64,000 bases of DNA from Cinnamomum chago (Eukaryota; Streptophyta; Magnoliopsida; Laurales; Lauraceae). Positions 1-64,000 of this stretch are shown here, piece by piece. Numbering within the stretch: the stretch's first letter is position 1; each line of letters starts with the position of its first letter. The position numbers were made by a program, and so were the translations under genes. The stretch covers positions 30,231,501-30,295,500 of the forward strand of contig CP142455.1 of NCBI GenBank assembly GCA_038049695.1, written 5' to 3'. The notes beneath the pieces were generated by a model. The model saw only the letters and a program-made list of their open reading frames with translations, was not told where the DNA came from and did no database searches.

Positions 1-349
1 TGGAACGTCTCCACCTCACTGAATATCTTGACAAGATGATACAATAATCGTGGTTCCAATGTTCAAATTTGTCAAATTTGCAAACAAGTCCAATTTGGTA
101 GACCTGTAGGGTCGAAGGTATGGGTAACACGTGCAACCAAATAATTTCTCATATGGAGAGACATTCTCAAGAACCCGAGTGGGGAGACGATTTATCAAAA
201 AAACTGAGGTAGAAACTGCATCGAACCAGTAGTTTTTTTGGAAGATTAGAATGAGCCATAAGGCTTAGTGTAGTTTCAATGATATGCCGATGCTTGCGTT
301 CGGCAATTGCATGTCTAGTATGCATATCGCTAGGGGTGGATCTTGCCAA
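1..349 (-). mobile_element. Ty1/copia pol remnant (fossil)
   Basis: Two minus-strand stretches read as the copia integrase region: AERKHRHIIET is the post-catalytic integrase motif, and INRLPTRVLENVSPYEKLFG is the segment that normally follows it, with RPY...KL just after. The fragment runs off the left edge. It is broken by several changes and looks old. The CACTA element begins 11 bp beyond its upstream end. The DNA on the far side of that CACTA does not read clearly as copia, so whether the CACTA sits inside the fossil or at its edge is unresolved. Confidence 0.8.
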
Positions 350-359
350 TAGAACCTCC

Positions 360-935
360 CACTACAAGAAGTTGCACTTTTAGCGACCTTTTTTAGCGAC
401 GTTTTTAAAATTCGTCGGTAAAAGTATATTTTTAGTGACGTTTTTTAAATTCGTCGGTAAATAGTGAACTTTTGCCGACGTCTAAACAATTCGTCGGTAA
501 AAGTTAATTTTTACCGACGTATTTTATTGGAAACGTCGGTAAACTACAATTTTACCGACGTTATAAATTTCGTCGGCAATAAAAAGTAAAAAATTTCTAA
601 AACTTTTACCGACGTTTTTAAAACGTCGGTAAAACTCATATTCGCCGACGTTTTCTTCAAGAACGTCGGTAAAGACCATTTTACCGACGTTTTATTTTCG
701 TCGGTAAAATGAGAACTATTTTCGTATAAAAGGAAATAATGTTAAAACATTTTGCCGACGTTTTTTAATACGTCGGTAAAATGAATATTTACCGACGTTT
801 TATTACTTTTACCGACGTTTTAAAAACGTCGGCAACAATTCTAAACGTTATTAAAAAAATTAATAAAGATTTTACCGACGTTTTTTATGCTTTTGGAGAC
901 GAATTTTTAACGTCGGTAAACGCCTTTTTTTTCCC
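360..935. repeat. CACTA left terminal and subterminal repeat region
   Basis: After the terminal CACTACAAG, the motif ACCGACGTTTT and its complement CGTCGGTAAA recur about every 20-35 bp on both strands, often as facing pairs that could fold into short stems. In En/Spm elements such subterminal repeats are binding sites for the element's own DNA-binding protein. That role is inferred here from position and spacing. The first few units read GCGACG instead of CCGACG. Confidence 0.85.
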
Positions 936-2140
936 TCCCCCGCGCCAAAACCCCTTTTTTCCTCTCTTTTCCCTAACTCTCTTTTCACTCTTCTCTCACT
1001 CCCGCTGCGCGAAAACCCTCTCCCGCCCTCTGTCGATCTCTTTCTCTCTCCCTCGCTCGCTGTCTCTCCCACCACCGGAAGTCGCGCGAATCGCCCCTTT
1101 TCTTCTCCAATCCCTCTTTTCCCTCACTCCGCGTGAATCGCCCAAATCTCCCTCCCTCACTCCGCGTGAATCGCCCAAATCGCCAGTCCCAGGAGCACGA
1201 CCACTGCAGCAGCCCCCGGACGCCCGCAGAGCCTTCATCGTCCTCCTCGCGCCGCCGGACGCCTCCCCTGCACCAGGTACACCCCTCCCTCTTCCTGCAC
1301 TTTGTTCCCAATCTCTCTGTCTGCTCTCCTCCCTCCCTCCTTCTCTTCTTCTTCCTCCCCTCTCCCCTCTCTCCCTCTCTTCTCTTCTTCCTGCACTGTT
1401 CCTCTCCCTCTCCCCTGCTTCCTCCTCTGTGGCGCCCTGCGCACCACTCCCCCTCTCCCTTGGCTCTCTCTCTCTCTCTTCTTCTCTTTTCCCTCTTTTT
1501 CCCTCACTCTTTTTTCCCCTCTTTTTCCCTCACTGCGATCTCTCTCTCTCGCTCCCTCACTCGATCTCTCTCTCACTCTCGCTCTCGCTCGCTCTCTGCT
1601 CTGTCTCTCTCGCTCTCTCTCTATCGCTCTCGCTCGCTCGATCTGCACATTATCTCTCTCTCTCTCTCTCGCTCTCTCTCTCACTCTCTCTCTCACTCTG
1701 CTCAAGGTCCAGCGAAGCCATCACCACACTTGCCAACAGATCGCCACTCACCAGTCGCCGGTGCCACGCCCAGTCGGAGCCCAGGCCCCACCCACGCTTT
1801 CTCCGGTGCCAGGTACACGGTTTCTTCTTCTTCTTCCATTGTTTTTCCCCTTTTTTTTTTTCTAAATCTGCTGCAACTGCTCTCTGTTTTTCTAAATCTT
1901 CTTCTTCCATTGATTGTTGTTTTTCTCCGTACTTTAGTGCATCGTTATCGTTTTTCCCCTTTTTTTTCAGAAACTTTGATTCCAGGCTCAAGCCTGGTCT
2001 GTTCATCTATATACATACATGTGGGTCTGTTCATTGTGAAAGTAAATTATAAGAGGCATACACAAATACCTGGTCTGTTCATCTGCTTGTTCCACTTTGT
2101 CAAGCTCCTGAAAATCCAGATTCGGTTCAATATAGGTTGC
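936..2140 (+). other. CT-rich leader of the CACTA transposon genes
   Basis: Extremely pyrimidine-rich on the plus strand, with long TC runs at about 1440-1700 and a unit of about 28 bp (CCCTCACTCCGCGTGAATCG...) repeated at 1121 and 1155. Long open frames here on both strands are low-complexity artefacts (Ser/Leu/Pro or Arg/Glu). Two good splice-donor contexts, CCAG/GTACAC, occur near 1274 and 1809. The stretch therefore looks like promoter plus untranslated leader exons upstream of the transposase, which starts at 5166. Confidence 0.5.
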
Positions 2141-2327
2141 TGAGTCAAGTGACTAGGGTTAGATCACATGCATGTTAATTCTCTTGGAAAAAAACTAACA
2201 AAAGAAAGTTAATCTTTATGTAAAACATGTGAGAAACTCAACAATGGGCCTCATAACTTGCTGATTTTCATCAGCCAAAGCTTATTACAATTGGACTAGT
2301 ACTTGTGGAATGACAGAGTTTTCAAAA

Positions 2328-4330
2328 GGTGGCCGATGTAACTTATCTTTATCAAGAGTAGGGCCTTTTTCTTAGAAACCTATTCTTATAGTGTCGATTG
2401 CATATTTCTTCATTCCTTACTCCACATTCTGAAGCTCCTGTATCCATGTTAACTGTCAAAAAAAGAGACTTTTTATGATATATATTATTTGAGTTTCAAT
2501 GTTTTATGATTTTATCTGAATATTTATAAGAAATACTACTGCATGTGGGCTAAGAAGGGTATTGCAAATTCCCTTGGGTGAAAGACCATAAAATAAGACC
2601 CACCACTAGGTAGGTCGTTATCTAAACGCCTGGATCTCTACCAATCACACTGCGACCTTAGAGCCGGTAGTTAGTTTGAGATTGGCACACGGTATTCAAT
2701 GCCTCAGCTAGCTATATATGAGCCTGGGCACCTTGTGTCCAATTATTTTCTTGTTCAATCATTAGCTAATAGCTATATATTCAATTCATTTCATTAATTT
2801 GTACATATTCACTGATCATATTCTAGAAGGAAATTTTATTCTATTTTTTAAGTTTGAAACATTTCATTTCTAGTTTCTATATTTCACTGTGAGGTTATTT
2901 TTAATTCCAATATCATGATTTCCAATGTTTAGAATTTTAAAGTATATCAATCAGAGTGGAAAACTCGCTTAGCTGACTCATGACTTGGACGAGTCACCTT
3001 ATTTTAAACAACGGTCAAGTCAATTGCAGGAGAGACTCAACATATATATTTAAAAGAAGTTGTAAGGATGTTTTTTTTTCTTTCTCATTTTTTTTCTTCT
3101 TATTTTCATATAATAAAAAAAATCCTTGACAGCATTGTTTTGGATCCTGGTAAAATTTAGGAAGTTGATGTGCATGCTGGAGTTATCACTGGGTGAACAG
3201 CATGTATGAAACAAAACGAAACTAGGAAACTTTTCAGTTAACAATATGAATTTAATGTTCATGCACATCCCACCTGTTGAATGGACTAATCTGGTCTCTG
3301 GTCAGGTGATCTAAACTGTGGCCAGATCTGACTTGTAGCCCAGATCTGGTGTACTTTTGCCATGCCCAATTGGAAGGGAAATGTTGAATGGGGGAGTTCA
3401 ACAATTCATCCTTGGATTCCAATCCTCCATCAAAATTTGATATGCATGTTTTCCAAAGAGAACTCTCAAGAACTACTGGGTATTTGCATTTCTAATAGCC
3501 CACACCCACTGCTTCATGAGCATCATGTCTATATTGAACCCCAGTAGCATCTGACAAGAACAAAAGCAAAAACCCTCGGTTCTCTGGCTAGGACATTGAA
3601 TACAGAGAACCACTTTTTTCAATCATTCATTTCAACATGGGTGTTAGTGACCACACTAATTCATCATGTTGGGTAAGTGAAATGTCATTATATACTAGGG
3701 CAGTACAACCTTTGACTTTGGATCACAATCAAGATGGTGAGCAGGAGTGTTTTCCAACAGGGTTAAGTGTAAGCAGAGTCCGAACCCTGGTTCTTTGCAT
3801 GTGGGAATGTGAGATGGCTGAATGGATGGAGCGACTTTGCTTTGAACTCAGAACCAGTGATTTAACATCATCATCTGGTCGGTCAGAAGCATAGATAATA
3901 TATATCATAAGAAAAGCATTGCAAATAATTTGAAAAGCATTAATTAAGAGCAGCCAGATAGAAGTTGATGAAATGTAGAGCATGAAATTCTAAGAATAAT
4001 GTATGCTAGGAAGCTTACAACTATAGCCACTAAAGCAAGAAGGTTCTGTGCCCCCTTTCGACCCATATGCGAGAGCAGGATAGCAGCTAGAACCTGTAGA
4101 GATCTCAATCCTCCTTTCTTTTTCCTTGTTCTCAGATTTTCTTCATTATTAACAGTTGTGGTATCATGATTAGAATAATTAGGCCAGGGTTTTCCTGTTT
4201 GACAGTTAACATGGATACAGGAGCTTCAGAATGTGGAGTAAGGAATGAAGAAATATGCAATCGACACTATAAGAATAGGTTTCTAAGAAAAAGGCCCTAC
4301 TCTTGATAAAGATAAGTTACATCGGCCACC
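2328..4330. repeat. 133-bp perfect inverted repeat, arms 1.7 kb apart
   Basis: Positions 2328-2460 recur as an exact reverse complement at 4198-4330; no mismatch was found over 133 bp. The outer ends are GGTGGCCGATG, the inner ends ATGTTAACTGTCAAA. The immediate flanks do not match, so there is no target duplication that would make this a separate nested transposon. The 1.74-kb interior holds no recognisable gene. Perfect identity implies recent origin, for instance an inverted duplication made during repair. Confidence 0.9.
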
Positions 4331-4791
4331 AAACCCAAGCCACCAAACTAGGCAGAGTGAAGTCACCTTTAATTGCAAGGGATTTTAAGTATGTATTGAA
4401 GGGTGGTGGTTCCAGTTAGGTGGTGTTAGCTTTACCAACTTTCCTTTCTAGCTTTACCTGCTATATATACTAACCTTCCTCTTCCTGGGAGTTTGTACTG
4501 TGCCAATGCATTAGCTCTTCACTGGAGGCATGTGGCATGTTGCTAATCTGTCGGGTTAATGCCTGGATCCAAATTAGTCAAGGTCTTAGCCCAATAAGGA
4601 TTACAGGACCCAAATTGGATTGGCATTACATTGGCCCCTCCTAATTTTGAAAATCTCCCTAACTTCTCTCTCTATCTTGAAGAACACTTTCTATTATGAG
4701 TAGGACTCTTTAAAGTCCCATTTCTAAAAAAAATTAAAAAAATAAAATAAAAAAACACTGAAAAAAAAATACAAAACATAAAAAAATACTA

Positions 4792-5095
4792 TCAAAAGCA
4801 CTTTAATTGTGGTTTTTTCTTCAAAATGTCAACAATTAAATTGTTAGCTTTCTCCATTGTCTTCTTCAATTCATCTTCTGACGTTTGATACTTGTCGCAA
4901 AAAGATGCAATATGGATCTTGTTTCCAAATAGACCTATTCCATGGCAAGCTGATCCTGTTTCCAAAATTAAATTGCCTTGCAATACATGGCTTTGCCAAA
5001 GTATTACCATCCTCTTTCTACACATGGACGGCAAAGATGTATCTCCATCGGAAAAGATGATTGGAGCAGGCCCAATGAGCTGGACCTCATAAACA
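4792..5095 (-). other. Unidentified open stretch, antisense to the transposase leader
   Basis: On the minus strand an open frame of about 100 codons reads through [20 protein letters not shown] and ends KKKPQLKCF. The residue mix looks like real protein rather than low complexity, with a charged helix ([20 protein letters not shown]) near the end. The family is not recognised. It could be a captured host exon or chance, and it has no start context or partner exon that can be seen. Confidence 0.25.
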
Positions 5096-5165
5096 CATTC
5101 AATTTATTCAATATAGGAGAGTGGATTCTATTTCTAATTGCTAATTACTTGTGATTTGGTCAGAT

Positions 5166-8100
5166 ATGGACAGGAGTTGGATATTACATTATCGGAACCG
5201 ATTTAGTGCGGAGTACATAGCTGGGGTAAACTCATTTATTGATTTTGCAAAGGCGAATTCGGGCGGGGCAGTGTTGATTAACTGCCCGTGTAACGATTGT
5301 TGTAACCATCGGAAGCATGACTATGTAACCGTGAGAAGTCATCTGCACATTAAAGGAATGATGGTCCATTATCTACAGTGGATATATCACGGGGAACCCA
5401 TAGTTCAACCCGATGATTCGGATGAGAGCGATGATGAATCAGAAGATAATCAAGATGGGTACAATGAGTTGATAGATGATCATCGTAGGGGAAGTTACTT
5501 GGAGGAAGATACTCAAGAGAGGGATGATTTTGAAAATTTGTTGAATGCTTCTCAGCGAGGCCTTTACCCAGGATGCAAAAGCTCAGATACTCTGTTATCG
5601 TTTGTCATCAAGATACTGCACGTGAAGGTAGAAAGTGGGTGTAGCAATAAGTCGTTCGACAAGGTCCTGCAGATTTTTAAGGACTTCTTACCCGAAGGTC
5701 ATGTGGTGCCGGCATCAATTTACGAGGCGAAGAACATAGATGCCTGCAAACACAATTGTGTGTTGTATTGGAAGGAGAATGCTCAATTGGAAAAATGTCC
5801 AGAATGTGAAGAGCCTAGGTACAAGATCAATGATGGCAAGCGAAAGAAGATCCCGCATAAGGTGCTCCGTTACTTCCCATTGATACCGAGGTTACGCAGA
5901 TTGTATATGTCAAGGAAGACAGCCACAGAGATGAGATGGCATAGTGATAAGCGCGTTGACGATGGGATAGCGCGGCATCCGGCTGATTCAGTGGAATGGA
6001 AAGAATTTGATGAGAAATATCCAGAGTTTTCCCAAGAGACACGTAATGTGAGGTTGGGGTTAGCCACTGATGGATTTAATCCTTTTGGTAACATGAGCAC
6101 CTCTTATAGCATGTGACCTGTCATACTTATGCCCTATAATTTGCCACCATGGATGTGCATGAAGGAGCCATTCATGATGATGTCATTACTTATTCCAGGA
6201 CCAAACTCACCGGGAAACGATATCGATGTATATCTGAGGCCCTTGGTTGATGAGTTGAAGGAGTTGTGGGATCATGGTGTATCTACTTATGATGCCTCCA
6301 CTAAACAAACCTTTCAAATGCATGCGGCTGTGATGTGGACGATAAATGACTTTCCTGCGTATGGTAACTTATCTGGGTGGAGTACAAAAGGTTATAACGC
6401 ATGCCCCTCGTGTAACGACACCTCGTTAGGGGTGAGGTTGAAAGATAAGATTGGGTACATTGGCCATCGAAAATACTTGGAAGTAAACCACCAATGGCGT
6501 AGAAGCAAGGCCTTCAACGGTCAGCCTGAGCGTGAAAAGGGGTCTTTGGATCTACCGGGGCAAAAGGTACTAGACCAGCTCGAAGAACTACATCCGGTCA
6601 GGTTTGGCAAGAATAACAAAAGACCGCGTGAGTCTGGAGAGTTGAATTGGACAAAGAAAAGCATCCTATTTGAATGGCCCTACTGGAAGTGCAAAAAACT
6701 CCGACACAACCTTGATCCTATGCACATTGAGAAGAACATCTGTGTAGCCTTGGTTGGAACAATGTTGGGCATAAAGGGCAAAAACAAGGACACCGATAAA
6801 GCGCGTAAGGATTTGAAAAATATGGGCATCAGGCCAGAGTTGCATCTAGTGGAGAGGGGCGATGGATCCAGCTTGAAGCCGCATGCCTCTTACACTCTGG
6901 CACCAAAAGACAGAGATGGATTTTATGAATTCTTGAAGTCGATCAAATACCCAGACGGCTATGCCGCGAACCTCTCGAGGTGTGTAACCTCGAAAAATGA
7001 TAAATTGGCTGGTTTAAAGAGCCATGATTGCCACATCCTTATCCAACGGATCCTTCCTATTGGCATGCGTGGCTTTGTGAATAAGGATATTTGTACAACA
7101 TTGTTTGAGTTAGGTAGTTTTTTCCAAGACCTCTGCTCGAAAACACAGAGACACGACGATTTGAAAAAATTGGAGGAGCAGATAGTTTTAATATTGTGCA
7201 AGCTTGAGAGGATATTTCCTCCTGCTTTCTTTGATGTGATGGTTCATCTATCGGTTCACTTGCCGCGCGAGGCCATTCTTGGTGGACCGGTGCAATATCG
7301 GTGGATGTACCCGATTGAAAGGTAATAGTTGATCACCATCGAAAAATTATTTATATATTAGTGCAATTGCCTTGCATTGGAAATCGTAATAGTTATCATT
7401 TGTTGTTTAAAGGTTTCTGAAGACACTAAAGGGGTACGTTCGCAACAGAGCACGACCTGAAGGTTCAATCGCCGAGGCTTACATTGTCAAAGAGTGTCTC
7501 ACTTTTTGCTCAATGTATTTAAGGCAGACTGATCAAGTAGAGCGTTATGATGATGGTGGCGAACGGGGTGCGGGGATGTCAATCTTCACACAAACTGTCC
7601 GTCCCATCGGGCTGATGCAAAGGGCACATGATCCTTCTCAAAGGGAGCGTGACATGGCTCATTGGTTTGTGCTGAATAATTGCCCCGAAGTGGAGCCGTA
7701 TCTACAGTATGTGCTTCAATCTAGCCATATTTATGTTTTGCTTGTTAACTCATTTATTCATTCTCTATTCGTACTTATTCATTAAAAGCTATCTTGAGTA
7801 GGGAACACAGGAATTTAGTTCAAGACCAAAGAGGTGGAGACATCGGGCAGATACAACGAAAAGAATTTGCAGAATGGTTCAAACAACGTGTAAGACATAA
7901 AATATTATCATTTTAATAGTTTGATATTATTTGAGTATAAGCTTCAAATAACATTAGTCTAATACATTTGTCTTAATATGCTTATGTAGATGAATCAATT
8001 GCGAACTATAGGGTCACCAGAAGCTTTTGATGAGATGTGGTCATTAGCAAATGGCCCCAGATCCCTAGTGAATCTTTACCAAGGGTGTGATTGCAATTGC

Positions 8101-8733
8101 GTCCGATACCACACTGTAGACCGTGAGAAATGTCGTAGGAGCCAGAGTAGCGGCTTGGTCGTGGAAGGGGAATACGAAGGGGTGAAACATGACTACTATG
8201 GCTACATCTGCAAAGTCTGGGAATTGTCCTATCGGCACGGGGGTAAGGTGGTCTTATTTGAATGTGAATGGTACAACACTAGTACCAAGCACAAGATAAA
8301 CATCGAAGACCATCTTACAAGCATTGATATCACGGGTCGGTGGTGTAAGGATGATCCATTTGTCCTACCAAGTCAGGTGAAACAAGTCTTCTACGTCAAT
8401 GACACCAGCAGAGGAAAAAATTGGAGAGTTGTAGAACGGGTCAAGACTCGGGGAGTATGGGATGTACCCGCTAAGTGGGATGACGACGGTGATGATGATG
8501 ATGTGCCGGTTGATGCATTTCAGCAGGACGAAACGGCATTTGTTGTCCCAGTCCTCGTCGATGGTACTAGTGACCAATACTCTAGGGATAATATAGATCC
8601 TGAGATCGTTCTCAGTGATGAGTCAGCATCAGAGGATGGCCAAGACGAGGATGAAACGCTGGCGGAATACGAAGATGATGAAGGGAGTGATGGTCATAGT
8701 CAGGAAGATGATGACATGGAATATGACATGTAG
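5166..8733 (+). CDS. CACTA TNP2-type transposase, four coding exons, one in-frame stop
   Basis: Catalyses excision and integration of the CACTA element in the nucleus. Inferred exons are 5166-7321, 7413-7706, 7799-7889 and 7990-8733, all GT-AG, totalling 3285 nt (1094 codons plus stop). The start MDRSWIL follows a likely splice acceptor (TTTGGTCAG). In order: transposase-associated N-terminal domain with the CPCNDC cysteines (about residues 1-75); TNP2 / Transposase_21 core with MRWHSDKR and the DPMHIEKNIC motif; the DUF4218 region (FFDVMVHLSVHL); then DUF4216 (YYGYICKVWEL) and an acidic tail. One defect is visible: codon 317 (6114-6116) is TGA where the family has Trp (SMWPV), and the frame continues unchanged beyond it. 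Exon 3 is short and its acceptor at 7797-7798 is the least certain junction. Confidence 0.9.
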
Positions 8734-8746
8734 TGTTTACTTTTAA

Positions 8747-9569
8747 TTTGCACATGTAATGATTAAGTAAATTAATAAAGAACTTTTCTTATAAAAAGTA
8801 TGCTTAATTTCATTCGATTGTTATATATGCTGTGTGCTATGTTATTACCTAGCTTGTTATATTATGTTCATGTTTGATTTATCCGTTGTTGCTTTCCTTT
8901 AAATTAAAATTGAAACGATTCAATTTTTCAACTCTAACACAGAACATATGAATACACCTCTCAAATACTGTCGTGGCAAAGACTCTCAACGTGTTAGGGA
9001 ATGGACAAATGAGTTTGAACATAAATCATTTGAAAATGAAACTCCAATAGCAAAGCATGGTTCCCGCAAAATTCAACTGGCTCAGTGGCTGAGACTGTGT
9101 GGCAATTTCATCCCTGAAAGATATATAATGATAAAAATTGCTGAAACATTGCCACGGGCTTGGGATGCTGCAAAAATGAGGATATTTGAAGTCTTACGAC
9201 CATGGCATGCAGTGGAGTTCGTCGACCTATTACAGTCATTTGAAAAATGTATTCATCCCTTATGGATACAGTTCCGGATAGAGAAAATGGCTGAAGGAAT
9301 ATCTGTTAGAGAACATTTGCTAAACAAGGAGCAATTGTTTTATGATCTCAAAAGAAGAGGATTTGAACCAAATATTGCAGATCTGGTGCGTTCAATAGTA
9401 AGCACTCTACCACCTCCTTGGCCGGTACAAGAAATTCATGCTAAGCTCAAGATTAATTTCCTAGACTTGAGGGAATTAGGAGAAATGCTAGAAGAGATCG
9501 AGGTCGACATTAAATTTCAGGTTTTGCACATGTAACGATTAAGTAAATTAATAAATATATTTTCTTACA
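8747..9569. repeat. 45-bp direct duplication bracketing the gag-like frame
   Basis: The sequence just after the transposase stop, TTGCACATGTAATGATTAAG and onward (about 8747-8792), recurs with a few changes at about 9523-9569. The gag-like open frame and about 160 bp of AT-rich lead sequence lie between the copies, and its last codons fall inside the second copy. This looks like an insertion with a long duplication at its edges, or a repair event that copied the transposase 3' flank. Confidence 0.7.
8948..9535 (+). CDS. Gag-like open frame inside the CACTA (retroelement-derived, fossil)
   Basis: The 195-codon frame carries a C-terminal half resembling the UBN2 / Retrotran_gag type of plant LTR elements: VREHLLNKEQLFYDLKRRGF, then VRSIVSTLPPPW, then a helix ending EMLEEIEV. 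No protease, integrase or reverse transcriptase and no LTRs are nearby, so only a gag-like piece is present. It lies between the transposase and the second CACTA gene in the same orientation, bounded by a 45-bp duplication. Whether it is expressed cannot be told. It could alternatively derive from a host gene with a gag-like domain. Confidence 0.45.
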   Translation: MNTPLKYCRGKDSQRVREWTNEFEHKSFENETPIAKHGSRKIQLAQWLRLCGNFIPERYIMIKIAETLPRAWDAAKMRIFEVLRPWHAVEFVDLLQSFEKCIHPLWIQFRIEKMAEGISVREHLLNKEQLFYDLKRRGFEPNIADLVRSIVSTLPPPWPVQEIHAKLKINFLDLRELGEMLEEIEVDIKFQVLHM

Positions 9570-9673
9570 TAATGACATGGTCACTTTGCTTATATTCACG
9601 TTGCGAATATTATTTATTGTTGTTAATAATTATTTATTTTCCTTGTCACTTTGCTTTAAGTCAGATTGCAGAT

Positions 9674-11243
9674 ATGCCTCGGGAAAATAGGGCGAAACGT
9701 GCTCGGCAGGTCGCAGCTGCACTCGGGTTAGCTCCTGTGGAGAGCACACGAGAGCCCTCGACGCAGCCTACGCCAGCTGCACTCGAAGCTGAGGAGACAA
9801 CTGGGTCATAACATCCCAGTCCCGATCCCCAGCTCCAGTCATAGGCCAGAGGGGGAACATGCCCCATCACTGGCTAACCATCTTGGGTTAGCCATTAGAG
9901 AGGTTGCCCCAGTCAGGCCTCATGGCTGGAAGAAGCTTGACTCCGGGATCAAGCTTGCCGTCATCGCTGCAGTTAAGGTAAACTGAAACAATAAACATCA
10001 ACCAAAGTTGTTACTGTTGTGCTCCTCATTACAATATCTGATTATATTTTGTTATTACTAGTGACTAATATGGTTATCCCCTAATTGCAGCAACTCTTTG
10101 AGATCGGAGATTACGAGGGTGATATGCAGCTTAGGGCGGACATTGACCGCCAATGCGGGATCTTGTATAGGGGTTGGAAGTATGAGCTGCATACCCACTA
10201 TCTCGAGCTCTTGGAGCAGAGGGTTCCCCGACCCCAGGACCACCCGGCAGAGGGTTGTACTTTAGCTGACTGGCAGCAGATGATCTCACAGTGCTGGGAA
10301 TCACCAGCCTGGAAGGTGACCTTGGGATGTTATCTACAACGACTAATTATATTCCAATGTAATTCTATTAGTAACGATTTTATAAATGACTGCTATTGTA
10401 TTATTGTTTTTCTATGTAGGCAAAGTCAAAGAAAGCACAAGAGAGTCGAGCTCAGTTGCCATACAATCATACGAGTGGCTCTCGGTCATTTGCCTCGAGG
10501 ATGTCTCTGATGGTACTAATTATATTCATATGAAGAAACTTTATTAAGTTTATCAATTTCTAAATATGTTGCAGGGTTCATATCTAATATAAAGCTTTTT
10601 CAAATGATAGGCGGCACAGAATGCCGGTCAAGCGCCGCCCATTACTCAGTTCTTCCGCGACACCCACTACAGACGATCTCGTAATGAGTGGGTAAATGAG
10701 GTGGCGCAACAGAGACATGTACGTTTCCTAATAAATGGTTTATGATTGCATAATGTCATAGAAGTATTCTAAATCCTTTATTGATTTAAATGGCAGGAGG
10801 CCTTGGTGCAGCGGACTGAGGAGCAGTCGCAGCCCTCTGTCACCACTCCGATGACTGAGGAGCAGATTGCTGCTGATGTGCTTGGGAAGAGGTCGGGCTA
10901 CGTAAAGGGGTATGGGATATACTCAAGGACCTCTTCCTCTTCCACACAGTCTCGGGCACCGGACCCTGAGGTGGTCGCCCTGCGCGAGCAGCTAGCCGAG
11001 CAGGTTGAGCAAGGCAGGAGGCAGGCTGAGCAGCTAGCTGATCAGGACCGGAGGCAGGCTGAGCAGGACCGGAGGCAGGCTGAGCAGGACCGGAAGCAAG
11101 CTGAGCAGGACCGGAGGACACGCCAGCTTGAGGCCTTTGTTCAAAGGCTGGCAGCTGTAGCAGGAATAGATCCGGCCGCCTTTCTTGACACCACGGGGGG
11201 GACCACATCTGCTGGGGAAGGCACGGCTCCTGGAGGATTATGA
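9674..11243 (+). CDS. Second CACTA gene, Ptta/En/Spm (Transposase_24) type, five exons
   Basis: Probable partner protein of the CACTA transposase. Inferred exons are 9674-9977, 10091-10315, 10420-10512, 10611-10718 and 10797-11243, each with GT-AG borders. The start MPRENRAKRARQ follows an acceptor (GATTGCAG). Family marks: GWKKLDSGIKLAVIAAVK, AKSKKAQESRAQLPYNHTSG, ITQFFRDTHYRRSRNEWVNE and DVLGKRSGYVKGYG. A glutamine/arginine-rich coiled coil of repeated DRRQAEQ units follows at about 11000-11130. Exon 1 is 304 nt while all others are multiples of three. Around 9800-9811 the frame shifts by one base (an extra base near GGGTCATAAC) and then stays open to the donor. As read, this truncates the product early unless an alternative splice avoids it. 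Confidence 0.8.
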
Positions 11244-12291
11244 TGCGACTCTTTGGTTAGTAGAATACTCCCTTGAAATTTGCACATAATAACTAGTCGA
11301 AATTTACAAACCCCAGGTCTTTTGATGCTCCAAATAAAAATACAAACCATATCAACTGATGAGATGGCTACAGATACACCGGTTAGAAGCACATGTCCAA
11401 GGAGGGGGTGCTAATGTGCAGCATTTACTGAGTTAGAGGATGCAGGCAATCCAACTTTATACAATTAGCTTGTAGACCTCTCACCACAATACCGCTGTGT
11501 CCATACTCTGCTATTTAAATTAATTAATTCATATTGATGTAGTAGTAAAAGTTACTTGAAGGTTGGGATTCACTCTCGACTTACTTGGTAATTGATTAAT
11601 TGAGTACTGCACTACTATAAAATTTGTGATATTTCAACTTATTTTAATATATGCATCTAAATCTATTTAATTCAAAACGGACTTTACAAGTTTCTAGATA
11701 AGACAGCAAGACAGGATATTATAACTCAGGGAGAAGGATATTTTTCTTAAAAGTGTTTACTACTGGAAAAGGCATTGTTTTCTAGCATTTTGTAATATTT
11801 TGGGTTTTTTGGATATCTTTTGGGTAAACTAAAAATTCGCTCTGCGATGGCCCTCGTTGACCATGAACCGCAATGCAATGCTCAATCATAATGGTTTTTA
11901 GGGTTGACCACGATGGTGACCGCTACCGTGATTTTAAACCATGGCTCCAAGGTTTACTAGAGGACACCCTCCTTTTGTTATGAGTATTTCACTGCCTTGC
12001 ATCAGATAATTAACAATGATAGATGGAGTTAGATTTTTGTGCTAGAGAGTAATAGGAGTGGACTTCAGTGATCGCCATCATATGGGAATAGATCTGTCAT
12101 GGACTATGTTAAATTGAAAATTCCTTATATGATGCTAGTGTAGATTTTCATAGTTAAATGTCATTCTAATTTACATGTACGTAAGTGAAAGTGTAAATAT
12201 CTAAAAGGATCTTTGCCGACCATGTTTTTTCACATTGATTTTGACTTTTGATGAAAAAAAAAAAAATTATCCCATTTGTTTTCTGTTGTAG
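11244..12291. other. Non-coding CACTA interior
   Basis: AT-rich sequence between the second CACTA gene and the captured HDR exons. No coding frame, RNA gene or clear repeat was recognised. The first part probably holds the 3' untranslated region of the upstream gene. The end (about 12180-12291) has the pyrimidine and AT richness of an intron and was probably captured with the HDR exons. Confidence 0.5.
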
Positions 12292-12905
12292 AGATTAGAA
12301 GAGATGGACGTCAAGAATATTCCAATTGAGGATGGGAAGAAACAATTTGATGTTGTTGAGAAGGATGATGTTGTGATTTTACCTGCTTTTGGAGCTGCTG
12401 TGGAAGAGATGTTGACTTTGAGCGAAAAGAACGTACAAATAGTTGATACAACTTGCCCATGGGTGTCTAAGGTACTATATTCAGAAGTCAGAATGAATTA
12501 TTGGATTATGTTAATTGCTGGCCTTATTGTTAATTTGATCTACCATTCATTTTATTTTTCTCTGCCCCAAATTTTTGTGTAAAGGTCTGGAACACTGTTG
12601 AGAAACACAAGAAGGGGGAGTACACGTCAATAATTCATGGTAAATATTCTCATGAAGAGACAGTTGCAACTGCATCTTTTGCAGGGAAGTATATTATTGT
12701 TAAGAACATGGCAGAGATATGATCTTGCACTTTGTCCTTTTTGGTTACTTTTGTCATGTGTAATGATTTGCATCAGCAATGTAACTTTTATCATTAACAT
12801 TATATGTTCTACATTTCCAAAATGAACCAGGCAATGTATGTATGTGATTACATTCTTGGAGGTAAACTTGACGGATCTAGTTCAACGAAAGAAGAGTTTA
12901 TGGAG
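12292..12905 (+). pseudogene. HDR: Captured HDR (IspH) fragment, three exons with introns, inside the CACTA
   Basis: HDR is the plastid [4Fe-4S] enzyme 4-hydroxy-3-methylbut-2-enyl diphosphate reductase, last step of the MEP isoprenoid pathway. Three successive exons read as plant HDR: 12292-12471 ([20 protein letters not shown] through [13 protein letters not shown], including a cluster cysteine in TTCPW), 12585-12716 ([20 protein letters not shown] through [13 protein letters not shown]) and 12831-12905 ([20 protein letters not shown] through EEFME). All are in one phase with no stops, about 129 residues of a protein of about 460. Introns are retained, so genomic DNA was copied. The donor after exon 2 is AT (12717-12718) instead of GT. 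The N-terminal and C-terminal thirds are absent. No neighbouring HDR exon was found up to the right end of the element. Confidence 0.9.
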
Positions 12906-13332
12906 GTACGCGTTTATGTGATGCAGTCAGAGATGCAATGCCCAACCACAGAACATGCTTAGTATAGTAGGAGCAAATAAGCTTTTGAATGCACTAATAG
13001 ATTGGATGCTTGCTGGAGTAAGATCTGGTCCAAACAATGGTCAAGGATCAATTTTATCAGATAAGGGCCTCATGCCCTAAAGCTTTCAATCCTGAAATAT
13101 TTTAGACCTCAGTTTCATATAATAAAATCAATAAGATTAATCTCCACGAATCACCTCATTCCCATATGCACTGTGGAGCCCTTCTATTCTCCCATGGAGG
13201 GTGTGAGTCCCATGAAGGAGCCCGCAGATTTGTTGGGTTGGGGGGGGGGGGGTTGCCTTGTCAAATGTATCTTAAAGATTGGCATGCACAAGTAACTTGC
13301 AATCTTAAATTATTTCAGAAGTTTTATTGCTA

Positions 13333-13333
<1 letters not shown>

Positions 13334-13363
<30 letters not shown>
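13334..13363. repeat. (CA)n microsatellite
   Basis: About 14 CA units inside the CACTA element, near a run of 12-13 G at about 13239-13251. Confidence 0.95.
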
Positions 13364-13367
<4 letters not shown>

Positions 13368-13420
13368 AAGTTTTGCTGCTATTTATGTCTTTTTAGGGTG
13401 GTTGTGGCTTTTGTTTTTGT

Positions 13421-13548
13421 AGGCATTGATATAACAAAGCTTCAGATTCATGGCACTGTTGGATTTCTATATCATGGGATTATAGAGGTGGTTCTATGTG
13501 GTGCTAGTAATGATGTTCCAGTCAGCGTACAACACCAACTGATTGAGT
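13421..13548 (+). other. Coding-like stretch of unknown origin, CACTA interior
   Basis: After an acceptor-like TTTTTGTAG an open stretch reads GIDITKLQIHGTVGFLYHGI and then IEVVLCGASNDVPVSVQHQL, ending near a GAG/TAAG. The composition looks like protein. It does not match HDR or CACTA genes as remembered, so it may be an exon captured from another host gene. Function not assigned. Confidence 0.3.
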
Positions 13549-14109
13549 AAGGGTTAATGCAGTTCTAGATTTCATTTTCTTTTCTTATCTTTTGTTCTTT
13601 GAATGATGTGAAACCTCAACTCTTTGGATCCAAACAGAAGTTTCAGTTTTTTATTGGGGATGATCCAATCAGTTTATATATATATATATATGTATATCTT
13701 TTATTTATAAATTCATTAATTCAAAAGATACTAATTTTGTTTTTGTTTTTGTTTTTGTCATTGCAGATTGATGGACGCTTTTGGATCGGATGCACACTTT
13801 GGCGTCGTTTTGTTGTTTTTAGTTTATTTGTTTATGTATATTGGACAATTTTATTCAACTATTAGAAATTTTTATTAATTGTACTGTTATTTTTAGGAGA
13901 TGAATGATTTTGTATGGATTCATTATTAATTGTATGTTTGTGGATGATTTTGTTTGGATTCATTATTAATTGTATTGTGAGTAGGTTTGTGGATGATTTT
14001 GGTAGGTTTAATTTCCTCTTACAGGTGTATTACAGGTTACAGGTGCATCAGCATGCTTACAGGGAAATTTTAAACGAAAAAAGGGAATTGTATTTAAAAA
14101 AAAAAAAAA

Positions 14110-14786
14110 CTTTTACCGACGAAATTTATAATTTCGTCGGTAAAAGTCATTTTCACCGACGCAAATAAACGTCGGCAATTGTTTTATATTTTTTAATTTT
14201 ATATTTACCGACGAAAAGAAACGTCGGTAATTTATTTTCATTTATTCCATTTAATTTTACCGACGAAAATAAAACGTCGGTAAAGTATTTTTAATTTTTT
14301 ATGTTTTCTTTTTAATGTTCCCGACGATAAATAAACGTCGGTCAATATTTTATTTTAATTTTTATTTATTCCTTTTAATTTTACCGACGAAAATAAAACG
14401 TCGGTAAAATATTTTTTATTTCTTTAATTTTTCTATTTAATATTACCGACGAAAAATAAACGTCGGTGAAATAGTTTTATTTTTTTATTTATTTTCTTTT
14501 TAATTTTACCGACGAAAAAATAACGTCGGCAAAGTGTTGGTATTTATTTATAATTTTGCTTTTTACTTTTATCGACGAAACAAACCGTCGGTAAAATACG
14601 TAAAAACGTCGGTGAAAATTACATTTTCACCGACGGAAAATTAATTCGTCGGTAACGGGTTTTCTTGACGTCATCTTACCGACGTCTGACCGACGAAATA
14701 AAAAACGTCGGTAAAAATTTTACCGACGTTTTTTTTACTTTTACCGACGAAAAAAAACGTCGCTAAAAGTGTCTCCTGTTGTAGTG
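14110..14786. repeat. CACTA right subterminal and terminal repeat region
   Basis: Some 20 facing pairs of ACCGACGAAA and AAACGTCGGTAA, spaced 25-60 bp, run up to the terminal TTTTAGCGACG block and end in GTTGTAGTG. This mirrors the left end. The AT-rich spacers between the pairs are themselves similar to one another, suggesting amplification of a unit of about 65 bp. Confidence 0.85.
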
Positions 14787-17767
14787 TCCCTAAACATGGC
14801 CACGGTTGTATTTCTAGCCCATTTCCAGTCTGATTTCAGCCTCATTTGGTGCCTTTATAATATATATGCATCCAAAAGCTCGATTTATTGAAAATGTGCA
14901 ATCTCAAATGGGTTTTGTCTCCAGGAAGTTCTAAATCCCAGATGACATGCTAGTGGGGGAGAAAAGGAGAGCTAGAAGAATTCTCATGTCTCAACCCATG
15001 GGATGTAAAAAGGCTTATCGAGAGTACTCTACAGAAGAGAGGAACGAATAGCTCCTTGAAAATAAGAATGGGTAGCCACCTAATGTGCATTTTAAATATA
15101 TTTTTTTATGCCAAGAGATATATATGAGAATTTGGGCAAATATAGTGGTACTGGTACCTTCTCGGGCAAATCCATGCACATTTGAAATTCCTTGGCTGAT
15201 GGCTCCCCCTAGAAACAAGGCATGGCAATTGACTGCAAAGGCCAACAAAATTGTAATGATTGATCACCTCAAATCTCAAAACTTTGCTTTCCCTAACATT
15301 TGATTCTAGTGTTGGAATGAGAAATCGTAGACATGTATTTGTACATTGTCCCTTTATATATAGATCCCTCATATTGTGAGAAACGTCCCCGTGGGCTCAC
15401 TTAGTGTATACCAATCATCACGGAGATCAAACACAATATATAACACGATACGTTGCCTATTTTGAAGTGTATGGATTATGGGGTATCATAATCAAATATT
15501 AAATTACGTAAAATGCATATAAACATCTAAAAAATGAAAAATATGTAAAATGGATATAAAAATCTAAAAAATGAAAATAATTTTCCACAACTCTACTCAC
15601 ATTATATTTTAATTGTCTTAATGGATTTCAGTAGTTGAAGGTGGTGGGCCGCTTTTGTTTTATGAGGTTTGACATTTATCTCCTAATGAATAGCAGTAAC
15701 CTTGACTTTTGTATCATTAGATATGAAAAAAAAAAAAAATCAGTGTAGATCTTCAAAACTAACCCCAAAATCTTGTCAATGACTTCTAATACCTTCTTAA
15801 CATTTGGATTTTCCCCAATAAACAGATAATCTCTAATTCATTCCTCATAATTAATTCACAACAACAAATCAAAGCAGAAACAGAAACAGATTATGAAATG
15901 AAATGAAATGAATGAATGAATGATTTACCGGGTCTAGAAATGAAATGAGGTGTATTTGGGAGTGAAGAGAGGACCAGCAAACTTCCCACAACTATCTTCG
16001 TCCAAGGACTTCACCTACGCCATCACATCGGTTTTCATAAGTGCAAAATTCCCCAAACACAAACAAACCCACAAAAGCTTGAGAATTCCCATTGAAAACC
16101 CTAGATGAGGGGCTCAAATCTAAGGAACTGGAATGAGGATCACATTTCGTGGGCTGCAAGAAAAGAGGAGAGATCGGTCGCATCTCACTAATTAGGGTTT
16201 GATTCTTCTATTAATTGATTTTGTTCATGCCAACTCAAGCCCGATCAAAATGGAAGTTTCTATTTTCATGCAACGGGTAAGAATTGAACTATGACATAAT
16301 AGAGCATGCATTGCCTATTGCCACACCTGTGCTTGTTTCTCGATTCTACTGTTAGAGTGGAGTAAGGTAAGCCCCTTTCTCACAAAAAAAAAATCCCACC
16401 AAAGTACTTTAATTCAAATTTCTCACCATATTTTTCCAAAAACAAGTTAAAAAGTAACTACATTTCTCCACTAAAAGACAAAAAAAAAAAAAAAAACCTT
16501 CACTTTTCAATAATAAAAAAAGTAAAAAAGATTCCACCACAAACAACTAAAAATAAAATACCATCATAACTCATTTATATTTTATTATTTCTTCAAAATA
16601 ACATTTACTCCACTCAACTCTATTAGTAAAGCCCCCAAACAGGAGTCAAGCGTGTTTGGCAATTAACTAGTTAAAGTAAAGTGAAGTGAATTCAGACAAA
16701 AAATGACAATGGATCATATCAAAAGTATACAATTTTAAAATTTCTTCAGAATTTTTCAAAAATAAGTCAAAAAAGCAACATCTTTTCTCCACTAAAAGAC
16801 AAAAAAAACTCCACTTTTCTATACAAAAAGTTAAAAAAATTCCATACCAAACAATTAAAATAAAAAATCATCATAACACCTTATATTTTATTCTCTCTTG
16901 ATTTGATGCTTCACCTCACCATACTTCAAGTCACCATACATCCAAACAGGCCCGGATATGTGATTGGGTTTTGACATATTAATCCTTGAGCTTTTCCAAT
17001 TTAATGAACAAAATTCAAATAATGTCACCAGAGTCGCTTGACTCTGGTCAATATTTTTTTAACTTATTTCCCTAAATTTCGTGATGTCATGGAAACCATG
17101 AATGCCACAAAAACTAATAAATCTCATGATATTATGAAATTATTTCATGATGTCATGACTTGTATACAGCATCTAAGGATAAAAAAAAAATTTGAATAAT
17201 AAAACTTAAGAAATGGTGACCAAATGTATATGTACTTTTCATAAAATGTCAATTTTTGTGTTATGCAAAAAATGAAGTTATTTGCTCGTTGCAGAAAATG
17301 TATGATACAAATAGAGCAAAAAAATGTTGACTTGAGTCAAATGACTTTGGTGACATTATTCGAGCTTCAGTCATGAAATTTGGGAAAAGCGGATTTAAGG
17401 AGGACCAATATCTCAAAACCCCTAAAATATTTATCTTGACCAACTCACTACCAAATTTGCCTCTAACAGTAGGAGGTCGGGACGAGTCCCCTTTGAACTC
17501 GACGTATTGTCATCCCTAACGCCTTTGCTATATATATCAAATATGATCATTTAGGAAGAATTTATTGCTATCCATCAAGGAGTTCTATGTAGCTGAATTA
17601 GTTTAACTAAAGTAGGCCCCACATTTACTTGATCCAAATTTGGTACCCATATTTACTTGATCCAAATCATTCACACATTGGTCCCGCATTTACTTGATCT
17701 AATGTCGCTTAGATAATTTTATAGAAATAGAAATTTAGAACAATAGTTGATTTCATTTTAAGAAACT
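14787..17767. other. AT-rich intergenic spacer
   Basis: No supported gene. A minus-strand block at about 15990-16215 has the feel of a plant 5' end (AAACCCTAAT, CTAGGGTTTT, then a short open frame) but no continuing coding sequence. A MITE-like pair lies at 16340-16950. Poly-A runs and GAAAT repeats (about 15890-15920) are simple sequence. Confidence 0.5.
16340..16950. repeat. Two adjacent MITE-like AT-rich repeats
   Basis: Two diverged copies of one sequence lie side by side (about 16340-16640 and 16650-16950). Both contain the blocks TCTCCACTAAAAGACAAAAA and TTTCCAAAAA/TTTTTCAAAA, and both end in CCAAACAGG. Each starts with a rough inverted copy of its own end (GAGTGGAGTAA; GTGTTTGGC against GTTTGGATG). 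No clean target duplication was found, so the class is uncertain. Confidence 0.4.
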
Positions 17768-17778
17768 AATCTATTTAG

Positions 17779-17971
17779 TCTTTCCTCCTTACCCTAGTGG
17801 TTAGAGGCGCCAATTCTTACCTGCCTATCCTAGGTTACAACCAGATATGCACGTTTCCTCACCTGAGGCTCTGATATCTCACCGAAGGGCCCCCTAACTC
17901 ACCCCAAGGTTTACTCTCCCCCTTGCCAGATGGCTAGGTGGCCACCCCACTAAGCCGAGGGACCCAAAAAA
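17779..17971 (+). mobile_element. tRNA-derived SINE, copy 1
   Basis: Starts with a tRNA-like head (TAGTGGTTAGAGGC as box A; GGTTACAACC as a worn box B) and ends in an A run. The 11-bp direct repeat AATCTATTTAG flanks it exactly (17768-17778 and 17972-17982). Same family as the copy at 18087, sharing GAGGCGCCA and the later CTCACC...GGCCCCCTAA block. Confidence 0.8.
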
Positions 17972-18086
17972 AATCTATTTAGCCATTGATATTATTACGA
18001 TTGCAATGAATCATGCGTCACTATGGGGCGTGCTATATAAATGACCCCTCATGAGCCAACTATAAATCAACATAACGAAGACTCCC

Positions 18087-18274
18087 AAGAATGCCCTCTT
18101 CCCTTAGTGGTAAGAGGCGCCACTTCTTACCTCTATGTTCTGGGTTCAAACCTGGGCATGCACATTTTCTCACACGAGGCTATAATACCTCACCAGAGGT
18201 CTACTTCCCTCTTCAAATGGCCCCCCAACCTCATCCGAGGGCCCCCTAAGTTGGGATTAAAAAGAAAGAAAGAA
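18087..18274 (+). mobile_element. tRNA-derived SINE, copy 2
   Basis: Box A-like TAGTGGTAAGAGG and a good box B GGTTCAAACC lie 33 bp apart, with an A/G-rich tail (AAAAGAAAGAAAG). The flanking 13-bp repeat AACGAARACTCCC (18074-18086 and 18275-18287) differs at one base. It sits about 55 bp beyond the stop codon of the subtilase gene, in opposite orientation, so it may fall in that gene's 3' untranslated region. Confidence 0.8.
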
Positions 18275-18341
18275 AACGAAAACTCCCTGTGGAACTCTGC
18301 ATAAGATACCATACCCATAGACTTATGTAATGTGGGGCTGT

Positions 18342-21334
18342 TCATTGCCCGTAAGCAGAAACAATGGGACTCCTCACAACATGCTTCCCTCCAACCTCAT
18401 ACCAACTCAGATACCCATAATTCCCAATGTAATCACTTTCAATCCTGACCATATCAGTCTTGGCCATGTCGATCTCCACACTCATCTCAAACCCCTGCCT
18501 GCTGTTCTTACCCTCGAACTTAAGGGTGTCTGGCTTCACCACCACTCTCATGCCTGTGGGGGCATACACCACTGCACGATAAAGAGAGGGACCATCGGCG
18601 ACGTTGGTCAGAACCCTGCCAAACCTGGAAGCAGTTGAGTTGGTGTTGTTGAGGATGACCATGAAGGAGGGGTAGTTAAGATCCAGACTTGGCTTTGTGC
18701 ATGTGTAGTTGGATTGCCTTGTTAAAATCTTCATCTGATCACTGGTATAGTTAAGCCCGCAGACGAAATCCACGTAGTCCTGCACCCCAATGTCGTACAC
18801 CAGGCCCGGGTCCATTGCCTTGTTTGGATTCACATGGCCACCTCCAAAATCCAGTGGGGTTGCTGAAGTTCCTGCCAATCAACATAACAGGGATAATAAA
18901 AGAGCCCGATTGGCTTTTTGAGTTTTGAGTGAGAGTGAGTGTGATTGCTAAAGAGAAACTCCACTTGGCCCGACTGGGAGACCGGGTTTTGGCCCGATCC
19001 CCCAGGAGGGCCATTGGATCCCAGGACTCTCCTGGGATCCAATGGCCCTGACTAAATGGTCTGCACTTGAACAAATATCGGTCCAGCCAATCTGGCCCAC
19101 GACCGTGTGCAGCATGGAACCTGTTTTTGCAAGTCCAGATCCATATATGTAAGATCTATACGTTTTAAAATCTGGAAACTTGAGAGTTCAGATTTCATGA
19201 TCGAGAAGATCTGGGACTGGTAGAAACTATAGTGGGAAAAAAAAAAACCTATATTTAGGCCTTAGTATGGACTATGGAGTACTCTTCTTGTGATGGATCA
19301 TCATCAACATCAAAGCCTTGTCCTAACTATATTGGGATAAACTACACAAATTTTATTTCTCTATTCCGATCTATCTTCATATAATGGATGTGGACCAGAT
19401 TTTCAGACTTATTAGTTCTTCTAGTTGATAAGGTTTCTAGATGGATCCAACACATAAGACCGGTATTGGATCATGTGAAAACAGAATTTGGAAATGGATC
19501 CAGATCCACCATGGTTCCATCCCGGACTTGACTCATTTACACCCTTACCTGTACTCATATCAAGGATAGGTCCATGGGTGTTGTCCATTAGAAATGCAGT
19601 GGTCATGAGCGCAGACCGGATAGCAGCTGGGCTCCAGTCAGGGTGCACAGCTCGTACCAGTGCTGCTACGCCAACCAGATGGGGAGATGACATGGATGTA
19701 CCGGACACAAGCGCAAAATCCGTTACCAAGTAGCCGTTGCCAATGGGTTGCCTTCCACGATTGGGGGCCCATGCAGCCAAGATATTGACTCCGGGTGCCA
19801 CTATGTCGGGTTTCAGGATCCCTGGTGTGAGACGATATGGCCCACGAGCTGAGAAGTGGGCCACCTGAGGTGCTGGTTTTGATCCAAGAACGGTCAACTG
19901 GAACTTGATATCTACTGTCGCCGGTGAAGAAGACGCCACTATGTATTCCTTCACCTTCTCTCCATCTTCCAAGCTTACAGCCACAAACGGCATATAGAAG
20001 GCATCTGGGTACAAAAACTGGGCCGAGTCCGTGGCGAAGATACCTCCTTCAGCCCCGCTTCTGTTTACTTCATGCATTTGATTAGAAACATTCCCAAATG
20101 AGCAGAAAACAATCTTCCCAGCAACATCTTTGGGGTCTAGAGTGTAGTTATTGCACGTCTCTATACTGGAATTGCCATGTCCAAAGTATAGAAGAGTGTG
20201 AGATATATATAAACTCTCAGGAAAGAAGGACCTCCCTTGGAATGGGGCAATGCTGCCATTACCAAGCGTCACAGATGCGGCATAATCTCTGTCCATGGTC
20301 CCTGCACCAACAGTCGTGATCCAGGGTGCACCATTGCTGATGGTGTACGCCTGTGGGCCCCTGTTCCCAGCTGAACATGAGACAAAGATGCCCCTCTCCA
20401 TGGCTGCAAATGCACCCAGTGAAATTGGGTTTACATAGTAGGGGTCTTCTGGGAACGACAGGGACAATGACATGAGATCAACGCCATCGGCAATTGCCTG
20501 ATCCATGCCGGCTAACACATCCGTTGATAAGGACTCAAAAGTGTCCGTGTAAAACCCGGCTTTGTACATAGCAACCCTAGCCATGGGTGCAATGCCGATG
20601 GCACTGCCTGGAGCATAGCCAAAGTAGTCAGCATTCCGCACCCGGCTTCCAGCTGCCGTCGATGAGGTGTGGGTCCCATGACCAAAGTAGTCCCTGGGAG
20701 AATCATAGTCGTCGATCCTAGAGATGTTTAGGCCGCGCTCTTTGAGCCCTTTGCTGAAAGAGCGAGCTCCAATGAGCTTACGGTTGCAGTTGGAGGAGTT
20801 GAACTCAGTGCCCGACTCGCATGCACCCTTCCATCTTGCCGGCACAGGCGGCATGCCGGCATCATTGAAGCTCTCGCTCTCGGGCCAAACTCCACTGTCC
20901 ACTATGCCGATGATCATGTCATCGCCAAACTGGGCTGCAGGCCACAGTCCCACTTGTCTATTAAGGCCCAGGAACCGAGGGGTGCGTGTGGTATGGAGCT
21001 GGCCATAAGTCTCTGGATATGTGGCAATATGACCAGGCATTCTCTCCAGCTGAGCAAGCTGTGAGGGCAACAGTACGGCGCTGAAACCATGCATGACATG
21101 GTTGTAGGTGTAGAGATGGGTTGGCGACCCAACATCTGAGTCGGTGATGGATGAGAGCATCGATGCGTACCAATGGTCGTGAGTGGCGAAGGGAGCCGGA
21201 ATGGCTGATTTGTCCATGTGGATGATGTATGACTGGCGTTCATCGCCGGCATAAGTTGGTGCCACAAGGAGGAAGGCGAGAAAGAAAAAGGAAAGGAGAC
21301 TGAGATGAGGGAGGAGTTTCATGGCTGGGGACAT
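18342..21334 (-). CDS. Subtilisin-like serine protease (plant subtilase, S8), two exons
   Basis: Secreted serine endopeptidase of the plant SBT family, matured by removal of its prodomain and acting in the cell wall space. Coding exons on the minus strand are 21334-19549 and 18871-18342, joined across a 677-bp GT-AG intron in the codon of ...DMSTG/TSATPLDFGGGH, giving 771 residues, a usual length. Signal peptide about 1-29 (ends APTYA); I9 prodomain about 33-115 ending HTTRTPRFLGL; catalytic Asp146 (IVDSGVWPE), His219 (GHGTHTSSTAAG), oxyanion Asn324 (SAGNRGP) and Ser547 (SGTSMSSPH). A PA-type insert lies at about 370-460 and an Fn3-like C-terminal domain in exon 2. All catalytic residues are present and no stop interrupts the exons. 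Met1 or Met5 could start; Met1 is taken as the longer choice. The substrate is unknown. Confidence 0.95.
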
Positions 21335-21374
21335 GGAACATATGATTGAAGCAAGTAGAAGACTAGGGACGTCG

Positions 21375-21381
21375 ATTTATA
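21375..21381 (-). promoter_or_regulatory. Candidate TATA box of the subtilase gene
   Basis: TATAAAT on the minus strand, about 40 bp upstream of the first ATG. If used, it implies a very short 5' leader of roughly 10-20 nt. Good consensus, but position is the only support. Confidence 0.45.
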
Positions 21382-21830
21382 CATGGACTTTAAAAACTGC
21401 TAAGCTAATGGGGTGAACAGGGAAGTGATAAACTCAGAACTATTATAAAAGATGGGGGTGTTTGGACATGGATGGACTGAGCGAGAAACCTATGTTGTTG
21501 TCCTATGATCAATTGGAGATTCCAGACCTCATAATGGGCCCCCACTATGTATTGCCGGCAGTACTAAATCCGAACCATATACATGGGGCAAGTAGCCAGT
21601 TTCAATTTTGGTGTTCCTAGTATCACGTCTGTTTCCAAAGGAGTTGTTTATCAGCATATGCGCCCCCCACATCTTGATTTCATAAGATTCAAAAACTATG
21701 CCATTTCATTTAAGAACAATAAAGATTGGATGCATTTGTTATTCTATAAAGTCTCATGATTCTTAACATGAATTGCCGACAACAAACAAAATAAAAGGCC
21801 ATATTAACAAGGAAGAATACAGTAAGAAGA

Positions 21831-21877
<47 letters not shown>

Positions 21878-23860
21878 AAAGAAAGATGGAAAGGAACATG
21901 AGCTCCATTGTCACTGTCATCGTGGCCTAACACCAATAATTTAGGGAAAGCTTGGTGAGTTTTGCTTTTCCTATTCGAGGACATGTCCATAGAAACTCTT
22001 AAAAGAGTCCCAGTATCTTTCCTCATTGCTTCACACGAGGCCTTAAATGTTATCCCCTTTCTCCTAGTTTCTTAAACCATTAACCCTACAACACATCAAA
22101 TATGGCCTGTTGCTCTTTGCACATGCTGGCCAACCCATCTCAAAGAAGATTACATTTGATTGCCTCTAAAAATGAAGAAATAACTCAAAAAAAAAAAAAA
22201 ACACGAAACATTACCATTCATTACTGTAAAAACCAAAACTGAAAGCAACCCAATTCACATTAACCTATGATGCACAAATACTTCAAAATGGGCAACGTAT
22301 CGTGTCGTATCGTATCCGATACTTCACTTTTTATGTATAAAATCCATGTCATTTCCGTGTCTATAGCGTGTCCATGTCATTTCCATGCCGTATCTGTACA
22401 TCATAGACATAAACAGATCAAAGCTCAAAATTTAAAATCCTTTGCATTATCTAACAATCAATAATACCCCATTTCACAGTTTAGTCCTATACATACAATC
22501 TGACTTCCCAGCATTCCTATTCCAAACATCAACCCACACATTGCAATATGGGTTTTAAATAACATTTCTTTTGATGGAAATAGAATCAAGGGAGGATGAG
22601 AAATGAATACACAGTTATCACCCTAGTAATTCAATACATAGAAAAGCAAATGGTATATCTATATTTCCACTTTATATCCTTCACCCCTCACCTTTTTAAT
22701 AATTTCGTTGATAGATTTCATTTCACATTGAATTTCTCTTTGTTATTCCTATTATACTATATCAAGCTAAGAAGTTTTCAATCTAATTTTGACATTCTCT
22801 TCTGATTTTAAGTGTCAGTTATTCCCTCCCTTATCTCATGTAACTGCCCACTTTTTAACCCATGCAACACTAATCATCTCATATAACTACCCATGTCTCT
22901 TGTAACTTCCCCATTTTTCCTTTTTAGTTTCTGCAAAAGTTCATTTCTACTCACATCTCTTATTCTCATTTCTACATATTTTTCTCTTTTTTTTTTTTAC
23001 TTCATTTCTCTTATTTTCTTTCTATTCTACCTCCCTTAATTGTAAGTACATTCGTAGATATTTTTCTTGTATTTTCTTTCAAAAAATTTACTGTTGTGCA
23101 ATTGTATATGGTTTGAATTGTATGGATAGAGCACGAGTTCTCTGTGCTAGTGTATCTTACGCAAAAAAACAGGCCTTCGAATGTTTCAAATGTGAATTGA
23201 AGTGAAAATGAAATTTCAAAACCTTTTAAGTTTCACTAAACCTATGAAGAATTGGTTATTATCATGGCCAAAACTTCTATGCATCGGGCAATATTGTGAG
23301 ACTTAATTGCTTATTAAGGTGGCCTCACACAATTACATACTGGCTCCACTACAATTAACATTATACTATTTTAAATTTACTTGTTTGTGAAAATTTGAAT
23401 TTAAGTTGAGTTAATTCCCAATCTAATGCAAGTTTCTTAGTAAGGCTAAAATACATGCTTTGTAAACTTGATGGATCATCATCATCATCATTAAAGCAAC
23501 TACATGAATTCTATTTTCCCATTCCGTTTATCCCAAGCCAATTCATCGGATAAATTGTACGTTTTCACATTCACCTCAGGTAGGGGGGGTGTGGAGATTT
23601 CCCAGGCGACTTTCATATTTAGTATAAATAACCCGATTTAGTTATATACAATAAGTGAAAAATATACAATAAGTGAAAAAAGAAATCGAGGGGGGGGGGG
23701 GGGGTGATTTCCTAGATGACTTTCATATTTAGTGGGGTGATTTCCTAGACTACTTTCATATTTAGTATAAAAAATCCAATTTAGTTATACACAATAAGTG
23801 AAAAAAGAAATCTAAAAAAATTATTTGAAGAGGTTGCAAGAGAGAGAGAAGGAACCTTTA
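21382..23860. other. Intergenic spacer with simple repeats
   Basis: No coding frame of interest. A (CT)n tract of about 19 units lies at 21834-21871. At 22281-22400 CGTATCGTATC-type and CATGTCATTTCC-type words recur. At about 23585-23825 two copies of a segment (GATTTCC...GACTTTCATATTTAGT ... CAATAAGTGAAAAAAGAAAT) are separated by a run of about 15 G. Confidence 0.5.
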
Positions 23861-24660
23861 ATTTTTCAAACAACATGGCAGTAAATTGGTCAGGTATAGC
23901 AACGAGAATTGAGAAGACCAGATCCACAAAATAGCACATCTAGGTCCGATGACCTAGGGCATTTCTTGCATTTGAATGCACAAATAAAATATAAAAGACA
24001 AACTCTATGGAAAATCGTGCATGCTATTTTTTTAGTGATGCTTTTCTATATTAAAAGAAGAAGCATGAGTTGCTTTCTGTGTGAAAAATTATGTCTCAGG
24101 GGAAAGGTCGAAACCGAATAAAAGAAAATTATGAAATTTCAATATTATGCAAAAGTGAACTTTTTTTCTTTTCTTCTTCTTCTTCTTGCTATGTTGGATT
24201 GCTGATTAGGTGTGACACCAGGGATTGAGGACTTGTTTCTTAATTTAAAATATTTATATATAGACAATTTTTGAGTCTTCAGACATGCGGAATTGAATTT
24301 TCCTTTTTAGTTGAACATCGAAGAATTCTACAAAAAATAAATAACTAAAGGGACTGAAATTATTCTAATATTCTCTGAATTCCAGTAAAAAAACATCAAC
24401 ACCACTCACCTACATGTGTGTATATTGCCCTAACTTTGCGGTAACGATGAGTGGTAAAGTGGAATATAGATTTCATTTAAAAGAAGAGTCTCCGAAGTCC
24501 CATATGCTAGTAGGGCCTAGGACTAGACATTGCCATCGTCACAACTCACAATGGTTTGATGCTCTCTCTCTCTCTCTCCAATTTCCACTCGCTATTTAAT
24601 CGTCGGTCCCATCATCGGTGGACCTATGATTTTGATGGTCAATTAATATTTTAAAGTATC
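23860..24660. repeat. First copy of repeat block U
   Basis: Non-coding block of about 0.8-1 kb that recurs at 34764-35650, 48953-49840 and 54600-55570, with 5' fragments at 41840-42120 and 49996-50275. Shared marks in order: GGGCATTTCTTGCATTTGAA, GACAAACTCTATGGAAAATC, GAGGACTTGTTTCTTAATTT, TAGGGCCTAGGACTAGACAT, a CT run, and finally GATTTTGATGGTCAATTAAT. This copy is more diverged than the others. No terminal repeats define it as a known transposon. Confidence 0.75.
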
Positions 24661-24980
24661 TTTTACCTTTTTTTTTCTCTGCTGATTGAAAAGTGAGAAA
24701 AAGATATTCTTCCTTTTAGATAATTTTATCTAAAATATTTTCTAAGTATTTGTGACTATAAAATTTCTTGACTATTAGATTTCAATATTGGAATCACATC
24801 AGATAGTGTTTGGGTAGTAAAATGCTCTTTATAAATATCTTCTTTACTAAACCTCTTAATTTAGCTTTTATGGACCCTTGACCCTGGCTTGGGGGTGTAC
24901 ATTACACATCTTATAGATGGAAAGTGAATTTGAATGGTTTGGATTTGAAAGGTAGTCCCTAAAGAATAAAGATGCACTTG

Positions 24981-27603
24981 AAGTGATAAATTATGCACAA
25001 ATAAAGTGTTGATTACTAAATGATTAATCTAATATCAAGAAATTTTGTTATTATTATCTTGAAATTCTTTTCCAGTGTATATTTTAATTATTTTTATTTT
25101 CCGCTTCCTTAAGATTTTCTAAACATTATATAGTATAATATTTTATTATCACATTATTCTACTCTAAATTAGTTTACTCTATTAGTATTTAAACCTATAA
25201 ACATAGATTTTGTTCTACACATACCCAAATGGTCCCTTAGGCGTGGTTTTGGCCACATGGAATCTTCCTTTAAAGGACCCATAATTTAAAATTGGAAGTT
25301 GAGATTTAATTGTGATGTAGTATATGAAAATAGAATTTTTAAATGGTGAATACCGTTGGAAGTTTGTTAGGTCATTACTAATTCAATCTAGATCTTTCAT
25401 CAATTTAGGCAAATTGAGCCATTTTTTAGCACTAGAAGGATTGGGCTAGACCAACTGTTCCAAGGCACTAATTTCACTCAATGTGGTTATTTGTTTGAGC
25501 TGTTTCGTCTGATTTCTCAAAAATAAATAAAATATTTAATGAAGAAAACATGATTTTCTTGGAAATATTTTTTTATATGAAATCTAAATCTATTTATTTT
25601 CTTTCTTCTTTTCTTGATTCATAACAATAAATTATATTAAAATTATAAAGTAACAACAAAGAAGCTCCACAAGAGAGTATCAAGTTCCTTTGTCTAGTGC
25701 CCACATAAACCGATTCGCTGTAGTCCTTTTTGTCAATAAGATTTTCGCGTCAAAAGATGTGATGAGTGACAACTCGTCCTATGAAGAAAGAGGCATTTTT
25801 CCCCTTTGATTTTTACACACGAGAGAAAGACTTGAAAATTCCACATAGACTTTGAAATTTCAAAGGAAAGACTTAGAAGTCTCTACTTGAATTGGAAAAT
25901 GCTTTCTCTTCTTATCTTCCAAAGATTGATCGAGTCTCACCACTTGGTGGTCCGCCCCTAGCACGCGTTTGTGCATCATGCAATCTTTTGAAAGTGGAGT
26001 GGAAAATTTTGGTTTTATCTACAGAAAAAAAAATTACTGATGTTAGGTGAACATTTGTCGACAAAAGAAAGAAAAAGACTTCTCTGGTGACAACGATATT
26101 TTTTTTCTACTGGGATAATAAATTTCATTGACTCGAAAGTCAAGCCACATTCTTTCACCCAAAAAAAAATCCAGCCACTTACAGATATACAATGTTTTCC
26201 GGTGCCAGCAAGATTGTTTTTCGTTTTTTTCTACAGGGAAAATATATTTCAATATTGACTCCAAATTATGCACACATAAAGTGATAAATTATGCACACAT
26301 AAGTTTTTATTACTAAATGATTAATCTGATATTAAGAACTTTCGTTATTGTTATTTTGAAATTCTTTTTTAGTGTATATTTTAATTTTCATTATTTGCCA
26401 CAACTTAGTTTAAAATATGTTGCATTCTTCAAGATTTCCTGAACATTAAATAGTATAATTCTTTATTATTACATTATTCTACTCTAAACTATTTTACTCT
26501 ATTAGTATTTAAACCTATAATATTTTGTTTAACACATATCCAAATGGTCCTTGGACATGGTTTTGGGCCTTTGGCTACATGGATTCTTCCTTTAAAGGAT
26601 CCACTATTTAAGATTGGAAGTAGAGATTTAACTGTGATGTAGTATATGAAAATAAAGTTTTTAAATGGTCAAAACCATTGGAAGTTTGTTAGGTTATTAC
26701 TAATTTAATCTATATCTTTCATTAATTTAGGCAAATTGAGCCATTTTTAATTAGCACTAGAAGGATTAGGCTAGACCAACTGTTCCAAGGCATCAATTTC
26801 ACTCAATGTGGTCATGTGTTTGAGTTGTCTGGTCTGATTTTTTTTAAAAATAAATAAGATATTTAATGAAGAAAACATGATTTGTTTGGGAATAGTTTTT
26901 TTTTAATATTAAATCTAAACATATTTAGCTTTCTTTATTATTTTTTTATCGGTGACTATAACTTATATTAAAATTTAGAAAGTAACAACAAATAAGCTCC
27001 ATAAGAGAGTATAAAGTTCATTTGTCTAGTGTCCACAATAAACCGATTGACTATAGTCTTTTTGTTAATAAGATTTTCGCTTCAAAAGATGTGACGAGTG
27101 ACAACCCATCCTATGAAAAAAGAGGCATTTTCTCCCTTTGATTTTTACACAGTTTCGTTGAAAATGAGGGTTCAACTTGAAGATTTCATATAGACTTTGA
27201 AATTTCAAAAGAAAGACTTAGAAGTGATCTCTACTTGATTTGGAAAATGCTTTCTTTTCTTATCTTTCAAAGACTCATCGAGTCTCACCACATGGTGGTC
27301 CACCCCTAGCACGCGTTTGTGAATCATACAATCTTGTGGAAGTGGAGCAGAAAAGTTTAGTTATCTCTACACAAAAAAGCACTTATGTTAGGTGAACATT
27401 TGTCGGCAAAGAAAAGAAAAAAAAAAGACTTTTCTGGTGACAATGATATTTTTTTCCACAAGGACACTATATTTCATTGACTCCAAAGTCTAACCACATA
27501 CTTTCACCCAAAAAAAATCCAGCCACATACACATATACAATGTTTTCCGAGATTGTTTTTTTTTTTTTCTACAAGAAAAATATATTTCATTGACTCCAAA
27601 GCA
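24981..27603. repeat. Tandem duplication of a 1.3-kb non-coding block V
   Basis: Two copies in direct tandem, about 24981-26262 and 26279-27603, each starting AAGTGATAAATTATGCACA and ending near ATATATTTCA..TTGACTCCAAA. A third copy is at 56493-57830. Shared words include CTAGACCAACTGTTCCAAGG and CACGCGTTTGTG. No coding content. Divergence between copies is clearly higher than in the 4.08-kb triplication. Confidence 0.8.
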
Positions 27604-27696
27604 TGGTATTAAATTCCGGTCAGCACCGAGTTGACTCGGGTGAGTAGAAGCAGTACCAGTCAGGACTGAGTCGGATGAGGCACCTACACAAGTCAA

Positions 27697-28301
27697 TAGG
27701 GTTGTAAATGGGTCCCCGATTATCCGATTACCCGAAGGTTCCGACCCGTTAGGTTCCGGGTCTGGGTCCTTATTTTGGTCCCGATAAGCAAATGGTTCCG
27801 GTTCCGGATCCTTTTTTTAGAACCGATACCTAAACGGGTCCGGTTCCGTATCCACAGTGGCTCAGACCCGTAGACCCGAGACCCGACCTAATATACACTA
27901 ACATAAGGTAACTTTCGTATATGAAAGCAGAACCCTTTTTACCTTTCTACTTTCTGAGTTTTTTCGTTAAAAGTGCATGTATTGATAGACAAAAATCACA
28001 TTAGTGTTTGCATGTTATCCAAATCCAATTGAAATATGGAAAAAGCATAATTTTTTTAAAAAGAAAAACACATGTATTAGTCCAGACTCGAAACCATATC
28101 CGGAACCGGAACCAGACCCGCCTCACAAATGGTTCCGGTTCCGGTTCTGGTTCCCATTAATATTTATCGGTTCCGGTTCCGAAACCAGTTTTCTAGTTCC
28201 GAACCGGGTCCGGTTCCGGTTCTGCGTCCTCCTTTTAGAAAACGGTTTCGGTTCCGGTTCCACCCTGGACCCGAACCGGAACCGTCCCGTTTACAACCCT
28301 A
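27697..28301. mobile_element. Non-autonomous hAT element, GGTTCC-rich, 605 bp
   Basis: Ends TAGGGTTGTAAATGGG and, inverted at the right, TAGGGTTGTAAACGGG. An exact 8-bp duplication CAAGTCAA flanks it (27689-27696, 28302-28309), as expected for hAT. The interior is built largely from GGTTCCGGTTCC and its complement, on both sides of an AT-rich core, so it can fold back extensively. There is no transposase; the open frames across the GGTTCC runs are low-complexity artefacts. Confidence 0.85.
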
Positions 28302-28309
28302 CAAGTCAA

Positions 28310-29253
28310 GGACTGTTTCGGAAAAAAATTAATATATTTTAAAAAAATATTACAAAGATACTATGAGAGCATTGTATATTAAATACTCAACTGGTTGAAG
28401 TACAATGACATTATTTTAGATTGGATACTTGTTTTTTTTGCTGAAGAGGTAATGTATTTAAAAAGCTGTTAACTAGCTTTTCTGCCCATTTGGTGGGCAG
28501 AAAAGCCCAATTTTCACTTCACATCGAGAAACATTATTTTTTTTGCTGTTAACTAGCTCAATTTTCATATTTTTAATAAATTTTTTTTTTTAAAAAAAAA
28601 TATTAAGATTTTCTTATTATTCTTAGAATGGAGTAGGTCCTACCGGGCACAAAGACTGGGACCGAAATATAAAACCCTGCTCCAAAAGATTCTAGTCTAG
28701 CCACATACTTTCACCACAAAATAATAAACAAATAACGAAAATCTAGTCACATACATGATGCAAGCTCGGCCTTATATTCACCACAAATGTCCACTCGGTG
28801 GGCGATCAATCTATGGATAATTATACTTTTTAAGTAGACAAAAAATTGAGTTGTGAATGAAGGGAGTGGTTGTCATCATGAGTCGTGACAGTTGCTAGAT
28901 GTTATCTCACTCTTTCCACACGTTATTTAACCGGTAGATGGACCCATGATTTTGATGGTCACTTAATAGTTTTAACTTATTAGGTACGATCTTTTGATTT
29001 TTGATTTTTGATTTTCTTCTTTTTTTTTCCTACAAGCTTTGGCTTTGGAATAGAAACTATTAGAATTCATTTTACAGTGCAACAAGAAAATTTGACATGT
29101 CAATTGTGGGGTTGTCACCATGACATAAAAGTTCTTTAGATGCTTTCTCCCTCTTTCCACATGTTATTTATTGTGGGGCCACCATCGGTGGACTCCCGAT
29201 TTTGATGGTCTACGGTTAGGGCATGTTTGCATAACAGCGGCTTTATGGAAAAT
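28310..29253. repeat. Diverged duplication block shared with 57.8-58.96 kb
   Basis: Words such as GACCGAAATATAAAACCCTG, GGAGTGGTTGTCATC and the GATTTTGATGGTC box recur in the same order at 57880-58960. A small snap-back (GCTTTTCTGCCCA facing TGGGCAGAAAAGC) lies at about 28474-28507. Non-coding. Confidence 0.65.
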
Positions 29254-29256
29254 CAT

Positions 29257-29461
29257 CACTACACCAAAAATCGAAAATTGGAACGGAAAAGCGTTCCTAA
29301 TCCTCCCGTTCCTAATTCGTTAAACCGTTCCAATTTCCGTTCCAATTTGGTACCAACCGTTCCTAATCCAAATTGGAACGGAAATTGGAACGGTTTAACG
29401 GATTAGGAACGGGAGGATTAGGAACGCTTTTCCGTTCCAATTTCCGATTTTTGGTGTAGTG
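29257..29461. mobile_element. 205-bp CACTA-type foldback MITE
   Basis: Begins CACTACACCAAAAATCG and ends with the inverse GATTTTTGGTGTAGTG. Almost the whole element is one inverted repeat: arms of about 95 bp with only two mismatches noticed, around a short centre. CAT is duplicated on both sides (29254-29256, 29462-29464). The related block at about 58963 (GGAAAATCATACTTGCTGC) lacks the insertion, giving an empty site. A transcript would form a near-perfect long hairpin. Confidence 0.93.
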
Positions 29462-29469
29462 CATGCTTG

Positions 29470-31674
29470 CTGCTTTTCTGCCCATTTGGTGCTATGCTCT
29501 TATGCTTCTCGATGTTTATCACTTTTTTTTTTCGGCTTTCTAATTACTAGTTTAGATAAATAAGCCACTAGACTACATGTTTACTTATCTGGGCCGGGCC
29601 GGGCCATGAGCAGTGAAATTAGTGTGTAAATAAAGTCATTTTCCCTCACTCATATAAGCCCTATATTTGTAATGAAAACCATTCGGTTTGCTTATTGAAC
29701 TACTAAACCTTTAAAAACTTTAGTCTTCAAAAAACTTTAATAATTTGTGAATAACATCCCAAAGACTCAACCAATTATGAGAAAGAGAAATCCACAGTGG
29801 AAAATTAGGTTGAAGGAAGACTCATTGCTGGCAGAAAATTATGAAATCAAGTTTTTGTGGTGTGATCACAAAATTCTAACACAGAAAATAGGAGAAACTT
29901 AGTAGTCATTCCTCCAATTTGTGTTACATGGGTTCGCATTTCAAACCTCGTGGATGGAGGTTGTTTACAATTTTTTTTTACAACCCTCCATCCGGCTTCA
30001 GGTGGTTTTAAACTAAACAAAAGAACAAAATTAGAAAACTTACATATAACACATGACAAAAAGACTGTAAAAACCATTCTATAGGCCCATGTCCGAGAGG
30101 TTCCTTTTTGCTCGAACATGGGCTTCTGCCTGTTCAAATCTCCGTCCTTCTCCTTTATTTTCTTATTCAAGCTCCTTCGAAGCCTATGTCATGGGTTTAT
30201 GATGGCCTTACTAAGTGTATGGATGAGTGAGCAACAAATTTTATATGAAAAAAGATCATATATGTAGTTTTCTTTTTAAATTTTTCTTTTTTGCTCGTCA
30301 ATGAATTCACTTCATAAATTGGGCTTTTTCATATTAATTCTTTTTGAGTCTTTATTTTGAATTGTATCGTACGACACCAATTTACCCTAGGTCACTATTT
30401 TTGCAGTACTAATTTAGACCACCTAGCCTAAGATAAATTGTATTGATAATGACCCCTTAACCAGTTTTTCCATTCATTCACTGTATAATTTTGATTGATA
30501 GTAATCTTTGACAATCATCACTCATTTATCAAGGACTGTGTGTGTGCAGTCCAAAGGAGTTACTGGTTTATATACCAATGGGTGTTCAAGGTTGTGTCAT
30601 TCTGCACCATGCCGGTACGGAGAACCAGAATGAAGCCAAGAAAGGGGCTTGCACAACCAAGTCTCAAACAAAAACACCCTTACTCCTTTGAGTGAGAAGA
30701 CAAAGAAGAATTATTGAACATTCATTTTGGGTCGAAAAGAGAAGGTAAGGCTGTGAATATCAGTCTCTCCCTTTGGAGGAACATCTCCAGAGGTTGCAGA
30801 CTGAATTTGGGACGATTAAAATGGATGTTGCAGAACTTAGATACAGAAACCTTCTTGAAGAGAGAATTTGAAAAAGGGAGGAATTCTTCTAAGTTTGGAG
30901 AGAATTGGAAAGAGTTAGATGCTTTTGGAGAGTAGGAATGGTTGTATATATCTTTTGGAGAGGATAGGAATGGTGTATATATCTTGAATGGTCACCCAAA
31001 GGCCCTGTTTATAGTTGCCCATTCATCGAGGAAAGAGAATTTGCACCATGCATTTTTAACTTCGGCAGAAAACCTTTTTTGAGGTATTTAAAATCATAGA
31101 CTTTGTTAATGTGGCAATTTAATCTTTCCATAAAAATTACCTGTACACAAACATCCCCCCAAAGGTTATTCATGCGTAACACTTAAATGGTGCAAACTAA
31201 TGACCCCTAAAGATATCAGATCAAAGACTAAGTCTACAAGCCACAATCAAGCACCTACTGATGTCAAATCAAAAGACTTATAGGCTTGACTGATCACATG
31301 GTAGGGTCCATCCATAAATAGCAATTGGGACTGATTTAGACCATGAATAGACATTTCTATATTTCTTGAAGACATGTTTGGCAACCAAAAAAGAATAACC
31401 AACATGTTTACAATTGTAAATCATCCATTATTTGGATCAAAGGAAACTCTTATTTTTTTGAGGATTTTTCTGTCCGACCTCCCCAATATGATTATGACCG
31501 TTAGTCAAGAAAGTCTTAAGCTTATTTTTTTCATTGTGTTTATCTCATTATAGTTTTTTTCCCTGCATATATAGATTTAGTAATTTGAGTTTATTATTTT
31601 CAATACATGTAAATACCCATATCTATTTAATTTTATAAGTATTTGATCAATTTTTAAATATTTTAAAAAAATTC
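29470..31674. other. Intergenic spacer with a possible gene remnant
   Basis: The first part continues block U-like sequence, strongly worn. At about 30535-30940 short frames look protein-like (PVRRTRMKPRKGLAQPSLKQ; then LEEHLQRLQTEFGTIKMDVA and ELRYRNLLEERI in another frame), which may be a decayed exon pair with a coiled coil. Family not recognised. The rest is AT-rich and featureless. Confidence 0.35.
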
Positions 31675-33841
31675 TCCCAAGTCATCATGTTGACTCTCTC
31701 CGAGCTAATTTTTTAGAGTTGGACAAGTAGAGTCCAAGTTACAATTAAGCTTCTAAAAAAAGTCATATAATGATATAACTCAGAGTCTAGGATCCCAAGA
31801 TATAGAAACAAGTGGCAAATCTGTGGACATGATTATTTGGGATGTCAGTAGGGCCTTTCTCACCAGCCACTTACTGGGAAGGTGCCACTAATTGTTGTAC
31901 TTAAGCCTAATTTGAGCTTGACTCAATTGGTATAGTTCGATGGCCTAAATAAAATTTTTAGGGGCTGATTTGGATCCTCATTATCTTCCATATATTTCCA
32001 AATTTACAGGGCATATACCACAACTACAACAAAGGAGGAGGGCTTCCAAGCTTCAAAGAAAACTATGCATTCAAGAACGAATCATGGATGCAACAATTTG
32101 TTTACCAAGTTGTAACTAATTATTACAATTAGTTTTATCTCACCTTTATCATGTTAGTTAGTTATGATGGTCTTATGTGTGGGGACCATTAACTAATTGC
32201 TAACTAACTTACTTAAATCAATAACTAATCATACAACTAGTTATAGATATTTTTCTAGATTGAGCTACATGTAACTAACTAACTAATTAACTTACTGCTT
32301 TAATTTAAATTGCATGTGATGTGCATTTGGCTGAATTGGCGGCCGGTAAGCAAACCTCTTCCTCTTCATTCAAATTATTTTCTTAAATTGGAGGTTTTAT
32401 ATAAAAAAAATCACCTTAAAATTGGATATGCCGAATATGGACCCAAACTTTGAATGTTTTTATTGTGGAGGTAGGGATGGAGCAAATGGGTTGGTTCCTG
32501 GCCGGAATCATATTGGACGAAAAGCAGGTTTAATAAAGGCCGTTCATGTTTAGACTCGAAACCTGTTCATATGATTCCAACAAGAGGACCGAATCTAGGT
32601 TAGGCACCGGTTTGAATTTCTTTTTAATATTTTGTTTTATTTTTCACTTAAAATAGGGATATAATCGGACCAAAAAATTGATAAATCCCAATATATTCAG
32701 AACTAATAAAGAGTTTTTTTTTATTATAAAACCAATATATAGGTTGTTATATAAAGTTTTTAACATTAGCCTATACACAGTCAAGAACCATGTCTTAGAA
32801 AATGCACATCCACAGGCAAGGTAGACACAAGAAAATAACTCAATTGATTCTTTCTTTGAAAAAATGATCATGATAAACTGAATCAAAGAAAAGATTATGG
32901 CGAGGAAGAAGAAGAGGAGAAAGTAAGTGGGAAAAAATACAACGTTCATTGATATCAATGAGCGTCCGCATTATTCAATGAATTTACCCATTATTCATTG
33001 ATATCAGCGAATAAGGGCAAAAAAGGTGAAATACTAGAAAAAATTGGGCCAGAGGTCCCTCCACCGTCAATATTTAGAGTTTGGGCCTATGGTGATCGTA
33101 TCCAATTTTAAGGTGATTTTTTTCGTATAGTCCCCTAAAAATTTACTGAATATTTGATATATCCACATATCACATGCACTTTGATATAGATGGGCCCTAT
33201 TCCCTGGTTATCGGACGGACCCGATCTGGTAAATCTGAGGTTATTCATTGGGTCCCCACGTCGGGACTCGGGACTGGTAAGGACAGCAATCGACAATCTG
33301 GGTTTGGTTGGTTTTGGGCTCCGACCCACATTAAAGTCTGTTAATCTTGACTTGGCTTTAGAGTGGCACAACTATTGGCTGACTCACTATACATTAAATG
33401 TACGTATGTGGGATCAAGCTCGAGCCGAACTCATTGATGTACATAATGTTGAGCGCACCGAAACCTACAATCCACACACCAATTGACACACTCAAATATT
33501 CTGAATAAATTAATTACACGAAGTAAAAAGTGGTCCGGTAATGTGCCTACATCATTCAAAAAATGACTCCGTCGTAGCTTCTTTTGATTGAAATGAATGG
33601 ATATGTATCATCTACAATGCAAGACAAAATCCAACACAGATATACGCACACAAAGAAGATAAGTCTGGCTCAAGTTCGGGCCCTCAAGCTCCACTCAACA
33701 CTCAAGTTGAGCTCAAGCTGTGAATCAGGCAGTGAAGCTTGAACTAAAGCGGGGCTGAGCCTGGATCAGCTCAGATCATTTTCATCCCAATACTCTACTA
33801 GCCGTTTACCCAAGTGTACATAAATATGCATCATGTATGTA

Positions 33842-34220
33842 AGAGCAAGGCTCTCCTAAGCTCAAGCTTAGGAAAAAAATTTCGTAAGCTCATGCTTGTG
33901 GGCCCACCTTTGGTCAATCCAAATGGACCAAACACATGACTTCCCTAAATTACACACGTCCACCAACTTTCGGTCAGATCCGAATTTATTGGACCGTTGG
34001 ATTGACTATGTGTCAATCAAAATGAACCGTTGACCATTAAATTTTTGGGCCCATATGGAGATGATATAAATTGCATTTGGGGCTGATTTTTTGTAGAGAG
34101 GAAGATCCAAGGGAGTCCTTGAAATCCCCCCACCCCCATCTCCATTTGGGTCCCCAGGTGGGCCCCACCACATACTTGAGCTTATCTTATTCTAAGCTTG
34201 AGCTTAGGAGAGCTGACCCC
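33842..34220. mobile_element. hAT-type MITE, 379 bp, in copy A
   Basis: Terminal inverted repeats share GCTCTCCTAAGCTCAAGC at both ends. The 8-bp duplication TGTATGTA flanks it (33834-33841, 34221-34228). Copies B (about 48415) and C (about 54490) lack it at the same place, giving two empty sites. No coding capacity. Its outermost bases do not match well, so the TIR tips are worn. Confidence 0.85.
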
Positions 34221-34346
34221 TGTATGTAATGTATAATTATTATACACCATGGACCAACCTGGACCTACATTATTTACAGCTTTGAAGTTTCATTGTGTAC
34301 CACATCAGTTTTTTTTTCCTCACTTTCTCAACGTCATTGGAGGAGG

Positions 34347-34755
34347 CAGTGGCGGACCCAGGATTTTGATTCGAGGGGGCCTGACGATGGTCAAAAATCA
34401 GTTTCCTACTCAACTCAAATGTTTATAAAAAAAATCTCCGATGTTTACAAAAGTACACCCTAAATCTAAAAATTATATAGACAGAATAATTTCAGAATTC
34501 TAAAGAATATTTTTCAAATGATCACTTAATTTGCATAATAAATTAAAACCATTCAAATGATCACTTAATTTCTGTTGATTTGAGGACTTTTTGAGAGAGA
34601 GGAAGAGAGGATTTCTGCCATTTCTTTGAAGTTGAAGAAAGGGAGGGGGGCTTGATGGGTTTCTTAAGTGGGGGCTGGGCCAAAAGGATCTAATAGCCCA
34701 TTATGGGCCTTTTCAGTTTGGGTCTGGGGGCTTCTTCTACGTCAGTCCACCCCTG
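34347..34755. mobile_element. hAT-type MITE, 409 bp, copy A (shared with B)
   Basis: Starts CAGTGGCGGACCCAGGATTT and ends ...TCCACCCCTG, inverted as CAGGGGTGGACTG. The 8-bp duplication GGAGGAGG flanks it (34339-34346, 34756-34763). The same element sits at the same place in copy B, while copy C and the truncated U fragments at about 41865 and 50025 have one GGAGGAGG and no insert. No coding capacity. Confidence 0.9.
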
Positions 34756-34763
34756 GGAGGAGG

Positions 34764-35695
34764 AGAAAGTCACAAGTGTAAAATCCAGAGAGTATACTAG
34801 TGTCAAGTCGGACTAGCCAATACATCCACAGATTAAACTGATGAGTTGGGGCATTTCTTGCATTTGAATGCACAAAGAAAATATAAAAGACAAACTCTAT
34901 GGAAAATCGTGCATGCTATTTTAATGCCATATGGTGCGATGCTTTTCCATGTCAAAAGTAAAAACATGAGTTGTTTTCAATGTGAAAATTATTTCTAAGG
35001 GGAAAGGTCGAAACTGAATAAATGAAGATTGTGAAATTTCAAAATAATGCAATAATAACCCTTTTTTTTTTCTTTTCTTTTTCTTCTTCGTCGTCTTCTT
35101 CATCTTCTGGCTATGTTGGATTGCTGGTCAGGTGTGATAATTTTAACTTGAGCGCCCAAGGATCGAGGACTTATTTCTTAATTTAAAATATTTATATCTA
35201 GAGAATTTCTTAGTTTTGAGACATGCAGAATTCTTAAATTCTCCTTTTTTAGTTGAACATTTAAGAATTCTACCAAGAAAAATAAAGAGACTGAAATTAT
35301 TCTAATATTCTCTTAATTCGTAAAGAAACATGCCCACATGAGTACTTTATTGCCCCATCGTTGCAGTAACGATAAGTGGTAAAGTAGAATATCGATTTTA
35401 TAAAAGAAGGGTCTCCAAAGACTAAAAGTCCTTTCGGTGGGCCATCATTCCCATATGCTAGTCGGGCCTAGGACTAGACAGTGCGTTAGTTGAAACGTGA
35501 AAGAAGAGTGGTTGTCATCGTCACAATGGTTTGATGTTCTCTCTCTCTTTCCAGTTTCCACACGTTAGGCCCATCATCGGTACGGTGGACCTATGATTTT
35601 GATGGTCAATTAATACTTTAAAGTATCTTTTTATTTTTCTTTTTTTTCTCTACTGACTGAAAAGTGAGAAAAAAGATATTTTTCCGTTTAGATAA
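34764..35695. repeat. Block U, copy A
   Basis: Same order of marks as the 23.9-kb copy, but much closer to copies B and C. Runs from GAGAAAGTCACAAGTG to GTTTAGATAATTTTATCTA, where the 6-kb MULE is inserted; the continuation resumes at 41717. Confidence 0.85.
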
Positions 35696-36851
35696 TTTTA
35701 TCTAGGGACATTTACTAGAAAAATCTCACTAATTAGGATAACTATAACTAAGGACCCTAAAAATTTTTAATATCAGCAACGGACCTCCCTCCAAAATCCC
35801 ATTATTTCATTCCGTCTTTGCCCCCCAGAAGAGAAAAAAACGATGGCTCACCCAAATCGGCAGTGAGAAGAGAAAAGAAGAAGGAGAAGAGAAAGCAGCT
35901 ACCATCTTCTCTCTTTCTATACTGCTGTCCAGACCCTCCCACCAGCGTCAGGTATGCTTCTCTGACACTCTGACCTTATTTTTCCCACTGACTGCAACCC
36001 GCTCCCCTTTGGTGAAAAATTGGGTTTTTGGTGAAAAATTTAAAAACCAACCACATCGCCATCACCACCACTGTTATTTTGTGGCTGTCGCCATCATCAT
36101 CACCAACTTCGGTATAGATTCACCACCAGCACTCCATTACCACCACCATCTTCATGACCATTGTTATGGTTATCTCAGCATCTCTGAATGCGTCATGGTT
36201 TTATCAAAACACCCAACAAGTGCGAAAAAGAACACGGCATCAATACTATTAAAACCAGAGTTAGGAAAAACCATGAATTAGCCGGAGAAGACGTTATGAG
36301 AGTTGAATGTGGCCCATGCATCCTGTGGTAACACCAAATTATCATCTCAATGGAAAATAGTGAGTAATTAAACAAATCATTAGAAATTTCCATGTTGGCC
36401 GTCTAGTCTTTAAGGTCTGTTTGGATGTGTCACCATTTCAACTGTGGTTTTTAGTTGAGTCCATTGCTATCTTACTTGTGTTTGTGTGAAAGTCGACACA
36501 GACATGCATTTGATTGCACATGATATTATTTTGGAGCAGCAGAGTAACTCACACAGTAAGAGATGATCCAACATTTCTTCTGTCATAAAATCTTAACACC
36601 TACAATCTAGTGCACATCCAAACAGACCCTTTTCAAACACAAGTGATTTTTAAATTTTTCAAAGAAGAATTGGAAATTTAGATTCTTGAAGAGGTAGAAG
36701 TCAAAAATTAAGTTTCCAAAAATCAGTTAGTACTACATAGAAATGGTTCTTTCAACACCCCAGTTATGCTCTGGTCTCTTTATTCTACTAGTGCTCATCT
36801 ATTTATCTGCTTATAGTTGAAGTAAACAGGCACCTGGAGTAAGGCAAAGAC

Positions 36852-37200
36852 CTTTCTGCCTTGTACTTTTGAGGAGTTGTTGCGCCCTTCTGTTGCAATT
36901 TGTCTGGGTGAAGGCAGAGTCTTGCTTTCTGATATGCTTTCTTCACTTGTGATGTTTCAATAATATTGGTCAGGGAAATGGCACGCCATCCACTACCGGG
37001 CCACAATATCAATATCCAACATGGAGAATTGATCAAATAAAGGAGCAAAAAGGCATCTCTATCGTTGCAAAGTGCCTTTAGTGGTGAATAACTCTGTATG
37101 GGAGATTTACATATTGTAGTGTTGAGAGTAATGAGCGAATATTTCCTTCCTTCCCTGCCGACCAGTTCTTTATGTCTTCCTCAAGTAGCTTGAATTCCAT
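36852..37200 (-). pseudogene. JAC1-like: Captured J-domain fragment (JAC1/auxilin-like) in the MULE
   Basis: JAC1-type proteins are auxilin-like J-domain proteins, known from Arabidopsis for chloroplast photorelocation. Minus-strand exon 37200-37111 reads MEFKLLEEDIKNWSAGKEGN then IRSLLSTLQY and stops at a GT donor (GTAAATC). After an intron-like gap, about 37006-36852 reads LWPGSGWRAISLTNIIETSQ, then VKKAYQKARLCLHPDKLQQK with the HPD motif of J domains, up to QKYKAER and a GT. The 3' border of the gap has no clean AG, so that splice site is probably lost. Only the J-domain part is present. Intron-like sequence indicates genomic capture. Confidence 0.85.
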
Positions 37201-37393
37201 CTACAATATTTTTACATATATATAAATTACAACAACATATGGTAATAAACTCTTGAGTCTCTTTTACATACACACACATGGCATGCCAATATCTAAACAC
37301 TGGTGTCTCCAAAGCCATGGTACAGCTGGGAAACCTTATCGTTCCTCTCAGATATAACCTACAATAGGGGCTACTGTCAAAAAATTAAACAAA

Positions 37394-37398
<5 letters not shown>

Positions 37399-37423
<25 letters not shown>
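37399..37423. repeat. (CA)n microsatellite
   Basis: About 12 CA units inside the MULE. Confidence 0.9.
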
Positions 37424-37424
<1 letters not shown>

Positions 37425-37805
37425 CAGAAAACAAATAGATAAAAATCAAGCCTTTTGTTAAATAATGAATCACAAACTTTGGAGAGGGAAAAATGGAAAA
37501 TGAACAGACTTCAAATGTTGTTTTTGGGTAATTATTACTTAGGTACTTGGTCAATGCTTCAACTGGCAACCTAGGACGGAGACTTGTTATTGAATCCTTT
37601 GGTTTTGTAATTTTGTTTGTTTAGGAGCAAACCATTCTAATGGTTAAATGTCTTCTTCATATTGCAGAATTCTTTCTGCAAATCTATAATTTCTTTTACT
37701 TTTTTTAAGTTCCTATTTTGAAGGAAATGATGCATAAAACCAAGGCAGTTAATGCATGAACTCATTCATTTCTTGGTAATAGCCCAGAAATTTTAACTTT
37801 CAATA

Positions 37806-38435
37806 GCAAAATATTGCGGAATGCTTAAACAGTCTAATGAAGCACAATAGAGAGCTTCCGATATCAAAACAAGTCGATGGGATTCGTGGAAAGTTAATGG
37901 ATTTTTTCCATCATCGGAGGACTACGTTGATGCAGCTGAAGACACGTCTAACTCCTTGGGCAGAAACCATTCTAAGCAAATCTATGGAAGGATCCCGACG
38001 TTTGAATTGTCGACAAGCAGGTCCCAATGAATTTCAGATACAGTCTTGGGAGTTCATTGATGTTGTTCAGCTAGATAGAAAAAGTTGTACGTGTCAGATG
38101 TGGCAACGATTGGAATTCCGTGCGAGCATGCCTTGTCAGTCATGAAAACCAGAGGCCTGGATCCATATGATTTTTGCGAGGATTGGTACACATGTGATAC
38201 ATACAGAAGGACTTATGGTCATGTAATACATCCAACCCGCGATATACGCCAATGGGAGCACATTACTAACGAGGTGGTCAAGCCTCCACTTGCTACCAGA
38301 CAGCCTGGACGTCTAAAGAAGAATAGAATTCGCACGGAAGACCTTAATCGGCAAAGAAGACAAGTAAGGTGCTCTATTTGTAAAAAAAGGGGTCACAACC
38401 GACAAAAATGCCGGAATCCACCAGTGGGAAGTTAA
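37806..38435 (+). pseudogene. MURA-type transposase C-terminal part, one frameshift
   Basis: Reads NIAECLNSLMKHNRELPISK after an acceptor-like CAATAG, then VDGIRGKLMDFFHHRR, the SWIM zinc-binding motif (SCTCQMWQR then IGIPCEHALSVMKTRG), YRRTYGHVIHPTRDIRQWEH and a CCHC knuckle CSICKKRGHNRQKC before the stop. That is the normal C-terminal order for a plant MuDR-family transposase. The frame shifts by one base inside the SWIM motif near 38105-38115. The DDE catalytic region was not found upstream, so this is the last exon of a truncated gene. Confidence 0.85.
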
Positions 38436-38806
38436 TCCATGATGGCGAAACGATGGAGCCATGTCTTTTGAAGTGGTCTGATCAAGTACCATTTTTTTTT
38501 TTTGGCTTGTAAAGGTTGTTCCATGTAATTTTTTTAAAATGTGGCTACATGTGGTTCCTACATGTATTTGCTGTACTTTTGTATATGGTGCCTACATTTG
38601 TAGTAGGAGGAACGATGTCCTATAATTTTTTGTAAAGGGTGTTGGTGGATCTACCTCTTTCATTTAATAGCAGACCAATGTTTATCTTTTATAATGGGAT
38701 GGATAGAATGGTTGGATAATGTTCTTTCATGATCATTGATGTATGTTCTATTAATGGATCACTGCATGGATATCTTTTTAACAAGGCGGTTCAAAATGTG
38801 TCACAG

Positions 38807-38973
38807 TTTTCGTTGATGTCAACTAACGATTTGTCGACATCAACAAATAAATTTGTTGATATCAATGAAAGCGTACTGATAGCAGCTATCTGTGCAGAAA
38901 TAAAAACACATTATTCGTTGATATCAACTAAAGATTTGTCGACATCAACAAATAAATGTGTTGATAACAAATA
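38807..38973. repeat. Two-unit copy of the ~105-bp TTGATATCAA repeat
   Basis: Two diverged units of the array at 40256-40785, starting TTCGTTGATGTCAAC and TTCGTTGATATCAAC about 104 bp apart. Each has GTCGACATCAACAAATAAAT and GAAAGCGTACTGATAGCA or its worn form. Confidence 0.85.
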
Positions 38974-39844
38974 AAAATTGAACTTTCTTTTCCAGGGGCT
39001 CTGTTTTGGAAGGCTGGGAGTCCTCATCTTTTTTTCTTTTTTGTTTTTCTGAAATGTTTTTCTTTTCCAACTACCCAATTGGTAGAACATCTACGTACCT
39101 ATCCAAGCCCTCTTCAAAACAGTCACTATTAATTTCAAAATGTAAGTTTGTGTGTTCAGAATATGTAAAGGCATTTGTGCTACGACCATGCTAATAATAG
39201 TCATCACCCAGGCAAAAAGAATCATGACCATGAATTAGACATCTCAGACAAAGAACATGGTTAAATGAAAGGAGAACATAGACAGATCTCATATTGGGGC
39301 ATAAATTGTGAGGGGAATAAGACTTTGATCAGTGTATCAATACCAACAAATCAAGAGAGGAAGGTTCATATCAACTCAGTCTGCCACCATAAAAGATGCC
39401 AATAATCCAAATGAAAGTAGCAAGATGATGAAGCCAAATAACTCCCCACATGTCATCACTTCCCCATGTGAAGGTCCCAAATTCAACCCCTCTTCTCACC
39501 CTCTTTCCCCACTTTCTTTATTCTCTTCAATCCCAATTCAATTTCTGCTGTATTTTCCAAAACAAAGTGTTAAATATAAGATTATATAACTAAATAAGCT
39601 GTAAGCATCTCCCCAATCAACTTCTATATGAACTGAGATAAAAGATAGCACTGCCCTACAAAACCAAAATTGATGAAAGACAGAACCCTTGAGAGTTGAG
39701 GTCAATAAATGAAAAAAAAATGATAGAAGTGCTCCAATGAAGTGTTCCAATGACAGACTTTCTGTAGAAGAAAACATATGCGACACTTTCTGTAGAACAA
39801 AAATTGATGTACAATCTCAACTAATAAACAATATGAAGAGAAGT

Positions 39845-40200
39845 ACTACCCTCAGGAAGTTCTGGCAGCACAAAATGGGGTACAAAGTGTCTTTGCTGCT
39901 CCCGTTTCTCCCTTGGTTTGTGCTTTGACATCGATTTCAACTTCATGTAACAGAAATAAAAAGGAAATTAATCCAGTGAGATTGCGTGCAATTTCAACAT
40001 TTTTAGGTCTAGACTTCAGAATAACCAAATAAAAAGGAAAGGAACCCCTGCGTTTTGCTTCTTGTTTACTTTTGTCATATTATTTTATCCATTTTAATGT
40101 AGAATTCCATGGTGCAAGGATCATCTTTTTCTCGTTAAGAGCTATAACAAACTCATCCCATGTCTTTACAACTTTAATGCAAGCATCTCTTTTTTGCTTT
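39845..40200 (-). pseudogene. Captured prolyl-tRNA synthetase C-terminal fragment in the MULE
   Basis: Eukaryotic prolyl-tRNA synthetase charges tRNA-Pro. Minus-strand exon 40200-40106, after an acceptor TATTTTAG, reads KRDACIKVVKTWDEFVIALN then EKKMILAPW. After a gap of about 160 bp, 39944-39845 reads EVEIDVKAQTKGETGAAKTL then CTPF, and in a shifted frame VLPELPEG. Those are successive pieces of the C-terminal region of cytosolic-type plant ProRS. One frameshift separates CTPF from LPELPEG, and the final YWGRSY-type end is absent. The gap is probably a retained intron with worn borders. Confidence 0.8.
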
Positions 40201-40255
40201 CTAAAATAGCAAGAGAATACCATAGAACATTGTAAGCCTGGGAAATAAAACACAA

Positions 40256-40785
40256 CATTCGTTGATGTCAACTAAAAATTCGTCGACATCAACGAATAAA
40301 TTAGTTGATATCAATGAAAGCGTACTGATAGCACATATCTGTGCAGGAATAAAAACACAACATTCGTTGATGTCAACTAAAAATTTGTCGACATCAACGA
40401 ATAAATTAGTTGATATCAATGAAAGCGTACTGATAGCACATATCTATGCAGGAATAAAACACAGTATTCGTTGATGTCAACTAAAAAATCGTCGATATCA
40501 ACGAATAAATTAGTTGATATCAATGAAAGCGTACTGATAGCACATATCTATGCAGGAATAAAAAACACAGCATTCGTTGATGTCAACTAAAAATTCGTCG
40601 ACATCAACGAATAAATTAGTTGATATCATTGAAAGCGTACTGATAGCACATATCTGTGCAGGAATAAAAACACAGTATTCGTTGATGTCAACTAAACATT
40701 CGTCGATATCAATGAATAAATTAGTTGATATCAATGAAAGCGTACTGATAGCATATATCTGTGCAGGAATAAAACACAGCATTCA
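40256..40785. repeat. Tandem array, five ~105-bp units rich in palindromes
   Basis: Units begin near 40256, 40361, 40465, 40571 and 40676. Each carries CGTTGATGTCAAC, TCGTCGACATCAACGA, TTAGTTGATATCAATGA, then GAAAGCGTACTGATAGCACA. The 105-bp period is a multiple of three and both strands stay open across much of the array (plus strand STSTNKLVDINESVLIAHIC), but this follows from the repeat and is not evidence of coding. Confidence 0.95.
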
Positions 40786-41229
40786 TTGTGAAAATCATAC
40801 ATATTGCCTGGAGAGTTTTATCCCCTGAATCATACATATTGCTTGGAGATTTTCATACATATATATTAGATAACATCAATTAAATGGTTTTGGCCAATTC
40901 CAATGAATGGCTAGAGATGGATGTGTGAGGGGAATAAGCAAGCCCCCAGTGCCCAGAGAATACAAGAAGTCCAATGAGACAAATTAATAATATTACAAAG
41001 ATAAAGCCAACCCAAACAAAAAATTCTGTATAAAATTTCTCATGCTCCTCATTAAATATTAACATCACTTAGATGGACAACCTGTTTGTTAACATTTCCA
41101 GCAGTCATTATGGATTTTCACATTGATTAAAAGCCTTCCAACATACAAGACCAAAATGAAACCAATAGTGGCTTTCAGTTTTAACATGTCAACCATCCAA
41201 AATACATCAGGCCAATAGTCACAAAGAAA

Positions 41230-41625
41230 GGCCAATGGTCGATGAGAACCCAACCCTTCCCTTCCTTCTTTTCTTTCTTCTATTTCTTTTGTGACTGGAG
41301 ATGGAAGTGAGCTTGGTTCTCCTTCTTCTGTTTCTTCTTTCCTTTTTTCTGTTGTTGCTTTCATCCCTGGACTGGGATTAGGGTCTCGTTGGCATCAGCT
41401 AAGAAAAAGGTAAAATGGGAAAAAGCTTGGTCGATGAGAACCCAACACTTCCCTTCCTTGTTTACTTTCTTCTGTGACCAGTTCTGGAAGTGATTTTGGT
41501 TCTCATTCTTCCTTTTCTTCATTCTTTTTCTTCTTGTTGTTTTCGTCCTTGGACTTGGCAATTGCGATTGTGTCTCGTTGGCTAAAGTTAAGAAAAGGGT
41601 AAAATGGTAAAAAAAAGTGTAGATT
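41230..41625. repeat. Direct duplication of ~200 bp near the MULE right end
   Basis: GGTCGATGAGAACCCAAC ... TTCCCTTCC ... GTGAC...GGAAGTGA...TTGGTTCTC ... GTCTCGTTGGC...AAGTTAAG/AAGAAAAAGG occurs at about 41237-41440 and again at about 41431-41625, diverged by perhaps a fifth. Confidence 0.7.
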
Positions 41626-44043
41626 TTGGGGGGGAGGTCCTTGCCTGATATTATAACAATTTAGGGGTCTCAACAGTGGTTACCCTATTTAAGGAATTTT
41701 TTTTAGTAAATGTCCCTTTTATCTAATACATTTTCTAAGTATTTGTGACTATAAAATTTCTTGACTATTAGATTTCAATATTGGAATCACATCAGATAGT
41801 GTTTTGAAAGTAAAATGCTCTTTATAAATATCTTATTTTTTCCACACTTTCAAAAACGTCATTGGAGGAGGAGAAAGTCACAAGTGGAAGAAAATCTAGA
41901 GATCAGTATACTAGTGTCAAGTCGGACTCGCCAATACATCCACAAATTAATTAAACTGATGAGCTGGGGCATTTCTTGCATTTGAATGCACAAAGAAAAT
42001 ATAAAAGACAAACTCTATGGAAAATCGTACGCATGCTATTTTACTGTCATTTGCTGCAATGCTTTTCCATGTCAAAAGAATAAACATGAGTTGGTTTCTA
42101 TGAGAAAAATCATGTTTTTAACCGAATGGGCACACTGACTCTCACCGAACCAACTTCGGTTCAAAATCCAACTCTCTCCCAACTCATCATGTTGACTATC
42201 TCCAAGCTAATTTTTTAGAGTTGGACAAGTAGAGTCCGAGTTACAATTAAGCTTCTAAAAAAAGTCATATAATGATATAATTCAGAGTCTAGGATCTCAA
42301 GATATAGAAACAAGTGGCAAATCTGTGGACATGATTATTTGGGATGTCAGTAGGGCCTTTCTCACCAGCCACTTACTGGGAAGGTGCCACTAATTGTTGT
42401 ACTAGATGGGCTTAAGCCTAATTTGAGCCTGACTCAATTGGTTTAGTTCGATGGCCTAAATAAAATTTTTAGGGGCTGATTTGGATCCTCATTATCTTCC
42501 ATATATTTCCAATTAAATCTACAGGGCATATACCACAACTACAACAAAGGAGGAGGGCTTCCAGGCTTCAAAGAAAACTATGCATTCAAGAAGGAATCAT
42601 GGATGCAACAATTTGTTTACCAAGTTGTAACTAATTATTACAATTAGTTGTATCTCACCTTTATCATGTTAGTTAGTTATGATGGTCTTATGTGTGGGGA
42701 CCATTAACTAATTGCTAACTAACTTACTTAAATCAATAACTAATCATACAACTAGTTATAGATATTTTTCTAGATTGATCTACATGTAACTAACTAACTA
42801 TCTAACTTACTACTTTAATTTAAATTGCATGTGATGTGCATTTGGCTGAATTGGCGGCCGGTAAGCAAACCTCTTCCTCTTCATTCAAATTATTTTCTTA
42901 AATTGGAGGTTTTATATATAAAAAATCACCTTAAAATTGGATATGCCGAATATGTACCCAAACTTTGAATGTTTACTGTGGAGGTAGGGATGGAGCAAAT
43001 GGGTTGGTTCCTGGCCGGAATCATATTGGACGAAAAGCAGGTTTAATAAAGGCCGTTCATGTTCAGACTCGAAACATGTTCATATGATTCCAATAAGAGG
43101 ACTGAATCTAGGTTAGGAACCAGTTTGAATTTCTTTTTAATATTTTGTTTTATTTTTCACTTAAAATAGGGATATAATCAGTCCAAAAATTTGATAAATC
43201 CCAATATATTCAGAACTAATAAATAGTTTTTTTATTATAAAACCAATATATAGGTTGTTATATAAAGTTTTTAACATTAGCCTATACACAATCAAGAACC
43301 ATGTCTTAGAAAATGCACATCCACAGGCAAGGTAGACACAAGAAAATAACTCAATTGATTCTTTCTTTGAAAAAATGATCAGGATAAACTGAATCAAAGA
43401 AAAGATTATGGCGAGGAAGAAGAAAAGTAAGTGGGAAAAAATACAACGTTCATTGATATCAATGAGCGTCCGCATTATTCAATGAATTTACCCATTATTC
43501 ATTGATATCAGCGAATAAGGGCAAAAAAGGTGAAATATAACAAAAAAATTGGGCTGGAGGTCCCTCCACCGTCAATATTTAGAGTTTGGGCCTACGGTGA
43601 TCGTATCCAATTTTAAGGTGATTTTTTTCGTATAGTCCCCTAAAAATTTACTAAATATTTGATATATCCACATATCACATGCGCTTTGATATAGATGGGC
43701 CCTATTACCTGGTTATCGGACGGACCCAATCTGGGAAATCTGAGGTTATTCATTGGGTCCCCACGTCGGGACTCGGGACTGGTATGGACAGCAATCGACA
43801 ATCTGGGTTTGGTTGGTTTTGGGCTCCGGCCCACATTAAAGTCTGTTAATCTTGACTTGGCTTTAGAGTGGCACAACTATTGGCTGACTCACTATACATT
43901 AAATGTATGTGGGATCAAGCTCGAGCCGAACTCATTGATGTACATAATGTCGAGCGCACCGAAACGTACAATCCACACACACAAAGACACACACTCAAAT
44001 CCTCTGGATAAATTAATAAGTGGTTCAGTAATATGCCAAAATT

Positions 44044-44520
44044 CACTACAACAAACTGCATTTTCAGCGACGAAATTTTTCGTCGGTAAAATTTTTACCG
44101 AACCAAGACACACACTCAAATCCTCTAGATAAATTAATAAGTGGTTCGGTAATATGCCAACATTCACTACAACAAACTGCATTTTCAGCGACGAAATTTT
44201 TCGTCGGTAAAAGTCATGAAATCGTCGGTTAAATTTTTACCGAACCAAGACACACACTCAAATCCTCTGGATAAATTAATAGGTGGTTCGGTAATATGCC
44301 AACATTCACTACAACAAACTGCATTTTCAGCGACGAAATTTTTCGTCGCTAAAAGTCATGAAATCGTCGGTAAAATTTTTACCGAACCAAGACACACACT
44401 CAAATCCTCTGGATAAATTAATAAGTGGTTCGGTAATATGCCAACATTCACTACAACAAACTGCATTTTCAGCGACGAAATTTTTCGTTGCTAAAAGTCA
44501 TGAAATTGTCGGTAAAATTT
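44044..44520. repeat. Four-fold tandem reiteration of a CACTA left end plus host flank
   Basis: CACTACAACAAACTGCATTT begins at 44044, 44165, 44307 and 44449. Each is preceded by ATT and by the same 60-bp host flank (CACTCAAATCCTCTGGATAA ... GGTTCGGTAATATGCCAAC). The unit is 121 bp once and 142 bp twice. The flank matches the unoccupied sites in copies A (33495-33550) and C (54175-54240), so it is genomic DNA next to the insertion that has been amplified together with the element's tip. Confidence 0.93.
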
Positions 44521-47500
44521 TTACCGACGAAAATATTTTCGTCGCCCAGATGTCGGTAGGAGAAAAAATTTTACCGACGAAAACATATTTCGTTGGTAAA
44601 AATTTAACTTTTACCGACGATTATTTTTAATTTACCGACGTTTTTTTCGTCGGTAAAAATATTTTAATTTTCTAAAAATTTATATATATAAACATTACCG
44701 ACGTTTTTTTTTCGTCGGTAAAATAAAAAAGAAAAAAGAAATAAAAAATCAGAATAATTTTACCGACGTTTTTTTTCGTCGGTAAAATAAAAAATAAAAA
44801 AGAAATAAAAATCAAAATAATTTTACCGACGTTATTTTTCGTCGGTAAAATAAAAAAGAAAAAAGAAATAAAAATCAAAATAATTCTACCGACGTTATTT
44901 TTCGTCGGTAAAATAAAAAAGAAAAAAAAATAAAAATCAAAATAATTTTACCGATGTTTTTTTTCGTCGGGAAAATAAAAAAGAAAAAAGAAATAAAAAT
45001 CGTAATAATTTTACCGACGTTTTGTTTCGTCGGCCAAATGAAAACCAAAAATAAAGAAATAAAAAAATATTTTTACCGGCGTGTTTTTGCGTCGGTAAAA
45101 GAAAACCGAAAAAACAAAATAAAAAAGAAAAGATTTTTGCCGACGGTTTATTTCGTCGGTAAAAAAATTTTTAAAAATAAATCCTCTTTCACCGACGATT
45201 ATTTGCGTCGGTAAGAAACTGTTTTTATTTTTTATTTATATTTTAATGTTTCTTTTGCCGACGAAAAGAACGTCGGTAAAGATGTTTTATTTTTTAAAAT
45301 ATTATATTTGTTTTTTAAATAGAGTTTTCCTGTAAACCTGCTTATACAATGTACCTGTATTCAATTTAAAAAATGCATACAAAAAAAACTTGCTAAATAA
45401 ACAAACAACCACCATCACCATTTTTCATCAAATCATTCATCTCATAAACCAAATATTACAATCATTAATGACAAATGTCCAATATACATATACAAATAAA
45501 CAAAAAAAAAAGAAAACACCTCCCAAAAGTCTGCAACCGACCCCAAAGCGTTAATCAATCTGCAATGAAAAAAACAACATTAGAAACTTTTCAATGAACT
45601 AAAATATAAATGAAAGATAATAATGTATATATATATATATAAATCCTTTCCTAATTTCTTTGGCGGCCTGTTTTTTTCCAGCCTCAGTGTTGAGAATCAG
45701 GCGGTTTTTGTGTATAATTCACTAACCGAAAGTCCGATTCACTAACCTGGTTGGAAGATTCAATTCAAGCCAAACAAAGAAGAAAAAAAATTGCAAAAGA
45801 AAATCCAGCCATATGAGGGACATCCAAGGTAAGGGAATTTCAAGCATTGCACACAAAAGTGGGACCCATCATGTGTTCCAATTGATAATACAAATCTGAA
45901 TTTCAGATTTGGAATTATTTAAGCCAATATGTAATTTGAGAAATTTCTTAAGAGGGGAAGGGGGGCCAGATTTAGATAGATTCAAATTTTTAAGTAATAC
46001 AAAGTAAAAATTGTTAGGTAAAGGTCTCTGATTTTTAATTTTCCTAAAAATAAAATTAGACTTTACCGACGTTTTTTGTAAAACGTCGCTAAAAGTTAAT
46101 TTTAATATTTAGTTTCCCAAAAATGAAGTTAATAATAAAATTGAACTTTGCCAACTTTTTTTTCGTCGGTAAAAGAAAAATAAATAAAAAAGACTTTTAC
46201 AAACGGTTTTATTTCATTTACTAATTGAAGTTTATTCATGACTTGGGAAAATTCCTTAAATGTTTTTTTCCCCACCGCAGGCATCATAGCCCATCAAACA
46301 AGCACAAGTAACCATTCGGTAGATTTTCATTGATCAACAGTGGTTGATTAATTGGTTTACACATAATCAATTAAGTATGGGTCCTATTTTAATTAGAGTG
46401 AGATACAACTTACAATATTATCTAAAAGGAGAATGAAACTATTATTTTGAGCAGTTTTGATTCATTATAGTTGTCGTTGTCATCATAATCAACGCCTTGA
46501 CAAGCTGCTACGTGAATTTTGTGTCTGTCATTGGAATTCATTATAGTGAACGCTAATAGTATTTTTATATTTTTATAAAATTTTAAAAATTTATGCTTTA
46601 AACAATATTTGAGTATTTACAAATTTAAGATTTTTATTAAGATATTAATAGAAAAACCTGCAAAAGAACTTGACATTAAATAATTAGTAATGAATTAATA
46701 AATGAAAATTGTTATTGGTCAATAATCGCTTACCCCCTTCTAAAAGCAAATCATGCCTCCTCCATTGACTACGACTATGATCAGGAGCATTGTACTTAGT
46801 ATTCTTTCATTCATGGAAGGAATTTGATCCTCATTCCGTGATCCAAAGGGTTTGGATGAAGAATGTGGGCCCCATAGTGGATGGATTTTACATAGATGGC
46901 GAATGTCGATACGAAACATGGGATCCAAACTTTTTGCACTCATGCATTCTTTAACCAGCTGAGGTATGGCTGGGGATGAATGAATTATATTTTACTACCA
47001 CCATGTTACCTTGAAAGAAGCATTACCGTCGACCCATGTCAGATTATGAAGATGTATTACAGGTTTCCTTAAGAACTCTACATGTCAAATTTTAGTCAAG
47101 ATATAGTCTTTTACAGACGTTTTCTATAAAATGTTGGTAAAAGTTGGCGACAGAATTATATGTCGGTAAAGAATACTCTTTACCGATGAATTTATAAAAT
47201 CGTCGCTAAAAGTACAGTTTGTTATAACCAAAGAAAGTAGGAAAGACTTTAAGTTTCAATACACCACCTGAAACTCACCGTGCTATTGCAATCTTTGTTT
47301 TTTCCATTCGCCCCTTGTAGGAAGCGTGGTTCAACTTCCTTTATTGAGCTCGACTTTTATTTTGGATTTTTGTCACTGAGTTTGGTTTTTTTATTAGTTC
47401 CCTCTGATTTTTTTAATACCTACCCTATCTCATCTTCCTCTTTTTCTTAGTTTTTAAAACCCACTTCTTTTTCCTGTAATGAAGTATGAAATGGGCAGTT

Positions 47501-48124
47501 ACTGACACCCATTTTTTAGTTTATATACAATTATAATTTAATTTTAAAATTCACATTTTACCGACGTTTTTAGCAAATACGTCGGTAAAATAAAATTTTG
47601 CCGACGTTCAATGACATTTTCCGACATTTCAAAAACGTCGGAAAAGTGTTTTCCTTAGTCTTTATACAATCAGGATTAAATTTTAAAATTTGCATTTTAC
47701 CGACGTCTTAACTATAAACGTGGTAAAATAAGACTTTCACCGATGTTTTTAATAATAACGTCGGCAAAATTGCCCTTTGCCGACGTTTTAAAAACGTCGG
47801 CACAAGTATTTTGCTTACTTTTTATAAAATTAGAATTTAATTTTAAATATCGCCTTTCACCGACGTTTTTAATTAAAACGTCGGTAAAAACTATAGTTTG
47901 ACTGAAGTTTTATATTAAACGTCGGTAAAAGTCAATATTCCCGACGTTTATAAAACGTCGGTAAAAATTTATTTTTCTATTTTTGTACAAATATTTTTAA
48001 TTTTATAAACTGTCTTTTACCGACGTTTTTTTTATTAATTTTCGTCGGTAAAATGTGATCTTTACCGACGAATTTATGAAAATGTCGCTAAAATTCGTGG
48101 CTGAAAGTGCATTTTGTTGTAGTG
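44449..48124. mobile_element. Non-autonomous CACTA element, 3.7 kb, in copy B
   Basis: Left end CACTACAACAAACTGCATTT; inverted right end CACTACAACAAAATGCACTT. ATT flanks both ends, and the empty sites in copies A and C confirm the insertion. The left subterminal zone (44690-45060) is a tandem array of six or so units of about 63 bp, each TTTACCGACG + TCGTCGGTAAAA + an A-rich spacer; the right zone (47540-48090) has similar facing pairs. The interior (45300-47100) has no transposase or recognisable gene. It belongs to the same group as the 14.4-kb CACTA by its ACCGACG motif, which could supply the transposase. Confidence 0.92.
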
Positions 48125-48534
48125 ATTATTCAAAAAATGACCCCGTTGTAGCTTCTTTTGATTGAAATGAATGGATATGTATCATCTAGAATGCAAAACA
48201 AAATCCAACACTAAGATATAAGCACACAAAGAAGATAAGTCCGGCTCCAGTCCGGGCCCTCAAGCTCCACTCACACTCAAGTTGAGCTCAAGCTGTGAAG
48301 CAGGCAGTGAAGCTTGAACTAAAGCGGGGCTGAGCCTGGATCAACTCAGATCATTTTCATCCCAATACTCTACTAGCCGTTTACCCAAGTGTACATAAAT
48401 ATGCATCATGTATGTAATGTATAATTATAATACACCATGGACCCAACCTGGACCTACATTATTTACAGCCTTGAAGTTTCATTGTGTACCACATCAGTTT
48501 TTTTTCCTCACTTTCTCAACGTCATTGGAGGAGG

Positions 48535-48944
48535 CAGTGGCAGACCCAGGATTTTGATTCGAGGGGGCCTGATGATGGTCAAAAATCAATTTCCTACTCA
48601 ACTCAAATGTTTATAAAAAAAAATCTCCGATGTTTACAAAAGTACACCCTAAATCTAAAAATTATATAGACAGAATAATTTCAGAATTCTAAAGAATATT
48701 ATTCAAATGACCACTTAATTTGCATAATAAATTAAAACCATTCAAATGATCACTTAATTTCTGTTGATTTGAGGACTTTTTGAGAAAGAGGGAGAGAGGA
48801 TTTCTGCCATTTCTTTGAAGTTGAAGAAAGGGAGGAGGGCTTGATAGGTTTCTTAAGTGGGGGCTGGGCCAAAAGGACCTAATAGCCAATTGTGGGCCTT
48901 TTCAGTTTGGGTCTGGGGGCTTCTTCTATGTCCGTCTGCCCCTG
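48535..48944. mobile_element. hAT-type MITE, 410 bp, copy B (shared with A)
   Basis: Orthologous to the element at 34347: same ends and same GGAGGAGG duplication (48527-48534, 48945-48952). A few point differences separate the two, notably CCCACCCCTG-type against TGCCCCTG at the right tip. Absent from copy C. Confidence 0.9.
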
Positions 48945-48952
48945 GGAGGAGG

Positions 48953-49840
48953 AGAAAGTCACAAGTGGAAAATCCAAAGAGTATACTAGTGTCAAGTCGG
49001 ACTAGCCAATACATCCATAGATTAAACTGATGAGTTGGGGCATTTCTTGCATTTGAATGCACAAAGAAAATATAAAAGACAAAATCTATGGAAAATCGTG
49101 CATGCTATTTTAATGCCATTTGGTGCGATGCTTTTCCATGTCAAAAGAAGAAACATGAGTTGTTTTCAATGTGAAAATTATTTCTCAGGGGAAAGGTCGA
49201 AACTAAATAAATGAAGACTGAAATTTCAAAATTATGCAATAATAACCCTTTTTTTTTCTTTTCTTTTTCTCCTTCGTCGTCTTCTTTGTCTTCTAGCTAT
49301 GTTGGATTGTTGGTCAGGTGTGATAATTTTTACTTGAGCGCCCAGGGATCGAGGACTTGTTTCTTAATTTAAAATATTTATATCTAGAGAATTTCTTAGT
49401 TTTGAGACATGCAGAATTCTTAAATTCTCCTTTTTTAGTTGAACATTTAAGAATTCTACCAAGAAAAATGAAGAGACTGAAATTATTCTAATATTCTCTT
49501 AATTCGTAAAGAAACATGCCCACATGAGTACTTTATTGCCCCATCGTTGCAGTAACGATAAGTGGTAAAGTAGAATATCGATTTTATAAAAGAAGAGTCT
49601 CCAAAGACTCAAAGTCCATTCGGTGGGCCATCATTCCCATATGCTAGTAGGGCCTAGGACTAGACATTGCGATAGTTGAAACGTGAATAGAGGGGTGGTT
49701 GTCATCGTCACAATGGTTTGATGTTCTCTCTCTCTCTTTCCAGTTTCCACACGTTAGGCCCATCATCGGTGGACCTATGATTTTGATGGTCAATTAATAC
49801 TTTAAAGTATCTTTTTCTTTTTATTTTTTTTCTCTACTGA
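48953..49840. repeat. Block U, copy B
   Basis: Near-identical to the copy at 34764; continues into TTTTATCTAATACATTTTCT at about 49885, the sequence into which the MULE was inserted in copy A. Confidence 0.85.
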
Positions 49841-52048
49841 CTGTAAAGTGAGAAAAAAGATATTTTTCCGTTTAGATAATTTTATCTAATACATTTTCTA
49901 AGTATTTGTGACTATAACATTTCTTGACTATTAGATTTCAATATTGGAATCACATCAGATAGTGTTTTCAAAGTAAAATGCTCTATAAATATCTTATTTT
50001 TTCCACACTTTCAAAAACGTCATTGGAGGAGGAGAAAGTCACAAGTGGAAAATCTAGGGATCAGTATACTAGTGTCAAGTCGGACTGGCCAATACATCCA
50101 CAAATTAATAAAATTGATGAGCTGGGGCATTTCTTGCATTTGAATGCACAAAGAAAATATAAAAGACAAACTCTATGGAAAATCGTACGCATGCTATTTT
50201 ACTGTCATTTGGTGCAATGCTTTTCCATGTCAAAAGAATAAACATGAGTTGGTTTCTATGAGAAAAATCATGTTTTTAACCGAATGGGCACACTGACTCT
50301 CACCGAACCAACTTCGGTTCAAAATCCAACTCTCTCCCAACTCATCATGTTGACTATCTCCAAGCTAATTTTTTAGAGTTGGACAAGTAGAGTCCGAGTT
50401 ACAATTAAGCTTCTAAAAAAAGTCATATAATGATATAATTCAGAGTCTAGGATCTCAACATATAGAAACAAGTGGCAAATCTGTGGACATGATTATTTGG
50501 GATGTCAGTAGGGCCTTTCTCACCAGCCACTTACTGGGAAGGTGCCACTAATTGTTGTACTAGATGGGCTTAAGCCTAATTTGAGCCTGACTCAATTGGT
50601 TTAGTTCGATGGCCTAAATAAAAATCTTAGGGGCTGATTTGGATCCTCATTATCTTCCATATATTTCCAAATCTACAGGGCATATACCACAACTACAACA
50701 AAGGAGGAGGGCTTCCAGGCTTCAAAGAAAACTATGCATTCAAGAAGGAATCATGGATGCAACAATTTGTTTACCAAGTTGTAACTAATTATTACAATTA
50801 GTTGTATCTCACCTTTATCATGTTAGTTAGTTATGATGGTCTTATGTGTGGGGACCATTAACTAATTGCTAACTAACTTACTTAAATCAATAACTAATCA
50901 TACAACTAGTTATAGATATTTTTCTAGATTGATCTACATGTAACTAACTAACTAACTAACTAACTTGCTGCTTTAATTTAAATTGCATGTGATGTGCATT
51001 TGGCTGAATTGGCGGCCGGTAAGCAAACCTCTTCCTCTTCATTCAAATTATTTTCTTAAATTGGAGGTTTTATATAAAAAAAAATCACCTTAAAATTGGA
51101 TATGCCGAATATGGACCCAAACTTTGAATGTTTATTGTGGAGGTAGGGATGGAGCAAATGGGTTGGTTCCTGGCCGGAATCATATTGGACGAAAAATAGG
51201 TTTAATAAAGGCCGTTCATGTTCAGACTCGAAACCTGTTCATATGATTCCAATGAGAGGACTAAATTTAGGTTAGGAACCGGTTTGAATTTCTTTTTAAT
51301 ATTTTGTTTTATTTTTCACTTAAAATAGGGATATAATCGGTCCAAAAAATTGATAAATCCCAATATATTCAGAACTAATATATAGTTTTTATTTCATAAA
51401 ACCAATATATAGGTTGTTATATAAAGTTTTTGACATTAGCCTATACACAGTCAAGAACCATGTCTTAGAAAATGCACATCCACAGGCAAGGTAGACACAA
51501 GAAAATAATTCAATTGATTCTTTCTTTGAAAAAAATGATCATGATAAATTGAATCAAAGAAAAGAGGGATTTATAAGGCCTCCAGTCCATCAACTTTTCC
51601 TCTAAGGCCTGTAGTCCATACAGTTGGACATATTTCGGCGAGAGGTCCCTAGATACAATTTTCATGACTGATTTACCCTTTCAACTGTTTTAAGCATAAA
51701 ATTTTGAATTTTAAAATTTCAAATATTCCTTTCCCCCTCCTCATTCCTAGGTAGACGAGATTCAATCGTAAGGATTTTTGAACCCCTTTCGGCGATGGAT
51801 GGGCAGCCCTGGTACCAAAGGTTCTTCCTTTTTCTTCGGTGATTGTTGCCGGACACTGCACGTAACCACGTTGCAGAGGAAACAAAGTTCTCCGTTGGTT
51901 CTAAAGAGGAGAAAATAAAACAAGTCAGGGACTTGGTTTCCAAATCCAAGAAGATAGTTAGTGATGATGTGAGAGAAAAGGAATATAAGACCCTTCTCTG
52001 TTCGCATCTCCACCTTTCTCTCAGAGAAAAAAGAAGAAAAAACTCGCC

Positions 52049-52556
52049 ATGGCCTGCACTGCCTGAAAGCTCAACAACGAGGACACGGTCCACCGCTGCA
52101 AGGAGCGGTGCCGCCTCATGAAGCAAGTTGTCTTCTCCCGCCTTGCAGCCGCCCATTGTGACTACTTCTGCTCCCTCCGACTCACTTCTTCGCCCTCTCC
52201 ACCTTCGCCGCCAGAGAAGCCCTCTTCGTCTCCGACGAAACCCCTGCCGTCCTCCTCCATCCCCCTTCCTCCACCTCCTCTACCACTACCAACACCACCG
52301 CTCACGCCAGTCCTCCTCCGCCTCGTCCTTTCACTCCATCTCCACAACGTCCGCCTCATCCTCCTTTCACCCCTTCTTCCCCCACCATCACCAGCTCCAA
52401 AGTCCCTCACATCCTATCTGAGACCAGCTCTTATGCAACACCATCCCAAAAAACCTCCTTTCCCAAATACCCAAAATACCCCCATCTACCCATCAACTCC
52501 TCCTTCACACCCCTTCTCAGTACTCCTCCGTCTGGAACTGGGAGGAATTCTACCCT
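52049..52556 (+). pseudogene. Captured 5' end of a DUF630/DUF632-family gene
   Basis: Plant DUF630/DUF632 proteins start MGC.SK, with a myristoylation Gly2, and are thought to act at membranes. Here the start reads MACTA-stop-K: Gly2 is Ala (GCC) and the serine codon is TGA (52064-52066). It then continues [20 protein letters not shown] and [20 protein letters not shown]. The frame shifts near 52195 and resumes [20 protein letters not shown], followed by the Pro/Ser-rich stretch, [20 protein letters not shown], and in another frame [11 protein letters not shown], the marker before the family's acidic section. The reading passes straight into HSP70 sequence at about 52557. Confidence 0.82.
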
Positions 52557-52656
52557 CTACCCTGATGAGGCTGTTGCCTACGGTGCTGCAGTCTAGGCTG
52601 CCATTTTGAGTGGTGAGGGCAATGAGAAGGTGCAAGACTTGCTTCTCTTGGATGTC
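52557..52656 (+). pseudogene. Captured HSP70 fragment fused to the DUF630 piece
   Basis: Reads [11 protein letters not shown], then TAG (52594-52596) where HSP70 has CAG (Gln), then [20 protein letters not shown]. This is the segment at the end of the HSP70 nucleotide-binding domain and linker ([16 protein letters not shown] ... LLLLDV). Family resemblance is lost after DV. The junction with FYP of the upstream piece is direct, with no intron visible. Confidence 0.88.
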
Positions 52657-52809
52657 AATGGGTTTGATTGGGTTCTGATGGGGGTTGGATTGATTGAGAA
52701 GGAAGAAGGCCTGCCGGTCTCGTTGTAGCCGCCACTGTAGTTTTCCGATTGTGTCGAACTTAGTCGACGGTGCTGTGCCATTGCCAGAGAAGGAAGGCAG
52801 CAGGGCTGT

Positions 52810-53875
52810 TATATTGTTTTTGACAAATTTATATGAGTTTCTGTAAAGTTTATATGAGTTTTTTATTTTTTGTCAAATTTATTTAAGTTTTACGCAAATT
52901 TATCTGAGTTCTAAAACAAATTTCTCTGAGTTCTAGACAAATCTATCTGAGTTTTGGAACAAATTTATCTGAGTTTTGGACAAATCTATCTGAGATTCTG
53001 GCAAATTTATTTGAGTTTTTAAAAAATATAACTGAGTTCCTGACAAATTTATCTCCATTTGGCAAATTTTAACTGAGTTTTTGAACTAAACTCAGGCTGT
53101 TCTTTCGAAATTTATTTGCATTTTTTTAAATAAATTTAACTGAGTTTTGGAAAAAATACTTTAGTTTTTGAAAAAAAATTCTGAAATTTAGAAAACTGGT
53201 TTATCTTTGTTTTGGCAAATGTATTTGCGTTTTTTTAAATTTATTTGCTTTTTCTAATTTTATTTACGTCTTTTGAAATTTATTTGCTTCTTTTGAAATT
53301 TATTTACATTTTTAAAATTTATTTGGACCTTTTGAAATTGATTTTCATCTTTTGAAATTTATTATTATTTTTTAAATTTTATTTGGATCTTTTGAAATTT
53401 ATTTGCGTCTTTTTAAATTGATTTTCATCTTTTACAATTTATTTATATTTTTTGAAATTTATTTGGATCTTTTGAAATTTATTAGCTTCTGCATTGTTTT
53501 GAAATTTATTGTGTTTTTTGGAATTATTGCGTTTTTTGAAATTTATTTTCTTTCTTTCAAATTTATTTGTATTTTTTGAAAGTTGTTTGTGTTTTTTTAG
53601 AATTTATTTGCGTTTTTGAATTTTATTTACGTCTTTTGAAATTTATTTTGGCCTGTTGAAATTTATTTACATCTTTTGAAATTTATTTAGATATTTTGAA
53701 ATTTATTTTCAAATTTTGAAATTTATTTTCATTTTTTAAAATTTATTTTGATCTTTTGAAATTTATTTGGATCTTTTGAAATTTATTTACATTTTTTTAA
53801 ATTTATTTTGATCTTTTGAAATTTATTTACATTTTTTTAAATTTATTTTGATCTTTTGAAATTTATTTGGCCAAT
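52810..53875. repeat. AT-rich minisatellite, ~20-bp period, about 1.07 kb
   Basis: Roughly fifty units of the form TTTTGAAATTTATTTGNNTC, starting as GACAAATTTATCTGAGTTTT and shifting gradually to GAAATTTATTTACATCTTTT; the last units are the most uniform, consistent with spread from that end. It lies wholly within the 2.5-kb MULE-like element. Confidence 0.9.
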
Positions 53876-54599
53876 TAATGGGTCGTTGACCATTATTAAT
53901 GGCATATCTCACTAATCGTGGGATATGATTTTGAAGAAAGGGTAAATTAGACATTTTAGGTCTTCAAATTTGAAAAAATGACCTATCACACTATGAAAAA
54001 GATTGTGAATCTAAGGCAATAAAGTGACATGTTCAGGGATCCGTCGTCGAATGCCCCAAGAAAAGATTATGACGAGGAAGAAGAAGAGGAGAAACTAAGT
54101 GAGAAAAAATACAATGTTCATTGATGTACATAATGTTGAGCGCATTGAAACCTACAATCCACACACACAGATACACTTAAATCCTCTGATTAAATCAAAT
54201 CAATTACACGAAGTAATAAGTGGTCCGGTAATATGCCTACATCATTGAAAAAATAACTCCGTCATTTCTTCTTTTGATTGAAATGAATGGATATGTATCA
54301 TCTAGAATGCAAGACAAAATCCAACACACACATATATGCACGCAAAGAAGATAAGTACGGCTCAAGCTAGGGCCCTCAAGCTTCACTCACACTCAAGTTG
54401 AAATCAAGCTGTGAATCAGGCAGTGAAGCTTTCAGATCATTTTCATCCCATTACTCTACTAGCCGTTGACCCAAGTGTGCATAAATATGCATCATGTAAT
54501 GTATAATTATAATACACCATGGACCCAACCTGGACCTCCATTATTTACAGCCTAGGAAGTTTCAATGTGTACCACATCAGTTTTTTTTTCCACACTTTC

Positions 54600-55570
54600 T
54601 CAAACGTCATTGGAGGAGGAGAAAGTCACAAGTGAAAAATCCAGAGAGTATACTAGTGTCAAGTCGGACTATCCAATACATCCACAAATTAAACTAATGA
54701 GCTGGGGCATTTCTTGCATTTGAATGCACAAAGAAAATATAAAAGACAAATTCTATGGAAAATCGTGCATGCTATTTTATTGTCATTTGGTGCGATGCTT
54801 TTCCATATTAAAAGAATAAACATGAGTTGTTTTCTATGTGAAAAATTATTTCTTAGGGGAAAGGTCGAAACTGAATAAATGAAAATTGTGAAATTTCAAT
54901 ATTATGCAAAAATAACCTTTTTTTTCTTCTTCTTCTTCGTTGTCTTCTTCTTCTTTTGGCTATGTTAGATTGCTGGTCAGGTGTGATAATTTTAACTTGA
55001 GCGCCCAGGGATCGAGGACTTGTTTCTTAATTTAAAGTATTTATATCTAGAGAATTTGAGTTTTCAGACATACCGAATTCTTGAATACTCTTTTTTAGTT
55101 GAACATCTAAGAATTCTACCAAGAAAAATGAAGAGACTTAAATTATTCTAATATTCTCTTAATTCCAGTAAAGGAACATGTCCACATGAGTGTATTGCCG
55201 TAACATTGCAGCAAAGATAAGTGGTAAAGTAGAATATAGATTTCATAGAGAAGAGTCTCCAAAGACTCAAAGTCCATTCGGTGGGCCATCATTCCTATAT
55301 GCTAGTAGGGCCTAGGACTAGACATTGCCATAGTTGAAACGTGAATAGAGGTGTTGTTATCGTCAAAATGGTTTGATGCTCTCTCTCTCTCTCTCTCTCT
55401 CTCTCCAGTTTCCACGCGTTATTTAAACGTCGGCCCCATCATCGGTGGACTCATGATTTTGATGGTCTCTCTCTCTCTCTCCAGTTTCCACGCGTTATTT
55501 AATCGTGGGGACCATCAGGGGTGGACTCATGATTTTGATGGTCAATTAATAGTTTAAAGTATCCTTTGCT
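54600..55570. repeat. Block U, copy C
   Basis: Same marks as the other U blocks. The closing box (CT run, TTTCCACGCGTTATTTAA, GATTTTGATGGTC) is present twice in tandem, at about 55378-55465 and 55466-55560. Downstream, 55596-56150 is unique AT-rich DNA with no recognised content, after which block V-like sequence resumes. Confidence 0.8.
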
Positions 55571-56149
55571 TTTTCTTTTTTTTCTCCACTGACTGAACTC
55601 AAAAGGCACACACTGAATATAGTCGTTTCATGGGTGATAAGATCTCTATTAAGTTGAGAAAGCTTTTAGTGATGAAGAGAGTTATATTCAAATTCAAAAG
55701 ATTTTTTATTTTTTATCACTATGTAACGATTAACGCATGTAAACACAAGTAGGTCCCATCGCATACAATTTGGTGACAGAAAGTATAAATATAAAAGCCT
55801 TCCTGTTCCGTCGGACCTGAACATAGTTTTTGTCGCATGGAGTTAGTTCATCAGCATTCCCAGTGGAAGAGCTTTGACACGAGATGGAGGAACTTTGACA
55901 CTATTTTAATTGTATGGAATCTATGTTTTAAAAATGGAACTGGACAGTGACATAAAAATGAAAGTGAGATACTGAATTCAATTTTGAAATGGTAAAATCA
56001 TGATTGATTCATCAACCTATCCATTTGAATGATTTTTTACCACTAGAGTGACATTTTTGGATGCGCCAAAGAAGCTTAAGAAAATAATAAAGTATAAAAT
56101 ATAATCGTTCATTTTCTAAATTTAAAAAACTTGTTTTTCTGACAACTCA

Positions 56150-58228
56150 AGAAAAGTGAGAAAAAGATATTTTTCCTTTTCAAAAGTTCAATATTGTAAT
56201 CCTATAATCCCCCCTAGATAATTTTATCTAAAACACTTTCTAAGTATTTCTAACATCCAGGGACTAGAAACTTTCTTGACTATTAGCTAGATTTCAATAT
56301 TGGAATCACATCAGATAGTGTTTTGAAAGGAAAATGCTCTTTGTAAATATCTTCTTTACTAAACCTATTAATTTAGCTTTTATGGACCCTTGACGGTTGC
56401 TTGGAGGTGAACTGTGTACTGTACATATCTTATAGATGGAAAGTGAATTTGAATGGTTTGGATTTGAAAGGTGGTCCCTAAAGATGGACTTGAAGTGATA
56501 AATTATGCACACATAAATTGTTTATTACTAAATGATTAATCTAATATTAAGAACTTTCATTATTGTTATTTTGAAATTCTTTTTCAGTGTATATCTTAAT
56601 TATCATTATCTGCAACAACTTAGTTTAAAATCTGTTGCATTCATTAAGATTTTCTAAACATTAAATAATATAATACTTCTTTATTGCATTATTCCGCTCT
56701 AAATTATTTTACTCTATTAGTATTTAAACCTATAATATTTTGCTCTACACATATCCAAATGGTCCCTTGGAGATGGTTTTGGCTACATGGAATCTTCCTT
56801 TAAAGGATCCATGATTTAAAACTAGAAGTAGAGATTTAACTATGACGTAGTATATGAAAATAAAGTTTTTAAATGGTCAAAACCATTGGAAGTTTGTTAG
56901 GTTATTACAAATTTAATCTAGATCTTTCATCAATTTAGGCAAATTGAGCAATTTTTAATTAGCATTAGAAGGATTAGGCTAGACCAACTGTTCCAAGGCA
57001 CCAATTTCACTTGATGTGGTCATGTGTTTGAGCTGTTTGATCTGATTTTTCAAAAAATAAATAAGATATTTAATGAAGAAAACATGATTTGTTTGGGAAT
57101 AAATCTTTTTATATTAAATCTAAACATATTTAGCTCTCTTTATTTTTCTCTGGATCAGTAACTATAAATTATATTAAAATTTAGAAAGTAACAACAAATA
57201 AGCTCCACAAGAGATCGAGTATAAAGTTCAATTGTCTAGTGTCCACATAAACCGATTGGCTGTAGTCCTTGTGTCAATAAGATTTTCACATCAAAAGATG
57301 TGACGAGTGACAACCTGTCCTATGAAAAAAGAGGCATTTTTTCCCTTAATTTGATTTTTACATGGGTTCTTAGAAAACGAGAGAAAGACTTGAAAATTCC
57401 ACATAGACTTTGAAATTTCAAAGGAAAGACCTAGAAGTCTCTACTTGATTTTGAAAATTCTTTCTTTTCTTATCTTCCAAAGATTGATTTAGTCCCAACA
57501 CATGGTGGTCTGCCCCTAACACGCGTTTGTGCATCATGCAATCTTTTGGAAGTGGAGCGGAAAAGTTTGGTTCTTTCTATAGAAAAAAGCACTTATGTTA
57601 GGTGAACATTTGTCAACAAAAGAAAAGAAAGAAAAAGATTTTTCTAGTGACAACTATATATTTTTTTTCCATAGGGACAATATATTGCATTGACTCCAAA
57701 GTCTAGCCACATTCTTTCTCCTAAAAAAATACAGCCATATACAGATATACAATGTTTTTCGGTGCCAGCAAGATTATTTTTTTATTTTTTTTTTCTACAG
57801 GAAAAATATATTTTATTGACTCTAAAGCATGGTATTATATTTTATTTTATTTTCAAATTTTTAACATTTTTTTAAAAAAATTAAAATTTTCTTATAATTC
57901 TTAGAATCGAGTAGGCTGTACCCGTCCGGCACTGGTGGTCCCGACGGGCACGAAGACCGGGACCGAAATATAAAACCCTGCTCCAAAACATACTTTCACC
58001 ACAAAATAATAAATAAATAAAGAAAATCTAGTCACATACATGATACAAGCTCAGCCTTATTATATTCACCACAAATATCCATGGAAAATTTTATACTTTT
58101 TAAGTAGACAACCAGTCAATGCCCTTGCCCGGCTGCCCACTTGCCCACTTGCCCACATTGAAGAGAAATTGAGTTGTGAATGGAGGGAGTGGTTGTCATC
58201 GTGAGTCGTGACAGTTGTTTTTTGATGT
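56150..58228. repeat. Diverged duplication block V and its downstream part
   Basis: Parallels 24700-28900: AGATAATTTTATCTAAAAC, then block V at 56493-57830, then GACCGAAATATAAAACCCTG and GGAGTGGTTGTCATCGTGAG. It lacks the 605-bp hAT element and has only one V copy. Non-coding. Confidence 0.75.
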
Positions 58229-58230
58229 TA

Positions 58231-58614
58231 GAGCATCTCCAAGAGCTACTTTATTTCTCCATATGCCTTTTTCAAAAATAAAGGCTTATGTGGCAAAAAA
58301 TGCATATGTAAATTTGGCATCTCACTTGGGCAACTCCAAGAGAGATGTCAAATTATTATTTTATTCTTTTTTCATTTAAACTTCATTTGCTTTATTACAT
58401 ATATCTCCTAAGAACCACTAACTTGTATTATTATATTGAAAAAGTAAGAAATGAAGGTTGCCTTTCCATATGCCAAAAAAAACATATCAACCCATATGCC
58501 TTTTCCAACTCACTTTTACCATTTCTGTTGGAGGTCATCCCCATATGCCATTTTTGACAGTTTCTTGCCAACTCATGCTGACATGGAGAAATAACTCCTA
58601 TGTTGGAGTTGCTC
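58231..58614. mobile_element. Tourist-like (PIF/Harbinger) MITE, 384 bp
   Basis: Ends GAGCATCTCCAAGAG and, inverted, GAGCAACTCCAACAT. TTA flanks both ends (58228-58230, 58615-58617). The related block at about 28890-28910 reads GATGTTATCTCACTC with no insert, an empty site with one TTA. No coding capacity. Confidence 0.88.
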
Positions 58615-58617
58615 TTA

Positions 58618-61030
58618 TCCTCACTCTTTCCACGCGTTATTTAACCGGTGGATGGATGGGACCCATGATTTTGATGGTCACTTAATAGTTTTAAATGATA
58701 AGGTATATCTTTTGATTTTTGATTTTCTTCTTTTTTTCTCCTGCAAGCTTTGGCTTTGGAATAGAAACTATTAGAATTCATTTTACAGCACAAAAAGAAA
58801 ATTTGACATGTCAATCGTGGGGTTGTCACCATGACATGAAAGTTGTTTAGATGCTTTCTCCCTCTTTCCACACGTTATTTATTGTGGGGCCACCATCGGT
58901 AGACTCGCGATTTTGACGGCCTACGCTTAGGGCATGTTTGCATAACAGCCTCTCTATGGAAAATCATACTTGCTGCTTTTCTGCCCATTTGGTGCAATGC
59001 TCTTATGCTTCTCTATGTCAACAAGTGGAAACTCAAGTGTTTTCTTTGAATATGTGAAAATTTATTTGTCAAGGAAGATGTCAATATTTATTTGTCAGGG
59101 AAGTGGTTGGAACTGCAAAAAAGAAAATTCGCAAAATGTGAGATTTCTGCATGACGGAAAGATGGAACTGTTTTTTTCTTCCCCCATTCTCTCTGTTTTT
59201 TTAACTATGTTGGAATCTTTAACTTGAGCACCCGCACAGCCCATGTATTCACCCCTCGGCATTATTGTGTGTGAAACAACTTATTTACTGAATTTTTTTA
59301 TATGAATTTAGTGTGCTGTGGATGTCTTTTTGACATGGTGTGATGGCTTATCGTTTGGCATTTGTAAATGTCATATTTCTTTATAAAAATTTTAAATTTT
59401 GACCCACCATAAAATAAACAATTTTAGGATTCCACTATTTTTGAGAAAATAAAACTCTCAGAAGAAAAACTCTCTCAATTCCAGTAAATAAACTTGCACT
59501 ACTTATGTCATAACGATGTAACACTTAGGTGCTAAAGTAGAATTTAGATTTCATTTTAAGAAGGGTCTCCATAGACTCATGTCTAGTCACATACAACTTC
59601 AGCAATATATTCACCACAAATGTCCATTCGGTGGGGCCATCCATCCATGGATAAATATAATAATTTTAAGAATGATTTTGACCGTGGACTCGGGGGTATT
59701 CTCATAGCCCAAAAGAAAATCTGAAATGAGAATAGCGAGGTTGTAAGTGACAGTTTTTATTTTATTTTATTTTATGCTATCTTACTTTTCCAGTTTCCAC
59801 GTGTTATTAATCGTGGGGCCCATCAGTGGTGGACCCATGATTCTGATGGTTACTAAAAAGTTTTAAGTATCTTTTACTATTTTATTTACTCAACGGAGAA
59901 AACTCTAGGAATCCAAACTCAAGATGGATTGCTTTTGATGCCCTATTAAAAAAATTTCAACTAACCATTTATATCAAAATCTCAAGGTGTTAGTACACCA
60001 TGAATAGTTTTCAATCATTAGGAAGCCTGAATTATTGTTGTGGGAGAATTCCTGCATTATGCAATTTATCCCAAGGATGTGAGAATTTAGATTTCTTAGA
60101 GTGACTAAAGAAGGACCTCCAAATTAAGACCCTAGTTCAACCACATATAAATACAAGCAAGCTCAGCCCTAATGACGACAAATGTGCCCATTCTATGAAC
60201 CATCTATCCATGGATAAATATAGTTTTAAGATTGATTTTGATGATAAATGGATGTCCATTCTCATGCAAGGAGCAGACAATGGCAATGGCACAGCGCAAA
60301 AAGGAAAATTGACACGTCAATTGTGGGGTTGTCATCATGACATGAAAGTTGTTAGATGTTATCTCTCCCTCTTTTTACACGTTATTTACGGTGGGGCCGT
60401 CACCCGTGGACTCATGATCATGATTTTGATGGTCAATTAATAATAATAATAATCTTCTATAAAAAAATAATAATAATGGTTTTAAACTTTAAAGTTATCT
60501 TTAGACAATGAAAAGAAAGGTCTCAAACTCACAGTCAAGATCCAGAAACACCCCTTACTTTTCTATAGTTGAATTACATTTAAAAAAAAAAAGAAAAAGA
60601 AAAAAGTGAAAGGAAATCGGTTCAGAGTGTTTTATTTGGTACTTGACAATCATGAGCATTCATGCAGAAATTAAGGACATTGTCACTACTCCTACTAATT
60701 TAATTAAAAAAAAAAAAAAGAAGCCGCTACTTAAAAAATTACTTTATTAAAAAGAAAAAAGAAATCGATTTCATTGGTGATTTTCTATATCAAGTGTGTT
60801 GATTATTTTATACAGTGATTGGCCAGATCAAAGGACAAAGGGTTTGCGCCTTTTGCAAAATTTGATGCATAAGGACAGTAGCTAATGACAATCGATCACC
60901 CAGAATTTTGTTGATCGAGTGATTTATTTAATAACGTTAAGGGTCATGCATTTGCAATGAGGCCCACCAATTATTGCATACGGAGGTAAGAGGGTATGTA
61001 TTCGATGAAATCAGCAAATGTTCTTTTCCA
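58618..61030. other. Worn repeats and spacer upstream of the receptor-like protein gene
   Basis: Up to about 60450 there are further weakened U-type boxes (GATTTTGATGGTCACTTAAT at about 58668; others near 58910, 59835 and 60430). From 60450 to 61030 the DNA is AT-rich with poly-A tracts and no recognised content; the last part probably includes the promoter of the next gene. Confidence 0.5.
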
Positions 61031-61052
61031 TTCTTTTTTCTTATCTCTCTTC

Positions 61053-61060
61053 TATAAATA
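61053..61060 (+). promoter_or_regulatory. Candidate TATA box of the receptor-like protein gene
   Basis: TATAAATA, 78 bp upstream of the ATG at 61138, preceded by a pyrimidine-rich stretch. The spacing suits a 5' leader of about 50 nt. Confidence 0.6.
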
Positions 61061-61137
61061 CCAAGTGATTCTTCTCCTTAAATCTCATCACCTCATCAGT
61101 GTTGCTTGAAACCTATACCCATCTGAGAGCACTACTG

Positions 61138-64000
61138 ATGGATCACCTCAACTCCTTCCCTTTTACTAAAACCTCTTGTTGTTTCCTCCTCTCTCTTCTT
61201 GCCCTTTCACTGCAGCTGTTTATGCTCTTTGAAACCACGCTCTCCTTTTCCTTCATTGAGAGTTACAATAGTTCCTCATCAAGCTGCCTTCATCACGAGA
61301 AATTTGCCTTGCTTCAACTCAAGCATGGGTTTTTTATAAATCGTGGCTACTATAACTCTTCTTCGAGGCTCGATTCTTGGAATCCAGCCATTGATTGTTG
61401 CTCTTGGGAAGGCATCACTTGTGATGAGGGCACAAGTCATCAAGTGATTGGACTTGATCTTAGCAGCAGCCTTGATGCGAGAAGTAGTTGGATTGAAGGT
61501 CAAATAGACTCTAGCCTGTTCAATCTTCGCAGCCTCCAAAAACTCAACCTTTCTTGGAACTACTTCTATCCTCACCCAATACCCTCTGGGCTTGGCCACC
61601 TCACCAATTTGACCCATTTGAACCTCTCATATTCAAGTTTTACTGGCCAAATCCCGTTGGAAATATCAAGATTGACCAAGCTCGTTTCCCTAGATCTCTC
61701 TTCAAACAACCTAAAGCTCAAAAACCCAAACCTTACAACACTCATTGGAAACTTATCCAGCCTCCAAGAACTCTTTCTTGACCGTGTAAAGATATCAGAA
61801 GAGCATGGTGGCAAGTGGGCACAAGACTTATCCACCACACTACCTAATCTTCAAAGGTTGAGCTTACGTGGTTGTGGTCTTCAAGGACCTATCGATCCCT
61901 CTCTTTTACATATTCCTTCTCTTTCTCAACTCTCATTGGATCAAAACAACCTCTCCTCCATTGTCGCACCTGACTTGGGTGCCTCCTCTGCTTTGACATC
62001 TCTCACCCTAAGTGACTGTGGTTTGTATGGCGATTTTTCTGAGAGTATTTTCTTGATTCCAAATCTACAAAAACTTGATGTTTCATACAATCCACATCTC
62101 ATCATTGAGTTTTCAAAATTTCCTCATAACAAAGCTTTGCAAAACTTGTACCTGGATGGCCAAGACATCCATGAGAAACTATTGGATTCCTTCAGCCATC
62201 TCAAATCCTTGAAGGTATTATCACTTCGGAATTGCAATTTTTCTAATTTGTCACCTTCTTCAATTGCAAACCTCACCCAACTTGAGTACTTGGACCTTTC
62301 ATCAAATAACTTCAGTGGATCATTACCTTCTTCAATTGCAAACCTGACCCAACTTGAGCATCTGGATCTTTCAGCAAACAATTTCAGCGGTACAATTCCT
62401 TCATCCTATGGAGGTGAGCTCAAACATCTCATTCATCTTGATTTATATTATAATTCACTTGAGGGATCTATCCCGTCATCTCTGTTTTCTCACCCAGCAT
62501 TGCAACACTTGGATCTCTCTTACAACCAATTTAGTGGTTACCTTCCCGACTCTCATAATGAATCATCTTCAGTGTTAGAGAAGATCTTCTTGAATAACAA
62601 CAAACTGCAAGGGACAATTCCTAGGCTAGTCTTTGAACTCACAAAGCTACAATCTCTTTCTCTGTCTAACAACAACTTCAGTGGCACTATAGCACTAGAT
62701 ATGTTCAAAAACTTCAAAAATTTCTCAAATCTTGATCTTTCTGACAATAGCTTGTCAATCATTAATAGAAATGGTAGTCCTCATCTAATACCCTCATCTC
62801 AAATGTATGGTTTGTATCTGAGTTCATGCAACATCAGTGAATTTCCAAACATCATTCAAAATCTTAATCAGTTGCAATCATTGGATCTCTCAAAAAACAA
62901 AATACATGGTGAAATACCCACATGGATTTGGGAGGTAGGAAATGGGAGTTTGTATCAACTTAATCTTTCTAACAACTTCTTTGAGAGCTTTGAGCATCCA
63001 TTGCCCGAGTTTTCATCAAGTAGCTTAGGTATTATTGACCTTCATTCCAACAGATTGCAAGGGTCACTTCCAATCCTACCACATCAAGTTTACTTTCATG
63101 ACTACTCAAACAACAGTCTCTCCTCCTTCATTCCAGCTGGTATAAACTTCACTTCCACTCAATACTTTTTTCTTTCAAGCAATAATGTCAGCGGAGAGAT
63201 TCCTTCATCAATTTGTAAAGCACGCTCGCTTGAAGTCCTTGATCTGTCTAGAAACAACTTTAGTGGAAACATTCCTACTTGTCTCGGTAAAATTGGCAAA
63301 TCCTTCAAGATTTTGAATTTGCGAAGAAATGCTTTTCAAGGCATTGTGCCTGACACGTTTAAAAAAGAGTGTGGTCTGAGGTCACTCAATCTTGATAGCA
63401 ATGAACTAGAAGGGTCAATACCGAAGTCATTGGCCAATTGCAAAACATTGGAGGTTATAGACTTGGGAAACAATCGTCTAAATGGTACCTTTCCATTCTG
63501 GTTTGATAGTTTATTAGATTTACGTATTTTGATCTTACGATCCAACAAATTTCATGGTCCCATTGCTCATTCCCATGCCAAAAATTTCTCATTCCAATTT
63601 CTGCAAATCTTTGACATTTCTTCCAATTCTTTTGTGGGTATTGTTCCACCAATTTTTTTTCTGAATTGGAAACTGGTGGAAGGAGGAGGTGGTTTAGACT
63701 CGAGTTCCAACAACCAAGTTGTCAAGTACGAATTATCTCGATATGGCCTTTACTATCAAGATTCTGTGATGGTGACAATGAAAGGGCTTTATCTAGAGGT
63801 GGTTAAGATCATCACTGCATTGACCTCAGTGGATCTTTCAAACAATAGATTTGAGGGGGGAATTCCAAAATCAATATGCAACCTCAAGTTACTCCATGTG
63901 CTCAACCTCTCACAAAATGGCTTCGATGGCTCAATTCCAGCATTTTTGGAGAATTTAACACAGATTGAGTCATTAGATCTTTCAAGGAATAAGTTATTAG
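61138..64000 (+). CDS. Leucine-rich-repeat receptor-like protein (RLP), 5' part
   Basis: Extracellular LRR receptor-like protein of the Cf/Ve/EIX kind, which typically senses microbial or developmental signals at the plasma membrane with partner kinases. Open without stop for 954 codons to the window edge, with no intron. Hydrophobic signal segment about 13-38; LRR N-cap with Cys50 (SSCLHHEKFALLQLKHGF) and the paired cysteines of DCCSWEGITCD (87-95). Many 23-25-residue LRRs of the form L..LDLS.N.FSG.IP follow. At about residues 872-885 YYQDSVMVTMKGLY marks the end of the island domain normal to RLPs, followed by the last LRR group. The C-terminal LRRs, membrane helix and short tail should lie just beyond 64000, so RLP versus receptor kinase is judged from the island motif. 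Confidence 0.95.
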   Translation, partial: MDHLNSFPFTKTSCCFLLSLLALSLQLFMLFETTLSFSFIESYNSSSSSCLHHEKFALLQLKHGFFINRGYYNSSSRLDSWNPAIDCCSWEGITCDEGTSHQVIGLDLSSSLDARSSWIEGQIDSSLFNLRSLQKLNLSWNYFYPHPIPSGLGHLTNLTHLNLSYSSFTGQIPLEISRLTKLVSLDLSSNNLKLKNPNLTTLIGNLSSLQELFLDRVKISEEHGGKWAQDLSTTLPNLQRLSLRGCGLQGPIDPSLLHIPSLSQLSLDQNNLSSIVAPDLGASSALTSLTLSDCGLYGDFSESIFLIPNLQKLDVSYNPHLIIEFSKFPHNKALQNLYLDGQDIHEKLLDSFSHLKSLKVLSLRNCNFSNLSPSSIANLTQLEYLDLSSNNFSGSLPSSIANLTQLEHLDLSANNFSGTIPSSYGGELKHLIHLDLYYNSLEGSIPSSLFSHPALQHLDLSYNQFSGYLPDSHNESSSVLEKIFLNNNKLQGTIPRLVFELTKLQSLSLSNNNFSGTIALDMFKNFKNFSNLDLSDNSLSIINRNGSPHLIPSSQMYGLYLSSCNISEFPNIIQNLNQLQSLDLSKNKIHGEIPTWIWEVGNGSLYQLNLSNNFFESFEHPLPEFSSSSLGIIDLHSNRLQGSLPILPHQVYFHDYSNNSLSSFIPAGINFTSTQYFFLSSNNVSGEIPSSICKARSLEVLDLSRNNFSGNIPTCLGKIGKSFKILNLRRNAFQGIVPDTFKKECGLRSLNLDSNELEGSIPKSLANCKTLEVIDLGNNRLNGTFPFWFDSLLDLRILILRSNKFHGPIAHSHAKNFSFQFLQIFDISSNSFVGIVPPIFFLNWKLVEGGGGLDSSSNNQVVKYELSRYGLYYQDSVMVTMKGLYLEVVKIITALTSVDLSNNRFEGGIPKSICNLKLLHVLNLSQNGFDGSIPAFLENLTQIESLDLSRNKLL

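What the first reader, a model, noticed from the sequence alone, without database searches (positions are those of the whole stretch)
35705..41716. Pack-MULE with two unrelated captured genes plus its own transposase tail
Seen: exact 9-bp duplication and about 95-bp terminal repeats enclose a J-domain (JAC1-like) fragment and a prolyl-tRNA synthetase fragment, both on the minus strand, and a MURA C-terminal exon with SWIM and CCHC motifs on the plus strand. Known: Pack-MULEs normally lack transposase sequence. Inference: a degraded autonomous element that also captured genes, an uncommon combination. Both fragments run antisense to the transposase.
Basis: partly seen in the sequence, partly recalled or inferred. 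Interest (0 to 1): 0.75.

Follow-up and report, generated by a model that had tools for sequence, protein, structure and literature searches.

The report
Jumping gene carrying two stolen fragments
A plant Mutator-type jumping gene, now apparently unable to move itself, carries broken pieces of two unrelated genes next to the last piece of its own transposase, and neighbouring copies of the same DNA show where it landed; this is a clean example of something already known.

Summary
A 6,012-bp Mutator-like element (MULE) lies at 35705-41716, with an exact 9-bp duplication (TTTTATCTA) and roughly 95-bp inverted ends, about 76% identical. On the minus strand it holds genomic fragments of a JAC1/auxilin-like J-domain gene (two exons and the intron between) and of a prolyl-tRNA synthetase gene. 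On the plus strand it holds the last mudrA exon (SWIM, CCHC), frameshifted; six-frame Pfam scans found no catalytic domain. New proof: the target lies in a tandem array, and other array copies are empty sites with one TTTTATCTA, cleanly at 49880 and 24724, less cleanly at 56222. The nearest empty copy differs from the flanks by 2.6%, the two ends from each other by 24%. So the ends were probably unlike before landing, and the element probably moved in trans; gene conversion in the array is a caveat. Elements with both a transposase gene and captured gene pieces are in print (KI-MULE; ULP-bearing MULEs; a grapevine family with cellulose-synthase exons), as are multi-gene Pack-MULEs. Host, sister copies and parent genes could not be examined: no genome is held. 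New member of a known kind.

The parts
35696..35704 (.). target site duplication, copy 1 (TTTTATCTA)
35705..35798 (+). left terminal inverted repeat, begins GGGACATTTACTA
36414..36628 (.). nested MITE-like segment with inverted GGTCTGTTTGGATGTG ends; no clear target duplication
   Evidence: sequence, by eye
37111..37200 (-). captured JAC1/auxilin-like gene, upstream exon (..LLEEDIKNWSAGKEGNIRSLLSTLQY), followed by a GT donor
   Evidence: 3ag7, E 1.4e-7
36834..37009 (-). captured JAC1/auxilin-like gene, J-domain exon; frame shifts by one base near its 3' end; GT donor follows; no AG acceptor is seen at its start
   Evidence: 3ag7, E 1.1e-16
37807..38435 (+). last exon of mudrA (MURA C-terminus: SWIM, CCHC), preceded by an AG acceptor; one frameshift near 38110; no catalytic exon found upstream
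38795..38970 (+). 105-bp tandem repeats, block A (about 1.7 units)
39850..39944 (-). captured prolyl-tRNA synthetase gene, second exon piece (EVEIDVKAQTKGETGAAKTLCTPF...), frame broken; weak support on its own
40107..40200 (-). captured prolyl-tRNA synthetase gene, first exon piece (KQKRDACIKVVKTWDEFVIALNEKKMILAPW); its donor site is not recognisable
40241..40788 (+). 105-bp tandem repeats, block B (5.2 units), same orientation as block A
41236..41613 (+). two tandem subterminal copies of about 190 bp, 77% identical
41622..41716 (-). right terminal inverted repeat
41717..41725 (.). target site duplication, copy 2 (TTTTATCTA)
49880..49888 (.). closest empty site: single TTTTATCTA in the paralogous array unit 48409-51565
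24724..24732 (.). second empty site in the array
56222..56230 (.). third, more diverged empty site; an extra stretch of a few tens of bases lies just left of it

Best explanation
This is a composite, non-autonomous Mutator-like element: a descendant of a mudrA-bearing MULE that lost the body of its transposase gene and took up two host genomic fragments (JAC1/auxilin-like and prolyl-tRNA synthetase). The J fragment keeps an intron, so it was copied from DNA. Shown: boundaries, target duplication, contents, broken frames, and paralogous target copies without the element. Inferred: that the ends had diverged before this landing and that it was moved in trans by a related transposase; that the fragments came in by gap filling or template switching during repair of breaks in the element. 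The J fragment sits where the upstream mudrA exons would be expected (recalled gene layout), and the prolyl-tRNA synthetase fragment lies between two blocks of one tandem repeat. The gene pieces are pseudogenic; any effect today would be through transcripts or small RNAs, which is untested.
For: Duplication and ends. In a scan for nested pairs of direct repeat plus inverted ends, this pair is the only one with a 9-bp repeat and 13 of 14 matching end bases. Empty sites with a single TTTTATCTA at 49880 and 24724, and a less clean one at 56222. Flanks differ from the nearest empty copy at 83 of 3,146 sites, the ends from each other at 23 of 94: at most about 2.5 end differences expected since insertion, P 4e-15. 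Gene pieces. mudrA exon. No catalytic transposase domain in six frames at E up to 1. Repeat blocks on both sides of the ProRS piece.
Against: No sister copy, parent gene or host genome could be searched, so capture by this family, order of events and mechanism are not shown. The six-frame scans were insensitive: they gave the real SWIM only E 0.96 and DnaJ 0.041, so a diverged catalytic remnant could be missed. The repeat blocks do not meet in phase (about 35 bp of a unit missing). Gene conversion in the array could make the insertion look young; bounds from other array copies give P 1.4e-5 and 0.002, and the largest divergence measured, 0.225 over 165 sites of the left flank against the 55458 stretch, would not exclude divergence after landing. 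The ends may never have been identical.
Confidence: 0.85

Rival explanations
1. The mudrA exon is itself a captured piece: an ordinary Pack-MULE that picked up three fragments, one of them from another MULE.
For: The exon begins right after an AG acceptor and nothing upstream matched MURA, as with the host fragments.
Against: It lies in sense orientation with a 3' region before the right end, as a MULE's own gene would (recalled layout); no sister is at hand to decide.
Confidence: 0.2
2. The element was autonomous when it landed and lost its catalytic exons in place.
For: One frameshift in 629 bp could have arisen after insertion; deletions cannot be dated here.
Against: The ends differ by 24% and the flanks by 2.6% from the nearest empty copy, so its ends were probably already diverged on arrival; this says nothing direct about the deletion.
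Confidence: 0.12
3. The two gene pieces entered as later nested insertions of other elements, or as repair patches, after this MULE had landed.
For: A MITE-like segment is nested at 36414-36628. In the scan one candidate, an 8-bp repeat AAAACACA at 38903 and 40562 with 10 of 14 matching end bases, does frame the ProRS piece.
Against: That candidate's two halves are copies of the same 105-bp repeat, which explains the match. Of the other four extra candidates, three lie inside block B and one is weak (35758/38972). Ten shuffles gave 0-2 candidates each against 6 observed. The scan covered only repeats of 3 (TTA/TAA), 8, 9 and 10 bp.
Confidence: 0.2
4. The boundaries are a chance pairing and the region is a patchwork of unrelated debris.
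For: The ends are only about 76% alike.
Against: The copies at 49880 and 24724 lack exactly the segment between the two TTTTATCTA plus one of them.
Confidence: 0.01

Closest known systems
Pack-MULEs (rice and other plants)
   Same: MULE ends, 9-bp target duplication, host gene fragments, no catalytic transposase found; fragments of several genes in one element are known (PMC9168764 passage).
   Different: Keeps a recognisable mudrA last exon (629 bp); 6 kb against the usual 2-3 kb given in PMC9168764.
KI-MULE and other ULP-bearing MULEs (Arabidopsis, melon, rice, grapevine)
   Same: Captured host sequence together with mudrA, in Arabidopsis in reverse orientation to it (PMC2528002 passage).
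   Different: Those families carry a ULP protease domain; here the captured genes are others and all coding pieces are broken.
Grapevine Mutator family with cellulose-synthase exons and introns
   Same: Element family that took up exon and intron sequence of a host gene (PMC2528002 passage).
   Different: One gene source named there, two here; relation of the elements not tested.
Abermu MULEs of barley
   Same: Large MULE with an extra reverse-strand reading frame that its authors consider possibly captured (PMC9168764 passages).
   Different: Hvu_Abermu keeps transposase domains including DDE and is called likely autonomous.

Membership tests
Mutator-like elements (MULEs) | target duplication of 9-11 bp (PMC3310237 passage) | tested here: met
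   exact 9 bp; single copy in the empty sites
Mutator-like elements (MULEs) | long terminal inverted repeats, typically 100-500 bp (PMC3310237 passage) | tested here: inconclusive
   about 95 bp and 76% identical: between TIR-MULEs and the non-TIR-MULEs with short, less similar ends (PMC3903597 passage)
Mutator-like elements (MULEs) | mudrA-type transposase gene or remnant (SWIM, CCHC; recalled as MURA marks) | tested here: met
   SWIM E 2.7e-8 on the exon read across its frameshift; CCHC below cut-off
Pack-MULE | carries host gene fragments between its ends | tested here: met
   J-domain firm; ProRS weaker
Pack-MULE | non-autonomous (no functional transposase) | tested here: met
   no catalytic domain in six frames, exon frameshifted; scan of limited sensitivity
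Pack-MULE | no transposase match, as packFinder sorts them (PMC8903248 passage) | tested here: inconclusive
   the 629-bp mudrA exon is longer than that pipeline's 250-bp limit, so it would probably be filed as autonomous or derived; its BLAST step was not run
Pack-MULE | fragments match parent genes elsewhere in the same genome | not testable with these tools
   no genome held for the window
KI-MULE (ULP-bearing MULE) | ULP1 protease domain | tested here: not met
   no such Pfam hit in six frames at E up to 1

The most novel reading that the evidence does not exclude
This element is a fossil of the step from autonomous MULE to Pack-MULE: break repair replaced its catalytic exons with one host gene fragment, a second break took in another, and the crippled product, with ends already about 24% unlike, was still moved by a foreign transposase. 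Such intermediates would be under-counted, because a survey pipeline files elements with a transposase match as autonomous.
Probability: 0.3. Interest if true: 0.45.

Novelty: new member of a known kind. Interest (0 to 1): 0.3.

Why it matters
It is a well-delimited case in which an internal control, empty target copies in the same 64 kb, helps to separate what happened before insertion from what happened after. It points to a small blind spot: a pipeline that sorts elements by transposase match first (PMC8903248 passage) would probably not count this element's captured genes. How such elements acquire sequence is described as not yet understood or perplexing (PMC3310237 and PMC8277862, passages and abstract start); composite elements with sisters would help to test it.

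Tried and rejected
Nested CACTA element around the ProRS piece: CACTA occurs at 35727, 36991 and 39124 and TAGTG at 36358, 36608, 36789, 37079, 37117 and 41166 inside the element; no CACTA stands just left of block A, so no pair frames both blocks. Chance boundaries: rejected by the empty sites. The sixth TTTTATCTA (26013) is not a paralogous site; its flanks do not align. Sister copies: the exact 13-bp end occurs once per side in the window; with up to two mismatches there are two further matches, 4 in all against 1.84 expected, within chance. MURA piece in viral contigs: two pattern matches, none confirmed. End pattern in viral contigs: none; in genome contigs: four matches in bacterial records, not followed, taken as chance without a computed expectation. 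MURA exon DNA in plasmids: none. Weak Pfam hits below cut-off and set aside: VPS8_N, zf-HC5HC2H_2, zf-C2H2_10, zf-CHY, VEGF_C, Peptidase_M16. tRNA and Rfam scans of the window: nothing. Paper searches; 'Mutator-like' with 'prolyl-tRNA synthetase' gave no paper; of the listings I saw only titles and starts of abstracts. Papers opened: seven, passages only, none in full.
Full report
WHAT WAS CHECKED. The window looks like plant DNA: a subtilase gene at 18342-21376 and CACTA tnp2 transposase domains at 5145-7325; 36.9% G+C. That these mark a plant is my judgement. No genome is held for it, so sister copies and parent genes could not be searched; what follows rests on the window, the PDB, Pfam and papers.

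BOUNDARIES. The element runs from 35705 to 41716 (6,012 bp), flanked by TTTTATCTA at 35696-35704 and 41717-41725. Both ends begin GGGACATTTACTA. The end repeats differ at 23 of 94 ungapped columns. Their local alignment scores 73, against at most 34 in 200 shuffles.

EMPTY SITES. This is the strongest new result. In a self-comparison the left flank 34221-35717 matches 48409-49900, and the right flank 41717-43405 matches 49880-51565: the two flanks are adjacent in the other copy. The alignment shows one TTTTATCTA and no element at 49880, and the same at 24724. At 56222 the site is also single and the right side aligns, but a few tens of extra bases lie just to its left. Of six TTTTATCTA in the window, two are the duplication, three are these sites, and one (26013) is unrelated. 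The element therefore inserted into one unit of an existing tandem array.

RELATIVE AGE. Against the 49880 copy, the left flank differs at 49 of 1,475 sites and the right flank at 34 of 1,671. With the 54612 unit as outgroup, 13 of 773 columns changed on the filled side, 9 on the empty side and 44 on the outgroup's. If the ends had been identical on arrival, at most about 2.5 differences would be expected now; 23 are seen (P 4e-15). Gene conversion may rejuvenate array units. With the 54612 unit as bound 8.1 are expected (P 1.4e-5), with the 24724 left flank 11.6 (P 0.002). Other distances run from 0.055 (24724 and 56222, right sides) to 0.225 (left flank against the 55458 stretch, 165 sites); the last would not exclude divergence after landing. 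So the ends were probably, not certainly, unlike before landing. Movement in trans follows by inference from the lack of a catalytic domain.

CONTENTS. (a) J-domain gene, minus strand: an upstream exon ending ..RSLLSTLQY at 37111 with a GT donor (3ag7, E 1.4e-7), intervening sequence, and the J-domain exon 37009-36834 (3ag7, E 1.1e-16). The frame shifts by one base before ..VFALLQ, where the 3ag7 chain reads FELLQE, and a GT donor follows. This is a DNA-level copy of two exons with the intron between. (b) Prolyl-tRNA synthetase gene, minus strand: pieces 40200-40107 and 39944-39850. The first alone hits ProRS chains at E 0.0056 and Pfam ProRS-C_1 below its cut-off. The second alone hits nothing. 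The join reaches E 7.1e-6, its second piece adding 5.9 bits. That it resembles the cytosolic plant enzyme is recollection, not a test. (c) mudrA last exon, plus strand, 37807-38435, after an AG acceptor; read across one frameshift it has SWIM at E 2.7e-8. Six-frame scans found no other transposase domain at E up to 1, but gave the real SWIM only 0.96, so they are not very sensitive. (d) 105-bp repeats in two blocks, 38795-38970 and 40241-40788, in the same orientation on either side of the ProRS piece. (e) A MITE-like nested segment, 36414-36628.

HOW IT PROBABLY AROSE. The J fragment stands where upstream mudrA exons would be expected, and the ProRS fragment lies between two blocks of one repeat. 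Both fit repair of breaks inside an element with copying from other loci (gap filling or template switching), the models discussed in PMC8277862 (passages). About 35 bp of a repeat unit is missing between the blocks, so it is not a clean insertion. Another route, aberrant excision of closely spaced elements, has been proposed for Pack-CACTA elements (PMC13317346 passage) and is not excluded. Parent genes and sisters would be needed to choose.

COMPARISON. [quoted passage not shown] this element fits. Some contain fragments of several genes (PMC9168764 passage). Elements with both transposase gene and captured sequence are in print: KI-MULE with its protease domain in reverse orientation to mudrA, similar MULEs in melon, rice and grapevine, and a grapevine Mutator family with cellulose-synthase exons and introns (PMC2528002 passages; PMC13317346 passages). 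The combination is thus a known kind. The packFinder rule, which files any element with a transposase match over 250 bp as autonomous or derived (PMC8903248 passage), would probably hide cases such as this.

VERDICT. Observation confirmed and strengthened by the empty sites; interpretation right in substance but the combination is not unusual. Interest modest.

Noticed in passing
24500-27600, 31673-35704, 41717-44017, 48125-51565, 54060-57840: Tandem array of related units, about 78-98% identical between copies, roughly 4 kb each by subtraction of inserts, into which the MULE and a CACTA element both inserted. Its nature is unknown; one open frame in it (43695-44132) had no Pfam hit.
   Followed up: partly
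44044-48124: CACTA-type element with CACTACAACAAA..TTTGTTGTAGTG ends and apparent ATT target duplication, inserted in the same array; a paralogous site without it lies near 33550.
   Followed up: partly
360-8735: Possible large CACTA element: CACTACAAGAA at 360 and GTAGTG at 8730, tnp2 transposase domains at 5145-7325.
   Followed up: no
38795-38970 and 40241-40788: The 105-bp repeat units hold inverted TTCGTTGATGTC..GACATCAACGAA pairs; perhaps protein-binding repeats, untested.
   Followed up: no
18342-21376: Subtilase gene on the minus strand, in two open frames (an intron or a break between them).
   Followed up: no
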